Source: a virus
IMG/VR virus record: IMGVR_UViG_3300046512_000087
Location: 29,404-93,403 of that record
Direction: 5' to 3' (one strand)
Length of the DNA stretch: 64,000 nt
In this document: one piece after another, positions 1 to 64,000 of the stretch
How positions within the stretch are numbered: the stretch's first letter is position 1
How the letters are laid out: each line of letters opens with the position of its first letter
The notes under the pieces: model-generated
Database searches by the model: none
The model's input: only the letters and a program-made list of their open reading frames with translations
Told to the model about the DNA's origin: nothing
Made by a program: the position numbers and the translations under genes

Positions 1-68
1 TTACGCTCAGCAGCCATCACCACACCCTGACCCGAGTAGTAGTGGTCCTGCACGTCCCAAGTAGACAT
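1..68 (-). CDS. Tail protein, N-terminal fragment (runs off left edge)
   Basis: The first 22 codons of a gene that continues beyond the window. It begins MSTWDVQDHYYSGQGVV, and its ATG at 68 follows a GAGGAA ribosome site at good spacing. It comes last after the connector, tail-completion and terminator genes, where a tail tube or sheath gene is expected in this head-tail order. The tail role is inferred from position and from a general resemblance of the opening residues to tail tube-type proteins; the fragment is too short to be sure. Confidence 0.5.
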   Translation of the reverse strand, partial: MSTWDVQDHYYSGQGVVMAAER

Positions 69-111
69 ATTGTGTTCCTCTTCAAAAACAGTTCAGGGTG
101 TAGGTTTGAGA

Positions 112-417
112 TCAAGCCGTTGCAGGCGCCCAGTCTACCAGGAGTTTTTTGCCGGTGGTGTCAGTCGAGACACGGATTTGACCGGCTGCCGAGATGGTCA
201 CGGTGTTCAGCGCCACGTCCACGCCGTCAGTCAGATTGACCACGCTCAGGATAGTGGAGCCGGTAGTGACACCCGCCAGGGCGATGTTGGTTGCAGCCGC
301 AGCACCGGCAACAGCGTTGTGCTTGCGAAGTTGCAATTGACGGATTGCTTGACCCAGCTGGCGATTGAAGCCGCTGCCGCCGTCACCGAGGGTCTTTGGA
401 ACAGTAATGAGTGGCAT
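112..417 (-). CDS. Hypothetical structural-region protein, 101 aa
   Basis: A 101-residue protein preceded by AGAGGA at proper spacing. The N-terminal third is polar and helical in character, with a QLGQAIRQLQ stretch. The rest is Ala/Val/Thr-rich with alternating residues and looks beta-rich, as in small virion or decoration proteins. It lies between a tail-terminator-like gene and a tail gene, so a virion role is likely but not shown. At 331-350 its DNA holds TTGCAATTGA and ATTGC separated by three bases, a broken relative of the dispersed 14-bp repeat. Confidence 0.7.
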   Translation of the reverse strand: MPLITVPKTLGDGGSGFNRQLGQAIRQLQLRKHNAVAGAAAATNIALAGVTTGSTILSVVNLTDGVDVALNTVTISAAGQIRVSTDTTGKKLLVDWAPATA

Positions 418-489
418 GTTGAATCCTCTGAAAGCTGAATCAAGGGTAGTCAGGACCTGATTCTATGCTGTGGGGTACTACCTAACAAA

Positions 490-939
490 TCAGATAACGG
501 GGATCGGTACTGCCCAGCGCTGAGCCCACATCACCGTACCGTTCTTTTCATCCTCCGGGGTCTCCAGCAAAAAGCGGTAGAGGTGCCCGGATGGCGAGCG
601 TTTAGCGCGCATGGCCTTGCGGATCTCACCCATGATTCTCAGGTTACTGGCCTTGGCCTGGGGCGTGTTCAGGCTCTGACCTTCAGCAATGATCAGGACT
701 GTGAAGATGGCCTCGCCAGACGTGCCTGTACGGTTGGTGTCCTTGCCGGGCTCTGCTATAGCACGCATGCCCTCATAAATGACACCAGCACACGGCTTCA
801 CCGCTGCCTTGGATTTATCCATGAGTTCTTCGTAGCTCAGGACCGGGATCACTTTGTCGGTGAGTTTTGCAATTGATTGCAAGATCTCCTTCAGCTCATC
901 CATTACCCTGATGACCACATCGGTGTTGTCGGTAATCAT
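490..939 (-). CDS. Putative tail terminator / gp37-like protein
   Basis: A 149-residue protein. It sits directly downstream of a tail-completion gene and overlaps it in an ATGA arrangement (TGA at 938-936, ATG at 939-937). The C-terminus, with a QRWAVPIPVI ending, and the size suit the DUF1834/gp37-type tail-terminator proteins that cap the tail tube at the connector. Family assignment rests on gene order and ending rather than a firm motif. One copy of the 14-bp repeat lies inside the gene at 868-881, read as LQSIA within an N-terminal helix. Confidence 0.55.
   Translation of the reverse strand: MITDNTDVVIRVMDELKEILQSIAKLTDKVIPVLSYEELMDKSKAAVKPCAGVIYEGMRAIAEPGKDTNRTGTSGEAIFTVLIIAEGQSLNTPQAKASNLRIMGEIRKAMRAKRSPSGHLYRFLLETPEDEKNGTVMWAQRWAVPIPVI
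868..881 (+). repeat. 14-bp dyad repeat in coding sequence
   Basis: Exact TGCAATTGATTGCA in the tail-terminator-like gene, read as LQSIA. Confidence 0.95.
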
Positions 940-1373
940 GCCAATGCCTTCTTGATACGTTTGATCAGCAGACTGGTCACCAGAGTGGCGTCCTGTTCAC
1001 TGAAGCCCAGGAAGACCCGCTGGAGCTGGCCGTCCGTTCCGTTGTTGTGCCTTGCAGCGTAGGGGACATCTGTGGAGATGATACGGGCATCAGGGCCGTC
1101 TGCCGCCAGCTGGAGCGACCTGAACAGCCTGCCAGTGTCGAACAGTGTCCCACCGCCTCTACCAGTGCGCGCACGTTTCTTTGCGGCGCCAGACTGCACC
1201 CAGGGCGTCCCATCGGGATTCACCTGTTGCAGGTAGCGGGTACGGATGCGGTTAAAAAGAAAAGCCCCTGCCTCGTCAAGAATCTGAACGGTGTCAAGGG
1301 CTTGTTCCAGGTTCTTCAGGACAGCATCTACACCTGCTTGCCCTATAACGGTAACGCTGAGTCTTGTGGTCAT
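936..1373 (-). CDS. Phage virion morphogenesis / tail completion protein (gpS-like)
   Basis: A 145-residue protein of the Phage_tail_S type, which joins tail to head. Visible hallmarks are an N-terminal helical region, NRIRTRYLQQVNPDGTPW near residues 42-59, then LFDTGRLFRSL (about 77-87), the DTG.L..S pattern typical of this family, and a basic C-terminal helix. It overlaps the upstream connector gene in a TGATG arrangement at 1373, implying coupled translation. Confidence 0.75.
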   Translation of the reverse strand: MTTRLSVTVIGQAGVDAVLKNLEQALDTVQILDEAGAFLFNRIRTRYLQQVNPDGTPWVQSGAAKKRARTGRGGGTLFDTGRLFRSLQLAADGPDARIISTDVPYAARHNNGTDGQLQRVFLGFSEQDATLVTSLLIKRIKKALA

Positions 1374-1987
1374 CAGAACACCGGTCGGTAGGTGAAGCCG
1401 ATGTTCCTCAGATAAGGGCTCACGATAGCCATGGCATGATCACCCGACATACGAGCGCCCTTCTCGGCTTCGTCATTGCGGTTGGTAGGGGCGCCGAAGT
1501 TCCAGACGACGGGCACATAAGCCAGGATAGCCTCGGTGAGCCAGTCAGGCACGATCTCGATGTCCGAGTCTTCGTAGCCCGAGGAATATGCCACCTTCAC
1601 GAACTTGTCGGAGTACATCCGTTGGTCCACGTAGACGATTCCTCGAATGTAATCCACCTTGCCCGCTGTGGTGATATCCAGGGGCTCGTTGCATTCGTTC
1701 CAGGCCCGGCCACTGGTGATAGTCAGGGCGAGGTCTTTGCGTGCGAGGCCAGAACGCAGCTTCAGTCGGAACAAGCCCGCTGGAACTACGTCGTTGAAGA
1801 CACCCGGGTCGAGGTGAAAGATATCTTCACTCTCCTGGAACTGGAGATTGGAATCCAGCTCCACGCCGATCCTCAATTGAGCCGCACCGATTGCCGACTC
1901 AATAAAGGGAGCTACACCCAGGATGTCATCACCGATGGCCATGCGGCTTTTCACTACTTCGTTTGAAATCAGCAAAATGTCAGTCAT
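1373..1987 (-). CDS. Putative head-tail connector (neck) protein, 204 aa
   Basis: Not recognised from a named motif. Position and size suggest a connector or adaptor: it follows the major capsid protein and one unknown gene, and precedes tail-completion genes. The N-terminal residues form a helix-rich region (VVKSRM...FIESAIGAAQLRIG), as in many gp6-like adaptors, followed by a beta-rich middle (IRGIVYVDQ). The start ATG has AGGAG 8 bases upstream. Confidence 0.6.
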   Translation of the reverse strand: MTDILLISNEVVKSRMAIGDDILGVAPFIESAIGAAQLRIGVELDSNLQFQESEDIFHLDPGVFNDVVPAGLFRLKLRSGLARKDLALTITSGRAWNECNEPLDITTAGKVDYIRGIVYVDQRMYSDKFVKVAYSSGYEDSDIEIVPDWLTEAILAYVPVVWNFGAPTNRNDEAEKGARMSGDHAMAIVSPYLRNIGFTYRPVF

Positions 1988-2001
1988 GGCCTTGCTCCTG
2001 G

Positions 2002-2427
2002 TTAGACCGGTACGCCGTCGCCGTCGTTTTCCGAACCTTCAGGACCGTCTTCATCCAGGTGGTCGAAGAGTTCTGCTTCTTCTTCCTCGGTGGACAGGCT
2101 CAGACGGCCTTTGGAATCAACGGCGCCTTGTTCCAGCAGAGCGGCGTTGGCACTGATCGTTTCTTCACGCTGGAAGTAGTTGTCGATCTTGCCCTGGCGG
2201 TCCTGGGCTTCAGGCTTTTTCCAGCGCTTGAACATCGGTGCGCCGTCCAGTTCCCAGCCCAGCATGACCAGAGCCTGATCCTTGTTGGCGGTGTAGGTCA
2301 CGCCCGACTCGTAGAGCTTGCCCTGGCGATGCACACGTTGGACTTTACCGGCCAGGACCAGCTTCACGGTCTCTACTGCCGGTGCGGCGTTTTCATTTGC
2401 GTCTTTGTCGGTGATGTTGATGCCCAT
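2002..2427 (-). CDS. Hypothetical head-region protein, acidic C-terminus, 141 aa
   Basis: A 141-residue protein between the major capsid gene and the connector. The middle part (residues about 22-60) looks beta-rich, and the last 30 residues are strongly acidic (EEEEAELFDHLDEDG). Position suggests a small head or connector component. No family recognised. The start has AGGG upstream. Confidence 0.7.
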   Translation of the reverse strand: MGINITDKDANENAAPAVETVKLVLAGKVQRVHRQGKLYESGVTYTANKDQALVMLGWELDGAPMFKRWKKPEAQDRQGKIDNYFQREETISANAALLEQGAVDSKGRLSLSTEEEEAELFDHLDEDGPEGSENDGDGVPV

Positions 2428-2475
2428 TGCCCTGTTACTCCACTGTTTTGGGAAAACCCGATTCTAGGGCCTTCT

Positions 2476-2489
2476 TGCAATTGATTGCA
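2476..2489 (+). repeat. 14-bp dispersed dyad repeat, intergenic
   Basis: Exact TGCAATTGATTGCA. Lies between the start of the 2002-2427 gene and the terminator behind the capsid gene. Confidence 0.95.
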
Positions 2490-2496
2490 ACGCCCA

Positions 2497-2531
2497 ATAA
2501 AAAAAGGGCGAAGCCTAAGCCCGCCCTTTTT
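2497..2531 (-). terminator. Terminator behind major capsid gene
   Basis: On the minus strand AAAAAGGGCGGGC, a short loop, then GCCCTTTTTTT: a GC-rich stem followed by a T run, 18 bases past the capsid stop codon. Intrinsic terminators directly after the capsid gene are common because they set capsid mRNA excess. Confidence 0.8.
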
Positions 2532-2548
2532 CTTAACCAGCCCGGCTA

Positions 2549-3484
2549 TTACTGGCCGATGTTGGTGTACTTGACTACCGCATTCACTTCTTCGATCTGG
2601 AACGCCACACGGGCGGTCAGCACGATGATGAACTCACGGGTAGTGATGTCCTTATCGTATTCGATGGTGATCTGACGCTGCACGCCGAAGATGAAGTTCA
2701 GTGGGTTACTGAACAGACCGTTGGCAGTAGGCATCAGCGGCACGCCGGTAACCTGGGAACCGAACACGAACAGCGGCAGGTTGCCTTGAACTTGTTGGTC
2801 ACCCAGAGCAGTGGCGCGCTGGCCGTAGATGTCGCGCATTTCGGTTTCGTTGTCGGTCGAAACGAAGTGTTTCAGAGCCGAGCGGTTACGCAGGTACTTG
2901 TCAGGCATGGTTTTGACGCCAGTCTTGATCAAGTCCTTGTTGAACGGTACGCCGCCAGCGTCAACGACGTTAGCAGTGGACAGCTTCAGCCAGCCATCTT
3001 GCAGAGCCAGATAAGCGTCACCGGAGGTGGTGTCACCACGGATGCCCAGCTCTTCCAGGTCGAGAGCAGCACGCTCGCCCATCATGTCAACCAGGGTCTG
3101 ATGCAGGCCACCGGCGCCGGAGGTAGGAGCAGCGTTGATGTTGCCACGCTCGATGTTGTCTTCGATCACGTCGTACGGCAGACGGACTTCGGCAATCACT
3201 TCCTTGGTGTTCAGGGTCACTTGACCCAGATCAGGCTTGGAGCGCTGGCTTTCGGTCAGAGCAACGCCAGAAGTCGCGGCGCGCAGGATGCGGTTGCCGA
3301 AACCGATTTTGTTGATCTTCATTTCCGGGGTGTTCATGGTCACCGTGCGAACGCTTTGCAGCATGGTGTCCTGGTCGATCAGCGTGCGGATGAAGCGGTC
3401 GGTCTGGTCCGGGTTCAGCTTACCAGCGACGGCCAGATCAGACAGCGCCATGTCGGCCTTTTTGATCAGTTCTGCATTTTCCAT
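2549..3484 (-). CDS. Major capsid protein (XkdG/HK97-fold type)
   Basis: A 311-residue protein, the expected length for an HK97-fold shell protein of the PBSX XkdG type. It starts with a helical N-arm, and the text MKINKIGFGNRILR...TLNTKEVIAEVRLPYDVIEDN is typical of phage major capsid proteins of this group. The spine helix (LVDMMGERAALDLEELGIRGD) and a C-terminal beta strand with TREFIIVLTARVAFQ follow. It stands behind the protease and scaffold-like genes and before an intrinsic terminator. The ATG has GAGGAA upstream. Confidence 0.85.
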   Translation of the reverse strand: MENAELIKKADMALSDLAVAGKLNPDQTDRFIRTLIDQDTMLQSVRTVTMNTPEMKINKIGFGNRILRAATSGVALTESQRSKPDLGQVTLNTKEVIAEVRLPYDVIEDNIERGNINAAPTSGAGGLHQTLVDMMGERAALDLEELGIRGDTTSGDAYLALQDGWLKLSTANVVDAGGVPFNKDLIKTGVKTMPDKYLRNRSALKHFVSTDNETEMRDIYGQRATALGDQQVQGNLPLFVFGSQVTGVPLMPTANGLFSNPLNFIFGVQRQITIEYDKDITTREFIIVLTARVAFQIEEVNAVVKYTNIGQ

Positions 3485-3517
3485 ATCAATTTCCTCGGTA
3501 CTAAGGGTAAGGCCGAC

Positions 3518-4657
3518 TTATTTGTTCCGTTGCTGCCGGGGGATCATGGCGGTATCGAACATCCCGGTGCGTGGATCGGGGTTTTCAGTTTTCTGGACCA
3601 GCTGGCCGCTTGGGGTGTCGCCACCAGCAGGAGGCGCTGCAACCAGTCCATTCACTGCGGTAACCGCACTCTCAGACTTCCGAGCGATTTCGTCAACACG
3701 ACCGCCCAGCTCTTTTTGAGTTTCTACCAGGGTGGCCTGACCTTCAGCAGTCTTCTGGACCAGTGCGGTCAGAGAAGTCAGGCTCTTCAGGATTTCTTCC
3801 AGGCCACCTTCGGACTTGACCACAGCTTCTGCAACCGGGGCCGGAGCTGTAACGGGCTCTACAACAGGTTCTACCGCTGGAGCCTCGGGCGCTGCTGGTA
3901 CTTCAGGCACAGCCGGAGCTTCTGGAGCCGCTGGCTTTTCACCTTCTTCAACCTTGGCTGGCTCGACCACAGGCTCTTCGGTCTTCTGGATCAGGGTGAG
4001 AGCCTTGGCAACCTCGGCTTCCATCTTGAACGCCTGGGAAGGCAGACCGTTGATCAAACCAGTGACGTAGGTCTGGAAGTCGGTGAACAGCTTGGTCGCA
4101 TCGCCAACGGCATCAGTCGGGCTGGACGAGTTGTAAAGCAGGGTGTACAGGGTGTCGGTGAACACACTGGTGGCAGTACGCACCGAGTCGTAGAAACCCT
4201 GGGCCTTCACGGCGGTAACGAAGTCACTCGAAACCTCATCGGAGTACGGCGCGAAGGATTTCATGACCAGCGCAACATCGGCAGACAGCTTCACCAGCTG
4301 GTACTCGCCACCTTCGACTGGAGTCTCCTGGCGGAACACAGTGGTGCCGTCTTCGCCGGTTTCCATGGCATCGACTTTGAAGCCGTTATCTTCCAGGGAT
4401 TTACGGACGGCCTCCAATTCAGGGCCCACCTTTGCAGCCGTAGCCACACCAACAATCACTGGACCGGTGGAGACTGCTTGGGCTTCACCCTTCAGTACCC
4501 GCGAGATCGCAGTGCTCAAACCATTCAAATTGATCATCAGGTTGCCCCCTTCCTCGGATTTCAGTACACGGAACGGAATCTTGTTCGCTCCACGCTTGAC
4601 CAGTGAGATGTAGCCGACATTGGCATCCGTCATCTCAGTAATAACTTTCTTCACCAT
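3518..4657 (-). CDS. Scaffold-like head assembly protein with XkdF-type N-terminus
   Basis: A 379-residue protein. The N-terminus (VGYISLVKRGANKIPF, residues 14-29) matches the opening seen in XkdF-like head proteins. The middle is a low-complexity Pro/Ala/Glu linker with repeated PEAPAVPE units (about 225-275). The C-terminal third is a predicted coiled coil (LEEILKSLTSLTALVQKTAEGQ and following). This make-up fits a scaffold or capsid assembly protein. It lies between the protease and the major capsid gene. GAGG lies 9 bases before the ATG. Confidence 0.65.
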   Translation of the reverse strand: MVKKVITEMTDANVGYISLVKRGANKIPFRVLKSEEGGNLMINLNGLSTAISRVLKGEAQAVSTGPVIVGVATAAKVGPELEAVRKSLEDNGFKVDAMETGEDGTTVFRQETPVEGGEYQLVKLSADVALVMKSFAPYSDEVSSDFVTAVKAQGFYDSVRTATSVFTDTLYTLLYNSSSPTDAVGDATKLFTDFQTYVTGLINGLPSQAFKMEAEVAKALTLIQKTEEPVVEPAKVEEGEKPAAPEAPAVPEVPAAPEAPAVEPVVEPVTAPAPVAEAVVKSEGGLEEILKSLTSLTALVQKTAEGQATLVETQKELGGRVDEIARKSESAVTAVNGLVAAPPAGGDTPSGQLVQKTENPDPRTGMFDTAMIPRQQRNK

Positions 4658-4713
4658 GGCGATAGCCTCGTAGCACTGGCGCGAGTGTATACCCGCTCTG
4701 TTCTACCGAACAA

Positions 4714-5316
4714 TTACGCCAGTATGATTTCTGGGATGATGGCCAGCTCGTCTACAGTGGCGAATCGGTGAATGTGCTCTTCAGCAACCTCGGTGATGGT
4801 GCCTGCAATGATCAGGTGGAAGTGGCCATCCACGACATCGGTTTCTCCACCCAGGAACTTGCCGGTCTCGTCAAAGCGCACATACCAGTTGTGGACGTGG
4901 CCGTCATCTTCAGACGTGGTGCCGGTAGCCATGATTGGGTGATCAATCTCTATTTCCTGCTGTTCCCGGATGACATAGGCCTCCATGCTGAAGCCGTTCA
5001 ATTCCTTGTTCAGGATCTTCTGCCAGACATCTGGGTCAGCGATATGCACGCCTACTACCCAGGCTCCTTCGATGAAGGTTGGGTCCCCGGCCTGGGCAAT
5101 GAAGGACTCCACTACCTGGGCCTCGATCAGAATATTGTCGTGCATCATGTCGATGCTTCGGGTCTTGTCGGCACCCATGAAGCGCCACGCCATCTTGCGG
5201 ATCTCGTCCGCAGTCATGTACTCGTCGTGGGCGTCCAAGCGGTTGGGGGCGTAGACCTCGGAATACACCACTTGCAGGTACTCGGGTGGATCTGGTTTTA
5301 CTACCGGCGCGGCCAT
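4714..5316 (-). CDS. Prohead protease, XkdF / peptidase S78_2 type
   Basis: A 200-residue putative serine protease that would mature the prohead. Family features are seen in order: VVYSEVYAPNRLDAHDEYMT, RKMAWRFM, a MHDN segment that probably holds the catalytic His, VVESFIAQ, GAWVVGVHIADPDVWQKI, and GFSMEAY, whose Ser is the likely nucleophile. I choose the ATG at 5316, which overlaps the upstream TGA as TGATG, over a GTG one codon earlier. Confidence 0.8.
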   Translation of the reverse strand: MAAPVVKPDPPEYLQVVYSEVYAPNRLDAHDEYMTADEIRKMAWRFMGADKTRSIDMMHDNILIEAQVVESFIAQAGDPTFIEGAWVVGVHIADPDVWQKILNKELNGFSMEAYVIREQQEIEIDHPIMATGTTSEDDGHVHNWYVRFDETGKFLGGETDVVDGHFHLIIAGTITEVAEEHIHRFATVDELAIIPEIILA

Positions 5317-5516
5317 CACTGAACTCCTGCAATTGATTGCAAGACTGTGGGGTCTGGCTCGGCACCGAACAACTCCTTCAGTCTTGCATCTGTATAGCCC
5401 AATTGAGACTTGAAAAACTCCCTGGACACGGTGTTATGCGTGATCTTCAGCGCAGCCAACGAGGCGTCTGTCAGGTCGATCTTCCCATCCATTACTTTCA
5501 CGGCCTGCTTACGCAT
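5316..5516 (-). CDS. Small head-region protein, 66 aa
   Basis: A 66-residue protein between the minor head protein and the protease. It is coupled to both by overlap: its TGA overlaps the protease ATG, and its own ATG lies inside the end of the upstream gene after GGAGAAGG. No family recognised. Its last residues (LQSIAGVQ) are encoded by a copy of the 14-bp repeat, so the repeat shapes the C-terminus. Confidence 0.7.
   Translation of the reverse strand: MRKQAVKVMDGKIDLTDASLAALKITHNTVSREFFKSQLGYTDARLKELFGAEPDPTVLQSIAGVQ
5328..5341 (+). repeat. 14-bp dyad repeat in coding sequence
   Basis: Exact TGCAATTGATTGCA at the 3' end of the 66-aa head gene, read as LQSIA. Confidence 0.95.
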
Positions 5517-7107
5517 CACCTTCTCCCAGGTTCTTCAGCACATCGGGGTCATCCGGCTTCACGCTCAAGGGGCTGCTCTTGCCTGCCAACAGGATCTTGC
5601 CAATAGGCTGACCGTCAATGCGGAAGGGAAGGTCTACAAGCGCCACCAGGGCCTTGGGGTCGCTGCTCTCCAGCAGATCTGTTACAGCCTTCTGCTCGTT
5701 CACTGTCAGGGTCAAGAACTCGTCATGCAGGGCACCACCCTGTAGTAGATCAATCTGGATTTGCTCCTTGAGGCTGTACCAGTCCGCTGATGCCGCTGTG
5801 TATCCGAGCTTGCTGTAGGTGTAGATGCCCAGGCTGCCCCCGGCTCCTACGGTGAAGATCTCGGCCCCCACCAGGGTGGAAGTCTTCATCATGGAGACAT
5901 GCAGGCGCCTGAAGAACAGGGCAGCCAGCTTCGGGTCGGCTGTCTTGAAGTCAATGAAGTTCGCGTACATGGTCCCAGTGAACGGGTCGAACACGGCATT
6001 GGCGTCGGCCACAATTCGAGGCTCTACGATCCTGGCGCGCATGCTGATTTCACCGTCTTCAGTGAACTTCAACAGGCCCTTGGTCTCGGAATCCAGCAGG
6101 TCTTTTGGAGCAAGGCCGGACAGCTCTGAAAGAACCTTGACAGGGCTCACACCAACATAGGAGTTCCAGTAGTCAAGCTGTGCCTGGGTAACTGGGGACT
6201 TCAGCTCATCGAAAGCACTCTCGGTGACGATCTCCCTGCTGGACTCTGTAGCGGTGGTCTCTTTCGGCACCAATACCGTGGTCTGTGCCGTACGCACACA
6301 AAGAGTCCTGCACCCAGGGTGAAAGGGTGGGATGTGCAAGCCCGCTGCCGTAAGTTGTTCAGCAGTCATCTCCTTGTAGGTCTTCAACGCCTCCGTGGTC
6401 TGCTTAGGCCAGGGCTGCACGGTCTTCAGGTCATCAGGGTTCTCCACCTTCAAGATCCTGGTGATCGACTCATGGGCATCTTCCACCCTGAAAACATGAC
6501 CATTGATGATCCGGCAGAAGGCACTGGTACGGCCATCAAGCACAGCGTCGAGGCGGTAGTCCGAGAACCCGAGTAGGTCTGCCTCCGCAGTGAACCCCCA
6601 GGTGGACAGCCTGCTGGCCTGCAAGGTGGCAAGCATCTGCATGCGCTCGTTACCCGTAGAGGCAAAGGAGACAAATTCGTCGAGGAATCGTGGCTTATCA
6701 GCCTTCTGGGCTACCCCATACTCGGCTTCCGAGTTTGCAATCAATTGCAAAGCCTTGTCCTGTACAGCTTCTGTCCCATTCAACGCAATGGACTGAATCA
6801 GAATCGTAGTCGTGTGGTTCAGCGTTTCATCGTACTTCCCGTTGGAAAACAGGGGGCTACGGGTTTGGGAGGCTTGGGCGGCGCCGAACACAGCAAAGGC
6901 CCACAGGGAATACTTCAGGTACTCACGGTTGGCCTCGGCGGCTGGCTTCAGGTCAATGGTGTCTACCAGCGCCCGGGCCGCATCAAAGTTACCACCGGCA
7001 ATCTCCTTGGTCATCTTCGCGTAAATGGCTGCCGCCTGTGGCGCCCAGGTCTTGTAGAGCCGGGCCATCATCCCCGACTCGATCTCCAGGTAAGTCCTGA
7101 CGTCCAT
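5509..7107 (-). CDS. Minor head protein (Mu gpF / SPP1 gp7-like) with C-terminal extension
   Basis: A 532-residue head morphogenesis protein. The family core is seen around residues 190-275: LDGRTSAFCRIINGHVF and, later, LHIPPFHPGCRTLCV, the typical end of the domain (PP.HP.CR). About 230 further residues of unknown role follow. It comes right after the portal, as in PBSX and Mu-like head operons. The ATG at 7107 shares its A with the portal stop (TGATG), which decides against a GTG four codons upstream. A reverse-oriented 14-bp repeat at 6736-6749 encodes LQLIA. Confidence 0.8.
   Translation of the reverse strand: MDVRTYLEIESGMMARLYKTWAPQAAAIYAKMTKEIAGGNFDAARALVDTIDLKPAAEANREYLKYSLWAFAVFGAAQASQTRSPLFSNGKYDETLNHTTTILIQSIALNGTEAVQDKALQLIANSEAEYGVAQKADKPRFLDEFVSFASTGNERMQMLATLQASRLSTWGFTAEADLLGFSDYRLDAVLDGRTSAFCRIINGHVFRVEDAHESITRILKVENPDDLKTVQPWPKQTTEALKTYKEMTAEQLTAAGLHIPPFHPGCRTLCVRTAQTTVLVPKETTATESSREIVTESAFDELKSPVTQAQLDYWNSYVGVSPVKVLSELSGLAPKDLLDSETKGLLKFTEDGEISMRARIVEPRIVADANAVFDPFTGTMYANFIDFKTADPKLAALFFRRLHVSMMKTSTLVGAEIFTVGAGGSLGIYTYSKLGYTAASADWYSLKEQIQIDLLQGGALHDEFLTLTVNEQKAVTDLLESSDPKALVALVDLPFRIDGQPIGKILLAGKSSPLSVKPDDPDVLKNLGEGDA
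6736..6749 (-). repeat. 14-bp dyad repeat in coding sequence, reverse orientation
   Basis: Plus strand reads TGCAATCAATTGCA. Inside the minor head protein gene, read as LQLIA. Confidence 0.95.
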
Positions 7108-8885
7108 CAGTGGCAGCACCCGGCCAGTTCAATGACCCCTTCTTTAGTCGAGCCGAAAGCCCAGCTGGCAATCAGTAGATTGAACTCAGCCATTTCATCG
7201 GTGCTCAGGTCCTCGATTTTCGAGTGCATATCCGCGATATCAATGTCGGACAGCTCTGCCTTCACAGCCAACAACCCACGGGTACTGGCGTAGTCACGGG
7301 CCAGGGTGATCACCCGGCTCTCGGCTTTCTTCACCACCGCCAATTTGGCTGGGGATTGCGTGCCGGTAGGTGGCTTGCCTGCTGCATTCTTCTCAGGCGC
7401 AGTTGGTTGGGCTGGCTGGGCTTTCTGAGCGTCGATAGCGGCCTGGGCGAGTTCCTTGGTGGCGTTTGCAGTTTCCTCGTCGTACACCAGATTGACACCA
7501 CCGACAGACGCCACTTCTTGCACGTAGTCTTCGTCCTTGACCATACCCTTGAGCATTTCCAGGGCCTTGAGCTGGTTGTCCACGTTTTTCAACGTGATCG
7601 GCTTGCTGACAAAGCGCAGGGACTTGAAGCCCATGGCTTTCAAGATGGTCTTGTTGATGGTCTCGTCGAACTCGATACGCTCGGGGCGGAACACCTGTTC
7701 TTCCGCAACCATGTAGGCCACGACCGCAGTCGCGTAGTTGTAGTCATCAGAGCGCCCGAGGAACAGCTTGGGCAGGCGGAAACCTGCACGTACGTGCTCT
7801 TCAGTGGATACGTCGTACTTCTGGTACATCGAATCGTTGGCTGTCTGCGAGCCAAAACGTTCAACCGTAATCTGCACACCACCCCCCTTTTCAAGGGTGC
7901 CAGAGGTGGATTGGGCTTCTACTACAACGGCGCGCTGGCGGTTCTTCGACTTGCCGGACAGGTAACCCCGCAGCTGATCAGAAGCTGATGCAGCCAGGGC
8001 ACCACCCTGCACAAAGATGATCGCCGGGGGCATGCCACCCGCATCAAAGAATTCAAGGTTGGCCTCTTCGGCTTTCCGGCTGCCCAGGACGGAGGGGAGC
8101 TGGTTGATCCACCGTGGGACCGAGTACGGCGACCCAATGTCCGGGTTTACACCGAAGGCAATCAGTTCTGTGCCTCGTTGGTCCGCTGGAAGGGCCTCTC
8201 CATCTTTCACCCAGTCCCCGGTGTTCCGGTTCACTTCGCGGGTAGTGCCGAACTCGCGATAGTAGATGGTCTTCTGACCTACCTTCTGCACGTACCGGCG
8301 CTCGCGATCCCACATGCTCATGTCGATTTCTTTGCCGCCACGCTGCATTTTCTTGGTGACCAGCACCGGATCATCAAGTTTGACGAACCGCATCATGTGC
8401 CCTTCGACACTTCGGATAGCCAGAACGTCACCACTGACAGAGCGCAGCACCTCCAGGAAGCCATAGCCAATGGACTCCAGGTCCCGACGCAGCTTGCGGC
8501 GCAGCTGTAGGAACGACCGGCCAGGGATAGGCTCGTCAAAGAACTCTTTCGCCATCTGTTCTTCGTTGGGATCAACCTTTCCATCGGGGTCAGCAGGCAT
8601 GAACTCATGGCCAGTGCCGTCGATGTTCACTTCCATCGCCTCGATACACTGGCTTAGTGTGTTGTTCTGGTTGGGCAGCCGGGCCAGGACCTTGGGAACG
8701 AAGGGCGGTTGGATGACAACATTGGACGAACTCTGCGTGGTGAAGTACAGGTTCGAAAACTCGTCTTCAATCTGAAGAGCCGAATCAGCCATGACAAGGT
8801 AGGTATCTGCCCCAATAACCTTCTGAACGACGTGTACCTTGGGCTCAGCAATCTTCTTTTCAGTCCCTACAGCTGCCTTTGACAT
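7107..8885 (-). CDS. Portal protein (PBSX XkdE-like family)
   Basis: A 592-residue portal, forming the dodecameric DNA gate of the head. Features: FYLEVLRS-type text in GYGFLEVLRSVSGDVLAI, the tyrosine-rich central region with YYREFGTTRE, the SPYSVPRW segment, then RLPKLFLGRSDDYNYATA, a strong family signature, and a C-terminal tail rich in Ala/Gln/Pro. I set the start at the ATG at 8885 because GAGGT stands just before it; the GTG at 8930 has no ribosome site and lies close to a terminator. Confidence 0.85.
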   Translation of the reverse strand: MSKAAVGTEKKIAEPKVHVVQKVIGADTYLVMADSALQIEDEFSNLYFTTQSSSNVVIQPPFVPKVLARLPNQNNTLSQCIEAMEVNIDGTGHEFMPADPDGKVDPNEEQMAKEFFDEPIPGRSFLQLRRKLRRDLESIGYGFLEVLRSVSGDVLAIRSVEGHMMRFVKLDDPVLVTKKMQRGGKEIDMSMWDRERRYVQKVGQKTIYYREFGTTREVNRNTGDWVKDGEALPADQRGTELIAFGVNPDIGSPYSVPRWINQLPSVLGSRKAEEANLEFFDAGGMPPAIIFVQGGALAASASDQLRGYLSGKSKNRQRAVVVEAQSTSGTLEKGGGVQITVERFGSQTANDSMYQKYDVSTEEHVRAGFRLPKLFLGRSDDYNYATAVVAYMVAEEQVFRPERIEFDETINKTILKAMGFKSLRFVSKPITLKNVDNQLKALEMLKGMVKDEDYVQEVASVGGVNLVYDEETANATKELAQAAIDAQKAQPAQPTAPEKNAAGKPPTGTQSPAKLAVVKKAESRVITLARDYASTRGLLAVKAELSDIDIADMHSKIEDLSTDEMAEFNLLIASWAFGSTKEGVIELAGCCH

Positions 8886-8937
8886 ACCTACCTCATGCAT
8901 GAATTCGCGTATGCCGGGAGTGTATGTCACCTAACGT

Positions 8938-8960
8938 AAAAAAGGGAGCACTAGGCTCCC
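8938..8960 (-). terminator. Terminator behind the polymerase/HNH operon
   Basis: Minus strand: GGGAGC, five-base loop, GCTCCC, then six T. It separates the replication operon from the portal gene, so the head genes should have their own promoter nearby or be read through. Confidence 0.85.
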
Positions 8961-8967
8961 AGGGTTT

Positions 8968-8981
8968 TGCAATTGATTGCA
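8968..8981 (+). repeat. 14-bp dyad repeat, intergenic
   Basis: Exact copy just after the HNH gene stop (TAA-TTTCC-repeat on the coding strand) and before the terminator stem. Confidence 0.95.
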
Positions 8982-8986
8982 GGAAA

Positions 8987-9463
8987 TTAGTACGTCTTGC
9001 CAACCCGGGCGTCTACTACACAACCCTTTGAAACCTCAAACTTGGCAGCGTACTCCAAAGGCTTCCATCTGTAGCGCTTGTCGGCCCTGATTTCTGCAAC
9101 CTGTTCAGCCGTTAGCCGGGACCTATGACTCTCATGACCCTTCCGATATGTCCCCTGCTCCTTCTTATCCGCGATGTTTTCCTTCTGGGTCCCATAGCTC
9201 AAGTTATCAGGGGTATTGTCTCGATCACCTCCGGGGCCATGACGAACCACCTCGCCATCAGGGCGAATACCGTGAAAGGCCTCAGCCACTAGCACATGGA
9301 CTCTTCGGGTCTGACCCTCTACACAGACCCTGAGATATTTATCGGACGCATCACCTTCGAGAATGCGGGGACCGCCTCTGACTGCGGCTGAAGCACGAAT
9401 GCGCCCATGACTGGACGCCTCGTACCTAGGAAAGCTGGGGATCTGTTTCCATATCTCAAGCAA
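8987..9463 (-). CDS. HNH homing-type endonuclease with NUMOD4 domain
   Basis: A 158-residue free-standing HNH nuclease. Residues 4-22 (IWKQIPSFPRYEASSHGRI) are a NUMOD4 motif. The HNH core follows, with VHVLVAEAFHG, then DRDNTPDNLSYGT, and a C-terminal helix-turn-helix (AEQVAEIRA to FEVSKG). Such genes sit beside replication genes as mobile elements, and this one overlaps the DNA polymerase gene end by 8 bases. No ATG is available: a TTG at 9463 with AAAGGA 8 bases upstream is the likely start. Confidence 0.85.
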   Translation of the reverse strand: MLEIWKQIPSFPRYEASSHGRIRASAAVRGGPRILEGDASDKYLRVCVEGQTRRVHVLVAEAFHGIRPDGEVVRHGPGGDRDNTPDNLSYGTQKENIADKKEQGTYRKGHESHRSRLTAEQVAEIRADKRYRWKPLEYAAKFEVSKGCVVDARVGKTY

Positions 9464-11831
9464 GTTTGAGGTCCTTTAGGTCTGCCATTGAGGGGCCGAT
9501 TTTGCAGTCGGTCACGAACTTCAGCTGCGGGTTCCAGCCCACCTTCTCAAACGGCAGGTTCTCCATCTGATCCTTCTCGCGCTGGGCATAGAACTCGGCG
9601 TTGTCTTCAGGGATGTAGCGATACCCTGCGTCATGGACAAGACCAAAGCACGGGGCGTCCAAGTGGTAGCCCTTTTCCTTACCCTCAGCGATAGCCCAGA
9701 TCATCATGTCGGACAGCGTGCCCTGCACAGGGCTGTTGATGGCCCGGCGCTCTTCCTGGGAGCGGATATCCGACATCTTGCTGTTGATCAACGGCAGGTG
9801 GCGCACACGGCCCAGGGGCGAACGGACAAAGCCGTACTTCTTGGCGTGGGCCTTGTATTCCTTGTGGTACTCGGGCAATGCCGGGTAGGTCTCAAAGAAA
9901 CCATTACGAAAGGACTCAGATTCGTGGTTGGACAGGTTCACGTTGTAGCTGGTCTTGGCGAAGATCTGGAAGCCAGTGGCGCCCATGCCGTAAATCAGAC
10001 CGAAGTTACCTGACTTGCCGATTTGCCGGATGGCCGAGAACTTGTCCGGGTCTGTCAGCTTGAAGCCCATGATCTCTTCGACCGTGTAGCCCACGAACTT
10101 CGACGGAGTGATGACGTGCAGGTCCAGGTTGTCCCGGTAAACCTGAATCATGGTGGGCTCGTTGGCGATACAGGCGATTACCCTCAGTTCACCCTGGCTG
10201 TAGTCGTTCTCCATTACCAGCATGCCATCCGGGGCTACAAACACCTTGCGCAGCCGCTTAGCCCATTTCGTGTGCTTAGGGATAGTCTGGAACGCCGGGT
10301 CTTTGCAAGACAGACGCCCGGTGTTCGTGCCACCCTCGCCCTCGTCCTTGTTGCCAGCAAAGAGGAAGTAGGTGGGGTGGAACCTGCCGTCACTCCTGAT
10401 GTGCTTACGGAAGCCATGTACGTACGTGCCCAGCGTCTTGGTTGCCGTAGAGAAGTCGGACAGCAGGCCCACGAACGGTGCCGCGTCTTCATTGTCGGCA
10501 AACATCATCAGGTGTTCCATGGCCGACGAGATACCACCCTTGGGCGCATACATCTTCGGCGTCAGGTTCAGCCCCATGGGAGAGAACATGAAGTCGATCA
10601 GCAGGCTGGCTTTCGTCAGGTTCAGGCCACCACGCTTACTGAGGTCCTGGTGCTTGGCAACGATCCTGCCGCCCATGATCTTCTTGGCCTTGTGGATCAG
10701 CTGGTCAATCTCTTCATTCAGCTCCCCCTCCAGCTTGTTGTACTCGTTCAGGTCCACACAGACCCCGCCCTGCTCAATGAACTCCATTGCCCTGGCGGCG
10801 GGGTGGAGGATGTTGATGTAGAACCGGGTTAACGCTGGATCGGCTAGCAGGTCCTTCTTCTGCTCAATGGACACCCGGAGAGTGGCGTCACCATCACCAC
10901 AGGCGTAGGGCAGCAGGGTTTCTTTGGGGATCAGGTCCATACGGCCCTTGTCCACCGACGAGTTGAACACATCGTCATAGCCACCCATCGTCGTGTAGAT
11001 CTTGGCATGGACGTTCAGAGAGTTGCTGCGGTTCTCGTCAAGGATGGAGCCCACCAGGGTGGTATCGAACAGGAAGTTCGTACACTGGATGCCGGTATGC
11101 ACGTACAGCCAGTTCAGGTCGAACTTCAGGTTAGCGCCGCGCAGGGAGATCTTTTCCGACGTCAACAGCTCATGCAGCTGTACTACGAACTCAAGGTCCG
11201 TATTCAACCTGTAGGCCAGCTCTGCCCGGCTCTCAAAGTAAATGGCGTCACCCGTGCCTACCTGTGAGCTGGCCTGGATGGTAACGATGTAGGCGCCGGG
11301 GTGCGATCCATCAGCGGCGGGCTCGCGGTAAGGGTCGAAGCCAATGGTCTCCAGGTCCAGGGCCACGTCTACCCGTTTGCCGCCATTGGCCTTGAACTTG
11401 GCCCTGACATCGGCCAGCAGGTTGGTGAAGTGCTCCACGTAGTTGTACTTGCCAATCTCAGGCTGTACCACTCCGGTGTTGTGGACCCGGATAGCCAGAT
11501 TCACATCGCACAACAGGTCTACGTATTTGCCGTAATCCACCTCGCTGATGCCTGAGGAATAAGACGACAAAACCGGAGCACTGAGCCCCGGTACGGTAAT
11601 AGCGTTGTTGCGCAGGCTTGTGATCGTCCTGTTCTTGGGTAGCACCTTCATGTTTTGGAGGTAGGTGATGGGGTCATTACCCAACGTGAGAACAGCCTTC
11701 AGGTCAGGACGATCCGGGAGATACGCGAAGTTGTTGCAGATCTCGTACTCCAGGTCCGGGTACTGCTTCAACCGCCCACCGATTGCTGACAGCACCCGTG
11801 CAGCCGGGTCTTTAGTCCAGATTAAAAGCAT
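9456..11831 (-). CDS. DNA polymerase, family A, with 3'-5' exonuclease
   Basis: A 791-residue replicative-type polymerase. Exonuclease motifs: DLET at 159-162, NLKFD at 234-238, YACGDGDAT at 309-317. Polymerase motif A DYSQGELR at 543-550. Motif B is R602...K606...F610 before GLIYG; a Phe at the O-helix site fits discrimination against dideoxynucleotides as in PolI. Motif C reads VHDA at 732-735, where most family A enzymes have HDE, so the usual glutamate is Ala. No 5'-nuclease domain. Overlaps the upstream gene by 20 bases. The approximately 160-residue N-terminal part has no family I recognise. Confidence 0.95.
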   Translation of the reverse strand: MLLIWTKDPAARVLSAIGGRLKQYPDLEYEICNNFAYLPDRPDLKAVLTLGNDPITYLQNMKVLPKNRTITSLRNNAITVPGLSAPVLSSYSSGISEVDYGKYVDLLCDVNLAIRVHNTGVVQPEIGKYNYVEHFTNLLADVRAKFKANGGKRVDVALDLETIGFDPYREPAADGSHPGAYIVTIQASSQVGTGDAIYFESRAELAYRLNTDLEFVVQLHELLTSEKISLRGANLKFDLNWLYVHTGIQCTNFLFDTTLVGSILDENRSNSLNVHAKIYTTMGGYDDVFNSSVDKGRMDLIPKETLLPYACGDGDATLRVSIEQKKDLLADPALTRFYINILHPAARAMEFIEQGGVCVDLNEYNKLEGELNEEIDQLIHKAKKIMGGRIVAKHQDLSKRGGLNLTKASLLIDFMFSPMGLNLTPKMYAPKGGISSAMEHLMMFADNEDAAPFVGLLSDFSTATKTLGTYVHGFRKHIRSDGRFHPTYFLFAGNKDEGEGGTNTGRLSCKDPAFQTIPKHTKWAKRLRKVFVAPDGMLVMENDYSQGELRVIACIANEPTMIQVYRDNLDLHVITPSKFVGYTVEEIMGFKLTDPDKFSAIRQIGKSGNFGLIYGMGATGFQIFAKTSYNVNLSNHESESFRNGFFETYPALPEYHKEYKAHAKKYGFVRSPLGRVRHLPLINSKMSDIRSQEERRAINSPVQGTLSDMMIWAIAEGKEKGYHLDAPCFGLVHDAGYRYIPEDNAEFYAQREKDQMENLPFEKVGWNPQLKFVTDCKIGPSMADLKDLKLA

Positions 11832-12222
11832 TGATTGGTTTCCACTTCGAAGAAGGTTTATCGAACTTCAGGAACTTTACCGCAGCCTTGGTCACTGCCT
11901 CGAAAACTTTCTTCGGGCTGCCTGGGACCACGCCATCTTTCAGACCATCAACCTTGGTGCCGTCGAACAGGATAGCGTTTACGTTGTAGCCCTGGTTGGT
12001 CACGCAGAGGTACAGGTGCAGGTTCTTGCGCAGCTTCATGGTGGCCGACACGCACTCCGAGGTGAAGTTAACGGAGTGGATAGGCCCGCCAAAGTTCACT
12101 GACCAGTCACCCAGCTTCATCTCCTTGGACATTGCCCCGGTGAAGCCTCGGTCAGTAAGGGTCAAGCGGGCACCCAGGATATCAGCCACGGGGTACAGCA
12201 TAGAGTCCATATGATGGCTCAT
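11812..12222 (-). CDS. Hypothetical protein upstream of DNA polymerase, 136 aa
   Basis: A 136-residue soluble protein with alternating hydrophobic residues and no motif I know. Its ATG overlaps the TGA of the preceding 63-aa gene (ATGA), and its end overlaps the polymerase start, so it is co-translated with replication genes and may act with them. Confidence 0.75.
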   Translation of the reverse strand: MSHHMDSMLYPVADILGARLTLTDRGFTGAMSKEMKLGDWSVNFGGPIHSVNFTSECVSATMKLRKNLHLYLCVTNQGYNVNAILFDGTKVDGLKDGVVPGSPKKVFEAVTKAAVKFLKFDKPSSKWKPINAFNLD

Positions 12223-12410
12223 TGGATCACCTTAACAGTAGTGGTTTCGGTCAGGAGTACAAGCTCACTGCCTTGCACCAGGGGTTCAAAGGGTAGGTTG
12301 TCCGTCAGGGCGCCGACATTGGCATGCAGGACCTTGGCGGCATCGGAGGTGGTCATGCCTTCTGGCAACCCTACCTCAATCACCCGAGTAATGATGACCT
12401 TCAGCTTCAT
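12219..12410 (-). CDS. Hypothetical protein, 63 aa
   Basis: A 63-residue protein (MKLKVIITRVIEVG...) with a beta-rich N-terminal half. Coupled by overlap to genes on both sides. No family recognised. Confidence 0.7.
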   Translation of the reverse strand: MKLKVIITRVIEVGLPEGMTTSDAAKVLHANVGALTDNLPFEPLVQGSELVLLTETTTVKVIQ

Positions 12411-12643
12411 ACCTGCTCCAGAACAAGGTTCTTGCCTTGGACACTTGCGGACACGTCACCGATGGACACGCCCATCCAGTAGCAGGCCAGGGTCCAGTTG
12501 TCGTCTTCATGTTCAACCACAAAGGCCTGGACTTCTTCCCCGGCCAGCGCTGGGATTGGGGATGGAAGGTTGAAGGCGGCGCCAACGGGCGTGTCGATCA
12601 GGAGCTGCAACAGCTTCACAGCTGCCGGGGAATTAATTTTCAA
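12407..12643 (-). CDS. Hypothetical protein, 78 aa
   Basis: A 78-residue protein overlapping the gene before it by 11 bases and the gene after it by 4. No family recognised. Part of the polymerase operon. Confidence 0.7.
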   Translation of the reverse strand: MKINSPAAVKLLQLLIDTPVGAAFNLPSPIPALAGEEVQAFVVEHEDDNWTLACYWMGVSIGDVSASVQGKNLVLEQV

Positions 12644-13496
12644 GTTGGGCTTCCTTCAGGTTCTTGGCCTGCTGGTCAAAGCTGATACCGAGGTCCATCA
12701 ACACCGCGCCAATCACTCGGGGCGATGGGATGCCAGTGCAATCCAGATGAACCGACCAGTAACCGTTGTCAGTGAGACTGGCTGTCTCCGAGAAGCCCAG
12801 AGCCTTCAACTTACCCTTCTCGAAAGCGTTGGGTACGCCTTCAGCTCGCAAGGACACCTCGGAACCGTTGATTCGGGCAGCCACTTTCAGGCGCTGGGAG
12901 ATAGCTACAGCCCGGTAGATAGAACCTGGACTGGTGCCCCGAGTCATCTGGCCGACCACTGAGGCTGTGCGCAGCTGCACAACGTCTTTGAGGTTTACCT
13001 TCTTGGGCCCGGCGTCAAACATAGAGGGAACTGGGGCTGGGCCAATCACTGGCTTGGACGGGCCGAACTCGTTGCTGTAGTCGATTCCCGTTACCTTGGT
13101 CTTGAGATCTTCACCCACCAGTTTTGCAATTGATTGCACAGTCTCGGCAGATGCCTCGGTGACTTCAGGTTTCACCTTGGGCTTTACCAAAGCGTCAGGG
13201 TCATAGGTCAGGACGGCATTACCCTGGAGCCACTGATCAGCGCAGTCAGCCAGCAGCTTCTGCACCAATTTTGCTGAGATAATGAAAGTGGCTTCTGGCG
13301 CGTTTCCCTTTAACAGCGAGCTGGTGGAGACCGAAGTGTTGATCTTCATCACCGAGCCGTTGTTGTTCATCGACACGGAGTAGAAGCCAATCTCCGCTTT
13401 AATCCCAGCACTCACCAGGGCCTTATAAGTCACCGAGTGATCAGGGGCCATCTTCTCGAAAAAATCTACAGGATTCATACTTAACTTGATCCCCAT
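12633..13496 (-). CDS. Hypothetical protein, first gene of the polymerase operon, 287 aa
   Basis: A 287-residue protein with two compact halves joined by a linker that carries a repeat-encoded VQSIAKLVGE segment (14-bp repeat at 13125-13138) and a Pro-rich stretch (VIGPAPVPSMF). It follows promoter 13531-13559 and a GGAGTG leader, so it is the first gene of the operon that ends in DNA polymerase and HNH. A replication role is only suggested by context. Confidence 0.75.
   Translation of the reverse strand: MGIKLSMNPVDFFEKMAPDHSVTYKALVSAGIKAEIGFYSVSMNNNGSVMKINTSVSTSSLLKGNAPEATFIISAKLVQKLLADCADQWLQGNAVLTYDPDALVKPKVKPEVTEASAETVQSIAKLVGEDLKTKVTGIDYSNEFGPSKPVIGPAPVPSMFDAGPKKVNLKDVVQLRTASVVGQMTRGTSPGSIYRAVAISQRLKVAARINGSEVSLRAEGVPNAFEKGKLKALGFSETASLTDNGYWSVHLDCTGIPSPRVIGAVLMDLGISFDQQAKNLKEAQLEN
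13125..13138 (+). repeat. 14-bp dyad repeat in coding sequence
   Basis: Exact copy, read as VQSIA, in a linker of the 287-aa protein. Confidence 0.95.
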
Positions 13497-13530
13497 GTGG
13501 GCTCACTCCATTGGTTTATCCTACCCGTGT

Positions 13531-13559
13531 ATTCTCGCTTTATTTGGTAGGTTTGTCAA
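13531..13559 (-). promoter_or_regulatory. Sigma-70 promoter of the polymerase operon
   Basis: Minus strand TTGACA (13559-13554), 17-bp spacer, GAGAAT (13536-13531), followed by a leader with CCAATGGAGTG before the ATG at 13496. The -35 region is followed upstream by the phosphatase stop. No 14-bp repeat adjoins this copy. Confidence 0.75.
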
Positions 13560-13566
13560 ATAGGAG

Positions 13567-14262
13567 TCAGGGTTTAACAGCCCAGATAGTCATTTTAGAG
13601 GCTACTGGGTCGATGGTTTTTACACCAGAAGGCTTGCCGGAGAAGCCAGTCCCGAGAGCCGACGTGCTCTTAGGCTTCGAGTGGGTGCTCGGGGAGATCG
13701 TGGTCTTGGGCCAGGACGTCGTAGCATAGGCCTTGCTGCCCTCTACCTTCGTGATCCCGAAGTGCTTGTTCAGGAACTCGATCTGGTCATGGGTTTCCAC
13801 GGCCTTCTTGCAGTAGTGCTTACGGACGTAAGTGATGCTGTCCAACTCGCCGGTCATGAACGTAACCAGCGCCGCCAGGAAGGTTCCGGTGCGGCCATGG
13901 CCACCAATGCAGCCTGCATGCAGTTTCTTTCCTGCCTGGATCTGCCCAGCGGCCCAACCCACCAGCTGCTTGAACTCAGCGGCATTTGACGGCGCGTGCA
14001 TGTCCTTGATCTGGAAATACACTTCTTCCGAGGTCTTGGCCCAGGGCCAGTGACCCTTGCTGAACGACATGCTGTAGTCGAAGCCAATGTAGATGTCGGC
14101 ATCCAAAACAACCGGGCTGGAACAGCTGCCACCGAAGACTTCGAACTCACCAATCTTCAGGCCAGGGTGAGTGCTGTAGCACTTTGCAAAGCCTGTGGGT
14201 TTACCACCTGAGGGGCTGCCGCTGGAGAACCCCAGCAAATCGTCATAATGTTTCAAGTTCAC
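13567..14262 (-). CDS. Dual-specificity / tyrosine-type protein phosphatase-like, 231 aa
   Basis: A Cys-dependent phosphatase. The P-loop is HAGCIGGHGRTG (about residues 115-126), giving the CX5R(T) signature, and an upstream aspartate-rich stretch could give the general acid. After about residue 170 the C-terminus is Ser/Thr/Lys/Pro-rich and unstructured. Start is unclear: GTG at 14262 is too close to the GGAG, so a TTG at 14256 may be used. The leader sequence is read at the same time as the end of the upstream gene. Substrate unknown; a second CX5R protein lies 1 kb upstream. Confidence 0.8.
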   Translation of the reverse strand: MNLKHYDDLLGFSSGSPSGGKPTGFAKCYSTHPGLKIGEFEVFGGSCSSPVVLDADIYIGFDYSMSFSKGHWPWAKTSEEVYFQIKDMHAPSNAAEFKQLVGWAAGQIQAGKKLHAGCIGGHGRTGTFLAALVTFMTGELDSITYVRKHYCKKAVETHDQIEFLNKHFGITKVEGSKAYATTSWPKTTISPSTHSKPKSTSALGTGFSGKPSGVKTIDPVASKMTIWAVKP

Positions 14263-15320
14263 ACTCCATTGGTTTCAAGTTTTTTCTTGCGGATGAAAAT
14301 CTTGGCTTGTTTCCCTGGCATGACCGGGAAGGCCCCAGTGACAAGAAAGCCGGACTTCGTTTTTTCTGGCTCTGGCGGTTTCGGCGGAAACTTGGACTGC
14401 TGTTCCTTGATCTTCGAGTCGTAGTTGTGAAGAGCGCCAAGGTCTTTCACCTGCTGCCAGTTCACTTCCGAACCAAACAGATGCGGTTTCAGCTTGTTCA
14501 CCACATCCAGGCAGTAAAACACATCCTGAGAACAAGCAACTGGGCACTCTGAGTTCAGGATCATTTCCGGGATCTGACCAGAGCGCTGTACATCCAGGAT
14601 CGTGTACAGGCCCTGCCCAAAATGTTCGTACAGCATGCCCTTGTTGAACATCGGGCCATTGTTGTGGGCCAGGGTGTACGAAGTGTCCAGCATCACTTCC
14701 ATGCTGGTCTTCCCATGCAGCATATGCTCCAGGGTCTGAGAGATCAGGCCCCAGGGCTTGCCGCCGTAGCCACCACCAAACTTTCCGTTGTTGAACATAT
14801 AGGTGATGCCAGACGACAGGACGCCAATGCTGGTCTCCATATTAGATTCAACAAAGGCATTGGCCGCTGCATCAGAGCCCTTCCCCCGGATTTCCCGGTT
14901 GAAGTCAAAGGTCTCCATACCGTACAGCTCTTTGTACTTGGCCCAGAATGCATCCGTGCTGTGGTCATGGATATGCCGGGACTCACGCACGGTGATCAGA
15001 ATCATGTAGAACAACATCCGAGTACCCTGGCGCTCCAGAACCTGATGGTAAATCTGGGCCACCTTGGCAGCCCATTCAGGAAGTGGTTCGTTCGGCGTGA
15101 ACTCGGCTTTCACAACAGCCATCAAATGGTTCATGGCGTAGAAGTCTAGGGCTTCCCTTTCAGGTACGGCTTTATTCAGCCCGCCCTTCTCGACTTTACC
15201 TTTCCAGAACTCTTTGCAATTGATTGCAAGAACCTTTGATGGCGTGGACATCAGCTTGACGGGTCGGATGTACGGTGACTCCGAATACCAGCTCAAAGTC
15301 TGCGATTTGCCGTGTAACAT
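14259..15320 (-). CDS. Hypothetical protein between two phosphatases, 353 aa
   Basis: A 353-residue protein of unknown family. It has conserved-looking His-rich text (RESRHIHDH about residue 113, then HMLHGKTSMEVMLDTSYTLAHNNGPMFNKG), which could hold metal or a catalytic site, and a Lys/Pro-rich tail after residue 300. Starts at an ATG with GGAGTG 6 bases upstream and its own promoter (15353-15380). A 14-bp repeat encodes AINCK at residues 32-36. Neighbours on both sides are Cys-phosphatases, hinting at a joint signalling or nucleotide role. Confidence 0.75.
   Translation of the reverse strand: MLHGKSQTLSWYSESPYIRPVKLMSTPSKVLAINCKEFWKGKVEKGGLNKAVPEREALDFYAMNHLMAVVKAEFTPNEPLPEWAAKVAQIYHQVLERQGTRMLFYMILITVRESRHIHDHSTDAFWAKYKELYGMETFDFNREIRGKGSDAAANAFVESNMETSIGVLSSGITYMFNNGKFGGGYGGKPWGLISQTLEHMLHGKTSMEVMLDTSYTLAHNNGPMFNKGMLYEHFGQGLYTILDVQRSGQIPEMILNSECPVACSQDVFYCLDVVNKLKPHLFGSEVNWQQVKDLGALHNYDSKIKEQQSKFPPKPPEPEKTKSGFLVTGAFPVMPGKQAKIFIRKKKLETNGV
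15215..15228 (+). repeat. 14-bp dyad repeat in coding sequence
   Basis: Exact copy near the N-terminus of the 353-aa gene, read as AINCK. Confidence 0.95.
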
Positions 15321-15352
15321 GGCTCACTCCATTGGATTTGTTTCTTAGGCGT

Positions 15353-15380
15353 ATCTTACCAAATTTGGTCAGTTTGTCAA
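15353..15380 (-). promoter_or_regulatory. Sigma-70 promoter
   Basis: Minus strand TTGACA (15380-15375), 16-bp spacer, TAAGAT (15358-15353), then a leader with CCAATGGAGTGAGCC before the ATG at 15320. The -35 box overlaps the end of the upstream phosphatase gene. Confidence 0.85.
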
Positions 15381-15845
15381 AGATTTACGCCAAAAGAACA
15401 GCCACGCCCACCGGCGTTTTGCCGCAATACGATCAAGGATCACATCCTGGATCTTGAACTCCATGACGAACTTGTACTGGTCTGCCGTCTCCACGGCGTG
15501 GGGGTAGTAGTTGGCGCGCACGTACTCCACGGGGTTCTCCACCCCGAATGCCCGAGCCAGGACAGCCAGGAACAGCCCGGTGCGGCCTCTGCCTGCCATG
15601 CAGCCTACGTATACAGGCTTGCCAGCCAGGATGAAGTCAACAGCCTCACGCAGGCCACGGGACAAATCCACCGGATCAGGGACACTGAAGTCCCGAGTGG
15701 GGATGTTGATCGAGCACGGGAGGTTGATCTCCTTGGCCATCTTGACGAATTCCATTTCCGGGTAATCGCGGGCCTCATGGCTCGGGCCACCGGTCAGGGT
15801 GAAGTATTGTTTCGAGTTCAGCGGGATTTGCAATTGACCAAGCAT
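15369..15845 (-). CDS. Dual-specificity protein phosphatase-like, 158 aa
   Basis: A compact Cys-phosphatase. The P-loop GCMAGRGRTGLF (about residues 85-96) gives CX5RT, followed by the helix LAVLARAFG and a YVRANYYPHAVET segment typical of the family. Residues 35-60 hold a DxS/D-type loop that could supply the general acid. About the minimum length for a DSP domain. The leader carries GGAGTG before the ATG but no promoter is seen directly upstream. The half repeat TTTGCAATTGACC lies at its 5' end. Confidence 0.8.
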   Translation of the reverse strand: MLGQLQIPLNSKQYFTLTGGPSHEARDYPEMEFVKMAKEINLPCSINIPTRDFSVPDPVDLSRGLREAVDFILAGKPVYVGCMAGRGRTGLFLAVLARAFGVENPVEYVRANYYPHAVETADQYKFVMEFKIQDVILDRIAAKRRWAWLFFWRKSLTN

Positions 15846-15873
15846 GTGTCACTCCATTGTTTCAAACGGGACT

Positions 15874-16176
15874 TCAGGAATATTCGACTTTGACCTCTCC
15901 GGCCCAGCCACATTTTGCACAACTCAGACCTAAGCAGTCTGGGCATTCTTCATGCACCGTCAGAGCCTGGGAGCCCTTTCGGTATACAACAACGTCGTCC
16001 AGCTGGCTCATGCGGGAAACCCGGTCGCCCTTTACCTCGAAGATCCAGCCGTGGAATCTCCGGTTGCCACGCTCATGAGTCAGGACAGCAGCCTTCTTCA
16101 CCATATCGCTCACGTCTTCAACCTTCAGGCTTAGGGACAGGCAGACATGGGTTACCTGGGGGCTGAATTCAAGCAT
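15874..16176 (-). CDS. Zinc-ribbon protein, 100 aa
   Basis: A 100-residue protein starting MLEFSPQVTHVCLS. The C-terminal part has CPDCLGLSCAKC (about residues 82-93), four cysteines in two CxxC pairs, a likely zinc ribbon. The ATG lies inside the end of the CsrA-like gene after GGGCAGG. A longer reading frame upstream is only a shadow of the CsrA-like gene. Confidence 0.7.
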   Translation of the reverse strand: MLEFSPQVTHVCLSLSLKVEDVSDMVKKAAVLTHERGNRRFHGWIFEVKGDRVSRMSQLDDVVVYRKGSQALTVHEECPDCLGLSCAKCGWAGEVKVEYS

Positions 16177-16441
16177 GACGGCCTGCCCGGTCAATCTGGA
16201 TGCTCCTGGGAGCTTCGATAGCGAGGCGGCTGGTCCGGTGACCCCTGGTAGGGGAAGACACACCGCAACTGATGAAGACGTCAGGCAGGACCTCCTGGCG
16301 CTCTTGATCGTTGATGGTGTATTCGGCGTCAGCGTTGATCTGGATCTTGATCTTCGTGCCGTCTTCGATGTCCAGGACATGAAGGGCATTAGTGCCGATG
16401 GTGATCATGCTACCTACGGATACGCCAAGTGAAAGTGCCAT
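16169..16441 (-). CDS. CsrA-like RNA-binding protein (tentative), 90 aa
   Basis: The N-terminal part (GVSVGSMITIGTNALHVLDI...KIKIQINA) matches the CsrA strand pattern G-x-x-I-x-IG...V-x-V-L...V-x-I-x-I-x-A. The end (RLAIEAPRSIQIDRAG) closely resembles the CsrA stretch ending in AP..I.I.R. Between them is an insertion of about 25 residues (NDQERQEVLPDVFIS and following), so it is longer than the usual 60-75. CsrA binds GGA-containing leader RNAs, and this phage uses GGAGTG leaders throughout. Tentative assignment. The ATG follows GGAGTA. Confidence 0.5.
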   Translation of the reverse strand: MALSLGVSVGSMITIGTNALHVLDIEDGTKIKIQINADAEYTINDQERQEVLPDVFISCGVSSPTRGHRTSRLAIEAPRSIQIDRAGRHA

Positions 16442-16445
16442 GATT

Positions 16446-16859
16446 CTATACTCCTAATAGACCCTTAGCCGCTGATGTCAGGTTCCAGGTACTGCCACCC
16501 TGAACTCCGCGCCTGGACTCCGGTGCTTCCACCAGACCCTTCGCTCTCAGGATTGTCAGGTAACTGGACACATCCGAAACAGAAAATATGTTTCCAAGAT
16601 CCGCCAGGGTCTGAGTGACCTCGGCAGAACTCGCAATTTCCAACGCTGTGAGAACCTTCAGGGTGTTCCACAGCTTCGTGTCTCTCTTGGGTAACTTGAT
16701 GTCCTCGCGGGTGTCCGTGCGCAGGATCTTCATGTTTTCCAACTGTGTGTACACCACTTTCTGGAATCCACACATACACTGAAGGGTCAAATCCACTCCA
16801 TTGCTTGTGGTGTACCGCGCGTTTGGCGACCCACACTTTGGACACTCCGTTCTGACCAT
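16446..16859 (-). CDS. Zinc-ribbon, winged-helix DNA-binding protein (putative regulator)
   Basis: A 137-residue protein. An N-terminal zinc ribbon (CPKC at 6-9, CMC near 28-30) is followed by a winged-helix-like domain (TLKVLTALEIASSAEVTQTLADLG...VSSYLTILRAKGLVEAPE, about 66-115) of the MarR/ArsR look. Likely a transcription or RNA regulator of the phage. The ribosome site is weak. Confidence 0.65.
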   Translation of the reverse strand: MVRTECPKCGSPNARYTTSNGVDLTLQCMCGFQKVVYTQLENMKILRTDTREDIKLPKRDTKLWNTLKVLTALEIASSAEVTQTLADLGNIFSVSDVSSYLTILRAKGLVEAPESRRGVQGGSTWNLTSAAKGLLGV

Positions 16860-16898
16860 GTGCTTTCTGCCGGTTAGATATTTCCGGCATTATAGGCA

Positions 16899-18866
16899 TC
16901 ATGCCAGCAACTCAGCAATCAGCTGGCGCTCGGTAATGTAGCCATGTTCAGTCACTACCCCGAAGCTCACGATCTTGATCCCCTGGCTTAGCTTCCATTC
17001 CAGCACCTTAGTCACGGCTTCTGTCGGTTTACCCGTCCAGACCACATCCTGTTCTGCCATTACCAGCTGCTCAAGATCTTTGGCGGAGGCCACGGTTTTG
17101 AGTTTGGTTTTCCATGGGGTCAGCACCCTTAGCTTTTTCTTTTGGTCTTCAGTGAGGCTGGACTCCAACATTTCAATCAGGGCTATATCCTTGGACTTGT
17201 CGTGATCCTCCGAGCGGAAGGGAGCAAAGAACTGCTGTTCCTCATGCCCAAGGGCTCTCGACAAGTCCAGGGTCAGGTCGAAGCTCTCATTGAGGGCCTT
17301 CTTCACGTAGTCCACGGCTTCGAGTACCGGCATGAACAGCAGCTCTGGCATCCGCAACAGCACCCCGTTGGTGACCAGCTTGTGTTCACGGGTGATCTCG
17401 TTGCAATTGATTGCAGCCCACATCATGGCCTTGAACTGCTGGATGTACGGGTCGGCACTGCCGTCAATAACGGGTACTTCGTGCATCCATACCCTGCCGG
17501 TGGCTCCATCAATGGAGACGGTGTTGCCCTCGACAAAGAAGCTGATGTCGGCACCGAGCCCAACCACACAAGGCTTGTTCATGCCCCTGGCAACTACCGC
17601 TGCGTGGGAGGTGGCGCCGCCAGTCATGGTCAGCACACCCTTGGCAGCATTCATTCCCCCAATGTCATCCGGGGTAGTTTCAGCGGTCACCAAGATGCAC
17701 GGGGTTTTGCAATTGATTGCAGCTTTCGATGAGGTGACGATCACTCCGCTTACAACACCAGAACAGGCGGGAATTCCCACGTAATCAGCCACGTTCAGGT
17801 AGTTAGGGTCCAGGATCGCCATCTGAGCCGTGTCGAACTGCTTGGCTGTAACCCGCTTCAGCGCCGCCTTGTAGGTCAGGGAGTAATCCTGGCACAGATC
17901 CAAGGCCAGTCTCACCGCCGCCCTGGCGCTACGCTTGGCATTCCGGGTTTGCAGGATGTAGAGCTGGCCGGACTGTACAGTGAATTCAACATCCTGCACG
18001 TCCTTGCGCTGCTCTTCCAGCTGGGCCACGGTATGCATCAACTGGTGGTACGCCTGAGGGTTCCAGGCTTCCATTTGCTGCAACGGGTCTGGGGTGCGGA
18101 TGCCAGCCACCACGTCCTCGCCTTGAGCCTTGATCAGGTACTCACCCAGGATATACGGCTCGCCGCTGTCAGGGTTACGGGTGAACAGGACACCAGTGCA
18201 GGACTTGTCATCCATGTTGCCGAAGACCATGGCCTGGACTGTCACGGCTGTGCCCCACTCTTCAGGGATGCCATTCAGGTCCCGGTAGATCTTGGCCCGA
18301 GGATTCTGCCAGCTTTCGAACACTGCCTTGATAGAGCCCAGGATCTGTTCCTCGGCATCCGGGAATTCTTCCTCGGCGTGTGCTTCGTACAGGTCCGACC
18401 GTTTATTCAGGTCCAGGCCTTCGAAGTGTTCACGGGGAATACCGGCCACTACACTGCCGTACATTTCAATCAACCGACAGGCGCTGTCGTTGGTGCATTC
18501 CTCGCCAATGCGCTTGGACCATTCTTCATAAGTGCCGGTGTCCAGACCCACGTTCAGGATCGTATCCATCATCCCGGGACAACTCACGCGAGCCCCCGAG
18601 CGCACCGACACCAGAGGCATGTAGCCAAAGTGCTTCTGGAGAGCCTTCAGATAAGGCTTGATCTCCTTCCGCACTTTAGTCATGAACTTGTCGGGGTTTT
18701 TGCAGAACTCTGCGTAGTTGGTCGTCGGGATCACGAAGCCAGGAGGAATGGGCAGACCTTCTTGGGTCATCTTCACCAACCCGGCGCCTTTACCCCCCAG
18801 GACCTCTACCGATTCTTCTTCAACGCTGTAGCCTTTGAGACCAAAAGCCTGGATATTTAAAGACAT
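16899..18866 (-). CDS. Truncated pyruvate phosphate dikinase-like protein (ATP-grasp plus phosphohistidine domain)
   Basis: A 655-residue protein. The PPDK ATP-grasp domain is clear: GGKGAGL 24-30, SVRSGARVSCPGMMDT 87-102, VQAMVFGN 210-217, AQGEDVVAGIRTP 247-259, LYILQTR 302-308. The swivelling domain has GGATSHAAVVARG with the phosphorylatable His at 421. The C-terminal 230 residues are not the PEP/pyruvate TIM barrel, which is absent, so ordinary PEP synthesis is unlikely. It may pass phosphate to another acceptor, as rifampin phosphotransferases do. Two 14-bp repeats lie inside, both read AINC. Confidence 0.85.
   Translation of the reverse strand: MSLNIQAFGLKGYSVEEESVEVLGGKGAGLVKMTQEGLPIPPGFVIPTTNYAEFCKNPDKFMTKVRKEIKPYLKALQKHFGYMPLVSVRSGARVSCPGMMDTILNVGLDTGTYEEWSKRIGEECTNDSACRLIEMYGSVVAGIPREHFEGLDLNKRSDLYEAHAEEEFPDAEEQILGSIKAVFESWQNPRAKIYRDLNGIPEEWGTAVTVQAMVFGNMDDKSCTGVLFTRNPDSGEPYILGEYLIKAQGEDVVAGIRTPDPLQQMEAWNPQAYHQLMHTVAQLEEQRKDVQDVEFTVQSGQLYILQTRNAKRSARAAVRLALDLCQDYSLTYKAALKRVTAKQFDTAQMAILDPNYLNVADYVGIPACSGVVSGVIVTSSKAAINCKTPCILVTAETTPDDIGGMNAAKGVLTMTGGATSHAAVVARGMNKPCVVGLGADISFFVEGNTVSIDGATGRVWMHEVPVIDGSADPYIQQFKAMMWAAINCNEITREHKLVTNGVLLRMPELLFMPVLEAVDYVKKALNESFDLTLDLSRALGHEEQQFFAPFRSEDHDKSKDIALIEMLESSLTEDQKKKLRVLTPWKTKLKTVASAKDLEQLVMAEQDVVWTGKPTEAVTKVLEWKLSQGIKIVSFGVVTEHGYITERQLIAELLA
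17402..17415 (+). repeat. 14-bp dyad repeat in coding sequence
   Basis: Exact copy in the PPDK-like gene, read as AINCN. Confidence 0.95.
17708..17721 (+). repeat. 14-bp dyad repeat in coding sequence
   Basis: Exact copy in the PPDK-like gene, read as AINCK in a linker before the phosphohistidine domain; 306 bp from the previous copy. Confidence 0.95.
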
Positions 18867-18899
18867 TTACCGCACTCCATTGGGTTTTTCCTTACCCGT

Positions 18900-18927
18900 A
18901 TGATCTCATATTTACAGGGTTTGTCAA
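18900..18927 (-). promoter_or_regulatory. Probable promoter with weak -10
   Basis: Minus strand TTGACA (18927-18922) followed by AAC. The -10 is poor: GATCAT at 16 bp spacing, or TGAGAT at 13 bp. The leader has CCAATGGAGTG before the ATG of the PPDK-like gene at 18866. Confidence 0.55.
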
Positions 18928-18931
18928 ATGA

Positions 18932-19105
18932 TTAGCCCCAGCGATTGCCCTTATTACGCTTGCGCTCACCTTTGCCTTTCTTGACTCGGATTCCCAGGTC
19001 AATACTCAGAGGTGGAGGCGCCTCGATTTCGAGAGTGGCGATAGAGCCGTACAGCATGCAAAACAAGGCAACCCGTTCAGCTCCCAGAATCCGTATTCTG
19101 CTCAT
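18932..19105 (-). CDS. Small basic protein, 57 aa
   Basis: Starts MSRIRILGAERVALF and ends in a strongly basic tail (KKGKGERKRNKGNRWG). The ATG overlaps the ligase TGA (ATGA). The basic end could bind nucleic acid. No family recognised. The stop lies just upstream of the promoter for the next operon. Confidence 0.65.
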   Translation of the reverse strand: MSRIRILGAERVALFCMLYGSIATLEIEAPPPLSIDLGIRVKKGKGERKRNKGNRWG

Positions 19106-20055
19106 TCGTCCACCAGATCGTAGTCGTCACGGATGCAAACCCAGGTCGGGAACCGAGGCTTGGTTTTGATCCCTTTGGGGAAGAACTTGAACTTGATGAC
19201 CTTCTCGACAATCTTGCCGGGGTTCTGCCAGAAGTCCAGGGCTTCCTTCTCGGTCATGTTACCCGGAGACACCGTGATCTTGTCCCCTTTCTTCAGCAAC
19301 AGTTTCTTCGAGTGGGCGTCGAACACGTCTTCCATCAGGGTGCAGAGCATGTTGCCAAGCATGCCATTCGGGATCATGTTCTCCTGGTGGCTGGTGCGAA
19401 AGGTCTTGCCCAGCTCATTCTTCTGAGCCACGTTCCCGTTCTTATTGCCTTCGGTGATTTCGTTCACCATGGCGTTGGCTTCCATGAAACCCTTGATGCG
19501 CAGGTAGCCACCTTCTCGCACGGTGCTACGGCCTTCCTTGTGTGGCAGGTCGAGTGCTCGCATGATCGAGCCCTCGTAGCCTTCAGAGAGCCACAGGTCA
19601 TCCATTGCCAGCACTTCTTCCTTGGTCTTGGCGATGATCCAGGGAACGAGGCGCAGGTTGTCTGCAAGACCTTTATCTTTCAGCTCGTTGTAGCGGATGT
19701 CTCGCAGGGCCAAGCGGTCGATATAGGGCAGGCTCCGGGATTCAGGAGTCAGGTAGTCGAACAGCCACCAGTCCAGGGCGTTCGTCTTGTCCTTGCTACT
19801 GGTCACCGAGGTTGTGCCTCGGCACAAGTCCGGGTGGGTGGACATACCCTTGAGAGCCAGCTCACCATCGAAGCCGTTGTACTCAAAGCGGTCAAAGCAA
19901 CGGTTCACGAAGACGTTGGGGAAGCGCTTCAACGACCGGCCTGTCAATGGCCCGTCCAGAGCCAGGGCCCGCACGCCGTCAATCTTCGGCATCAAAATTA
20001 CGGGGAATTTCTGTTTATCCAGGTCAGCGTCACAGGCGAGATACGGCTTCGTCAT
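19102..20055 (-). CDS. ATP-dependent DNA ligase (T7-like)
   Basis: About 317 residues. Nucleotidyltransferase motifs: MPKIDGVRAL (motif I, Lys that takes AMP, KxDGxR), FDGELAL (motif III), WWLFDYL (IIIa), EGYEGSIMR (IV), LRIKGF (V). The C-terminal OB-fold region ends with FPTWVCIRDDYD. Joins nicks in DNA replication and repair. I prefer the ATG at 20055 to the GTG at 20064; a GAGTG inside the repeat variant at 20060-20073 may serve as ribosome site. Confidence 0.9.
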   Translation of the reverse strand: MTKPYLACDADLDKQKFPVILMPKIDGVRALALDGPLTGRSLKRFPNVFVNRCFDRFEYNGFDGELALKGMSTHPDLCRGTTSVTSSKDKTNALDWWLFDYLTPESRSLPYIDRLALRDIRYNELKDKGLADNLRLVPWIIAKTKEEVLAMDDLWLSEGYEGSIMRALDLPHKEGRSTVREGGYLRIKGFMEANAMVNEITEGNKNGNVAQKNELGKTFRTSHQENMIPNGMLGNMLCTLMEDVFDAHSKKLLLKKGDKITVSPGNMTEKEALDFWQNPGKIVEKVIKFKFFPKGIKTKPRFPTWVCIRDDYDLVDE

Positions 20056-20059
20056 GGTT

Positions 20060-20073
20060 TGCACTCAATTGCA
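20060..20073 (-). repeat. Variant 14-bp repeat in ligase leader
   Basis: Plus strand TGCACTCAATTGCA, one base different from the main form. The change creates GAGTG on the coding strand, placed as a ribosome site for the ligase ATG. Confidence 0.85.
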
Positions 20074-20076
20074 AAG

Positions 20077-20235
20077 TTAGGAGTTGTACCAGCAGGGCAG
20101 CGAGAAATACTCGGTACTCCAGCGGGTCTTGGACTGCATGGCGCGGCACAACCACCGCACCTGTTGACTATCACCAACTACCACCCAACGGGGCAGCCAT
20201 AAGAACACGATCTTTTGGGACTCGGAATGCTTCAT
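20077..20235 (-). CDS. Small hypothetical protein, 52 aa
   Basis: Begins MKHSESQKIVFLWLPRWVVV and ends SLPCWYNS; Trp-rich. The ATG follows GGAGG at 7 bases. Sits between the promoter at 20270-20298 and the ligase. No family recognised. Confidence 0.7.
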   Translation of the reverse strand: MKHSESQKIVFLWLPRWVVVGDSQQVRWLCRAMQSKTRWSTEYFSLPCWYNS

Positions 20236-20269
20236 ATCTGCCTCCGGGGTGGATTTGGTTTGAAGTTGT

Positions 20270-20298
20270 ATCGTACTTTAGGTACTAGGTTTGTCCAA
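20270..20298 (-). promoter_or_regulatory. Sigma-70 promoter next to a 14-bp repeat
   Basis: Minus strand TTGGAC (20298-20293), 17-bp spacer, TACGAT (20275-20270). The 14-bp repeat lies 6 bp upstream of the -35 box. Drives the 52-aa gene and ligase. Confidence 0.8.
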
Positions 20299-20613
20299 TG
20301 ATTTTGCAATTGATTGCACGCGAGCATCCCGCAGGCGTACACGGCGCTTCAGGGTCTGAAGGCTGTAATACACCATCTTCTCTGCGTCGTATACGCCGTC
20401 CTTGTCCATGCCCGGCTTGAACAAGTCCTGCTCCCTGGCAGCGCAAGAACGCCAGATAGCCTTGAACTGGTTGCCCTCGGCAAACGTCATGTTCAAAGCG
20501 TTGATGATGTCCTCACACTCACAGGTGTAGGGCTCTGGCAAGTTGGCAGGCTCGGGCACAAACAGCTTGTAGTACCCAACTGACCCACCAGTAGCCTTCT
20601 GTTCTTCACTCAC
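20278..20613 (-). CDS. Hypothetical protein, 111 aa
   Basis: A 111-residue protein with CECEDIINALNMTFAEGNQFKAIWRSCAARE in the middle, of a type seen in phages without known function. Its end (VQSIAKSLDKPST) is encoded by the 14-bp repeat followed by the -35 box of the next promoter, so regulatory DNA doubles as coding sequence. Confidence 0.75.
   Translation of the reverse strand: MSEEQKATGGSVGYYKLFVPEPANLPEPYTCECEDIINALNMTFAEGNQFKAIWRSCAAREQDLFKPGMDKDGVYDAEKMVYYSLQTLKRRVRLRDARVQSIAKSLDKPST
20305..20318 (+). repeat. 14-bp dyad repeat at promoter and gene end
   Basis: Exact copy, 6 bp upstream of a -35 box and read as VQSIA at the end of the 111-aa gene. Confidence 0.95.
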
Positions 20614-20797
20614 GTTTCATACCCTCCAGGATCTTCTGGGCTTTCGGACCCGGGAATCGGCGCCATTTGATGTGTGGGTAGTCAGCTGCCACTTGCCTGA
20701 ACGTGTGCCAGCTGCACCCAAACTCTTTGAAGGCTGAGGTCCTACTATGCCCCTTTGCGGCCAGGGCCATCAGAACAGCCTCCACTGACTCAGACAT
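20606..20797 (-). CDS. Small protein with possible helix-turn-helix, 63 aa
   Basis: A 63-residue protein. SRTSAFKEFGCSWHTFRQVAADYP looks like a helix-turn-helix. It overlaps the HNH gene start region on one side and the 111-aa gene on the other. Possible DNA binding; unproven. Confidence 0.65.
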   Translation of the reverse strand: MSESVEAVLMALAAKGHSRTSAFKEFGCSWHTFRQVAADYPHIKWRRFPGPKAQKILEGMKRE

Positions 20798-21731
20798 TCT
20801 CTCGGGCCATCCGGCGTTTATGCTCTGTCATCAGAGCCCGGTAAGTATCAGGTGGCAACATGTCCTTGGCTACAGTTTTGAGCAACGTGCCGTAGGCGAA
20901 GTCTTCTTCCTTGTGTATAGCAATGTTCACCAGTTTCAAATACACCCGGACTTTCGCCAGCTCCTTGCGGGCCTTCGACTTGGCCGACAGCCAGTAATTC
21001 TTCCGGGACTTTTCCAGCATCATCCGGGCTTCAGCATCCATGTACCGGCCAGCAGCGTCAGCCTCCCGCAACTGGAGGATCACCTTCTGCTCAATCAATG
21101 GCAGGCGGGACACCGCCGCGTAGTCGATGATTGGCGGGTCCTCGGCAAACACCATCGGAGTGAAAGGGATCTCTTCACGCGGTATCAACACGGCTGGTTT
21201 CTCCACCACCGGCAACTCCACTGGAGCCTCCAGAAACTTAGGCGGTGATTGCACTACCGTAAGCTCTGGCATGTCATGGGAGCGGGAGACATTGCAGGGC
21301 TGGCAGGCCAGGGTCATGTTGTTCCTACCATCCAGTCCTCCCCTGGCAAGGGGGATGATGTGCTCCAGTGTCGAGGTGTTGATAGTCACCTCACAGTTGC
21401 ACCACCGACAGGTATTTACACCCTTGTCCAACAGGGCCTGCCGGTGGCCTCTGCTCTCTTTGCTCCGGCGCCGAGCACGGTCCATCTTCGGAACAATAGC
21501 TGGAGCCCGGTTAGCCATCTCCACGGCCTCCAGGGGCGACACGTCATGCTTGCCTCTCACCGTGCCTGCAACATAGGCCGTGCGTTTGCTGCTGAACGGG
21601 TAGTAGTTGACCAGCAGCTGGCCTTTGATTTGGAAGTGGCCTGGGGCGGGTTCCGAAAAGTCCAGTTCTCTATCTTTGCACAGCTGATACAACGTAGCGT
21701 ACATCGCGTTCTGGGCCGTCCGTGTGCTCAT
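20790..21731 (-). CDS. HNH endonuclease, 313 aa
   Basis: An HNH nuclease with CRWC about residues 108-111, LEHIIPLARGGLDGRNNMTLACQPCNVSR (H, N and zinc-binding C pairs). A long helical C-terminal part (about residues 190-313) has no known domain. The start overlaps the DUF262 gene end (ATGA). The pair DUF262 plus HNH recalls GmrSD-type restriction, though those HNH parts usually belong to DUF1524. Confidence 0.85.
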   Translation of the reverse strand: MSTRTAQNAMYATLYQLCKDRELDFSEPAPGHFQIKGQLLVNYYPFSSKRTAYVAGTVRGKHDVSPLEAVEMANRAPAIVPKMDRARRRSKESRGHRQALLDKGVNTCRWCNCEVTINTSTLEHIIPLARGGLDGRNNMTLACQPCNVSRSHDMPELTVVQSPPKFLEAPVELPVVEKPAVLIPREEIPFTPMVFAEDPPIIDYAAVSRLPLIEQKVILQLREADAAGRYMDAEARMMLEKSRKNYWLSAKSKARKELAKVRVYLKLVNIAIHKEEDFAYGTLLKTVAKDMLPPDTYRALMTEHKRRMARENV

Positions 21732-22540
21732 GCCTGCTTCTCCAGCTCAGCCTTGTACAGGGCTTCTACGTGGGCGATGTGTTCCTGGGTCTGAGCCACA
21801 CCGGCAGCGTTACAGGCCAGGAACATCTTCAGGCAATCAGCCCGGCTGGCATTCTCCGGCAGAGTGCAAACGGCTACAGCCCTGTCCTCGAAGTTGTGGC
21901 GGTCCATATAGGACAGCTGATACCAGAACTTGCCGCGCCAGGACCAACGCCCCTCCATGAAGTCCAGGATGGCGTTGATGCGCTGCTTACCGTCGATGAT
22001 TTCAGTACGGTTTTCAGGCCACTTGTGGTGTTTGAAGATGAAACTGCCAATCGGGTAACCAGCAGCGATGTTATCCATCAAGGCCACCCGGTCTTCTTCA
22101 GTCCAGACATAGCCACGCTGGTAGTCGGGATTGTCGATGTAGCCCCAGCGCTGGATGCTGCTCAAGGCGCTACCAACGTGCTGGTTGGAGAACGGCCACA
22201 TCCAGCTACGGCCAATCATGGTGGTGTCTTCCCTGGTATCCAGCGGGATCACATCAGTCCAAGGCCACGCCCCGTACTTGATTCCGTCGTCAAATGGTCT
22301 CCCGTACTTCTCACCTTTGTCCAAGCACTTGATCACAATCACCTTGCCATCGTGGGCAGTGGCCACTACTTCAGGCTCCACCAGATTACCAACTTCCACT
22401 TTCATGCCCGGCCACAGAGTCCAGGTGGGCTCTGATAACGATGCTGGGTCTGTAAGGCGGGTGCTTTCAAAGTTACTGAGGCAGAGCTTGATCCACTCTT
22501 CTTCAGTTTCTGGGAGTTTCACTACTGCTTTCTTCGCCAT
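21728..22540 (-). CDS. DUF262 / ParB-like fold protein
   Basis: A 270-residue protein. Residues about 137-200 show the DUF262 pattern: NPDYQRGYVWTEEDRVALMD, GYPIGSFIF, EIIDGKQRINAILDF (the DGQQR-like motif). This domain is the N-terminal half of GmrSD and related NTP-dependent restriction enzymes; alone in phages it often stands by nuclease genes. The roughly 100 N-terminal residues are unknown. Directly followed by an overlapping HNH gene. Confidence 0.8.
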   Translation of the reverse strand: MAKKAVVKLPETEEEWIKLCLSNFESTRLTDPASLSEPTWTLWPGMKVEVGNLVEPEVVATAHDGKVIVIKCLDKGEKYGRPFDDGIKYGAWPWTDVIPLDTREDTTMIGRSWMWPFSNQHVGSALSSIQRWGYIDNPDYQRGYVWTEEDRVALMDNIAAGYPIGSFIFKHHKWPENRTEIIDGKQRINAILDFMEGRWSWRGKFWYQLSYMDRHNFEDRAVAVCTLPENASRADCLKMFLACNAAGVAQTQEHIAHVEALYKAELEKQA

Positions 22541-22662
22541 TATTCTTCTTCCTGGTCAGGGTAATCGGGATCACGCGGGTCTGGGTGTTGGGCCATCTCC
22601 CGCTCTTGCCTACGTTGCCACAGTACCTGCTGGCGCAACTCATCTTCGTCTTCAGAGTACAT
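22540..22662 (-). CDS. Small acidic protein, 40 aa
   Basis: Begins MYSEDEDELRQQVLWQRRQE and ends in acidic DPDYPDQEEE. The ATG follows the previous stop as TGAGATG with GGGGGC upstream. The gene ends in GAA repeats that also form the ribosome site for the DUF262 gene. Confidence 0.6.
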   Translation of the reverse strand: MYSEDEDELRQQVLWQRRQEREMAQHPDPRDPDYPDQEEE

Positions 22663-22663
22663 C

Positions 22664-23185
22664 TCAGCCCCCTAAGATTTCTTTCTTCAACCTCGCAGCC
22701 ATATTACGGTGATAGAACCGTGTTGCCGCGAGGACATTGAGGGATTCTAGGTCCCCAGGCATCTCCGCCATGCCGTTGATGGATACCTCGGACATTTTCA
22801 GGTCATGCCGGGTTTTCTCCAGCGCATTCTTATCCAAGGAGTCAGGGTACTCTGCCAGAGCAAGCAGGATGAAGTCTGCAAGCTGCATGGGAGTAGCCTG
22901 CCCACCGAACTCTTTCTCTGCGTCTACCAAGATACTGGCCAACCGTTTTCTGGTCGGGATCATTGATACGTTCTCCAGCATCTTGCCCAGGTAGGTGTCC
23001 AGGGCCTGAATGTTTATGACCTTCTTTACGTAGTCAGGTGGGGTTTGGTCCATGTCCTTCAGGGATGGCAACTGCATTCCGACTTTGTAATGCTGGAGAG
23101 GCAACCCAAAGGCCGGTGGCACCTCCACATCGACAATCAGGGACGTAGCCATCTGGCCCGGTAGTTTCAGGGCCAGGGGTGTCAT
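22664..23185 (-). CDS. Hypothetical protein, 173 aa
   Basis: Starts MTPLALKLPGQMATSL at the ATG right after the previous gene's stop, with GGAAG upstream; an upstream-extended start at 23242 is less likely as it overlaps that gene by 56 bases. The middle helix region (LADFILLALAEYPDSLDKNALEKTRHDLKMSE) is well formed. No family recognised. Confidence 0.7.
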   Translation of the reverse strand: MTPLALKLPGQMATSLIVDVEVPPAFGLPLQHYKVGMQLPSLKDMDQTPPDYVKKVINIQALDTYLGKMLENVSMIPTRKRLASILVDAEKEFGGQATPMQLADFILLALAEYPDSLDKNALEKTRHDLKMSEVSINGMAEMPGDLESLNVLAATRFYHRNMAARLKKEILGG

Positions 23186-23186
23186 C

Positions 23187-23477
23187 TTACTTCCCGGAGG
23201 CAACTTCACGTTCAATCTCCACCAGTTGGATATCCAAGACACAGTGCAGCACCAGACCTTGCTTGCCAGCTTCTTTCACAGCGGCGATTTCAGCAACGGT
23301 ACGGGACAGCGTGTGTTCTTCATGCAGGAATTTCAGGATCATCCCAGTGCCACCCCTACGGACTGACAACTCTACGCGGGTGACTACCTTGGGTGGGAGG
23401 TCCAGGACTGGGCGCTTGTTTGCCAGCTTGGATTTGTGACGGTTCAGGGCTCTGCGAATATCGGCTTCCAGACTCAT
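23187..23477 (-). CDS. Hypothetical protein, 96 aa
   Basis: A 96-residue protein with a basic N-terminal helix (ADIRRALNRHKSKLANKR) and a beta-rich rest. First gene after promoter 23509-23537, with AAGGAG before the ATG. No family recognised. Confidence 0.75.
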   Translation of the reverse strand: MSLEADIRRALNRHKSKLANKRPVLDLPPKVVTRVELSVRRGGTGMILKFLHEEHTLSRTVAEIAAVKEAGKQGLVLHCVLDIQLVEIEREVASGK

Positions 23478-23508
23478 TATCTACTCCTTAGATTTTGTCT
23501 ATACCGGT

Positions 23509-23537
23509 ATCTTACCTTATGCCTAGGGTTTGTCCAA
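23509..23537 (-). promoter_or_regulatory. Sigma-70 promoter next to a variant repeat
   Basis: Minus strand TTGGAC (23537-23532), 17-bp spacer, TAAGAT (23514-23509). A repeat variant lies 5 bp upstream of the -35 box. Confidence 0.85.
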
Positions 23538-23542
23538 TGTTT

Positions 23543-23556
23543 TGCAATTGAGTGCA
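23543..23556 (+). repeat. Variant 14-bp repeat at promoter
   Basis: TGCAATTGAGTGCA, the same single-base variant as at 20060 and 34201, 5 bp from a -35 box. Confidence 0.85.
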
Positions 23557-23568
23557 AACCCTCACAGG

Positions 23569-23838
23569 CTATTTCACCAACAGACTGGCGATCTTCACGG
23601 GCACACCACGATAGGTGACACCGTGCTCCAGGATGAACCGCACCAGACTCATGTCGCTGACGCGCATCAACGCTACTGGCAGTTGACCACAAGCTTTCAT
23701 TTCCCGCGCCATCTGGGCCAGTTCAGGCTCGGAAACAGTGTGGCTTTCCAGGCGCTTGCCAGTCTCTTTGAAGCAGGCAGCCTGGGCCTGATCGAAGCTG
23801 TACAGCAGCGGGGTCTTTTGCTGGGTGATAGGGTTCAT
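23569..23838 (-). CDS. Hypothetical protein, 89 aa
   Basis: An 89-residue protein with a helical middle (SEPELAQMAREMKACG) and a beta-rich end. Overlaps the upstream gene in ATGA style. No family recognised. Confidence 0.7.
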   Translation of the reverse strand: MNPITQQKTPLLYSFDQAQAACFKETGKRLESHTVSEPELAQMAREMKACGQLPVALMRVSDMSLVRFILEHGVTYRGVPVKIASLLVK

Positions 23839-24011
23839 TCTGCATCCTTAATCTGCTGGGGAGTGGTGCCGCCAAAGACAGCAGGTTCACCGTCTTCTAC
23901 GTGCCATGGGATGTCATGCTCAGAATGGTCTGGGCACAACTTGATGTTCTGGCTGCCAATATGCACCAGATCCGTGTTACCGCAAATCGGGCAGACTTTA
24001 CTGGTCGGCAT
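23835..24011 (-). CDS. Zinc-finger protein, 58 aa
   Basis: Starts MPTSKVCPICGNTDLVHIG. CPIC near residues 7-10 and a later CPDH form a short zinc-binding site. The ATG at 24011 follows CGGAAC. It lies inside the end of the preceding 52-aa gene, in another frame. Confidence 0.65.
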   Translation of the reverse strand: MPTSKVCPICGNTDLVHIGSQNIKLCPDHSEHDIPWHVEDGEPAVFGGTTPQQIKDAE

Positions 24012-24156
24012 GTGAGTTCCGTTTCTTGCAATTGATTGCACGCTCTTGCTCGACCCGTTCCCGGAATTCTGCAAGGGCAGCTCGTTGTTCTGGGGTGGCC
24101 AGTTCATAGGCCCGGCGCTGGCGGGGAGCCAGTCGTCTTTCTTTTCTGTTTTCCAT
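23998..24156 (-). CDS. Small basic protein, 52 aa, carrying repeat-encoded AINCKK
   Basis: Begins MENRKERRLAPRQRRAYELA. Highly charged, mostly helical (TPEQRAALAEFRERVEQE). The 14-bp repeat at 24027-24040 encodes AINCK near its end. The ATG follows CAACGGAGTG, the standard leader. Overlaps the zinc-finger gene by 14 bases. Confidence 0.75.
   Translation of the reverse strand: MENRKERRLAPRQRRAYELATPEQRAALAEFRERVEQERAINCKKRNSHADQ
24027..24040 (+). repeat. 14-bp dyad repeat in coding sequence
   Basis: Exact copy, read as AINCK in the 52-aa gene, and 16 bases upstream of the next gene's ATG. Confidence 0.95.
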
Positions 24157-24194
24157 GGGATTCACTCCGTTGTATATCCAAATTATCTCTCATT

Positions 24195-24374
24195 TCAGCG
24201 AGCATTGCCAGGTCTGGAGTACGGCTTCAGCTTGTTGACTTCAGCAAAAGCCTTCGCATTCCTGAGTTTCTGGTAGGCCAGAGCCCGGCGCAATTGACGC
24301 TTGGACAAATGGCTCCAAAGTGCATGGACGACCAGTAGGCCAATAAGGATCACAGCTTTATCAAAATCGTCCAC
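24195..24374 (-). CDS. Small membrane protein, 59 aa (GTG start)
   Basis: Reads (M)DDFDKAVILIGLLVVHALW..., one membrane segment near residues 6-20, then a basic cytoplasm-type region (KRQLRRALAYQKLRNAK). The start is a GTG with AAGGAG 6 bases upstream; no ATG is available. Follows promoter 24410-24437. Unknown role. Confidence 0.65.
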   Translation of the reverse strand: MDDFDKAVILIGLLVVHALWSHLSKRQLRRALAYQKLRNAKAFAEVNKLKPYSRPGNAR

Positions 24375-24409
24375 TTCACTCTCCTTCCATTGGAGGTATT
24401 TAAGTCTTT

Positions 24410-24437
24410 ATCGTACCTGTAGACTGCTAAAAGTCAA
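24410..24437 (-). promoter_or_regulatory. Sigma-70 promoter next to a 14-bp repeat
   Basis: Minus strand TTGACT (24437-24432), 16-bp spacer, TACGAT (24415-24410). A repeat lies 8 bp upstream of the -35 box. Confidence 0.75.
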
Positions 24438-24466
24438 AAGGCCCGTGCAATTGATTGCAAAGGCCT
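24438..24466 (-). terminator. Hairpin with the 14-bp repeat as inner stem
   Basis: Minus strand AGAAGGCC, repeat, GGGCCTTTT: an AAGGCC/GGCCTT stem that encloses the repeat's own dyad, ending in four T. It lies just past the stop of the 49-aa gene and could end transcription from upstream. Confidence 0.6.
24446..24459 (+). repeat. 14-bp dyad repeat, intergenic, in a hairpin
   Basis: Exact copy between a gene end and a promoter, enclosed by AAGGCC/GGCCTT arms. Confidence 0.95.
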
Positions 24467-24467
24467 T

Positions 24468-24617
24468 CTATTTCACCTTGACCCAGCGGATGGAGCAGTA
24501 CAGCAGTTCTCCCTGGCTACGGGTCTTTGGAGTCGTCAGCTTCTGCCGCACTGACTTCACTGTCCTCCAGGTTTCAGCTCCGTTACTCTTGCACAGGACT
24601 TGCAGACTCAGAGCCAT
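24468..24617 (-). CDS. Small hypothetical protein, 49 aa
   Basis: Starts MALSLQVLCKSNGAETW; basic, with a Cys and several Trp. The ATG lies within the end of the 140-aa gene. A TTG start at 24650 is an alternative. No family recognised. Confidence 0.55.
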   Translation of the reverse strand: MALSLQVLCKSNGAETWRTVKSVRQKLTTPKTRSQGELLYCSIRWVKVK

Positions 24618-25005
24618 GACTGAACGCCTTCTGTTGTGCTTTGCCGCCAAACAACATATTGGGAGACTTGTCGTAATACAACTCCCCGGTTTTGCGGAAA
24701 TATTTGTCGAAGTGTTTTCCGTCCTGCACTACCAGACCGAAAGTCATCATCCTTGACAGGACAGCGCCGACTGTACGTTCATGCTTGCGGGCAATAGTCT
24801 CAGCGTCATCCCCGCTGTTGAAGCATTCCACCAGGAATTCATTCTCGTCTCCCGCCCAAATTACCCCAGAGCGGGCGGGTGCCCCTGGCTTTGGCTTGCT
24901 GTACTTGGGGTGGACCTTTAATTCCGTCGTGGACTTCAGCTCTTTAGCAACCTTCTCTTCGAAGTCTTTGCCCTGTACTACTTTCTTGGCAAACTTCCTC
25001 ACCAT
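24583..25005 (-). CDS. Hypothetical protein with HTH-like segment, 140 aa
   Basis: Starts MVRKFAKKVVQGKDFEEKV with GGAGG 6 bases upstream, preferred over a start at 25065 that overlaps the previous gene. GDDAETIARKHERTVGAVLSRMMTFG (about 72-97) looks like a helix-turn-helix of the kind used to read DNA. Possibly a regulator. Confidence 0.65.
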   Translation of the reverse strand: MVRKFAKKVVQGKDFEEKVAKELKSTTELKVHPKYSKPKPGAPARSGVIWAGDENEFLVECFNSGDDAETIARKHERTVGAVLSRMMTFGLVVQDGKHFDKYFRKTGELYYDKSPNMLFGGKAQQKAFSHGSESASPVQE

Positions 25006-25006
25006 C

Positions 25007-25453
25007 TCAACCTCCGATTGGCTGCCAGCCCGCACCGATGTGGACTTCAACGCCTTCGATCTCACTCAGGTGGTCATCCTTGACGATCAACCGGCGCTCA
25101 CCCACGCACTCGTTATGTGGCCTGATGTTGCCTATGGCACAGAACAAGTAGTAGTCGAACTCATAGCAGCGCCCGTCGATACAGACGATGTACATACGGT
25201 CCTTGAGCTTGCCCCCTCCCAGGCGATAGAGCTTGATGTCACGGGGCTCTAGGGTTGGGTATAGGCCCTGAGCCTTGTAGCCCGCTGTGCAGCGTTTGCA
25301 GGGCTGGGCACCCAGTTCCTCGGGCCCTTGTACCGAGTGGGTAGCATCGAATGCATTGGTGCCACACAGGGCCTCACCGTTACGGAGGATGTGAGCTACC
25401 CGGCTTTGGTCGCCCCATTTGTTCTTGGCACAGAACCACCATACCCCGTTCAC
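25007..25453 (-). CDS. Hypothetical Cys-rich protein, 148 aa
   Basis: A 148-residue protein with scattered cysteines (ALCGTNAF, QPCKRCTAGYKA, VCIDGRCYEFDYYLFC). The CxxC pair near residue 52 suggests zinc binding. No family recognised. Overlaps the upstream gene by 4 bases. Confidence 0.7.
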   Translation of the reverse strand: MNGVWWFCAKNKWGDQSRVAHILRNGEALCGTNAFDATHSVQGPEELGAQPCKRCTAGYKAQGLYPTLEPRDIKLYRLGGGKLKDRMYIVCIDGRCYEFDYYLFCAIGNIRPHNECVGERRLIVKDDHLSEIEGVEVHIGAGWQPIGG

Positions 25454-25701
25454 TCTCCGGGTCTCCGGTGGGCCATGGATTTTGCCAGATCTTCCAGCCT
25501 CTGTTCTTCCTTCCAGAGCCGTTCCTCTTGGGCAGTGAGAACTTTCACCTTCAATTGCCCTGGCTGAGACAGGTGACCAAAGAACGGGTGATCAGGGTGA
25601 CAGCCCCCAGCCCAAGAGCGCACGGCTACACGCACGTAGTCTTCGGCGTTCTTTTTAGTCATGCCATTTAGGTCAGGGATTTCAACAAGGAATACAGCCA
25701 T
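25450..25701 (-). CDS. Hypothetical protein, 83 aa
   Basis: Starts MAVFLVEIPDLNGMTKKNAEDYVR after CCAATGGAGTGTGAA. A compact alpha/beta start, then a charged helix (AQEERLWKEEQRLEDLAKSM). First gene after promoter 25735-25762. Confidence 0.7.
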   Translation of the reverse strand: MAVFLVEIPDLNGMTKKNAEDYVRVAVRSWAGGCHPDHPFFGHLSQPGQLKVKVLTAQEERLWKEEQRLEDLAKSMAHRRPGE

Positions 25702-25734
25702 TTCACACTCCATTGGGTTTTGATGCCTTTGGTT

Positions 25735-25762
25735 ATCTTACCTTAGGCATCTGGTTTGTCAA
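25735..25762 (-). promoter_or_regulatory. Sigma-70 promoter next to a 14-bp repeat
   Basis: Minus strand TTGACA (25762-25757), 16-bp spacer, TAAGAT (25740-25735). A repeat lies 4 bp upstream. One of the best matches to consensus in the window. Confidence 0.88.
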
Positions 25763-25766
25763 ACCT

Positions 25767-25780
25767 TGCAATTGATTGCA
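25767..25780 (+). repeat. 14-bp dyad repeat, intergenic, at promoter
   Basis: Exact copy between the stop of the 52-aa membrane gene (TAATCC-repeat) and a -35 box. Confidence 0.95.
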
Positions 25781-25783
25781 GGA

Positions 25784-25942
25784 TTATTTCACCGGCTCCA
25801 GCGACTTGTCTTTCACCATGGTCAGCGGTGGGCTTCCCGCGTCTTTCTCCAACATGACGATGAAGAACACTGATACAACGAGGACAAACACCAAGGCAAA
25901 CAAGACCCGGATCTTCAACGGTATTACTCGACGAGATTTCAT
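25784..25942 (-). CDS. Small single-span membrane protein, 52 aa
   Basis: Begins MKSRRVIPLKIRVLF, then a clear membrane helix (LFALVFVLVVSVFFIVML, about 14-31) with positive residues on the N-side, and a short polar tail. The ATG overlaps the previous gene's TGA. Could be a superinfection or lysis helper, but nothing shows this. Confidence 0.7.
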   Translation of the reverse strand: MKSRRVIPLKIRVLFALVFVLVVSVFFIVMLEKDAGSPPLTMVKDKSLEPVK

Positions 25943-26238
25943 GTGGCTTCCTTAAAGACCTTGGTCGTGGTCTGTAGCTGTGCGAATAACCGGCACGCTG
26001 CCTTCCTGGCCAGTAGCTGTGCGCCTGGAGAATGATGGAACCGGTACAGAGTACCCGGCAACTGAACGACGTAGGGCGGGGCTGACAAGGGCTCTACCAA
26101 CATCAGGCCCCGCTCTTTATCACTTTCGTAACCGTAACACCCTGAGACCATCAACTCCAAGTCTAGTGCCTGCTCCACATGTAATATCTGTGGCTCAGTT
26201 AACTTTTCCAACTTTATTTCAACTTCTGGACAACCCAT
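25939..26238 (-). CDS. Hypothetical protein, 99 aa
   Basis: Starts MGCPEVEIKLEKLTEPQ, with GGAGTGCATGTT upstream. A beta-rich middle (GLMLVEPLSAPPYVVQLPG) and a basic helical end. First gene after promoter 26272-26299. Confidence 0.65.
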   Translation of the reverse strand: MGCPEVEIKLEKLTEPQILHVEQALDLELMVSGCYGYESDKERGLMLVEPLSAPPYVVQLPGTLYRFHHSPGAQLLARKAACRLFAQLQTTTKVFKEAT

Positions 26239-26271
26239 AACATGCACTCCATTGTTGGGTTAGTTCCCGTT

Positions 26272-26299
26272 AGTCTATCTAGTTGCCCTAGTTTGTCAA
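26272..26299 (-). promoter_or_regulatory. Sigma-70 promoter
   Basis: Minus strand TTGACA (26299-26294), 16-bp spacer, TAGACT (26277-26272). No 14-bp repeat beside it. The -35 overlaps the end of the DUF1353 gene. Confidence 0.75.
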
Positions 26300-26797
26300 A
26301 TTGGGCTTAGTTTGGTTGTAGCTCCAGTGCCCGCCAATACGCACGCCCGCCCAGAACAACCCCAGTGACCTCCACCGAGCTGTGCCATCACCGGTATGCA
26401 GGGCTCGCTCAAATAGGGCATCACAGTCCCGCCTGGACAGCTGGGCTAGGTCGTACTCCCAGTCATGGATAAAGGCCGGACCCATCCCGTACCCTACAAC
26501 CATGGCGTACAGGGCCAGGAACACTACAGAAGCAATCCCGAAACAGCTCACCAGCCATTCCCATTTGCGGGCGGCAAGAACAAAGATCAGAACAGCTGCT
26601 ACCACTGCCAGGGAGGCGGTCCACTGACAGAGCCTGCGTAGTATTCGGATGGAGGCCAAGTCACTGACATAGCCAGCCGGGCAGGTACGAAGACCATGCA
26701 CTGGATCATTGAAGGTCAGGTCCTCATTCAGGCGGAAAGTCCAGCGACTGATCTGCTGAACATTCGGTCTCCCTGAAAACTTCCCGACCGGGGTCAC
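26288..26797 (-). CDS. DUF1353 protein with inserted membrane helices
   Basis: A 169-residue protein with the DUF1353 elements VSDLASIR (about 44-51), AFIHDWEYDLAQLSRRDCDALFERAL (108-133) and a late R.GG.W. Between the first two lie two membrane segments (LAVVAAVLIFVLAA and CFGIASVVFLALYAMVVGYG). DUF1353 proteins of phages are thought to act near the cell envelope or in lysis, but no function is proven. Right after the tail-fibre genes. Confidence 0.75.
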   Translation of the reverse strand: MTPVGKFSGRPNVQQISRWTFRLNEDLTFNDPVHGLRTCPAGYVSDLASIRILRRLCQWTASLAVVAAVLIFVLAARKWEWLVSCFGIASVVFLALYAMVVGYGMGPAFIHDWEYDLAQLSRRDCDALFERALHTGDGTARWRSLGLFWAGVRIGGHWSYNQTKPNLTN

Positions 26798-27267
26798 GAT
26801 GGCAGTACCAAGGCAGGCAACTCGGCCAGGAACTCTTCCACGGTTGGCTGGGTGCGTTGTCCGCTCAGGACCTTGGCAAGCTGGTCATAAGCATACGCCC
26901 ACACCAGGGAACGCCACTCCCTGAAAGCCTTACCGTCCTCCTGGAACTTCGGTACTGCTGGCTCTTCCGCATAGCTCACGGCGGTAGAGATACTGTCGTA
27001 GCGGGCCTCCTGGGCAGCACCATCCAGCTTGGCCTGCACAGCTTGCTCGTACTGGGCGGTGATGTCTTCCGTGGTTGGGGGAACAGGCTGTGCAGGTGCT
27101 GGAGCTTCTGGCAAGACAACCCATTCACCGTACCAGATTGCTACCTCAGTGCCGGTCGTCTCAGGAGGGGAGGTAGAGGTGCTTCCCAGCGGCAAAGGCC
27201 CAAACTCGTCTACCTCTACAGTTCCTTTGTAGAGAAAATCAGCACCCCATAGGTACAAAGTAATCAT
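26794..27267 (-). CDS. Tail fibre assembly protein-like, 157 aa
   Basis: A 157-residue protein right after a fibre gene. The N-terminal half has a short beta region and a Pro-rich linker (PEAPAPAQPVPPT). The C-terminal half (residues 70-140) is a helical DxxAQxxRYDSISTAVSYAEE...FREWRSLVWAYAYDQL module seen in fibre chaperones, where the Tyr-Asp-S and W...W residues pack on the fibre tip. Likely helps fold or attach the fibre. Confidence 0.75.
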   Translation of the reverse strand: MITLYLWGADFLYKGTVEVDEFGPLPLGSTSTSPPETTGTEVAIWYGEWVVLPEAPAPAQPVPPTTEDITAQYEQAVQAKLDGAAQEARYDSISTAVSYAEEPAVPKFQEDGKAFREWRSLVWAYAYDQLAKVLSGQRTQPTVEEFLAELPALVLPS

Positions 27268-29336
27268 GATAGTACCTTCGCTTTGATATAAGCCTGCGTG
27301 TTTACGTTAACCGTAACTTCTGGAGTTACGAATTGAGTGGCTACGTCATACGGAACCCGTAAGAAGGTAGCGGCAATGGCAGTACCGTACGCCAGCTCTA
27401 CAAAAACCCCGGCGCCATACGCACCGACCTGCCAAGGAGCAGCCACGGGCAGCACTCGCTGTAACCAGGTCGCCCCATCTACCGAAGTTGCCGCCACGGC
27501 AGTACCATTGACTGCTGCGACAAATACACCATTACCAAACGCAAGGGTATACCAGTCGTCGCTAACCGGCATAGTCGCCCTGTTCCAGCCTCCTGTGCCG
27601 GACGATGAGTAATAAACGCCATCTGTGTACTCGCAGGTTACGACAAATACACCATTGCCATAGGCGATGGAAAGGATGGTATCCCCGGCAGTACCAGAGA
27701 TAGTCCGCTGCGTCCAAGTTATCCCGTCTGGAGAAGTTAAATAGAGGGGTACTCCGTAGGCTATCGCTACAAATAAGCCGTTACCGAAGATAACCTGAGT
27801 CCAGGAATAGACGGGTGTGGGAAGGGTGCGCTGCACCCATGTAATGCCATCCGTGGACGTAGCCGCAATAGTGGAGTCTTGGGCAATGGCTACAAACGTT
27901 CCGTTACCGTACGTGACAGATTTCCAAGTAGTCGTAGTTGGCAGAGTGCGTTGTGTCCAGGACGCCCCAAGGTTTGTGGAGGTGGCAGCAATAGCCGAGC
28001 CCGAGGCTACTGCAACAAAGACCCCAGCACCATACGCAATGGCTGCCCAGTTCGCGGAAACAGGAAGCGCTCGTTGCACCCACGCGCTGCCGTCTTGGGA
28101 GGTGGCAGCGATAGCCGAGCCGTACGCAATAGCTACAAACGACCCGGCATTAGAGGTTGACCTGCCATAGGTAGCGGCAATCCAATTTGCGCTAACTGGC
28201 AGCGCGCGCTGGGTAGTTAATGAATTGTACAGAATGCCTAGTACAGAAAATAACTCGGGGTAGCTACTCTGCAAGTACACAGTGTTGGCGGGCAGGTACT
28301 CAAGATTGGGTACGATGTCCAGCGTGATGCAGTTGCCAGGGGCGTTACTGTTGGTGCTGACCACTAAGAAAGTAGCGCCGCCGAATACGATAACACCCGT
28401 GTTATTCGCAGTAGGCATAGCCACGGATACCCAATTTACCCCGTCCGAGGTCATGGCTGTATTACCGCCAGTTTGGCTGGACGTCAGAAACACACCCCCG
28501 CCAAAGGCTATCTTATACCAACTGGACTGTATGGGCAGCACACGCTGTACCCAACTAATACCGTCAGTAGATGAAGCTACGATAGTCGAGCCCGAGGCTA
28601 CCGCCATAAACAGACCATTACCATAGGCTACAGCAGACCAAGCCGCAGACAGGGGCATACTTTGCTGCACCCAGGTGATTCCGTCTACAGAGGTGTACGA
28701 GACCGCGCTATTGGCAAGAATTGCCAGGAATTTCCCCCCACCGTACGTAATAGCTGCAATGCTGATGCTCGCTGGGAAGGCTCTTTGCACCCAAGTAATG
28801 CCGTCCGTAGAGGTAGCAAAAACAGTAGATGAGGTGTTATATGCCGAGGGGGTCGCTACAAACAGGCCCCCACCGTACACCAAGGTCGCCCAATATTGAG
28901 TAGATGGAAGGGTGCGCTGTACCCAAGTGATGCCATCCGTGGACGTAGCCGCTACGGCTGTATTGTTGCTAAGGGAGACAAAGACCCCTGCTCCGTACGC
29001 GATACAGGCCCACACACCAGACACTGGTAGTGCTTGTTGGGTCCACGTTAGTCCGTCCACAGAGCGTAAAGCTGTCGTGCTAGCGGTTCCAACTGTCAAG
29101 ACGTATGCCCCTGCGCCGTACGCCCCTCCTGTCCAGGCTGCACCAAGCCCGGTGGTTCTTGCTGTCGCTTTAAGCTGGGACGGTAGCTTACGAGTGGTGA
29201 GCAGAATATCGCCAATGGCTTGTCCCCCCGAAACTACGGGCACCCAACTATTGGCCGCGACACTCCAGGCGTACTGCTTTGTGGTATCTGCTGGCAGGTT
29301 CGCAAGGTTAGCCAGATTTCGTGATTGTCCAGGCAT
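27264..29336 (-). CDS. Tail fibre with beta-propeller repeats, 690 aa
   Basis: A receptor-binding protein made mostly of about twelve repeats of some 45 residues, each with YGxGxFVAxx, a variable strand, TSxDGxTWVQRxLP and W. This is an Asp-box/BNR-like blade pattern, so one or two beta-propellers are likely. In the middle is a tail-collar-like piece with YLPANTVYLQSSYPELF. The start reads MPGQSRNLANLANLPADT. It shares the YPELF element with the next fibre. ATG after GGAGAAAGAC. Confidence 0.8.
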   Translation of the reverse strand: MPGQSRNLANLANLPADTTKQYAWSVAANSWVPVVSGGQAIGDILLTTRKLPSQLKATARTTGLGAAWTGGAYGAGAYVLTVGTASTTALRSVDGLTWTQQALPVSGVWACIAYGAGVFVSLSNNTAVAATSTDGITWVQRTLPSTQYWATLVYGGGLFVATPSAYNTSSTVFATSTDGITWVQRAFPASISIAAITYGGGKFLAILANSAVSYTSVDGITWVQQSMPLSAAWSAVAYGNGLFMAVASGSTIVASSTDGISWVQRVLPIQSSWYKIAFGGGVFLTSSQTGGNTAMTSDGVNWVSVAMPTANNTGVIVFGGATFLVVSTNSNAPGNCITLDIVPNLEYLPANTVYLQSSYPELFSVLGILYNSLTTQRALPVSANWIAATYGRSTSNAGSFVAIAYGSAIAATSQDGSAWVQRALPVSANWAAIAYGAGVFVAVASGSAIAATSTNLGASWTQRTLPTTTTWKSVTYGNGTFVAIAQDSTIAATSTDGITWVQRTLPTPVYSWTQVIFGNGLFVAIAYGVPLYLTSPDGITWTQRTISGTAGDTILSIAYGNGVFVVTCEYTDGVYYSSSGTGGWNRATMPVSDDWYTLAFGNGVFVAAVNGTAVAATSVDGATWLQRVLPVAAPWQVGAYGAGVFVELAYGTAIAATFLRVPYDVATQFVTPEVTVNVNTQAYIKAKVLS

Positions 29337-29357
29337 GTCTTTCTCCGAAAGCGGTTT

Positions 29358-29371
29358 TGCAATTGATTGCA
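29358..29371 (+). repeat. 14-bp dyad repeat between fibre genes
   Basis: Exact copy between the two fibre genes, past the stop of the 773-aa gene. Confidence 0.95.
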
Positions 29372-29380
29372 GGAATCTGG

Positions 29381-31702
29381 TTACAGCTTGGCCCGGATAT
29401 AGGCGTTGAGGCCCTTGGTAGCTTTCACTGCCGGTGTCTTGAACTGCGTGGACGTGGTGTAGTTTGTGCTACGAGTCAGGCGGTAGTACACGGCAGTGTC
29501 AGCAGTAGTCTTGTCGTTACGCGCAATGCAGTTACCATCGGAATCAAACGTGTGCGAGATAGGGAACATCGCCCCGTAAGTGGTAACTCGGCTGCCTGTC
29601 CAGGTCTCGCCCTTGTCATAACTGACCCGGAGGTACGGGCCGGTGTAGATGACTATGGTGCCTTCGGGGGTGATGACGATGCTGTGACCGCCCCCGCGAG
29701 AGCCCTCCAGGTTGAGGGACTTCCAATTGATACCAGCATCGGTAGTGAGAAGTGTGCCAAGTCCTGGGCACACTGCGATAGTCATGCCTTGAGCGCTGTA
29801 CACCGTGGTTGCTGGCGCTGCACAGGAAATAGTCATGGTCCAACTGGTGCCGTTATCGTACGAGCCGCCAATGCCTGCAAAGCTCGGAGACACAGTAAAC
29901 CACGCGGAGATTCCGTCAGAGACGATCAAGTCTACGGGAACACCACCCGGTGTAGCGCCTACCGCAGTCCAGGTCGCGCCATTATCAGTGGAGCGATACC
30001 CTTGGCCGCCCGTGTCGCTACAGGCTACCCATACGCCCTTCTTGTCCGTATCGATGGCCCGGCAGGGTGCAAAAGTAGTAGGGTAGATGGCGGTAAAAGT
30101 AACTCCGTTATCGGTACTGCGATACACCCGAGCCCCGCCCGGAACCGTAACAACCCACACCCCTGCGCCATCAGTGGCTACTTGACCAAGGGCTGGTATC
30201 CCGGTGCCAGTGAGGGTGGCGATGTTGGTCCAAGTAACCCCGCCATCCGTGCTACGCCTCCCCACGCCCAAACCTGAACTCGTCGTGGTTCCTACAGCAA
30301 CCAGCACTTTGCTTTGCCCGGAGGCCATGGAATTTACGCCAGACTGGGTAGCTGTAGCCCAGGGAGTAATCGTAGTCCGCGCTGCATACTCGGCATTCGC
30401 TTCGATGTTGCCGACGATTGCAAAAAGTTCTGGGTAGGCAGCCTGGGTGTAAACCGTGCTCGGCAATACGTGGTTGGTCGGCGTAGTAGGGGAGGCGCTA
30501 TACAGCACATCGCCAATGGCTGCGGAAGACCCGGCTGTAGCGAAGGTCCCATCACCTCTCAAGAACTTAACCTGATCTCCCGCCACGGGGGTGGGCACAA
30601 GACCAGCCACACCGGCAGCACTGGCAGACGATCCGACCATCGCTGTAGCCAGCATAGACAACGTGGTGAAGGACATCACCGTCATCTTGTCAGCCAGCGA
30701 AGTTGATGCCGTGGTAAGGACAACTGTCGTGCCGTTGGTGGCCGTGTACTCGGATTTTTCCAGCAGGGCGCCAGACAACCAGACAATTGGGCTGGCTGTC
30801 CCAACAATATAACCCCCTGGGATGGTGAAGCTGGTCTGGCTGGCAGCAGTGGCCTGTACCTCAACCACACTCACGGCAGTAGAAGACGGGCTACCGGCTT
30901 TCTGGTAGTTGAACAGCCGCCATACGTTGGAACCCAAGTACACAGCCTCTACGGTGTCTCCCGAGGCGGTAGTGAGGGCGGCATTGCCTGGGACAAGCAG
31001 GGTGGAACTCGGTGTCAGGGCATATGCACCCTGGAAAATCAGCAGGCGGCGGATGCCGGTAGTGGGTGGCACGGCCATAGAACTGAACACGCCCCCGGCA
31101 CCGCTGGCATGAGAAACCAAAACCGTGTTGGCCAGGGTGTTGTAGCCAAGAACTCCGCTGGCGTCTACAGACAGGCCTACGGGTGGAGCCTCACCCAACG
31201 CAGAGGTCAGAGTACCCCCGGCAAACCCGATGATGCCTGTACCGTCAGCATGGATCGCCCCATCTACCTTCCACACTCCTGAGCCCAGGGAATGGAGGAT
31301 CACAGAGGCTCCAGCCAAGCACTGAAAGTCAATGGAGCCTGGGATGACGATGTTGGCGCTACTGGTCAACACCCGAGCAGAGCCCGCTCCAGTGAATTGA
31401 AGAATTCGGGTAGTGCCTTCCGGCATGGTCCCGAAAGAGGCAATGGCTACGTTGCCCGACAGACTCACCACGTTGGTGGTAGTGGTGCTCAGGTCTACGG
31501 CGCCCCCGGCAGGGATGGTAAGCACGGTGATCCCGTACCCAGCCAGATTTGCCAGCTTTGTCTTTTCAGTGGTCGTGTAGTCATTGGAAGACAGGCCGAA
31601 GCCTGTCGCCTTGTCCACTTTCCCGCTGAGCCCTGAAAGCAGGGACTTGATGTCTGCCCCAACGGACTGAGCCAGCGCAGTAACTCGGGTCGTCAGGCTC
31701 AT
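29381..31702 (-). CDS. Large tail fibre with Asp-box repeats, 773 aa
   Basis: A 773-residue fibre. The N-terminal part (residues 1-60) links to the base, with a TTEKTKLANLAG element. Ala/Ser/Thr-rich shaft regions follow, then a collar-like VLPSTVYTQAAYPELFAIVGN near residue 420. The C-terminal third has several STDGGVTWTN or STDNGATW Asp-boxes, forming a second sialidase-like propeller. It ends in a short basic tail. Likely binds surface glycan. Confidence 0.8.
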   Translation of the reverse strand: MSLTTRVTALAQSVGADIKSLLSGLSGKVDKATGFGLSSNDYTTTEKTKLANLAGYGITVLTIPAGGAVDLSTTTTNVVSLSGNVAIASFGTMPEGTTRILQFTGAGSARVLTSSANIVIPGSIDFQCLAGASVILHSLGSGVWKVDGAIHADGTGIIGFAGGTLTSALGEAPPVGLSVDASGVLGYNTLANTVLVSHASGAGGVFSSMAVPPTTGIRRLLIFQGAYALTPSSTLLVPGNAALTTASGDTVEAVYLGSNVWRLFNYQKAGSPSSTAVSVVEVQATAASQTSFTIPGGYIVGTASPIVWLSGALLEKSEYTATNGTTVVLTTASTSLADKMTVMSFTTLSMLATAMVGSSASAAGVAGLVPTPVAGDQVKFLRGDGTFATAGSSAAIGDVLYSASPTTPTNHVLPSTVYTQAAYPELFAIVGNIEANAEYAARTTITPWATATQSGVNSMASGQSKVLVAVGTTTSSGLGVGRRSTDGGVTWTNIATLTGTGIPALGQVATDGAGVWVVTVPGGARVYRSTDNGVTFTAIYPTTFAPCRAIDTDKKGVWVACSDTGGQGYRSTDNGATWTAVGATPGGVPVDLIVSDGISAWFTVSPSFAGIGGSYDNGTSWTMTISCAAPATTVYSAQGMTIAVCPGLGTLLTTDAGINWKSLNLEGSRGGGHSIVITPEGTIVIYTGPYLRVSYDKGETWTGSRVTTYGAMFPISHTFDSDGNCIARNDKTTADTAVYYRLTRSTNYTTSTQFKTPAVKATKGLNAYIRAKL

Positions 31703-31705
31703 GGG

Positions 31706-32242
31706 TTACGCCTTAGCAGCAGTGTAATCGGCCACGAAGTCGTGGTTGGTGTCGCCAACAGCAGCAGTGATTGCCGAAGTAACGTCGGCTGTAGCCACGG
31801 CGTCGATGTTGGAGCGAGCCTGGAGCTTCTGGGCAGAAGTCAGGGTCTGCACGTCATCGAAACGTACGCGGTTGTTGATCGCCGAAGCCAGGGTAGCAAG
31901 CTGGGCAGCATCACCCTCCAGCAGGTCCTGGAGTTCTTTCAACGTGTCGTAAGCCGCCGACGCGCCACCCAGAATAGCCGTTTGGATTTCAGTCTTGGCC
32001 AGGGCAATCGAGTCGAAGATCTTGTCGGCAGACCAAGTGACGAGAGTGTCACCGTTACCTGCGTTGTCATTGATCTGGGCACCCGCGCCACCAATGGCTG
32101 CGTACACCTCGTTCAAAGCCGCTACGAGGTTGCCCTTCGCAGTAGTGTTGAGCGCAGTAGTGTCACCGATCTTGTTGATCAGGTTCTTTACATCGCCGCC
32201 GACAGCCTGGGCCAACAGCGTAATTTTAGCGTCCATAGACAT
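31706..32242 (-). CDS. Fibre or tail accessory protein, 178 aa
   Basis: Starts MSMDAKITLLAQAVGGDVKNL, choosing the ATG with GAGGAT upstream. Residues 1-30 (TLLAQAVGGDVKNLINKIG) resemble the start of the neighbouring 773-aa fibre (VTALAQSVGADIKSLLSGLSG), so both may attach to the same place. The body has helical Ala/Thr/Asp-rich segments. A fibre base or linker is likely. Confidence 0.7.
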   Translation of the reverse strand: MSMDAKITLLAQAVGGDVKNLINKIGDTTALNTTAKGNLVAALNEVYAAIGGAGAQINDNAGNGDTLVTWSADKIFDSIALAKTEIQTAILGGASAAYDTLKELQDLLEGDAAQLATLASAINNRVRFDDVQTLTSAQKLQARSNIDAVATADVTSAITAAVGDTNHDFVADYTAAKA

Positions 32243-32246
32243 GGTT

Positions 32247-32483
32247 TTATCCTCGGGCAAGTAGGTAGGTCATCAGTGGATCGGGGGCAAATGTGTTGCT
32301 TACATACAGACCGCCATCCGTGCCTTCTTCCAGGCGATTATCTTCGTCCTGGCTGATGAACACGTTAGACAGAGGGGGTGGGGTTCCGACAAAGCCGCCT
32401 GTAAACGAGGTTTCAGACACCCCGCCATTGACCACAGTCACACAGGACAGCCCGCCGTGGATGAACCGGGTCTCTACCTTCAT
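32247..32483 (-). CDS. Small tail-region protein, 78 aa
   Basis: A 78-residue protein rich in Gly, Thr and Val (SFTGGFVGTPPPLSNVFIS), likely beta, which fits a virion component. Overlaps its upstream neighbour by 4 bases. Confidence 0.65.
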   Translation of the reverse strand: MKVETRFIHGGLSCVTVVNGGVSETSFTGGFVGTPPPLSNVFISQDEDNRLEEGTDGGLYVSNTFAPDPLMTYLLARG

Positions 32484-32794
32484 TTGGTCACCTCTGCTAC
32501 GCAGTGAAAGGTAACGGTTTCAGTAGAAACGATCTGGCCCACGGTGTTGGTGTACTCGACGTCGAAGCACAGGTCTCCCAACGGCCACAGCGCGGTGCTG
32601 GGCGCACTGGTCAGAACATACAGGCCCATGAACTCTTCACTTTTGGTCACGGTCAGCGTTTCTACCAGGAGATCCTTCTTACGGACCTGGGCGCGGATAG
32701 ACCAACCTTGGAGTTCTTGCAGTTTCCCGTCCACGCGAACTTCCCCGGTGAGTACCAGGGTATTTCCGCGCTTGTGGGTGAGTGAGGCAGTCAT
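32480..32794 (-). CDS. Hypothetical protein of the fibre cluster, 104 aa
   Basis: Starts MTASLTHKRGNTLVLTGEV, beta-rich (GWSIRAQVRKKDLLVETLTV), of the Ig-like or baseplate-domain look. Located first in the fibre cluster. The ATG at 32794 is preferred over a TTG upstream. A beta-sandwich virion protein is a reasonable guess. Confidence 0.65.
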   Translation of the reverse strand: MTASLTHKRGNTLVLTGEVRVDGKLQELQGWSIRAQVRKKDLLVETLTVTKSEEFMGLYVLTSAPSTALWPLGDLCFDVEYTNTVGQIVSTETVTFHCVAEVTK

Positions 32795-32847
32795 GGTGGC
32801 GTCCCGGCAATTCAACTCAGCAGAGTCTAATCAGGCCGGGGCCACCG

Positions 32848-32861
32848 TGCAATTGATTGCA
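32848..32861 (+). repeat. 14-bp dyad repeat, intergenic
   Basis: Exact copy in the 75-bp gap between fibre cluster and the 59-aa gene. Confidence 0.95.
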
Positions 32862-32869
32862 GGAGGGAG

Positions 32870-33049
32870 TTACAGTTGCTCTTTGCAGAAGTAAACGATT
32901 TTGGCGCGGGGCTTATCTTTTATCAGCTTCTCCACATACCGGTCTTTAGCCTTGCCACATAGTTCTTCCGTGGCCCAATACTGCTTCTTCACCGTACATT
33001 GTGGTTCCATGTAGGCGAGACAGGTCCAGACAATAAAAGCCCAATGCAT
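32870..33049 (-). CDS. Small Cys-containing protein, 59 aa
   Basis: Begins MHWAFIVWTCLAYMEPQCTV, a short hydrophobic start that could be a signal or anchor, then charged KKQYWATEELCGKAKDRY and KIVYFCKEQL. Four Cys suggest disulfides or export. The ATG overlaps the previous stop (TAATG). Unknown role. Confidence 0.7.
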   Translation of the reverse strand: MHWAFIVWTCLAYMEPQCTVKKQYWATEELCGKAKDRYVEKLIKDKPRAKIVYFCKEQL

Positions 33050-33750
33050 TACTGCTCTCCGTTCAGTTTACTGATTTCCTGCAAGCGTTGCAGCCATACC
33101 GGTGGGGAGGTATGGCGGTACAGCTTGTCGCCGCGCTTCAATGGACTGCCGTCCTCGCCGTAGATGAATTCGGCAAACAGACCTTCGTCACCCTCATTGA
33201 TTATCGCCACCGGCTCGCCACTACGCTCAGCCATCGCATATTCGAGCGCCTGTATCCGCTCCAATTGCTGCTGATTGATGATGTACCGTGTCGGCTCGCC
33301 ATCTTCATTGACGGGCTCACTGATGGTGATTTCGTTCGACAGCGTGTGCTCGGCGTTACCGTTGTACCAGCGAGGTACTGCGGGCTCAGGAGTGGATGTA
33401 CTTTCTACCAACACGAAGTCATCGGTGTAGTCCATGCAGTTGCAGTCAACTACGTTCGTTTCGCCTACTGACTCGCACTGGCAGAACAGCGCCGTCAGTT
33501 TCTCGAACAATTCGTCACTCATGGCAGTAGCTACTTCAGCTTTTGTCAGCGTAACGGTTCGGCGCTCTTTGTCTTGTGGGTGTTCGAACTCGAACGAAAG
33601 CGTTTCTGCGGGCTCTGGCGTGGCGGCGAGCGCTGGCGCTTTAAAGGTGTTCAGCTCTGCTACCAGGGCCCGTAGCTCGCCAACCGTTACCTGGAGGTTG
33701 CAGTCAAAACCGACCTTGTAGGTGTCATGCAATTCTGGAGGGATTTTCAT
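33049..33750 (-). CDS. Hypothetical phage protein, 233 aa
   Basis: A 233-residue protein. The C-terminal piece (GEPVAIINEGDEGLFAEF...GDKLYRHTSPPV) is a stretch often found at the ends of phage-specific proteins of unknown function. Residues 84-110 are Cys-rich (CQCESVGETNVVDCNCMDY). Confidence 0.7.
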   Translation of the reverse strand: MKIPPELHDTYKVGFDCNLQVTVGELRALVAELNTFKAPALAATPEPAETLSFEFEHPQDKERRTVTLTKAEVATAMSDELFEKLTALFCQCESVGETNVVDCNCMDYTDDFVLVESTSTPEPAVPRWYNGNAEHTLSNEITISEPVNEDGEPTRYIINQQQLERIQALEYAMAERSGEPVAIINEGDEGLFAEFIYGEDGSPLKRGDKLYRHTSPPVWLQRLQEISKLNGEQ

Positions 33751-33751
33751 A

Positions 33752-34858
33752 TCAGTTCCCCGGAGCCTTGGGCTTCAGCATGAAGTGGGTGGGGTTGATG
33801 GTCTTGGTCTCCCACTCGTCGTTGTAACCATTCCACACCGCACCTTGCCAGCCGATGTCGTCAACCCAATGCCCTTCGACCACGCCTTCGGGATTGAAGT
33901 CTGGACATACCAGTTCTGGTCCGTACAGGAACATGCCTGGGATGTACTTGTCTTTGATGTCGGCAATGGGTAGCCATACCAGGGCCGGGTGCTTACCCTC
34001 TTTGACCACCCGGTAGACCCGTTGTACGTCCCAGATCTTACGTCCAAAGGTATCTGGATGCCCCCAGTCGGCTGTGCGGAAATCCTGGTAGTTCTTGTCA
34101 ATCCCGTTGTCATGCTCAAAGTCATGACGGTACGAGTAGCCAAACAACTCGAAGTTACCCTGGCCAGCCTCAACCGAGATCGAAGGGTCGAGAGCCATCT
34201 TGCACTCAATTGCAATCAGATCGGCCAGGGCCTTACGCGGGTCTCGTTCGTGGTTGATGGTCAGGCTATGGTTGATCACCAGGGCATCCAGCACCGCTTC
34301 TTTCCAGCCCTGGGCTTCCTTCAGCTGGTTGAGTGCATCTTGCAGGTTGGCTGTAACTGCCTTGTGCAACTTGATGATGTCTTTGGCTAGAAGCACCCCT
34401 GCCTTGTCGTAGTCCACCCGGGCATCACTGTCTGTCAGGCGTCCGGCTTCCCACACCGTTTCGTGGTACTTGGACAACAGGACTTCGAGGTCCAGGCTCT
34501 CTGCCGGGTTACGGCCAATGCTGGCGCCCAAGAGGTGGATCATCATGGCGAAGTTGGCCACGTCCACCGGGTCACCCTTGTCCATGTGTTCCCACAGCAT
34601 TTTGGACAGGTCTTCTGGATCACAGTCTTCCCAGCCACCACGACCCTTACGGCGGGATACCTCCAGCTTGGCCTTCATGACGTGGGCAAAGGAATCCACG
34701 GCCTTGTCATCGGAGTGCTGGACATTCACCAGCTCTTCGATAAGCACCAACACGGACTGGGTACGGATGTAACGGTGCATGGCACCCATGTACTCTTCTT
34801 GCCGGGAGGGCAAACCAGAGACGGTATCGCGTAATTCGCTCAAGGTTCTGATAGGCAT
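33752..34858 (-). CDS. MazG-like / phage DUF550-type protein, 368 aa
   Basis: A 368-residue protein. Residues about 60-108 (AKLEVSRRKGRGGWEDC..., HMDKGDPVDVANFAMMIHLLG) match a MazG-like domain common in phages, linked to nucleotide pyrophosphohydrolases. The C-terminal half (VWLPIADI..PGMFLYGPE to HFMLKPKAP) has a second domain like DUF551. Suggests nucleotide handling. A repeat variant at 34201-34214 codes for AIECK. Confidence 0.55.
   Translation of the reverse strand: MPIRTLSELRDTVSGLPSRQEEYMGAMHRYIRTQSVLVLIEELVNVQHSDDKAVDSFAHVMKAKLEVSRRKGRGGWEDCDPEDLSKMLWEHMDKGDPVDVANFAMMIHLLGASIGRNPAESLDLEVLLSKYHETVWEAGRLTDSDARVDYDKAGVLLAKDIIKLHKAVTANLQDALNQLKEAQGWKEAVLDALVINHSLTINHERDPRKALADLIAIECKMALDPSISVEAGQGNFELFGYSYRHDFEHDNGIDKNYQDFRTADWGHPDTFGRKIWDVQRVYRVVKEGKHPALVWLPIADIKDKYIPGMFLYGPELVCPDFNPEGVVEGHWVDDIGWQGAVWNGYNDEWETKTINPTHFMLKPKAPGN
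34201..34214 (-). repeat. Variant 14-bp repeat in coding sequence
   Basis: TGCACTCAATTGCA, read as IAIECK in the 368-aa gene. Confidence 0.85.
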
Positions 34859-34891
34859 ACATCACTCCATTGGAATTTAGGTGTAGTGAGT

Positions 34892-34919
34892 ATCGTACCT
34901 CACTACCCTGGTTTGTCAA
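34892..34919 (-). promoter_or_regulatory. Sigma-70 promoter next to a 14-bp repeat
   Basis: Minus strand TTGACA (34919-34914), 16-bp spacer, TACGAT (34897-34892). A repeat lies 4 bp upstream, in the reverse orientation. Drives the MazG-like gene. Confidence 0.82.
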
Positions 34920-35200
34920 ACCTTGCAATCAATTGCAAAGTCTTGGGTGGCTGTGTATTCGGAGCGGCGCCAGGATCGAGTGCCAACGAGCTGGTAGGAG
35001 AACACTGCTACTTCAGTCATTGATACGAACTGGTCCTTTACCTTCATCTGGTCGCTCAGGATCTGGTCGGCAATCAGACCTTGGATATTTTCCACATCAG
35101 CCCGGTCTGCAATGGGGCGGCTGGCAACAATGAACTCGGTGCCGTTGCCCTGGCTGGAAAAGAACCCAACCAGATACAGGTACTTGCGACGCGCAGCCAT
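34916..35200 (-). CDS. Hypothetical protein, 94 aa
   Basis: A 94-residue alpha/beta protein (KYLYLVGFFSSQGNGTEFIVASRPI) that ends with DFAIDCKV. That end is encoded by the repeat and the first bases of the promoter. No family recognised. Overlaps the dUTPase stop by one base. Confidence 0.7.
   Translation of the reverse strand: MAARRKYLYLVGFFSSQGNGTEFIVASRPIADRADVENIQGLIADQILSDQMKVKDQFVSMTEVAVFSYQLVGTRSWRRSEYTATQDFAIDCKV
34924..34937 (-). repeat. 14-bp dyad repeat at promoter and gene end
   Basis: Plus strand TGCAATCAATTGCA, read as AIDCK, 4 bp from a -35 box. Confidence 0.95.
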
Positions 35201-35646
35201 TACGCCATGCCCCTGAGTTCGGTACTACCAAAGCCTTGCTCGCCACGCTCGGTATCAGAGAGTTCGTCCACCAGCAGGAACTGGACTTGTTCCACCGGCA
35301 GTACCAGGGCCTGGGCAATTTTGTCTCCGGCTTTCACTACCAGAGGCCCGTCGTCATCCCGGGTGAGCTTGACCTTGAGCTGGCCACGGTAATCCGAGTC
35401 GATGATACCCACGCAGTTGGCGAGACGGGTATTGGACTTGAAGCCCTGGCCGCTACGGCTAAACACCAGCATGGCGAAGCCTTCCGGCACTTCAAAGGCC
35501 AAGCCCGTATCCACAGCCAGCGTGCCGATCCCGGAATGGCGGTCACCTTCGTCCGTTGGAACAGACAAATCGAAACAGGCCGAGCCCGGCGTCGAGTAGG
35601 TTGGCGTCACCGCGTCTTCACGCAACTTCTTCATCTTCACTTGCAT
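35200..35646 (-). CDS. dut: dUTPase
   Basis: A 148-residue trimeric dUTP pyrophosphatase, turning dUTP to dUMP to keep uracil out of DNA. Five motifs in order: PGSACFDL (motif 1), RSGQGF (2), GIIDSDYRGQL (3), GDKIAQALVLPV (4), RGEQGFGST (5, Phe-Gly-Ser/Thr). The start is the ATG at 35646 with AGGAG 8 bases upstream. Confidence 0.9.
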   Translation of the reverse strand: MQVKMKKLREDAVTPTYSTPGSACFDLSVPTDEGDRHSGIGTLAVDTGLAFEVPEGFAMLVFSRSGQGFKSNTRLANCVGIIDSDYRGQLKVKLTRDDDGPLVVKAGDKIAQALVLPVEQVQFLLVDELSDTERGEQGFGSTELRGMA

Positions 35647-35661
35647 ACAGCTCTCCTGGTT

Positions 35662-35675
35662 TGCAATCAATTGCA
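35662..35675 (-). repeat. 14-bp dyad repeat giving a stop codon
   Basis: Plus strand TGCAATCAATTGCA. On the coding strand TGC-AAT-TGA ends the 35667-36029 gene as Cys-Asn-stop. Confidence 0.95.
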
Positions 35676-36029
35676 GGGTTCGTTGGGTTCCACGCGGAAC
35701 TCGGCTTTACAGTCTGGGCACCGGGCATTCAAGAAGCCGTCCCGGGCCACCCGCATTCCATGAATCTGTTCGAAGTGCAACTTGGTGCCCTCATTGGGGC
35801 AGTTCAGCACACCGCGTTTCAGCGGTACTTCTGGGTCATGCTCAGGTTTCTCCCACGGCACCATAGATTTGTCCCAGTCTGCCTGGGTGCGGTGGTAGTG
35901 CTGGAGGGTAACGGTGTCTACATAGACGATACGGGTCTCACCACGGAGACTGGCAGCGCCCATGGAACCACATACAAGGCGGTACTTTCCGCCTTTTTCT
36001 ACATGGGTAAAGAAACGTGGCTTGCTCAT
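35667..36029 (-). CDS. DUF1653-like plus zinc-binding protein, 120 aa
   Basis: Starts MSKPRFFTHVEKGGKYRLV. Residues 10-60 (YRLVCGSMGAASLRGETRIVYVDTVTLQHYHRTQADWDKSMV) resemble DUF1653. The end has CPN and CPDC pairs, a zinc site, and the stop codon comes from a repeat. The ATG at 36029 follows GGAAGTAT. Function unknown. Confidence 0.6.
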   Translation of the reverse strand: MSKPRFFTHVEKGGKYRLVCGSMGAASLRGETRIVYVDTVTLQHYHRTQADWDKSMVPWEKPEHDPEVPLKRGVLNCPNEGTKLHFEQIHGMRVARDGFLNARCPDCKAEFRVEPNEPCN

Positions 36030-36562
36030 GATACTTCCTTGCAATTGATTGCAAACATTGGGCCCCAGCCCAAAATCATTTCGCCCTCTTCACCCACGGG
36101 CACTCCCGTGAAACTGAAGTCAGCACTGTTCACAAGCTCGCCCAGGTCACGCAGGAGGTTATGCTCCAGTCCTACGTACATGAACGAGGCTCCGTCCTCC
36201 AGCGCCTTCTCAAGGGCATACCCGGCCCATCCAGAATGGTCTGGTCGGCAGCACAGTGCCAGGGTGCCGGGCTTATAGTCCCATGACACCGCGTCGGCAA
36301 TCAGGACATGGCTCACACCGTCACGACGGCAGCTGTCTATGCCTTGTATTGTGACACCGCGCTTGATGCCGTCCAGAAACAGGTCACCGTTACCGGCGCC
36401 GATTTCCAACACACTGGTTTCATGCTTCTTCAGCAACGCGGTCAGCAGCTCCCAGAAGACTTCAGTCGGCTGGAAGAACCGCATCTTTGGCATAGCGAAG
36501 CCTTGGGCCTGCATGTTCTGCATAGCCATGCCCGTCAGGGTCGCAAAGAGATCTCGTTCCAT
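36026..36562 (-). CDS. SAM-dependent methyltransferase-like, 178 aa
   Basis: A compact protein with VLEIGAGNGDLFLDG near residues 50-64, motif I for S-adenosylmethionine binding, followed by GIDSCRRD (motif II acid) and DAVSWDYK (motif III). No target motif seen. Ends in a repeat-encoded AINCKEVS. ATG at 36562 after GAGG. Confidence 0.65.
   Translation of the reverse strand: MERDLFATLTGMAMQNMQAQGFAMPKMRFFQPTEVFWELLTALLKKHETSVLEIGAGNGDLFLDGIKRGVTIQGIDSCRRDGVSHVLIADAVSWDYKPGTLALCCRPDHSGWAGYALEKALEDGASFMYVGLEHNLLRDLGELVNSADFSFTGVPVGEEGEMILGWGPMFAINCKEVS
36040..36053 (+). repeat. 14-bp dyad repeat at gene end
   Basis: Exact copy, read as AINCK at the C-terminus of the methyltransferase-like gene. 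Confidence 0.95.
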
Positions 36563-36569
36563 ACGCACC

Positions 36570-37205
36570 TCAGACCAGATCGTTAAATCCGGCCACTACG
36601 AGTTCAGGGGACACGTAATCGTTGGGGTTCTTCTCCATTTCTTCCTTGGCGAAGGCCTCCATACGGTCGTTGTGTTCGGCGTCTTGTTCACCCAGGCGCA
36701 GCAGGTTCAGGTAGTCGTTGCCATAGGCCTCGAAGCTGATTTCCGTACGGATTTTACCTGTCAGCAAGTCGTTGGCCTTGAGAATCCGGCCCAGAGCCTT
36801 GATCTGCTCGGCAGTGGGCCAGCACTCGTTGCGCCCGTGGCTTACGTTGAAGCCGAACCGGCAGCTGATACGGACAAGAGGCAGCTTGTAGTTGCACTCC
36901 AATTCGAACTCCTGGTAGGCCATTACCGGGGGATTGTCACGGTTACCCGTAGGTTGGGGTGCCCCGAACGCTTTAGCCTGCTCTGGGCAGAGGATGGCGG
37001 CGATGACGCCGTGTACCGCGTACTTGTTGAGGACATACACCGTGCCGTCCGGGCCGATGACACAGCCATAGGGCATGCCGTAGAACGCATCGTCGCCGTC
37101 AGCAGGAGTTACCACCTGACTCAGGTAGTCAACTGCCATGGGCTCGGTGCTTTCTTCCAGCATGTAGCCGAATTGACGTGCACGGTCTTTAGTTACTGTT
37201 CTCAT
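36570..37205 (-). CDS. Hypothetical protein, 211 aa
   Basis: A 211-residue protein of mixed alpha/beta look with no motif I can name. The N-terminal MRTVTKDRARQFGYMLE is helical. Overlaps the zinc-finger protein gene by 4 bases. Confidence 0.7.
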   Translation of the reverse strand: MRTVTKDRARQFGYMLEESTEPMAVDYLSQVVTPADGDDAFYGMPYGCVIGPDGTVYVLNKYAVHGVIAAILCPEQAKAFGAPQPTGNRDNPPVMAYQEFELECNYKLPLVRISCRFGFNVSHGRNECWPTAEQIKALGRILKANDLLTGKIRTEISFEAYGNDYLNLLRLGEQDAEHNDRMEAFAKEEMEKNPNDYVSPELVVAGFNDLV

Positions 37206-37726
37206 TGCTTTGGCTCCAGCTCAGTTTTCAGGCTACGACACCGGGAACAGTCGTCATGGCCCTTGGTGGTCTTGTTGCCGCACTTGCAGTCAGCTTGCAG
37301 TGCAGTCCTGGCACGATTCTTTCTCCGGTTGTCTGCATGTGCAACACAGAGACCGTGTACATGGCCCGCTGTTTCAGTGCGGCGGCACCCGGTATTGCTA
37401 CAGATGCGGGCATAGCCCTGGGTGTTGGCATGGAACGGGCGGTTACAGTGAGGGCAACCCTGGGCATGCCCTTTCACCGGCTTGTTGCAGTAGCCACAGA
37501 AGACATCCCGATCTTCGGCCAGGGCCGGATCAATGAAGGTGTTCTCCGGGCGCTCGGGCCTGCGCGGGATCTTTACCTTAGGGGCGGGGGTGGGCAGCAG
37601 AACAGCCTTGGTCTCACGCTGTTCATCCAGGAATATGCAGGTGCATTTCCGGTTATCCACGATCCAGATGCGGTTGTGTTCAGCCAGAGACCAGCAGCTG
37701 TTACACAGCATAAAAAGCATTTTCAT
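37202..37726 (-). CDS. Cysteine-rich multi-zinc-finger protein, 174 aa
   Basis: A 174-residue protein with many paired cysteines: LCNSC (8-12), FCGYCNKPV, GCPHCNRPF, ARICSNTGCRRT, LCVAH, DCKCGNK, DCSRCRS. At least three zinc sites are likely. The first 40 residues are set apart by a Pro/Arg linker. Probably binds nucleic acid or protein. Function unknown. Confidence 0.7.
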   Translation of the reverse strand: MKMLFMLCNSCWSLAEHNRIWIVDNRKCTCIFLDEQRETKAVLLPTPAPKVKIPRRPERPENTFIDPALAEDRDVFCGYCNKPVKGHAQGCPHCNRPFHANTQGYARICSNTGCRRTETAGHVHGLCVAHADNRRKNRARTALQADCKCGNKTTKGHDDCSRCRSLKTELEPKQ

Positions 37727-37929
37727 TTGCTACTCCATGCGAAGGCAATCAGTTCCAGCAGGGTCACGGTCCACTCACCAGAACCGGCACTAACACTGCC
37801 TTCTCCAGCAGGCCAGAAATAGTGAATGATCAACTCACCGTCGCCCCAAGGTTCGATGCTGTCAGCGGTGCAGTTCCCGCCGTCTTGGTTCACAAAGGCA
37901 GTGGCCATTTGCAGGATCAGGTCGCTCAT
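37723..37929 (-). CDS. Hypothetical protein, 68 aa
   Basis: A 68-residue mildly acidic protein, beta-rich (DGELIIHYFWPAGEGS), overlapping the zinc-finger gene by 4 bases. No family recognised. Confidence 0.65.
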   Translation of the reverse strand: MSDLILQMATAFVNQDGGNCTADSIEPWGDGELIIHYFWPAGEGSVSAGSGEWTVTLLELIAFAWSSK

Positions 37930-38166
37930 TTACCACCCCGGATCGCGTGCAGGGCGCTCGCCCATGACGTGTAGTTGAGAGCCAACGAGTTCAGCCCAGA
38001 AGAACTTCTTGTGGCTGTTGCCCATCATCTTGGTGAAGGCTGGGGTTTCTTCCTGCTCCCACATGATGGACCGGTCTTGGTTGTAGATCAGGATCGAGCC
38101 ACCTGGGCTGCTGGTAGCCACGGCCTTCTGGACCTTGACGATGAATTCCTTGGGAGTCCTCTTCAT
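37930..38166 (-). CDS. Hypothetical protein, 78 aa
   Basis: Starts MKRTPKEFIVKVQKAVATSS at the ATG that overlaps the previous TGA (ATGA). A compact alpha/beta protein. No family recognised. Confidence 0.65.
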   Translation of the reverse strand: MKRTPKEFIVKVQKAVATSSPGGSILIYNQDRSIMWEQEETPAFTKMMGNSHKKFFWAELVGSQLHVMGERPARDPGW

Positions 38167-38327
38167 ACCGCGTCTACCCACGCAGTGATCTGGGTGTCGA
38201 GGGCTTCCAGATCCACGAGATCTTCATGATCAGCGTCTTCAGCTACTTCGGCAAAGCCATGTTCGAAGCCTTCGAGATAGGCGGCCTTCAGCATTTCAGC
38301 CAGTTTGGATTCAGTCAGTTGCTTCAT
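38163..38327 (-). CDS. Small acidic protein, 54 aa
   Basis: Begins MKQLTESKLAEMLKAAYLEG, mostly helical and acidic (VAEDADHEDLVDLEALD). First gene after promoter 38362-38390, with AGGAGTGG leader. No family recognised. Confidence 0.7.
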   Translation of the reverse strand: MKQLTESKLAEMLKAAYLEGFEHGFAEVAEDADHEDLVDLEALDTQITAWVDAV

Positions 38328-38361
38328 AGCACCACTCCTATTGGTGTTTTGGAATACCGTT

Positions 38362-38390
38362 ATCTTACCTTACGGGCTAGGTTTGTCCAA
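38362..38390 (-). promoter_or_regulatory. Sigma-70 promoter next to a 14-bp repeat
   Basis: Minus strand TTGGAC (38390-38385), 17-bp spacer, TAAGAT (38367-38362). A repeat lies 6 bp upstream. Confidence 0.88.
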
Positions 38391-38571
38391 TTGTTTTGCA
38401 ATTGATTGCAGGACTACGGCTCAACACGGTCTGAGCTTCGTGGTAGTTGGCGTAACCACGCTTGCGGGCCAGCTGTTCCAGGACATCGGCATGCTTCATG
38501 CCAGTAGCCTTCTTGATTTCTGCCGCCGTGCGCTTGAACTCGTCAAGCAACGTTCCTGTTTTGGAAGACAT
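38377..38571 (-). CDS. Small protein, 64 aa, ending in repeat-encoded sequence
   Basis: A 64-residue helical protein (LLDEFKRTAAEIKKATG, then LEQLARKRGYANYHEAQ, a pattern seen in short phage proteins). It ends AINCKTIGQT, encoded by the repeat and the -35 region. The promoter is nested in its 3' end. Confidence 0.7.
   Translation of the reverse strand: MSSKTGTLLDEFKRTAAEIKKATGMKHADVLEQLARKRGYANYHEAQTVLSRSPAINCKTIGQT
38397..38410 (+). repeat. 14-bp dyad repeat at promoter and gene end
   Basis: Exact copy, read as AINCK, 6 bp from a -35 box. Confidence 0.95.
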
Positions 38572-38572
38572 A

Positions 38573-39118
38573 TCAGGGCTCCAGGGGCAGCTGGTCGCAT
38601 TGCTGCAAGCCGTTCTTTTCTACACAGTCGTCCCAGGCTTCATGCTCTGAGTCGAAAAGGTCTCCCACCCCGCACCCTGGCTCACCTGCCCAAAAGAACT
38701 GGACTTCAGGACCCTCCAGCTCGTTAGTCATCAGGACCTTAAACCCCGCAGAAGAACACAGGTCGATAGTCGGCTGGTTTGGGAGCGCACCCGGGTACTC
38801 CACTATCGAGATGTCCCAGCTATCAACCGCGTTGGTCTCCCAGTCTCGGTGAACGTTTACACAGGTTGTGTAGTACAGCTTGCCTACCACCAATCCTTCC
38901 GTTGGGATAAGCACCCGGTCACAGCAGTCAGAGTCTTGAGAATATTCCTCGGCCAGAACATCAAAACCATTACTGTAAACCCGGACCAGCATCGAACCAA
39001 AGATAGGCAGGCCCTGGCCGGACAGGGCAAAAGCCTTCGAGACTGTGATTGCCCGGTATACCGTAAGACTTTCTTCTACGCTTGGGTTTGCAATCAATTG
39101 CAAGGTGTTACCGGTCAT
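38573..39118 (-). CDS. Hypothetical protein, 181 aa
   Basis: Starts MTGNTLQLIANPSVEESL at the ATG with GGAGCAAAGCCT upstream; residues 6-10 come from a reverse-oriented repeat. Beta-rich with several Cys (SQDSDCCDRVLIP, EPGCGVGDLF). No family recognised. Confidence 0.65.
   Translation of the reverse strand: MTGNTLQLIANPSVEESLTVYRAITVSKAFALSGQGLPIFGSMLVRVYSNGFDVLAEEYSQDSDCCDRVLIPTEGLVVGKLYYTTCVNVHRDWETNAVDSWDISIVEYPGALPNQPTIDLCSSAGFKVLMTNELEGPEVQFFWAGEPGCGVGDLFDSEHEAWDDCVEKNGLQQCDQLPLEP
39089..39102 (-). repeat. 14-bp dyad repeat in coding sequence, reverse
   Basis: Plus strand TGCAATCAATTGCA, read as LQLIA near the start of the 181-aa gene. Confidence 0.95.
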
Positions 39119-39344
39119 AGGCTTTGCTCCAATCAGGTTTGTGTTTTTCTTCAAAGCTGGACAACTTGCTCAGAGGCAGCCATTTCGTGTGCTTCTTGCA
39201 AGCGTCACACTGGTATCGGAATTCCTTACGAATGTGACGGCCACCCTTCCCGAACCAGTGCTGCACTTCATAGCAGGGTAGGTACAGGTGGTGGCCCTGG
39301 CGGCATTTCCGCATTCTGAGCCAGTGGCGGATCAGCCGGAGCAT
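39108..39344 (-). CDS. Zinc-finger-type basic protein, 78 aa
   Basis: Starts MLRLIRHWLRMRKCRQGHH with GGAGGAACAC upstream. Cys/His pairs KCRQGHH and YQCDACKKH form a likely zinc site in a very basic protein. Possibly binds nucleic acid. Confidence 0.65.
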   Translation of the reverse strand: MLRLIRHWLRMRKCRQGHHLYLPCYEVQHWFGKGGRHIRKEFRYQCDACKKHTKWLPLSKLSSFEEKHKPDWSKAYDR

Positions 39345-39517
39345 GTGTTCCTCCACAGATGGACAGTGAGTTCGCCGGACGAGTTCTCGGTCTTGTAGCC
39401 GGTCCACGTATCACTGCTAAGCTGGCCACCGAAGTCATGGGTGAAGCCAGCCCACTTGGTCATGCGCCGGGTCAACACCATGCGCTTCTTAGTCACCAGC
39501 TTACGGTCGTAGGACAT
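39332..39517 (-). CDS. Small basic protein, 61 aa
   Basis: Begins MSYDRKLVTKKRMVLTRRMTK. Overlaps both neighbours. No family recognised. Confidence 0.6.
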   Translation of the reverse strand: MSYDRKLVTKKRMVLTRRMTKWAGFTHDFGGQLSSDTWTGYKTENSSGELTVHLWRNTCSG

Positions 39518-39726
39518 TACACCGCTTCCCAGTACAGGGTTTCAAGAAGGGCCGTATCGATGCGGTCACCAGCAAAGATCTCCACCCGTACGGCCTTGGT
39601 GGTGATGCGGCGGATGCCTTTGATCATCGGGGCCTTGGATTTGTAGGCGTTGGTGACGAAGCGGTTTCTCATTCCCACCTCGTCATACGTGCCATCTGAG
39701 TTACGGATTGTAACGATGGCCTTCAT
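39517..39726 (-). CDS. Small hypothetical protein, 69 aa
   Basis: Begins MKAIVTIRNSDGTYDEVGM, a beta-rich protein. Shares its end base with the next gene. No family recognised. Confidence 0.65.
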   Translation of the reverse strand: MKAIVTIRNSDGTYDEVGMRNRFVTNAYKSKAPMIKGIRRITTKAVRVEIFAGDRIDTALLETLYWEAV

Positions 39727-39727
39727 G

Positions 39728-40291
39728 TCAGCACACCAACAACAGATGGCAGCAACCTTCTCGTTTCTCGCAAGGCACTCGCTCGTTATCTCCGTTCAGA
39801 GGAGGTTCTCCTTGAGCCACTACAACCCACGGGGTGGCAATGCCTGTCGGGCTATTCGAGTTAGCGAACTGCTCCACTTGGGCATTGGTGAATGCCTCTG
39901 GCACACAGACTTGCATGGTACACAAGGCCGTTCTTACGACTTCAGGCCCAGTAGAGACTCCCAGCTGAACCTTCTTAGTTGCGCGGATCGCGTAGATATT
40001 CACCTCGTCCATCTGGATGACATCGCCTTCATGCAGGCCATGGATAAACCCGAACATCAGGTTGCCATGCACTGTCCCGGTGAGGGTAGTAGCGGCGCGG
40101 CCTGTAACCAGGACCCAGAAGCGCTCGTTACGATACTGGGTTTGACCAGTAGGCTCGAAGGGCGCGCAGACCTTCACTAAGTCCCCTGGCTTGACCTCGG
40201 CAGTCTCACTCCGGGCCGGGCAGGAGAAGGTTGCAGGACTGCTCACGGCAATCTGGCGGGCATCAATCAGTTTCGGGGTCTTGGTAGCCAT
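39728..40291 (-). CDS. DUF2314-like protein, 187 aa
   Basis: Starts MATKTPKLIDARQIAVSSPA after the GGAGTG leader. Residues 45-105 (GDLVKVCAP, ERFWVLVTGRAATTLTGTVHGNLMFGFIHGLHEGDVIQM) fit the DUF2314/YegJ pattern of a small beta-barrel. Function unknown. First gene after promoter 40325-40353. Confidence 0.6.
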   Translation of the reverse strand: MATKTPKLIDARQIAVSSPATFSCPARSETAEVKPGDLVKVCAPFEPTGQTQYRNERFWVLVTGRAATTLTGTVHGNLMFGFIHGLHEGDVIQMDEVNIYAIRATKKVQLGVSTGPEVVRTALCTMQVCVPEAFTNAQVEQFANSNSPTGIATPWVVVAQGEPPLNGDNERVPCEKREGCCHLLLVC

Positions 40292-40324
40292 TTGTGTCAC
40301 TCCATTGTTTGGTTAACTGAACGT

Positions 40325-40353
40325 ATCTTACCAGATTTACCCGGTTTGTCCAA
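40325..40353 (-). promoter_or_regulatory. Sigma-70 promoter near a 14-bp repeat
   Basis: Minus strand TTGGAC (40353-40348), 17-bp spacer, TAAGAT (40330-40325). The repeat is 13 bp upstream, the longest such gap. Confidence 0.87.
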
Positions 40354-40357
40354 TTAA

Positions 40358-40621
40358 TTACTCTTTTGCAATTGATTGCACGGGAGTCTTACCGTACCAG
40401 AACTCCTTGAAGGCCTCAGGAGCCGCTTCGTCGAAGGCCTGGGCCATCTGGGTCAGGAAGTTCTGCATCTTGTTCCACTCGACCATCAGGGGCTCTGCTT
40501 GGCTCTTGTCCAGCAACAGGTCCACCCGGTCATCTGTAGTGCAGACACCTATCTTGCCATCAGGACTTCCACCCAACTCCATCAGTTCAGGCCAGCGTTC
40601 TTCAATGTACTTAGTTCTCAT
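40358..40621 (-). CDS. Small hypothetical protein, 87 aa
   Basis: An 87-residue helical protein (MRTKYIEERWPELMELGG..., MQNFLTQMAQAFDEAAPEAF) that ends in repeat-encoded VQSIAKE. No family recognised. Confidence 0.7.
   Translation of the reverse strand: MRTKYIEERWPELMELGGSPDGKIGVCTTDDRVDLLLDKSQAEPLMVEWNKMQNFLTQMAQAFDEAAPEAFKEFWYGKTPVQSIAKE
40367..40380 (+). repeat. 14-bp dyad repeat at gene end
   Basis: Exact copy, read as VQSIA at the end of the 87-aa gene. Confidence 0.95.
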
Positions 40622-40624
40622 GTT

Positions 40625-40933
40625 TCACCCGTACATCATCAAGTTAGGATTGGTCTTCAGTTCGTACAGCAGGAACATCCGGTACTCGGCGGTCAGTTGT
40701 GGCAGGAAGAACAACAGGTTGCGATGGCACTGATCAGCAAACTTCTCGGCAAGATGTCTGCCTGGGTGCTCATCGAACAGATACACCATCATGTCAGTGC
40801 AGATCTTTCGCTGTAGCTGCTCCAGGTCTTTCACCTGAGCAAGGTACTCATAGGTGCCGTCGCCTTTCAACTTAGCACGCACGCCGTCCGGGTCTTTGGC
40901 CCACTGGGCTTTGAAGTCGGTGAACCGGCTCAT
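40625..40933 (-). CDS. Hypothetical protein, 102 aa
   Basis: A 102-residue mostly helical protein (EYLAQVKDLEQLQRKICTDMMVYLFDEHPG, then FADQCHRNLLFFLPQL). No family recognised. Confidence 0.7.
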   Translation of the reverse strand: MSRFTDFKAQWAKDPDGVRAKLKGDGTYEYLAQVKDLEQLQRKICTDMMVYLFDEHPGRHLAEKFADQCHRNLLFFLPQLTAEYRMFLLYELKTNPNLMMYG

Positions 40934-41316
40934 GACTTTCTCCGTTTTACTTTCCGTTCTGCTGCCTTCAGGCGAGTCAGAAACTCAGTGAGCATGGCAG
41001 ACCGGATCTTGGCGTAGAGGGCCGGGCTGGTAATGGGGTTGGGCAAGTACATCTCGACGTAGGTGTCGTGGGAGTTCCACGGGGCCTGGGACATAGACCA
41101 CCTGAGGGCAGGCACGAAATCAGGGTTGAACTCTTCAGCCTCGCCCATCATGTTGACAATGCCTTTACCCTTGCGCACGTTGCCCAGGCGGTCAATACAG
41201 AAGTCTGTGAGGGTGGCCAACACCGCGTCGTCACACCAGATCTTGTGGGTCAGATCTTCGTCACTGGCTTTGTAGAACACCGTCTCTACGATGTCTCCGT
41301 ATTCCAGAGTCACCAT
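40930..41316 (-). CDS. Hypothetical protein, 128 aa
   Basis: A 128-residue protein (MVTLEYGDIVETVFYKASDED...) with a basic helical end (TRLKAAERKVKRRKS). Overlaps both neighbours. No family recognised. Confidence 0.7.
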   Translation of the reverse strand: MVTLEYGDIVETVFYKASDEDLTHKIWCDDAVLATLTDFCIDRLGNVRKGKGIVNMMGEAEEFNPDFVPALRWSMSQAPWNSHDTYVEMYLPNPITSPALYAKIRSAMLTEFLTRLKAAERKVKRRKS

Positions 41317-41507
41317 TACAGATACCCCGGTCGGGAGGCCAGGATCTTCTTGCAGGCCTCACAGGTTACAGAGGTGTGCCGGACATCTACTCGGGCGTGA
41401 GCACTTCCGTTGCCACACAAAGGCATCGGGCCCTGGAAGTCACCATTGCTTCCGGTCTTACGGCGCATCTGGTCCTGGGACAACCGGAGGTGGATTACGT
41501 CTTTCAT
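41316..41507 (-). CDS. Small protein with CxxC, 63 aa
   Basis: Contains PLCGNGSAHARVDVRHTSVTCEACKK: C..C pairs with His, a likely short zinc site. Overlaps both neighbours by 1-4 bases. Confidence 0.6.
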   Translation of the reverse strand: MKDVIHLRLSQDQMRRKTGSNGDFQGPMPLCGNGSAHARVDVRHTSVTCEACKKILASRPGYL

Positions 41508-41695
41508 AACTCGTACCTTTTGAATGCAGGCAATTTGTTTTTGCCCTTGGGACGCTTCTTGTACTGTCGGGCAAAGACTTGAATGACCTTCACCTCCCGT
41601 GGATACAGGGCTATGAACAGATTCAGTTCAAAGGCGTTGGGGAACTGCCAAACAGCCCGCCCTTTAGGCCCATACCCGACCAGCCAGAACCTCAT
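41504..41695 (-). CDS. Small basic protein, 63 aa
   Basis: Begins MRFWLVGYGPKGRAVWQF and ends in a Lys/Arg-rich stretch. No family recognised. Overlaps both neighbours. Confidence 0.6.
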   Translation of the reverse strand: MRFWLVGYGPKGRAVWQFPNAFELNLFIALYPREVKVIQVFARQYKKRPKGKNKLPAFKRYEL

Positions 41696-42243
41696 TACTG
41701 GCTCTTCCCTGGGTAATCCCCGGTCCAGCCTTCAGACAACGACTGGGACCGACACTGGAAGCTGCTTACTTCACCAGAGATCGGGTAGCAACGATACGTG
41801 TCTTTATAGTCCAGGACAGCAATCACGTTCTCGCCGTGGCGCTTGTGCAAAGGCTGCAAGGTGCTGGGCTGGTTCACCCACATACGGCGGGGCACCGGGC
41901 GCTTGATCTTCTCCAGCTCGACAATCTCAGCATCTTTGTCGGCTACCCGCTGCTCCATCAGGGTCAGGCGGTCCCGCAGGTTCTGCGCACTCACCGAAAT
42001 GGACTCGCCTACCTTGGTGGCGATCTCCAGCTTTTCTTCCAAGGCGTTGATGAAGTCCTGGGCCTCGTCCATGACCTTGCTGGCTTCATACTGGTCTACC
42101 CAGTTGCCGCTGGTGTTCTCAAACTTCTGTATCGAGTTGCCGGACGGTGACAGCAGGAAGCTGAAGCGGGGAATGGCACAGAACTTGTCCCACCACTCAT
42201 AGCCTTTACGGGTTTTCACATCGCGAATCATGACTTTCTCCAC
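41695..42243 (-). CDS. Coiled-coil protein, 182 aa
   Basis: Residues about 55-115 (SKVMDEAQDFINALEEKLEIA, LRDRLTLMEQRVADKDAEIVELEK) form a clear coiled coil. The C-terminal part is beta-rich with conserved-looking Trp and Arg. A structural or regulatory role is possible. Its leader (ACTCAATTGGG) deviates from the usual CCAATGGAGTG. Confidence 0.65.
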   Translation of the reverse strand: MEKVMIRDVKTRKGYEWWDKFCAIPRFSFLLSPSGNSIQKFENTSGNWVDQYEASKVMDEAQDFINALEEKLEIATKVGESISVSAQNLRDRLTLMEQRVADKDAEIVELEKIKRPVPRRMWVNQPSTLQPLHKRHGENVIAVLDYKDTYRCYPISGEVSSFQCRSQSLSEGWTGDYPGKSQ

Positions 42244-42268
42244 TCAATTGGGTTTGTCCGTTGTTCTT

Positions 42269-42287
42269 ATCTTACGGGTTTGTCCAA
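42269..42287 (-). promoter_or_regulatory. Collapsed promoter: -35 and -10 only 7 bp apart
   Basis: TTGGAC (42287-42282) and TAAGAT (42274-42269) are both perfect family members but separated by 7 bp instead of 16-17, so normal sigma-70 use looks impossible. A second GGACAAACCC lies 25 bp further on. The repeat lies 5 bp upstream, as in intact promoters. Confidence 0.5.
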
Positions 42288-42292
42288 TCGTT

Positions 42293-42306
42293 TGCAATTG
42301 ATTGCA
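42293..42306 (+). repeat. 14-bp dyad repeat at collapsed promoter
   Basis: Exact copy directly after the stop of the 209-aa gene (TAATTCC-repeat). Confidence 0.95.
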
Positions 42307-42310
42307 GGAA

Positions 42311-42940
42311 TTACCCGGCGTACTTGGACTCGTTGCCTACGTCGTCACCAATTTCATTCGGGAAGCCATAGGTCAACGCCGCGTACTTGAACACTGGCAG
42401 CCCATACTGGGTGTACTGGTTCTTCAGGACCTCCAGACCCTTGTCGTCTTGGAAGGCGTAGAACCACATGCCTACTACTTGGGCCATCATGGCTGCACTG
42501 ATGCCGCGCTGGTCAATTGCCTTTTCAAAGCCGAAGTCCACGTCTTTACGAAACTGCTCCATCACAGCTTCACGGGTCCAAGGTGCAATCACGCGGTCTG
42601 GGGAATTGCCAGTGATCTCATACCCAGCCTCCAGTAACTGGGCATCTGTCATGAACTCAGCCAGTCTGTTGAAGTCACGGTGATCCATGCACTGTGGGCC
42701 ACGGGCAATCACTTCGGCAAGCGGACGCAGGGCTGGTCGGATGTCACGCTCGTAGAAATAGCAGAGCATGTCTTTCGGGGCTGGCCATGTGTGGCCGGGG
42801 TCCAGCTCTACCGCGATGCGCTCGTCACGACCGAACTCAGTAGCCAGAGGCATACTGGTGCCCTTGAACGGTGCGAAGCGTTCAAAGCCTTTCACGGTGC
42901 CCTGACCGTATTGCGTGTCTACGCGCATACCTACTTTCAT
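42311..42940 (-). CDS. Hypothetical protein, 209 aa
   Basis: A 209-residue protein with a small SH3-like start (MKVGMRVDTQYGQGTVKGF) and a mostly helical C-terminal part. No family recognised. Well separated at both ends. Confidence 0.7.
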   Translation of the reverse strand: MKVGMRVDTQYGQGTVKGFERFAPFKGTSMPLATEFGRDERIAVELDPGHTWPAPKDMLCYFYERDIRPALRPLAEVIARGPQCMDHRDFNRLAEFMTDAQLLEAGYEITGNSPDRVIAPWTREAVMEQFRKDVDFGFEKAIDQRGISAAMMAQVVGMWFYAFQDDKGLEVLKNQYTQYGLPVFKYAALTYGFPNEIGDDVGNESKYAG

Positions 42941-42950
42941 TTCTTTCTCC

Positions 42951-43205
42951 TTAATAACAGAACCAGCCCCGGCATTTGGTGCATTTCACACCGCCGCCTG
43001 GGGCGCATTGGATATCGTGTTTACAGTCCGGGTCTGCTTCCCACAGTTCTTGGTCTTCCAAGCAGACTTGTTCCTTTGGCGCCGGGACCGACTGCATGGT
43101 CTCAGTGTCGTGCCAGCCATCTTCCGCCCAATAGCTTTTGCGGGTCCCAGCAAAGCCAAAGTCTTGGGCACCGGCGAAGTCACCCTTCTTGTGTTGAACG
43201 ATCAT
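42951..43205 (-). CDS. Cys-rich small protein, 84 aa
   Basis: Ends CKHDIQCAPGGGVKCTKCRGWFCY, with five Cys and a His in 24 residues: a zinc finger at the C-terminus. The N-terminal half is Gly/Trp-rich (YWAEDGWHDTE). Function unknown. Confidence 0.65.
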   Translation of the reverse strand: MIVQHKKGDFAGAQDFGFAGTRKSYWAEDGWHDTETMQSVPAPKEQVCLEDQELWEADPDCKHDIQCAPGGGVKCTKCRGWFCY

Positions 43206-43420
43206 TTACGACCTCTCCATTCAATTGCTATTGCTGGGCCATCGAAGCCCTTCAGGAATGCTACCGGCTCCCACAACCATGCATCGCGCAACGCGAGTTC
43301 AATGGTCTTGGAGTCGAATCGATCAGCCCGGATCTTGATCTCAGTGCCGGGCTCTGCCACTGCTGACGTGACGATCAGGTTGTAGCGGCGGGTAATCTGG
43401 TTCTGGGAGGCTGCGAACAT
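43202..43420 (-). CDS. Small hypothetical protein, 72 aa
   Basis: Reads MFAASQNQITRRYNLIVTSA..., mixed alpha/beta. Its 3' end DNA (TTCAATTGCTATTGC) looks like a mutated repeat. No family recognised. Confidence 0.65.
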   Translation of the reverse strand: MFAASQNQITRRYNLIVTSAVAEPGTEIKIRADRFDSKTIELALRDAWLWEPVAFLKGFDGPAIAIEWRGRK

Positions 43421-43424
43421 GGTC

Positions 43425-43727
43425 TTAGGCCCACAGCTTGTTGATAAGGGTCTTCATGGCCTTCACGCGGCGGACATCGTTGCCCCGCTCGTACATGGCC
43501 TTGGTAGTTTCAACGGCTTCCATGAACGCTTCCAAAGCCTTGGATTCTTCCATCTCGAACATGTACTCAGTGAACAACCGGTTCATGTCACGGGAGACTT
43601 CCACCAGAGTCTGGCTATCCAGGTCAAAGAGATCGGCCAAGCCTTTCTTGGTGACTGAGACCAACGCGGCTGCTACTGCCTTACGGGTCGGGGTCATGAT
43701 CAATGCGTTCATTCTGTACTTCTCCAC
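43425..43727 (-). CDS. Hypothetical protein, 100 aa
   Basis: A 100-residue helical protein (LTPTRKAVAAALVSVTKKGLADLFD, SRDMNRLFTEYMFEMEESKALEAFME). No family recognised. First gene after promoter 43758-43785. Confidence 0.7.
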   Translation of the reverse strand: MEKYRMNALIMTPTRKAVAAALVSVTKKGLADLFDLDSQTLVEVSRDMNRLFTEYMFEMEESKALEAFMEAVETTKAMYERGNDVRRVKAMKTLINKLWA

Positions 43728-43757
43728 TCAATTGGAAGGGGTTGTTCCCATAAACGT

Positions 43758-43785
43758 ATCTTGCCACACCTAGCTGGTTTGTCAA
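43758..43785 (-). promoter_or_regulatory. Sigma-70 promoter next to a 14-bp repeat
   Basis: Minus strand TTGACA (43785-43780), 16-bp spacer, CAAGAT (43763-43758). The repeat lies 7 bp upstream. Confidence 0.82.
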
Positions 43786-43792
43786 ATAAGTT

Positions 43793-43806
43793 TGCAATTG
43801 ATTGCA
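43793..43806 (+). repeat. 14-bp dyad repeat at promoter, intergenic
   Basis: Exact copy at the left edge of the 400-bp noncoding region. Confidence 0.95.
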
Positions 43807-44205
43807 CGGCAGGTTCGGAACACCGTTGCTGCGGCTCGGCAGTAGCGTCTCCGGCTTTCACACTTACATGCCAGTGCATTGACACGCCGCCCCGACTTAC
43901 CAGGTCTTTCTCCCGGCACTTGTGGCCGGACTCCTGTTACGAGGAACGGTAGCCGCTGGCATAAGGGCCGCATCTTTAAGCTATCCTCCGCGTGCAATCT
44001 TGCAATACCGTGTTGGCAGTGGCCTCTACTACGACTGCCCGGCAGCATCGGTGAGTTGTCAGTGCAACCGCATCCCGACTGTGGCTGGTCAACCACTACC
44101 ACCCTGTGCTGGACACCAGCGTCAATGTGTAGGCCAAGTCTCTAATCACCATTGCGGTGTGGATCGCGGCGCTAGCTCAATCAGCCTACGCCAAATCACG
44201 GGCAA
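43807..44205. other. 400-bp region without a supported gene
   Basis: Between a terminator (44206-44228) and a repeat plus promoter. Possible reading frames on both strands lack ribosome sites and have odd composition (one GTG-started 106-residue minus frame reads Cys/Arg-rich). I looked for a tRNA: GGTTCGGAACACC near 43812 resembles a T-arm but has only three stem pairs. A small RNA or control region remains possible. Confidence 0.5.
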
Positions 44206-44228
44206 GAAAAAGCCCTCCGTAGAGGGCC
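44206..44228 (-). terminator. Strong intrinsic terminator
   Basis: Minus strand GCCCTC-TACG-GAGGGC followed by TTTTTCTT. Ends transcription behind the 90-aa gene. Confidence 0.88.
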
Positions 44229-44277
44229 AATCCTATCGTTGCGTCCGTGCCAGCTTCTTAACTGCCAGTCCAAAGTA

Positions 44278-44550
44278 TCACTCGGACTCTTCCTCGTCTA
44301 CACCTGGGGCGCCCACCGGCACGATGTCGATGTAGTAGGCCTGCCCTACAACCAGCTTCTCAGCAGTCGAGGTAATGATGTTGGCTTGGAAGTTGCCATA
44401 CGGCGTGTACTTGCCGTAAACAAAGTCTTCTGTTGCCGGGTTGTTCGAGTAGACGGCACCGAAGCTGACGCGAGACATCGGGTTGTCAGGGTTGTTGTCA
44501 GAAGACTCAACGCCATGGCAGATCATCTTGCAGCGGATATGAACAGTCAT
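44278..44550 (-). CDS. Hypothetical protein, 90 aa
   Basis: A beta-rich protein (MTVHIRCKMICHGVESSDNN to VVGQAYYIDIVPVGAPGV) with acidic end. The text FGAVYSNNPATEDFVYGKYTPYG resembles small phage proteins of unknown role. Followed by a terminator. Confidence 0.7.
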   Translation of the reverse strand: MTVHIRCKMICHGVESSDNNPDNPMSRVSFGAVYSNNPATEDFVYGKYTPYGNFQANIITSTAEKLVVGQAYYIDIVPVGAPGVDEEESE

Positions 44551-44619
44551 CTTGACTTCCTCTCAAATGGATTTAGCAGGGAGGTCTATCCGTCTTGCGC
44601 CTGCCGATACAGCTTACTC

Positions 44620-44889
44620 TTACGGGGTTACAGGATCAACCGGGGTCTGGGCTGCCAGCCAATCGTCGTAGCCAAGGCGAGTCTCGCCGGTGCGGACATC
44701 TTTACCCCACAGCTCCAGGCGGTGTTCTTCCTGTACACGGGCGCTGTATTCTTCCGGTGCTTCGATCTGTACTCGGCTCTGGGCTTGGACATCGCCAAAG
44801 CAATCACGGATGGCCGCATCGCTCTCGAAGGGCCCAACCACCGAGATGCTGCCGACGCCGTGAACCAGTACATACGTAGGTGTAGTCAT
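44620..44889 (-). CDS. Hypothetical protein, 89 aa
   Basis: Begins MTTPTYVLVHGVGSISVVG after CAGGAGAAAGAC, mixed fold with an acidic middle. No family recognised. Confidence 0.7.
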   Translation of the reverse strand: MTTPTYVLVHGVGSISVVGPFESDAAIRDCFGDVQAQSRVQIEAPEEYSARVQEEHRLELWGKDVRTGETRLGYDDWLAAQTPVDPVTP

Positions 44890-44904
44890 GTCTTTCTCCT
44901 GTTA

Positions 44905-45510
44905 TCAGCCGATATTGGCCTTCAGTTCAGCATATCTGAAATACAACGCCCTGTGCAGGCTAATGTAATCAGCTACCTTCAATTTGTACTTGCCTACCCG
45001 GGCCGCAGGGCGGATCTCAATCACCTGCCCATGCTCTGTGATCTCCAGGATGCCTACAGTGTCTGCTACCCAGGCCGGAATCTTCGGGATCAAAAAGGTC
45101 GGTACAGCGTAGTAGAACTGACAGACCTTCTTCCTCTCCTTGGACTTCCACTTATCCTTGTGCTGGTCGGCATGCCAGTCACTCAGACTGATCTTCACCT
45201 CTACCTCAGCCACATACCGGGCTTTGGTGATCCTGATGAAGTCGGCAATGCCGCCGCCAAACGTGATACCGGTGTAGCACTCGTTCACTGCCCAGTCGAA
45301 GTACCAGAGCAGGGCTTTCTGGATACTTTTTTCAGTGTGCTTGGTCTTTACATCTGTCGAGGACTTGGGCACGAACTTCAGGTTCTTGGGCTTGCCTTCG
45401 TTCAGTAATTTCACATCCGGTTTTGCAATTGATTGCAGGCGCTTGCACGGGATCGACTTCGGGTAGCCCTTCAGGTCAATCGGTGGGCACAGATCCCAGG
45501 TGAGGGCCAT
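44905..45510 (-). CDS. PD-(D/E)XK nuclease-like (VRR-NUC/MmcB look), 201 aa
   Basis: A nuclease fold: GGGIADFIRITKARYVAEVEVKIS (about 95-118) gives D then E-x-K, the PD-(D/E)XK core, and KVCQFYYAVP follows as the next strand. This matches small DNA-repair nucleases. Residues 28-40 carry a repeat-encoded LQSIAK. Just downstream of the large terminase. Target unknown. Confidence 0.7.
   Translation of the reverse strand: MALTWDLCPPIDLKGYPKSIPCKRLQSIAKPDVKLLNEGKPKNLKFVPKSSTDVKTKHTEKSIQKALLWYFDWAVNECYTGITFGGGIADFIRITKARYVAEVEVKISLSDWHADQHKDKWKSKERKKVCQFYYAVPTFLIPKIPAWVADTVGILEITEHGQVIEIRPAARVGKYKLKVADYISLHRALYFRYAELKANIG
45424..45437 (+). repeat. 14-bp dyad repeat in coding sequence
   Basis: Exact copy, read as LQSIA in the nuclease gene. 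Confidence 0.95.
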
Positions 45511-45519
45511 GGTCTTCTC

Positions 45520-47373
45520 CTACGCGGTCTCTGCATCTTGGTATTCAGCAGTCTCTTCTTTCACTCTGCTGGCGCTCAGGTACTCTTCTGTCGGGGCTAT
45601 GCCATGCTGACCCCACACTTCCCTACGTAGACAGATGCCATACACAACGCCTGCAAGGGCGTCTGCCACGTCTTTCGAGTTGTAGGCGTTGTGGTCTACC
45701 TTTTTCTTCTTATGGTTGATCTCAAGGGCTACCAGCTCCTTCTGCAACAGGTCGTGGTGGGGGAGCATGACGCGCTGATCATACAGAGCCCGCTTCAACA
45801 TGCTGTACGGCACCATGCTGGTGTCCATGGATTCAATGCCTGCCGCAAAGCCCTTCTGCCTGAGGATCTGTACGGTGTCTCGGCTCTGGTAACTGTCGAG
45901 GCTCACCCACTGGATAGGCATGCCCAGGTCCCGCAGCTTATACAGCAGACTCCTGATCTTGTTGAACTGGATCTCCCCTGCTGGAGGCGGGCGCACTTCC
46001 AACACCATGTCGATATGGACTTCGGGGCACATCTCTTCTTCCCTCAGCACGAACCGAGGTACATGGCCAATGACTACCCCGGCGCTGTCTCCTGTCAATG
46101 CCAAGTCGATGTGGCAATACCGGGGGTACTGAAGGTTCTTGAACCTCTTCGGCAGGATGATGCAAGGCATGGTCTGGAAGTCAGTTACCTGATCCCGGAC
46201 GACGTTATGACCCTTGCCAAAGTTCGACACCACCATCTCACTGTTGGGCATGAACGGGGCGGTGGCCAGGGTGCTATGACCAGCGATGTCTCGTAGGGCC
46301 TTGGTGATGTCTTCCTTGAACTCCTGGGCGAACTCTACGGGCACATGGTCGAGCAAGTGCATGTCCTGCTCTGGCAGCTCTTCTGCTTCCTGCTCTGTCA
46401 GTACACGGGGGCGGCGCACAGCATCCCCCACGAACAATGGGAACATGTCGCCACAGAAGGCATGAGGCTTGATATCCCATACGCGCTTGTCATAGACGAA
46501 GATGCGCGGGTTTTCTTTGGCCTCTTCCATCTTAGTATCCGTGAACTCGCCGGGTATACGCTTAGACGAGACCACGCACAACAGCCCTGGGATATTACGG
46601 CCTGCCTGCATGAAGCGGGACTTACGGCGCCGGGCAATCGAGTTATACAACTCAACAGCTTGGTTGTAAGTGCCGCCATCTGCCGACTGCTTCGAGTTCT
46701 CAACTACCGCCATGAAGTTGATCTCGTCGATGATGCCTCCAATGATGTTCTGGCCAATCGAAGCCGTCTCGCTACCGGACACTGGCTCTACTTCGATGTT
46801 GTTGTCGAAGCGCAGGATCGAGGTCAGGCTACGGTCGAACGGGAATACGGTCTTGAAGTAAGGGCTCGCGGCGATCAGGTTGTAGAACCGGTTGAAGTCA
46901 ACGGTCTTGGCCGTGCTCTTACGCAGGGACTGGAAGATCATCTTCAGTTCTGAACTGGAGTCCAGGCCAAACGACTGCTGGGGGTTCGCCATGCAGGACA
47001 GCACATACAGTTGATACGCCTGGGAGTACAGGGCAATCGTAGTCTTGGCTGACCCGATGCCTCCTGTGAGTACAGCCTCATCATAGCGCCCGCTGTTCAT
47101 CTCTTCGAACTCACGGAGTACAGGCGGGTAGACCTCACTGGCCTTGTTCAGATAGAACTGGCTACACAGAAAGGTCTTAGCATCTACTGGCTCTCGTACC
47201 CAGGAGATCGGGGCGAGGAATTCCTTGTCGTTAGCCACCAACATCTTGATCAGATTCACCAGCCATAGATGGCGTCGGTCTGGATCGGTGATGGTGTTGG
47301 CCTGTGCAATCAATTGCAAAGTTCGCTGAGGCCCCAGCAGTCCTTCTAACACTCGCTCGGGGGTTGGCCTCAT
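45520..47373 (-). CDS. Terminase large subunit
   Basis: A 617-residue packaging motor. ATPase: Walker A GGIGSAKT near 104-111 and Walker B GGIIDE near 212-217. Nuclease part: CHIDLALTGDSAGVVIG, SLDSYQSRD and NAYNSKDVADALAG, which carry the metal-binding acids. Overlaps the small subunit (ATGA). A reverse repeat encodes LQLIA at residues 19-23. Confidence 0.92.
   Translation of the reverse strand: MRPTPERVLEGLLGPQRTLQLIAQANTITDPDRRHLWLVNLIKMLVANDKEFLAPISWVREPVDAKTFLCSQFYLNKASEVYPPVLREFEEMNSGRYDEAVLTGGIGSAKTTIALYSQAYQLYVLSCMANPQQSFGLDSSSELKMIFQSLRKSTAKTVDFNRFYNLIAASPYFKTVFPFDRSLTSILRFDNNIEVEPVSGSETASIGQNIIGGIIDEINFMAVVENSKQSADGGTYNQAVELYNSIARRRKSRFMQAGRNIPGLLCVVSSKRIPGEFTDTKMEEAKENPRIFVYDKRVWDIKPHAFCGDMFPLFVGDAVRRPRVLTEQEAEELPEQDMHLLDHVPVEFAQEFKEDITKALRDIAGHSTLATAPFMPNSEMVVSNFGKGHNVVRDQVTDFQTMPCIILPKRFKNLQYPRYCHIDLALTGDSAGVVIGHVPRFVLREEEMCPEVHIDMVLEVRPPPAGEIQFNKIRSLLYKLRDLGMPIQWVSLDSYQSRDTVQILRQKGFAAGIESMDTSMVPYSMLKRALYDQRVMLPHHDLLQKELVALEINHKKKKVDHNAYNSKDVADALAGVVYGICLRREVWGQHGIAPTEEYLSASRVKEETAEYQDAETA
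47305..47318 (-). repeat. 14-bp dyad repeat in coding sequence, reverse
   Basis: Plus strand TGCAATCAATTGCA near the start of the large terminase gene, read as LQLIA. Confidence 0.95.
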
Positions 47374-48053
47374 CCTCGCATTTCCTCAGTAAACTCGCCT
47401 TCAGCCACGTTTTCATCCGGGCCCAGCACGCCTTCTCCACGCAGGAACTCCAGAGCCAGTAACGTAGCCTGTCTCTCCTGGTCGAAGCCCTGTACCTTGC
47501 TGGCCTGCTGTTGCTCAGCCGCTGACAACTTGTGCTCTACTTCCATAGGCACTTTCTTCAGCATGCCGACGTCCATGTGCAGGCTGGCCAGATCCTTCAA
47601 CATGTAGTGCAGGTTCAAAATGTTCTTGGTCTGGGCGTCCAGGAGAGTAGGGGAGTTCTTTTCTAGCTCGGCCATCTTGGCTACCCGGTGCATCTGGGTG
47701 TGTATCAGCTTCTCCATCTCCTGGATAGGCAGGAACCGGATACCCAGCTCTTCTACCTTCTCGGCCACGCGGGTCAGCGTGTCGTTATCAGCAAACTTGG
47801 CTACCAGGGCTACCTGCTTCGGCTCAATCAGCTCTTCCTTGTAGCGGTACAGCATGCGGCGCAACGTGTTCGGGTCCTTGTCGGTCAGTAGCTCCCACTT
47901 CTGTTGGATCATCCGCACCAATTCCGTGGGCGAGCCGTTACCCAGGATGTGGGTGTCGATGGCAGCGCGCTTATCTAACGGGAGTGAGAGGATGTCCTGG
48001 AACGCAATGGACTTCTTGACCTTCTTATGCTGCACAGGGGCTACTTTTGCCAT
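47370..48053 (-). CDS. Terminase small subunit (by position), 227 aa
   Basis: A 227-residue helical protein just before the large terminase. The N-terminal 90 residues (AAIDTHILGNGSPTELVRMIQQKWELLT...LRRMLYRYK) could be DNA binding and the middle forms long helices (RVAKMAELEKNSPTLLDAQTKNILNLHYMLKDL) for ring assembly. Sequence family not certain. Confidence 0.65.
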   Translation of the reverse strand: MAKVAPVQHKKVKKSIAFQDILSLPLDKRAAIDTHILGNGSPTELVRMIQQKWELLTDKDPNTLRRMLYRYKEELIEPKQVALVAKFADNDTLTRVAEKVEELGIRFLPIQEMEKLIHTQMHRVAKMAELEKNSPTLLDAQTKNILNLHYMLKDLASLHMDVGMLKKVPMEVEHKLSAAEQQQASKVQGFDQERQATLLALEFLRGEGVLGPDENVAEGEFTEEMRG

Positions 48054-48056
48054 GGT

Positions 48057-48854
48057 TTAGCCCTCTACCTTCTCTACCTCGGGGAAGTCCTTCAGAGACT
48101 CCCACAGTTCTGGCATGCCACCTCCTGCAATTGATTGCAAAACCAGACGTACCATCGAGTCCATGCCACGGTTCATTTCCTGGCAGCGGGTAGCCACCTG
48201 AGTGAAGGCTTTCAGGTCATGGGTCTTCAGTGGCAGCCACACGGATTCCTGCTTACCGAAGTCCAGGATCATGAAGCCGAAGGGGAGGGTGTCACCGTAC
48301 TTGGTGAACATTTTGTTTAGCAACACGGACAGACCGTCGATGGTCTTGATCTCTTCCGCTGCCTTCTTGAACTCGGCCTGGGCCTGCTTAGGGAGAGAGT
48401 CGGACATCTGCCCTATCAGCTTCTTGAACAGATCTTCGTCCGCGAAACCAAAAGACTCGGCCAGGAGGTCATCAGAGTATTTCTGGTTCAGGCTCTGGTA
48501 CAGCTTCAGGAACTTCGGAGTATCCAGCTTACCTCTGATCATGTTCATCCGAGTGATCTGGAAGCGCTCCAGGTCTTCGTCGAACTCAGGGTCGTCAATG
48601 ATGGTGCAGGGCACTTCATCAAAGCCCAGGAGCTTGCCTGCTTCATAGCGGTGATAGCCACCAATGACTCGGTACTTGCCCCCATCAATAGGTCTTACGA
48701 ACACTGGATCAATGAAGCCCACGGCGTCGATGTTTGCACACAGGAGATTGAACTCCTTGGCTGACATTTTGTTAGGGTTAATTTCCTGCGGAACGAGCAA
48801 ATCTACCGCAATATTGGCCCGAATTAGCGCTTTTGTCTTAGTTACCGCGTCCAT
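48057..48854 (-). CDS. ParB-like protein
   Basis: A 265-residue protein starting MDAVTKTKALIRANIAVDLL at the ATG with AAGGAG upstream. The ParB/Srx domain shows INPNKMSAKEFNLLCANIDAVGFIDPVFVRP then GGYHRYEAGKLLGFDEVPC, close to the ParB box motifs (GHRR-like GYHRYEA). No clear helix-turn-helix after it. ParB-fold proteins bind CTP or act as nucleases. Lies before the terminase genes. Its gene carries a repeat (48126-48139) coding LQSIA. Confidence 0.8.
   Translation of the reverse strand: MDAVTKTKALIRANIAVDLLVPQEINPNKMSAKEFNLLCANIDAVGFIDPVFVRPIDGGKYRVIGGYHRYEAGKLLGFDEVPCTIIDDPEFDEDLERFQITRMNMIRGKLDTPKFLKLYQSLNQKYSDDLLAESFGFADEDLFKKLIGQMSDSLPKQAQAEFKKAAEEIKTIDGLSVLLNKMFTKYGDTLPFGFMILDFGKQESVWLPLKTHDLKAFTQVATRCQEMNRGMDSMVRLVLQSIAGGGMPELWESLKDFPEVEKVEG
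48126..48139 (+). repeat. 14-bp dyad repeat in coding sequence
   Basis: Exact copy in the ParB-like gene, read as LQSIA. Confidence 0.95.
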
Positions 48855-48864
48855 GTCATACTCC

Positions 48865-49959
48865 TTATGGGCTTGGCGTCTGGAAGCAATTTGGATACTG
48901 AGGACCGGAATCATATCGAGGTAGGCCTAGTATTGATAGCCTGTCGAAGGGTTTCTGTTGTTCGTAGCCGATCTCCATGTTCTCCAACTCTGTTATCAGA
49001 GCGGTATGATCTTGAACTTTTCTCAGCGTCTCAATACTTTCAGAAATCTTATCCAGTGACAGCACTGACTCTCTCACTCTCAGTACCTCTGTGTTCTCAG
49101 TCTTCTCTGTCTCTCCTGTACATAGTTCTTCGTGTAGCTTCTCTCCTGGTCGTAATCCTATTTCTTTTATCTTCAACGGGATTTGCATCTGTTCTGCTAC
49201 CCACGACGCTACCTCGGCAATTTTTTTGGGCTCGCCCATGGTTAGCAGGAAGCGCTGGCCTTGCAATTGATTGCAGGAAGTCACGAGGCTAACTGCCTCT
49301 GGGATGCTCATGAAGAACCTTGTCACAGACATGTCGGTAATCGTCACAGGCATACCCAGGCTCAGTTGCTCATAGAACAGAGGGATCACAGAGCCTGATG
49401 AGCCTATGACGTTACCGAACCTTACTACCTTGCTGCCTTCCACCATACTCAATGCCATATGCTCTACCAGGGCCTTTGTCGCCCCCATTACATTGGCTGG
49501 CTTCACTGCTTTGTCTGTGCTGATTACTACCAGGGATATAGGGGCCCGCAAATTTTTGAGCATGGTGAACAACGAGTGGGCTTCCAGCACATTGTTGTCT
49601 ACAGCCGAGAGCGAGTTCTCTTCCACCATTGGCACATGCTTGTAAGCGCCTGCGTGGAAGCACAGTGTTGGTTCATAGTCTTCAAGCACCTTCTGGAGTC
49701 TTGGGCTTCCATAGCTACCCAGCACTGGCTTTGTTACCACGCCCATCGACACCAGCTTCCGATTGATCTCGTACAGTGAGAACTCATTCAGCTCTACCAG
49801 CACAAGCCTCGACACGCCTTGCAGTGCCAGGAAGGTACACAGGGCGGAACCGATGCTGCCCCCGGCGCCGGTAACCATTATGGTCTGCCCCTGGTACTGA
49901 GTGCCTGTCTCCCATTTGTCCTGGCCCAAGCGAGCCACTAGAGCTTCCAGTGTAATCAT
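48865..49959 (-). CDS. CapD/WbpM-like nucleotide-sugar 4,6-dehydratase
   Basis: A 364-residue short-chain dehydrogenase of the capsule/O-antigen type. NAD site VTGAGGSIGSALC (29-41), then STDKAVKPANVMGATKALVEH (about 145-165), with Met where classical enzymes have the catalytic Tyr, as is usual in WbpM/CapD. Makes a 4-keto-6-deoxy sugar from a UDP-sugar. Last gene of the sugar cassette. A repeat encodes CNQLQ near residue 230. Confidence 0.85.
   Translation of the reverse strand: MITLEALVARLGQDKWETGTQYQGQTIMVTGAGGSIGSALCTFLALQGVSRLVLVELNEFSLYEINRKLVSMGVVTKPVLGSYGSPRLQKVLEDYEPTLCFHAGAYKHVPMVEENSLSAVDNNVLEAHSLFTMLKNLRAPISLVVISTDKAVKPANVMGATKALVEHMALSMVEGSKVVRFGNVIGSSGSVIPLFYEQLSLGMPVTITDMSVTRFFMSIPEAVSLVTSCNQLQGQRFLLTMGEPKKIAEVASWVAEQMQIPLKIKEIGLRPGEKLHEELCTGETEKTENTEVLRVRESVLSLDKISESIETLRKVQDHTALITELENMEIGYEQQKPFDRLSILGLPRYDSGPQYPNCFQTPSP
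49262..49275 (+). repeat. 14-bp dyad repeat in coding sequence
   Basis: Exact copy in the CapD-like gene, the only one read in the CNQLQ frame. Confidence 0.95.
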
Positions 49960-49973
49960 GGTAATCCTTGGTC

Positions 49974-49999
49974 GAAAAAAGAGGGCTTTCGCCCCCTCT
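49974..49999 (-). terminator. Terminator behind the glycosyltransferase gene
   Basis: Minus strand GAGGG..., GAAAG loop region, CCCTC then TTTTTT. It splits the cassette from its last gene, which would need read-through or its own promoter (none seen). Confidence 0.8.
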
Positions 50000-50018
50000 G
50001 ATGGTGATTGTGCTGAGC

Positions 50019-51479
50019 CTACTCTTTTTTCAAATGGCCTGCACGTACCCCGGCGTCCTGGTATCCGAAGTGGAGCTTCAGTGCTACTCGGAGATATTGC
50101 CAGTTGGTCATCCAGATAAGCCCAGCTTCCTCGGCAAATTTCTGGGTGCTCTGTACCTTCAAGGCCGTCAGGTCTTCATGGAGCCCGGCAGACATTGCAT
50201 CGGCCATCACGAACTCAGTGCCTGCGTAGTTCCTGAGTGCGGCTACAGTCCCATTGGTTTTACCGCTCTGGCCCAACTTGACTTTACGGGCTTCAGCTTC
50301 CAGGCACTCGGCCAGCAGGTGGTTGTACATCCCGTCTTCATTCTCACGGCGGGTGTACTCAGGCACAAACCAGGAGCTGTACCACTCGGCAAATTTTGCG
50401 TACATGCCTTCATAGTCGTTCTTGAACAAATTGATCATGCCGAAGCCTTCAGTCTCGTTGGCTACGTAGAACGGGTAGCTTTCTCCCAGCATGCCTACCG
50501 ACCATGGAGCCTTGATAGCGATCAGAGGCACGCCAAACATCACGGGCTCCAACTTGGAGAGGGACAGCTCCACATCGACCGAGAAGGCCAGGGCCACATC
50601 CATTTCTTCCCGGCTGATCCGCCAGAATTCTTCCCGGGCTGGGTGCAGGACTTCAATGGCTTCTGCGTCCAGGAACTTGTCGCCTTCAGTCACGGTGCAG
50701 ACGAAGGGGCGCACTGTCTCCGAGTGCAGGATGAACTGGTTCTTCAGCATGTCGTTCATTACATGGATGCGGGTGCCGAATCTTTCCAGGCGACCCACAA
50801 ACGCCACGCCCAATTTTCGGTCACCCTTGTAGCGGTGCTCGGTCTTCAATCCGTAGTCATGCTTGCTCAGGCGCAGCTGGCAGACTTCACGCAGTTTTTC
50901 ATTCAGGGTCTTCCTGGCCGAAAAGCTCACATGCTCTGCCGCTACTTGAGCCACCCAGGTTTTTTCATGGTAGGCCGGGATAAGAGTGATGTCGGCGTCC
51001 AGGTACGAGGCCAGGAGCATACGGTCTTGGGATTCCGGCGCCGACTGGCCGACAGTGGGCTTCTTGCTCAACACCATCATGTCTTCAATGGCAATGATCT
51101 TGCGCATCCAACCGAGCATAGGCTGGCGAGGGGACGTGGAGATAGCGCGCATCTGGGCGATCTGTGGCACACGGACTGTCACCAACACATCCCAGTCCCA
51201 GGTCTTCACGCTGTAGAAGCTGATCAACTCGGCCATGTCGTCGCTGAGGCGCAGGTATTCACGCATGCGATCTTTGTGCTGGCGGATGGGCAGGTACAGG
51301 ATTCGGTCACTGACTGGGTAGAAGGCTTTCTCTTCGTCATCCAGGCGGTCTGGGATAGGCCAGTAGATGAAACAGGTAGGGTCGGCCTCCAGCAACAACC
51401 CAGCCAGGGTCACAAACTGGATAGTCGTGGAGCACTTGGCTGGGGACGAGGTGAGTATGCAGTCAAACAGGACTTTCAT
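50019..51479 (-). CDS. Glycosyltransferase-like protein (GT-B look), 486 aa
   Basis: A 486-residue protein. Residues about 218-330 (GVAFVGRLERFGTRIHVMND, SVDVELSLSKLEPVMFGVPLIAIKAPWSVGML) resemble the C-terminal half of GT-B glycosyltransferases. An N-terminal Rossmann-like start (MKVLFDCILTSSPAKCSTT) fits too. The last 120 residues are helical. Likely adds a sugar made by the cassette; no sugar-specific motif is seen. Confidence 0.55.
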   Translation of the reverse strand: MKVLFDCILTSSPAKCSTTIQFVTLAGLLLEADPTCFIYWPIPDRLDDEEKAFYPVSDRILYLPIRQHKDRMREYLRLSDDMAELISFYSVKTWDWDVLVTVRVPQIAQMRAISTSPRQPMLGWMRKIIAIEDMMVLSKKPTVGQSAPESQDRMLLASYLDADITLIPAYHEKTWVAQVAAEHVSFSARKTLNEKLREVCQLRLSKHDYGLKTEHRYKGDRKLGVAFVGRLERFGTRIHVMNDMLKNQFILHSETVRPFVCTVTEGDKFLDAEAIEVLHPAREEFWRISREEMDVALAFSVDVELSLSKLEPVMFGVPLIAIKAPWSVGMLGESYPFYVANETEGFGMINLFKNDYEGMYAKFAEWYSSWFVPEYTRRENEDGMYNHLLAECLEAEARKVKLGQSGKTNGTVAALRNYAGTEFVMADAMSAGLHEDLTALKVQSTQKFAEEAGLIWMTNWQYLRVALKLHFGYQDAGVRAGHLKKE

Positions 51480-52153
51480 GGGAGTTCCTTGTCAATGATT
51501 CGAATGGGTACATAGGCCTCGGCAATTCCCTTGCCCATCTGTAGGCCTCGGGTTTTTGCCAGGGTCACCAGACCGTCGTAGCCCACGATGCTCTTTTCCC
51601 GTCCAGACACCTGAGAGGCATGGCATGCGTAGGCTGCCAGCTTGGCTTCCAGGTCTTCCGAGACGAGCCCGACGTACCGCGTGCAATTGATTGCAAAACC
51701 CAATTGCGGGCCGTGGTACTGAGTCGGCTGCTCATAGGCGTAGACACTGGCACCCTCAGCCTTGGTAGGGCGTAGGGCTGCCGTACAGGCCTCCCAGACG
51801 ACGTTGTGATCTTTTGCATGGCTGGGTAGCGGGATGTAGATCTCGTCGTACCCTTCGCGTAATACGGCGTCAAGGGCCGTCACCAGTTTGGAGATAGGCT
51901 GCTGGTCAAAGTTGGAGGCCGATGCAAAGTTCAGCCAGTGGATGTTCGACACCTTGAGGACTTCAGCCGCTTTCTTCTGCTCGTCCATCCGGGTAGTCCA
52001 GCTCACCTTACTACCTGAAGCCATGGCCAGGGTTCCCGAGCCACAAACTACCGCAATGTCAACGGTGTGACCGGCCTTGGACATCTTGTACATGAGCCCG
52101 CCACAGCCAATTTCTACATCGTCTGGGTGTGGGCTGATAAAGAGTGCTTTCAT
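51476..52153 (-). CDS. PIG-L family (GlcNAc) deacetylase
   Basis: A 225-residue enzyme starting MKALFISPHPDDVEIGCGG, with the zinc motif PHPDDVE at residues 8-14 and the second metal site PSHAKDHNVV. Removes acetyl groups from N-acetylated sugars. The ATG overlaps the RmlC-like stop (ATGA) and its end overlaps the next gene. A repeat encodes AINC in the middle. Confidence 0.88.
   Translation of the reverse strand: MKALFISPHPDDVEIGCGGLMYKMSKAGHTVDIAVVCGSGTLAMASGSKVSWTTRMDEQKKAAEVLKVSNIHWLNFASASNFDQQPISKLVTALDAVLREGYDEIYIPLPSHAKDHNVVWEACTAALRPTKAEGASVYAYEQPTQYHGPQLGFAINCTRYVGLVSEDLEAKLAAYACHASQVSGREKSIVGYDGLVTLAKTRGLQMGKGIAEAYVPIRIIDKELP
51682..51695 (+). repeat. 14-bp dyad repeat in coding sequence
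   Basis: Exact copy in the PIG-L gene, read as AINC. Confidence 0.95.
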
Positions 52154-52662
52154 GGGTAATTCCTCGCCCCCTGGAGATCCTTCTCTGAAAAAATCAATGG
52201 CAATCCTACGCACATCGACTGGTACAACTCTGTCAGATCAGGACACACGCCATCCAGGCAGATGCAGTATTCATCACTGGCCTTGTACTCGGTGGTTGAC
52301 CCATACAGGATCACGGTATCGGTCAGAGAAATGATCCCGTTCGCCCACAGGGGAGGGGTGATAGAGGCTTCCATGCCAGGGGTCAGCTTTCTGATTTCGA
52401 AGTTGCACTGCTTGTTCTGGAACCCGGCCACCGGCACCAGGATGTGCAGGGCTGTGCCTTCAAGGACAATCGTAGCCTTGGTCTGAGGCACGACCGAGAA
52501 GTGCAGACCTCGCACAGACCCGGCCACGCTGGTCAACAGGTTCACCTGTTTCAGATCTGGCACGCCCATCTTGGATACGCGCATCAGCTCCGAGAACCCG
52601 CCACGGTGGTCTGTGAAGGTCTTTCGGGCTTTAGGCAACAATGGAATAACCCTCAAGCTCAC
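52150..52662 (-). CDS. RmlC-like sugar 3,5-epimerase / cupin
   Basis: A 170-residue cupin. Signs: TDHRGGFSE near the start (D-RG-F), GSVRGLHFSV with the catalytic His, then EYKASDEYCICLDG, all in the order of dTDP-4-dehydrorhamnose 3,5-epimerases. It acts on a 4-keto-6-deoxy sugar. FdtA-type isomerases are close cousins. Overlaps the aminotransferase end by 32 bases. Confidence 0.8.
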   Translation of the reverse strand: MSLRVIPLLPKARKTFTDHRGGFSELMRVSKMGVPDLKQVNLLTSVAGSVRGLHFSVVPQTKATIVLEGTALHILVPVAGFQNKQCNFEIRKLTPGMEASITPPLWANGIISLTDTVILYGSTTEYKASDEYCICLDGVCPDLTELYQSMCVGLPLIFSEKDLQGARNYP

Positions 52663-53710
52663 CTTCCAGGGCCACCCACAGATCTCGCACGTCTTCTTCG
52701 GTCAGGTCGTGGTGGTAGGGCAGGGCGATGGTAGCGCGGGCAACTTCCTCGCACACAGGCAGGGGCTGGCGCACGAACTCTTTCAGGTGTTCCAGGTGAT
52801 GCAAGGCCACAAAGTACGGCTTCAGCGGCACTGAGCTGTAGGTAACCAGGGTCTTCTTGTCTACTGTCTTGGGCACTTCAATGACGTAGACAAACGGGAC
52901 ATAGGAATCCCCTGGCAGCACACGCTGTACCCGGTACTTTTCAAAGCGGCGGTCGAGAAGGTCGTAGGCGTTGAACTTGCCCACACAGATCTCGTTGAAC
53001 CGCTCCATCTGAGCACAGCCCACGGCGGCATGCAGGTCGCTCATGCGGTAGTTGTAGCCATAGCTCTGTTCATACATCGAAGCCCCGGCCAGGACGCCAT
53101 GACGAGACAGGGCTCTCACTTTTTCAGCCAGGGTCTTGTTGCGGGTCACCAGCATGCCACCATCGCCGGTCGTGATTTGCTTGTTGGGGAAAAACGAGAA
53201 GACAGCAGCGTCTGCGTATTGCCCGACCAGTTCACCCTTGTGGCGTGCGCCAAGGGCCTCGCAAGCATCTTGCACGATGTAGATGGAGCCCGGCAGGATA
53301 TCTCGGATACCTGAGACGTCACACGGGACACCAAAGATGTCCACCGGGATAACGGCCTTGGTGCGATAGGTCAGCACCTGCTGAACAGTCTGCGGGGTGA
53401 TGTTGTAGGTGTGGCGATCAATGTCTGCAAAAACCGGAGTCGCGCCAACGGCCAACACCACATTTACGCTGGCCACCATGGTAAACGGCGAGACAATAAC
53501 CTCGTCACCCGGGCCAATGCCCAGGGCTTCGAGAGCCAGCTTCAGGGCTGAAGTGCCACTGTTCATAGCCACGGCGTAGTCATAGCCCCAGGCCTTGAAT
53601 GCGGCTTCGAAGCGGTCCACGAACGGGCCCGAGGCCAGCTGGCCGGAGTTCATGACTTCCTGCACATAACGGCTTTCAAGAGCAGAGAGATTGGGCTTGG
53701 AAAACTGCAT
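52631..53710 (-). CDS. DegT/DnrJ/EryC1 sugar aminotransferase
   Basis: A 359-residue PLP enzyme. NSGTSALKLALEALGIGPGDEVIVSPFT (51-78), VQDACEALGARHKG (146-159), and SFFPNKQITTGDGG with the PLP-binding Lys (about 176). It puts an amino group on a keto sugar, fitting the dehydratase and epimerase nearby. Confidence 0.9.
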   Translation of the reverse strand: MQFSKPNLSALESRYVQEVMNSGQLASGPFVDRFEAAFKAWGYDYAVAMNSGTSALKLALEALGIGPGDEVIVSPFTMVASVNVVLAVGATPVFADIDRHTYNITPQTVQQVLTYRTKAVIPVDIFGVPCDVSGIRDILPGSIYIVQDACEALGARHKGELVGQYADAAVFSFFPNKQITTGDGGMLVTRNKTLAEKVRALSRHGVLAGASMYEQSYGYNYRMSDLHAAVGCAQMERFNEICVGKFNAYDLLDRRFEKYRVQRVLPGDSYVPFVYVIEVPKTVDKKTLVTYSSVPLKPYFVALHHLEHLKEFVRQPLPVCEEVARATIALPYHHDLTEEDVRDLWVALEGELEGYSIVA

Positions 53711-53712
53711 GG

Positions 53713-54336
53713 TTACACCTCTGGCTTCACGCCGACAAAGATCATGCGGCGGCGCAGAAAAGGGATGGGGAATTTGCCGAAGTAGTAAGCCTGTTCACAA
53801 CGGAAGCCGTTCTCGTACATCAGCTGCTTCAGCTCACCCATTGTGGGTTCACGGACCATGGTCGCATCGGGCTTGTAGCCGTTGAACAGGTTCAGGGGTT
53901 TGCGCAGGCGAGCGGGCAGAGGGTTGTGTGTGACTACAACGATCTTGGCCCCTGGAGTCATCCGGTCCCAAACCCCGCCAAGCAGGGTGTCGAGGTCTTC
54001 CACTTGGTTGATGGTGTGGATGAACGCTACGAAGCCAATCCCGTCTGGGACCAGACTCGGAGTCCTGTAGAAGCTGCAATCCGTATGTCTTTGGGCGGCT
54101 ATGGTCAGGGCGGCAGGATTGACGTCTACCCCGTAGTAGTTAACGCCCTCATCCAATCCGGTCTTGCAGAGCCCGATGAATCGGCCAGTGTTACAGCCCA
54201 GGTCCATGACCTCGGTCACCGGGTAGGGGATATGAGATAGCACTTCGCGTGCTTCTGCCTTCCACCAGGGGGTGGTGGCAAAAACATCAGCCTTTCGTGC
54301 ATATTTGTGGCCCCACTTGGGGTTCAAGGTTTCCAT
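53713..54336 (-). CDS. SAM-dependent methyltransferase
   Basis: A 207-residue class I methyltransferase: VMDLGCNTGRFIG (about 43-55, motif I), VDVNPAAL (motif II), and a late GAKIVVVTHNPLPA. The substrate is likely a sugar or a product of the cassette, from context. The C-terminal GKFPIPFLRRRMIFVGVK is typical of methyltransferases in O-antigen loci. Confidence 0.85.
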   Translation of the reverse strand: METLNPKWGHKYARKADVFATTPWWKAEAREVLSHIPYPVTEVMDLGCNTGRFIGLCKTGLDEGVNYYGVDVNPAALTIAAQRHTDCSFYRTPSLVPDGIGFVAFIHTINQVEDLDTLLGGVWDRMTPGAKIVVVTHNPLPARLRKPLNLFNGYKPDATMVREPTMGELKQLMYENGFRCEQAYYFGKFPIPFLRRRMIFVGVKPEV

Positions 54337-54989
54337 TCAGCGGCTCCAAGGACTTGAGAAAGGGGGTGCTCATGCTCTGCAATCAATTGCAAAATAGAAT
54401 CCGTGCTCAATCCTTGAGTAAGGTGCTGGTAGTGGACGGGGTACTGGAAGTCAGAATCCATGTAGGCCTTCGCGCCAATACCGGCCAGATACCGGAAGTC
54501 TGTTCCTACGTTGCGCTCTAACCGGGTCTGTAGACGCTGGGTCTTGCTTGGGCCCGCTGTGGGCTCTTCGTCAAACACCAGGGGGGTAGTGATGCCCAGG
54601 AGGGTAGCCAGCTGGTACATCAGGACTTTGTTCAGATAGACCAGGGGGACCGGCTCCTGAGTCAGGACATGCAGAAGGTTAACTACTCCCTCCAGGCGGT
54701 GGTGGAACTTGAAGCGCTTCACCATCAGGCTCTTTTCGATCCTTTGGCAAATGCCACCATCGCTGGTAATGATGATGTCTGCCAGTCTCGGCCCGGTCTG
54801 CTGGAAGGGCAGGGTAACCCAAGCATTCTGGATCTTGACTCGGTGTTCAAAATCCCTGCGGCTGAAGTCCGTGGCATTGGAGATCACGCAAACATCCGCC
54901 GACGCCACCTTGTTCCAAAATCCAATCCAGGGCAGGAAGACAGACTGGTGGCTGGCCACTTTTTTAGGAGCAGGCTTTAATCCGTGCAT
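54324..54989 (-). CDS. WbqC-like protein
   Basis: A 221-residue protein with VASHQSVFLPWIGFWNKVASADVCVI near the start, the clear WbqC family signature (HQ..FLPW.G...K). WbqC genes stand in sugar and antigen clusters. Start ATG at 54989 after GGAACTC; it overlaps the previous gene by 26 bases. A reverse repeat encodes LQLIA. Confidence 0.85.
   Translation of the reverse strand: MHGLKPAPKKVASHQSVFLPWIGFWNKVASADVCVISNATDFSRRDFEHRVKIQNAWVTLPFQQTGPRLADIIITSDGGICQRIEKSLMVKRFKFHHRLEGVVNLLHVLTQEPVPLVYLNKVLMYQLATLLGITTPLVFDEEPTAGPSKTQRLQTRLERNVGTDFRYLAGIGAKAYMDSDFQYPVHYQHLTQGLSTDSILQLIAEHEHPLSQVLGAAEWKP
54378..54391 (-). repeat. 14-bp dyad repeat in coding sequence, reverse
   Basis: Plus strand TGCAATCAATTGCA in the WbqC-like gene, read as LQLIA. 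Confidence 0.95.
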
Positions 54990-56061
54990 CAATGAGTTCC
55001 TTGCGAAATTGGTCTGTCTCCATTATGGCTCGGAGTTCCGCATGGCGACTAGGGGTCAGGAACACACTTTTCGCTTCAATATCTTCGGCATGAAGGCGCA
55101 AGGCAGTCAGCTGGGTATTGGTGGCTTCCAGATCTACCAGGGCAGTCTCGGCCTGGAACAGGATGCGGTGGAACATCGGGATGGACACCCAGGCTGGGAA
55201 CACATCGTTGGTGCTCATGAAGATCTTGTTGGCGCGCAGACCATCCCGTGTGTGCTTATCCAACGCCCAGTCAGGAACACCAGCAATGTACACCGGGTCT
55301 TTCAAGGCATAGCTGTTGGTGACCAGGGGCTCGCTGTATTCCATTTCGAGCACCAGGGGCATGGCGGCATTGAGGAAGGCGCAGCTTTTCTTGTTGCCAC
55401 AGTGGTAGGTGTAGAGAATTTCTTTGTCGGTGGTTACCAGGGCCATTTCTGCATCCACGGCAGCCCGGTCACGGACAATCTCGGTTTCAAACCAGGGATT
55501 GGATTTGTCTTCAGCCTTCCAACCCAATTTGGCCATGGTGTCGCCAATGCGGTTGGTCTGAGGATCTTCACGATCAAAGACAAAGTAGGCGCAGCACACG
55601 GCCTCACACAGGGCTCGGCTCTTGGCCTCACGGGTCAGTTCATGTACCAGCCAACTAACAGCGCGGAGCTGGTTGGTAGATTTGCGCACAGCGGCCCAGC
55701 GGCAAAAGTGCATGGTCAACGCACACGCTCTCCAGTTACCAGGGCCCACATCTTCCAGTGCGATAGTTGGCAGTCGAGTCCAGAGGTATTCCCGGTCTGA
55801 GCTGTTGAAGATCGCTTGAGCGTAGAACACAGCCTTTTCAGTCATGCCACGGCGAATGCATTTCTGCATGGCCGAAGCCACTTTGTAGCGGCTGGTGGGG
55901 TCTTTCAAAGTGACGTCGTAGTCCACGAAGTCAAAGCCCTGCTCCCCATTCACAATCTGACCTGTCAACGTTTCCATGGCCCAGGCGTCAAGAGCTGCCC
56001 CGTCAAACATCGGGGCGCCTAAATCTAACTCCAGGTTCTTCTTGATAATCGTCAAAGCCAC
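54964..56061 (-). CDS. RarA/MgsA C-terminal domain-like protein, 365 aa
   Basis: Residues 58-110 (RYKVASAMQKCIRRGMTEKAVFYAQAIFNS, LWTRLPTIALEDVGPGNW) match the helical C-terminal part of RarA/MgsA clamp-loader-like ATPases (S..QK.IR......A......L......L.R....A.EDVG). No Walker motifs are seen, so it is the tetramerising half alone. The remaining 250 residues are unknown. First gene after promoter 56111-56139. Confidence 0.6.
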   Translation of the reverse strand: MALTIIKKNLELDLGAPMFDGAALDAWAMETLTGQIVNGEQGFDFVDYDVTLKDPTSRYKVASAMQKCIRRGMTEKAVFYAQAIFNSSDREYLWTRLPTIALEDVGPGNWRACALTMHFCRWAAVRKSTNQLRAVSWLVHELTREAKSRALCEAVCCAYFVFDREDPQTNRIGDTMAKLGWKAEDKSNPWFETEIVRDRAAVDAEMALVTTDKEILYTYHCGNKKSCAFLNAAMPLVLEMEYSEPLVTNSYALKDPVYIAGVPDWALDKHTRDGLRANKIFMSTNDVFPAWVSIPMFHRILFQAETALVDLEATNTQLTALRLHAEDIEAKSVFLTPSRHAELRAIMETDQFRKELIDARIKACS

Positions 56062-56081
56062 TTGCTACTCCTTAGAATGAA

Positions 56082-56105
56082 ACAGGGGCCCTAATCAGCC
56101 CCTGT
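56082..56105 (-). promoter_or_regulatory. 5' stem-loop at the transcription start
   Basis: Minus strand ACAGGGGC-loop-GCCCCTGT, 8 perfect pairs, starting about at the expected +1 of the promoter. It could stabilise the mRNA or act in attenuation; only a short T stretch follows. Confidence 0.65.
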
Positions 56106-56110
56106 GTACT

Positions 56111-56139
56111 ATCTTGCTATTATTTGTTGGGTTTGTCAA
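56111..56139 (-). promoter_or_regulatory. Sigma-70 promoter of the glycan cassette
   Basis: Minus strand TTGACA (56139-56134), 17-bp spacer, CAAGAT (56116-56111). The only such promoter between 43.8 and 56 kb, so the glycan, ParB and terminase genes may be one transcript. No repeat beside it. Confidence 0.8.
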
Positions 56140-56372
56140 AGAGGTTTGGGCAGCTTGTACAGCACAACCTTACAGTTGACTGCCACTACCTCTATCTTTG
56201 CAGTATCAGGACCTACCCTTCTGTTATCCAGCAACAGCTCTACTACGGATAGGCCCGTCTCGGCCTCAAACACTGAAATTGAATTCCGTATGTAAATCAG
56301 CAGCTTATCTTCCAGACCCTTTTTATGGGCCAGTAGTCTTTCCATGCCATCCCAGTATTTGAAGTCTTTCAT
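56136..56372 (-). CDS. Hypothetical protein, 78 aa
   Basis: Starts MKDFKYWDGMERLLAHKKGLEDK after GGAGTGTG. A charged helix then a beta-rich end. No family recognised. The promoter -35 overlaps its stop. Confidence 0.65.
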   Translation of the reverse strand: MKDFKYWDGMERLLAHKKGLEDKLLIYIRNSISVFEAETGLSVVELLLDNRRVGPDTAKIEVVAVNCKVVLYKLPKPL

Positions 56373-56430
56373 CACACACTCCGTTGGTTATTGATACCTC
56401 TCCATGTCGGACTTCTTACTCGACAACTTT

Positions 56431-56444
56431 TGCAATTGATTGCA
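56431..56444 (+). repeat. 14-bp dyad repeat, intergenic
   Basis: Exact copy just after the stop of the 65-aa gene. Confidence 0.95.
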
Positions 56445-56446
56445 AG

Positions 56447-56644
56447 CTACTCCCAGAGGATGTGCTTGCGAGCCAGCTCTGCAATACGCAGCAGGGTGCA
56501 GCGCTGGCATTTATTGTAGACCGTGCCCTTGTGCCTGAATGCGGAGTTATAGCTGTGTGGATCTTCACAGCCCGTGCGGTCATGATCAGGTGCCAGCATG
56601 TCGATGTAGGACATCAGGGTTTGTTCTTCTACTTCATCGTCCAT
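56447..56644 (-). CDS. Small Cys-containing protein, 65 aa
   Basis: Starts MDDEVEEQTLMSYIDMLAPD after GAGGGAAAG. CEDPHSYNS and NKCQRCTLLRIAEL give C...H...C..C, a possible zinc site of the kind seen in short phage proteins. Confidence 0.65.
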   Translation of the reverse strand: MDDEVEEQTLMSYIDMLAPDHDRTGCEDPHSYNSAFRHKGTVYNKCQRCTLLRIAELARKHILWE

Positions 56645-56654
56645 CTTCTTTCCC

Positions 56655-57074
56655 TCAGGGTTTCTGCCATCCACAGTCGTCGGCAAATTTACTCAAGGTT
56701 GTCAGCCCTGGCCTTCTGGCTTTCAGCCCTACAGGGTCGGGGAGTTCACCCTTTCCCACGTACATGCCCTTTACATCCAGCTTCACCTTGATACTCATAG
56801 CCCGGCGCCAATCATTAGGCTCCATGGGTTCGCGGGTGAGCACCGATAACAACAGCCCGGCCCCGATTTTACTCAGGTGCTGCTCAGCCAGGGCGCAGGC
56901 TACGAACTCCAGATTCTGCTTGCGAAGGAGGTTAAAGGTTTGGTTACCCTTGGACTCAAACTCCAGGGGCTCTGTGACTTCACGGATGATCCCGGTGATC
57001 AAACCAGACCCTTCTGCGCCCATGTCTTTCAACAAGCGGTAGGCCCGGGCCTTTTTCTCGATACTGATCTGCAT
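56655..57074 (-). CDS. Hypothetical protein, 139 aa
   Basis: A 139-residue protein with helical N-terminus (SIEKKARAYRLLKDMG) and FVACALAEQHLSKIGAGLLLSVL. A conserved-type ending with Pro/Gly. No family recognised. Confidence 0.7.
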   Translation of the reverse strand: MQISIEKKARAYRLLKDMGAEGSGLITGIIREVTEPLEFESKGNQTFNLLRKQNLEFVACALAEQHLSKIGAGLLLSVLTREPMEPNDWRRAMSIKVKLDVKGMYVGKGELPDPVGLKARRPGLTTLSKFADDCGWQKP

Positions 57075-57092
57075 ACCTACTCCTTAAAGTTT

Positions 57093-57106
57093 TGCAATCA
57101 ATTGCA
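57093..57106 (-). repeat. 14-bp dyad repeat giving a stop codon
   Basis: Plus strand TGCAATCAATTGCA. Ends the 64-aa gene as Cys-Asn-stop. Confidence 0.95.
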
Positions 57107-57292
57107 CAGGACTACACTCACGTCTTCGATGACCAGTCGGCGCCCCGCTGAGACAGACAGGTGTAACGCTTGTACCTGCCTACCTGTTTGCGAGCCCAGT
57201 AAATTCAGTCTCCGCTGCACGTAGTCTCTGATGTCCCTCTCCGCTTCTGTGCGGAGCATCACTTCTACTTCTTGGGGGACCGACTGGCTCAT
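57098..57292 (-). CDS. Small hypothetical protein, 64 aa
   Basis: Contains MLRTEAERDIRDYVQRRLNLL and a beta-rich end; its C-terminus VVLCN and stop come from the repeat. No family recognised. Confidence 0.65.
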   Translation of the reverse strand: MSQSVPQEVEVMLRTEAERDIRDYVQRRLNLLGSQTGRQVQALHLSVSAGRRLVIEDVSVVLCN

Positions 57293-57293
57293 T

Positions 57294-63274: not shown

Positions 63275-64000
63275 CACTTGGCTGCGCCCTCGGCCTCAAG
63301 CAGGAAGAACTTACTGGACTGGCTGGCAGTAATGGCCGTGTGCAACTTCGCAGCAAAAGCCAGGTCGTCCAGGTAGCGCTGTTGAATCGGGATCAGGGTA
63401 GGGAACACTTCCCCATACAGCTGCCACCCAGACCCTTTCTCTACCTTGGACAATACGCCCATGTCCTTCAGATGGCCTGACACGACGTTCCAGCTGTTAG
63501 TCTTACCAACTCCCACCGCAGGCAGCAGCCCCATATCGTATTTGAACGAGGACTGGGTGATGGGCACCTTCGATTTCTTGATCACAGCTGCTGTGTCTTT
63601 GTACGCCGGTAGTTCGGGACTGATGGTTTTCTCAATCACGTTCTTGCCATACAGACGGACAGTCAGGCTGGACAGGAACTTCATGGTCTGGCCCCCTGGC
63701 ATGGTTTCAGGATCACCAAACATCACACCGATTTTGTGGCGAGTCTGGTTCACAAAGATCACCGCAGGCCTGTGGCCCCGCTTACCCTCTTCCGACAGGG
63801 CGATGACCATCTTGTTGCAGATACGCTTGATCAAGATCGACGCAGTGCCAACATCGAACTTCTCTGCTGACTGCTCGATTTCCTTGGCTGCAATCACACA
63901 AGCCAGCGAGTCAACAACCAGTAGGGCTACTTCCTCGGCATGGATTAAGGCGTCGATCATGTCGGCGGCTTCTTCACCATAACCCGGTTTCACACAAGGA
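63274..64000 (-). CDS. RecA-like recombinase, C-terminal part (runs off right edge)
   Basis: The final 240 residues of RecA. LLVVDSLAC (Walker B), VIFVNQTRHKIGVMFGDPETMPGGQTMKFLSS (the NQ.R.KIGV...PE..PGG..LKF motif in loop L2). The C-terminal domain (VSGHLKDMGVLSKVEKGSGWQLY) is a helix-turn-helix unlike the bacterial RecA tail. The ATPase start lies beyond the window. Strand exchange in recombination and repair. Confidence 0.9.
   Translation of the reverse strand, partial: PCVKPGYGEEAADMIDALIHAEEVALLVVDSLACVIAAKEIEQSAEKFDVGTASILIKRICNKMVIALSEEGKRGHRPAVIFVNQTRHKIGVMFGDPETMPGGQTMKFLSSLTVRLYGKNVIEKTISPELPAYKDTAAVIKKSKVPITQSSFKYDMGLLPAVGVGKTNSWNVVSGHLKDMGVLSKVEKGSGWQLYGEVFPTLIPIQQRYLDDLAFAAKLHTAITASQSSKFFLLEAEGAAK

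Follow-up and report, generated by a model that had tools for sequence, protein, structure and literature searches.

Sugars made by phages have been described both on DNA and on virions. Phage glycosyltransferases glycosylate virions, for example in mycobacteriophages, and UDP-diNAc pathways of the PglF/DegT type are known from protein glycosylation. The locus described here lies in a 64,000-nucleotide window of a viral genome (IMG/VR record IMGVR_UViG_3300046512_000087, positions 29,404 to 93,403), wherein seven soluble enzymes form one tightly overlapping run on the minus strand (48865–54992). In window notation, the order is WbqC, methyltransferase, DegT aminotransferase, RmlC-like epimerase, PIG-L deacetylase, GT-B glycosyltransferase and PglF-like dehydratase, then a ParB-like gene and the genes of the two terminase subunits.

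The Campylobacter PglF/PglE bacillosamine pathway resembles this locus in that a dehydratase, here nearest to PglF/WlaL, is followed by a DegT-type aminotransferase. However, the PglD acetyltransferase and the lipid-linked oligosaccharide machinery are absent from the window, while RmlC, WbqC, a methyltransferase and a deacetylase are added. T4 glucosyl-hmC and other phage base hypermodifications likewise employ a phage-encoded cytoplasmic glycosyltransferase, which in the window possibly acts on DNA. Unlike in T4-type systems, no hydroxymethylase or known base-hydroxylating enzyme was found and there is no sign of blanket restriction protection; the T4-type glucosyl-hmC reading was rejected because the hydroxymethylase is lacking. 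The locus differs from 7-deazaguanine DNA modification in that QueC (PF06508; control positive in 12 genomes), the one gene of that pathway looked for individually, is absent from the genome, and from serotype-converting or O-antigen cassettes in having no membrane or lipid-carrier components by hydropathy scan and family matches. Like the phage enzymes that glycosylate virions, the window glycosyltransferase is soluble and could act before assembly, but it is tied to ParB and terminase genes instead of capsid or tail genes.

Genome and locus organisation

With ends that overlap by ~130 bases inside recA, the contig is effectively whole, and the phage has a complete circular genome of ~93.3 kb. 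Gene order is the same as in DLP3, with identities of 68% for the capsid, 59–66% for RecA, 54% for DNA polymerase, 50% for the portal and 49% for TerL. Judged by these comparisons, the phage is a distant relative of Delepquintavirus (DLP3) and would form a separate genus at least. A megablast search of the region against phages gave no match. A horizontal origin of the cassette was not borne out by composition, as its G+C content (55.3%) equals that of the contig (55.4%); GC3 is lower only in the dehydratase gene.

An earlier reading made from the sequence alone had recognised seven enzymes in one overlapping set, and this is borne out by Pfam matches and motifs and, for the glycosyltransferase, by its relatives and fold. 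Neighbouring genes in the run overlap by 4–26 bases or are separated by 2–59 bases. A hydropathy scan (g104–g114) revealed no membrane or TM-like segment in the cassette except a buried stretch in DegT, and, by the same scan together with family matches, genes for a flippase, a polymerase, a lipid carrier or an outer-membrane partner are likewise missing.

Enzymes of the donor sugar

The WbqC-family protein (54324–54992; all features given here lie on the minus strand) matches PF08889 (E 4.8e-19), and its structure model has a mean pLDDT of 41, from which no fold is inferable. WbqC is also encoded in L025, L026, VH2_2019, V-YDF132, SIO-2, Ares1 and DanielleIgnace. The SAM-dependent methyltransferase (53713–54336; PF13489, Methyltransf_23, E 5.2e-10) gave no match when searched against phages; L025, L070 and L074 carry one of the same type. 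The DegT/DnrJ/EryC1/StrS sugar aminotransferase (52631–53710; PF01041, E 1e-96) contains the PLP-binding lysine (FFPNKQ...GDGG; FFPNKQITTGDGG) and matches perosamine synthetase 3bn1 (E 1.2e-58). The RmlC-like sugar epimerase (52150–52641; PF00908, dTDP_sugar_isom, E 2.4e-11) contains the RGLH histidine motif and scores 44.1 against a Pfam cut-off of 27, and 34.9 against the NCBIfam rmlC cut-off of 155.75. The PIG-L/BshB-like N-deacetylase (51476–52153; PF02585, E 1.1e-16) retains the metal motifs HPDD at residue 9 and HxxDH, as HAKDH, at residue 112; its match to the BshB1 model (E 5.5e-13) falls below that model's cut-off. At the other end of the run, the soluble PglF/WlaL-like UDP-GlcNAc 4,6-dehydratase (48865–49959; PF02719, Polysacc_synt_2, CapD, E 1.4e-78) carries GAGGSIG at residue 31 and TDKA at residue 148. 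As regards retaining or inverting activity on UDP-GlcNAc, its nearest sequence is PglF (PDB 5bju, WlaL, E 4.2e-59, with the TDK and MG.TK motifs aligned), PseB (2gn4) matching more weakly (4e-30).

These genes fit the making and transfer of a deoxy amino sugar, as the earlier reading had suggested. That reading had also seen no nucleotidyltransferase and reasoned that the host supplies the starting sugar nucleotide. Both points held for the genome at large: PF00483 has no match across the whole contig, the control being positive in 14/14 genomes, and the host must therefore supply the starting nucleotide sugar, which, judging from the dehydratase's homology with PglF, would be UDP-GlcNAc. The order of steps, the structure of the sugar and, above all, DNA as the acceptor are what we infer. 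Host UDP-GlcNAc would be dehydrated by the 48865–49959 enzyme, probably epimerised by the RmlC-like enzyme and given a 4-amino group by DegT, after which the methyltransferase and WbqC may tailor the sugar. The GT-B enzyme would move it to the acceptor inside the cell, and PIG-L would probably N-deacetylate it, either beforehand or afterwards. Finally, phage DNA, the most likely acceptor, would be reached with, or marked by, the adjoining ParB-like protein.

The glycosyltransferase

Searches of Pfam, PHROG, NCBIfam and PADLOC gave no family match for the 50019–51479 open reading frame. Nevertheless, what had been called glycosyltransferase-like is, on the combined basis of annotated relatives, an AlphaFold model and a fold search, assigned as a GT-B glycosyltransferase of a ParB-linked phage family. 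In tblastn it matches phage glycosyltransferases with E values down to 6e-35; the model reaches pTM 0.74, and its fold matches (Z about 20–22) include SenB (Z 21.8), BshA (Z 20.9) and PglA. No T4 DNA glucosyltransferase is among the fold matches listed, which excludes nothing. In the EX7E motif of GT4-like retaining enzymes, the second glutamate (E311) is kept in 17/17 aligned enzymes; in the place of the first, the window enzyme has valine and that of L025 glycine. Alignment with hhalign links the window enzyme to those of RcTiptonus and JP1 (E 4e-23) and of Arthrobacter phages (E 3e-22). In the glycosyltransferase tree two cassette types split with strong support; deep in the tree, the branches that lead to Arthrobacter, RcTiptonus and L031 are long and their placement is uncertain. 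Searched against host genomes, the glycosyltransferase found one short metagenome contig, L038, which carries SDR, DegT, methyltransferase and glycosyltransferase genes and is probably phage.

A swappable slot beside ParB and terminase genes

What the sequence-only reading had missed is that many phages share this slot as a swappable module, and that its glycosyltransferase is tied to a ParB-like gene. Different sugar genes occupy the same slot in phages of Stenotrophomonas, Rhizobium, Rhodobacter and Vibrio; what stays constant is a single glycosyltransferase family immediately ahead of a single ParB family. The loci in IMG/VR came to light with an alignment of relatives, a scan with the single glycosyltransferase sequence having given no hit. 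Delepquintavirus and its relatives (DLP3, DLP5, Summit; RcZahn; RHph_Y1_11; KarBoss) share with the window the position before ParB-TerS-TerL, the glycosyltransferase family and DegT, and most of them also PIG-L and a methyltransferase. Unlike the window, this group has a small SDR epimerase/dehydratase and another methyltransferase, and lacks CapD, RmlC and WbqC; its glycosyltransferases are 22–25% and its PIG-L proteins 20–25% identical to those of the window. The IMG/VR loci L025 (= L071), L070 and L074 hold the window's set (DegT, methyltransferase, CapD, WbqC, PIG-L and glycosyltransferase, then ParB, TerS and TerL), but the gene order differs and no RmlC-like gene was recognised; the L025 glycosyltransferase is ~33% identical to that of the window. 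Donor genes and glycosyltransferase change together, and the module therefore appears, from these sequence comparisons, to be swapped as a unit, glycosyltransferase included. Set against the phage-made sugars already known, this locus stands out in that a whole donor pathway together with its transferase is apparently exchanged at one fixed slot ahead of ParB and terminase, across phages of several bacterial orders.

Immediately after the module comes the ParB-like gene (48057–48854; PF02195, E 2e-9), whose product resembles the ParB portion of type II DNA methyltransferases (E 3.4e-9), followed by the probable small terminase subunit (47370–48053, by position and homologues) and the large subunit (45520–47373; 48–54% identity to annotated phage TerL). 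Among 45 loci chosen by ParB, for which enough upstream sequence was required and several of which are near-duplicates, 35 carry the same glycosyltransferase family ≤1.5 kb upstream of ParB and 4 more within 5 kb. The pair also occurs in the distant phages RcTiptonus, JP1 and Arthrobacter Kitkat and DanielleIgnace; in SIO-2, LV6 and Ares1 both genes are absent.

The acceptor of the sugar

The earlier reading had offered three uses for the sugar. Host-surface change is poorly supported, which leaves DNA and virion protein as candidate acceptors. Our tentative reading, which we hold at somewhat under an even chance, is a swappable amino-sugar module run with the packaging genes, whose sugar is transferred in the cell, most likely to phage DNA. 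The gene neighbourhood favours DNA: besides the methyltransferase-like ParB domain, a Dam methylase (E 1.2e-14) stands in the glycosyltransferase's place beside ParB in L051, as do a weak MTase_II match and DruA in L007. Against the DNA–ParB link, L049, L050 and L051 have ParB without this glycosyltransferase family, and L031 has the glycosyltransferase with no ParB within reach. Further, none of the known ways of making a base that can be glycosylated turned up in the genome search. Thymidylate synthase/hydroxymethylase (PF00303), ThyX (PF02511) and C5-methylase (PF00145) are absent from the genome with positive controls, and Tet_JBP (PF12851) and 5-hmU kinase gave no match in it, but their positive controls were silent too. 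Six-base palindromes are strongly depleted (O/E 0.69, 16/64 depleted), as in unmodified T7 (0.60) and unlike in T4 (0.90) or Vi01 (0.84), so the genome does not enjoy broad protection against restriction. Module-bearing DLP3 was reported to be uncut by SmaI, ClaI, EcoRI, NdeI and XbaI (PMC7326821), for which we counted 68, 18, 7, 4 and 1 sites, respectively. However, 10 of the 15 enzymes reported as non-cutting (PMC7326821) have zero sites in DLP3, so that only five of the fifteen bear on the published conclusion that this DNA is modified, which lends weak support; it was dropped as good evidence for DNA glycosylation.

The close rival, a serious if doubtful possibility, is that a protein of the virion or of packaging (capsid, tail, portal, terminase or ParB) receives this amino sugar in the cytoplasm before assembly. 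The dehydratase's match to PglF 5bju connects the cassette to pathways that belong to protein glycosylation, the run into the terminase genes makes late expression likely, and donor sets vary widely among relatives, like antigen-like sugars. The missing base-hydroxylating enzyme and the marks of type II restriction pressure in the genome, such as unmodified DNA would show, also argue for a protein, while in several lineages the glycosyltransferase adjoins ParB and not a capsid or tail gene. Mass spectrometry of DLP3 virions was not searched for glycans and is hence silent on a virion sugar (PMC7326821). The same authors proposed LPS modification by their glycosyltransferase homologue (PMC7326821), and WbqC, RmlC, DegT and CapD-like genes are common in O-antigen loci. 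Yet an altered host surface (O-antigen, capsule or pilus) that shuts out rival phages is improbable, because membrane and lipid-carrier genes are missing; further, the cassette is in one run with terminase genes, and Y1_11 and TM16, with SDR, DegT and glycosyltransferase only, likewise have no membrane genes in the slot. Least probable, and very unlikely, is that the glycosyltransferase and PIG-L synthesise a small molecule, for example a glucosaminide akin to bacillithiol or mycothiol. The closest folds do include BshA, MshA and SenB, PIG-L matches BshB1 and homologues carry the annotations BshA and BshB1. However, GT4 enzymes have this fold whatever the acceptor, with sequence identity here of only 10–16%, no BshC/MshC-type ligase was seen, and Y1_11, TM16, RcTiptonus and JP1 keep the glycosyltransferase without PIG-L in the slot.

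Returning to DNA as the acceptor, a narrower proposal, unlikely as it stands, is that the glycosyltransferase and ParB form a site-directed pair that marks pac sites on otherwise unmodified DNA, with an amino sugar that differs by phage. The linkage of ParB with TerS and TerL, the Dam methylase in L051 and the missing blanket restriction protection would all be in keeping with it. A parallel is P1, wherein pac is marked by adenine methylation. Knowing what receives the sugar would tell whether ParB-like proteins of phages are part of DNA modification or of packaging control.

The upstream flank

The earlier reading had extended the sugar cassette over 48865–56061. The sugar enzymes occupy 48865–54992; the remaining open reading frame (54964–56061) encodes a 365-residue protein that is not a sugar enzyme and has weak similarity to the MgsA/RarA C-terminus (Pfam MgsA_C, E 0.0044). 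Its homologue Kitkat gp80 matches MgsA_C at E 1e-8. By synteny, such MgsA/RarA-like homologues adjoin the cassette in RcZahn, KarBoss, Y1_11, L025, L036 and L037, and precede the glycosyltransferase genes in the Arthrobacter phages Kitkat and DanielleIgnace.

A sugar-enzyme cassette in a complete genome

The window covers bases 29404-93403 of a virus contig of 93,403 bases. Some 130 bases of recA are present at both ends of the contig (bases 1 and 93403), a few of them mismatched at the tip; although the record is classed as linear, the contig is in effect a complete circular genome, and its completeness lends weight to the absences reported here. All 128 genes in our own calls lie on the minus strand. 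Core proteins of the phage DLP3 (Delepquintavirus) match in the same order (capsid 68%, DNA polymerase 54%, large terminase, TerL, 49%).

The cassette of the sequence-only reading was confirmed at 48865-54992 (minus strand), in order of transcription WbqC, methyltransferase, DegT aminotransferase, RmlC-like protein, PIG-L deacetylase, glycosyltransferase (GT, 50019-51479) and CapD-like dehydratase, followed 3' by genes for a ParB-like protein and for the probable small subunit and the large subunit of terminase. Adjacent cassette genes overlap or almost abut, the widest gap being 59 bases. That reading had also included 54964-56061, which is not a sugar enzyme and weakly resembles the MgsA/RarA C-terminal domain. 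A 22-base exact inverted repeat occurs at 51676-51697, in the PIG-L gene, and 61859-61880, in a ruvC-like gene.

The dehydratase is nearest to Campylobacter PglF/WlaL (5bju, E 4.2e-59, versus 4.3e-30 for a PseB-type enzyme), with which its TDK motif and Met-Gly-x-Thr-Lys stretch align. The aminotransferase has the PLP lysine and is nearest to perosamine synthetases, PIG-L has both metal motifs, and the RmlC-like protein retains the RGLH histidine. The GT had no match in family searches; its structural model (pTM 0.74) has a GT-B fold, with SenB, BshA and PglA as top matches. The first glutamate of the GT motif is valine in the window and glycine in the related locus L025, and the second is present in all 17 aligned relatives. 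A UDP-4-amino-4,6-dideoxy sugar made from UDP-GlcNAc is a plausible predicted donor. As noted earlier from the sequence, the genome encodes no sugar nucleotidyltransferase.

Contents of the slot in related phages

The same slot, before ParB and the terminase genes, holds PIG-L, SDR, DegT, methyltransferase and GT in DLP3, DLP5, Summit, RcZahn and KarBoss (DLP5 from the DLP3 comparison in PMC7326821), and SDR, DegT and GT in Y1_11 and TM16. VH2_2019 and V-YDF132 carry PIG-L, WbqC, an unknown, methyltransferase and another WbqC-like protein, and their GT is more distant. L025, L070 and L074 have almost the window's set in a different order. Compared at a TerL identity of about 46%, GTs are 42% identical within the SDR type (as in DLP3), 33% within the window type (with CapD dehydratase) and 25% between types; PIG-L identities follow the same pattern. 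The simplest reading of these comparisons is that donor genes and GT are swapped as one while the surrounding frame is constant. In locus L035, two ORFs among the cassette genes (6702-7313 and 9396-10013) have homing-endonuclease-like N-termini, as if selfish genes had invaded the slot.

Linkage of the GT to ParB

A tblastn search with ParB returned GT-bearing phages of this clade, DNA methyltransferase fusions and weak matches, together with JP1, RcTiptonus and three RcTiptonus-like phages, and the Arthrobacter phages Kitkat, KellEzio, BeatusComedenti and DanielleIgnace. In the four outer phages examined, a GT lies directly upstream of ParB, and profile comparison places these GTs in the window's GT family (E 4e-23 and 3e-22). 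To test the link, loci were gathered by ParB only. Among the 45 that had 1.8 kb or more of upstream sequence (near-duplicates and shared contigs mean that not all are independent), 35 have this GT within 1.5 kb upstream and 4 more within 5 kb; two further loci have a very distantly related ParB. ParB lacks an upstream GT in L049 (PIG-L there instead), L050, L051 and L102 (short upstream sequence). In L051 a Dam-type adenine methylase (1517-2074; PF05869, E 1.2e-14) precedes ParB in the GT's place. SIO-2, LV6 and Ares1 have neither GT nor ParB, and L031 has a GT and no ParB in 12.5 kb. In L007 (5494-9188), a TerL relative without GT, the genes ahead of ParB include ones for DruA-like and LPG_synthase_C-like proteins and one that weakly matches type II methylases.

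Restriction sites and the sugar acceptor

Fifteen enzymes were reported not to cut DLP3, from which modified DNA was inferred (PMC7326821), and DLP5 is listed likewise (PMC8228603). The restriction record does not point to DNA as the sugar acceptor: 10 of the 15 enzymes have zero sites in DLP3 by site count (MT110073; loci L013, L014); the remaining five have 68 (SmaI), 18 (ClaI), 7 (EcoRI), 4 (NdeI) and 1 (XbaI). In the window phage, 16 of 64 six-base palindromes are depleted, mostly to zero versus 10-52 expected, with the others at expectation; in RcZahn, 29 of 64 are depleted. Observed/expected palindrome ratios are 0.37-0.71 in clade phages with the cassette and 0.70-0.78 in the three without it, some genomes being partial and hosts differing; the same calibration gives T4 0.90, Vi01 0.84, 9g 0.73 and T7 0.60. 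On these figures the genomes have been shaped by type II restriction and have no broad shielding. Sparse or site-directed marks on the DNA, protection from other kinds of defence, or a protein acceptor would each be compatible with this. Restriction-site loss is extreme on the whole contig and in DLP3, RcZahn, Y1_11 and KarBoss, entire palindrome sets being missing and others at expectation.

The cassette is real and its slot is well conserved, with several candidates for the sugar acceptor. DNA is favoured because of the GT-ParB link, the Dam-type methylase in the GT's place and the match of the window ParB to the ParB portion of type II methylases. The chemistry does not point to DNA, because family searches found no thymidylate synthase family member, ThyX, C5-methylase or QueC in this genome; DLP3 also lacks the thymidylate synthase family, C5-methylase and QueC. 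Of the uses proposed earlier (virion, DNA or host surface), DNA stands as the tentative leading acceptor; a virion protein, or else a packaging protein, is a close rival. Alteration of the host surface is improbable, since a hydropathy scan and family matches found nothing membrane-bound-looking in the cassette, and a small molecule as the GT/PIG-L product is more improbable still. Within the DNA reading, RcTiptonus has been inferred to package P1-style with a modified pac site (PMC8601537), and on that ground GT and ParB are put forward as a system for site-directed sugar marking of pac sites, an unlikely proposal as it stands.

Other features of the genome

A PPDK-like kinase (ATP-grasp and phosphohistidine domains), two proteins resembling dual-specificity phosphatases and an uncharacterised one (phrog_20946) lie at 13567-18866, a set kept in all relatives, including SIO-2, which has no sugar module. 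The 'thymidylate synthase' label on one of its proteins in SIO-2 and others looks wrong, PF00303 being absent. At 20790-22540, a GmrSD_N (DUF262) domain protein (E 2.4e-21) adjoins an HNH nuclease, forming a GmrSD-like pair. Pairs of this type attack sugar-modified DNA; in a phage bearing its own sugar module, the targets of this one could be competing phages whose DNA is modified.
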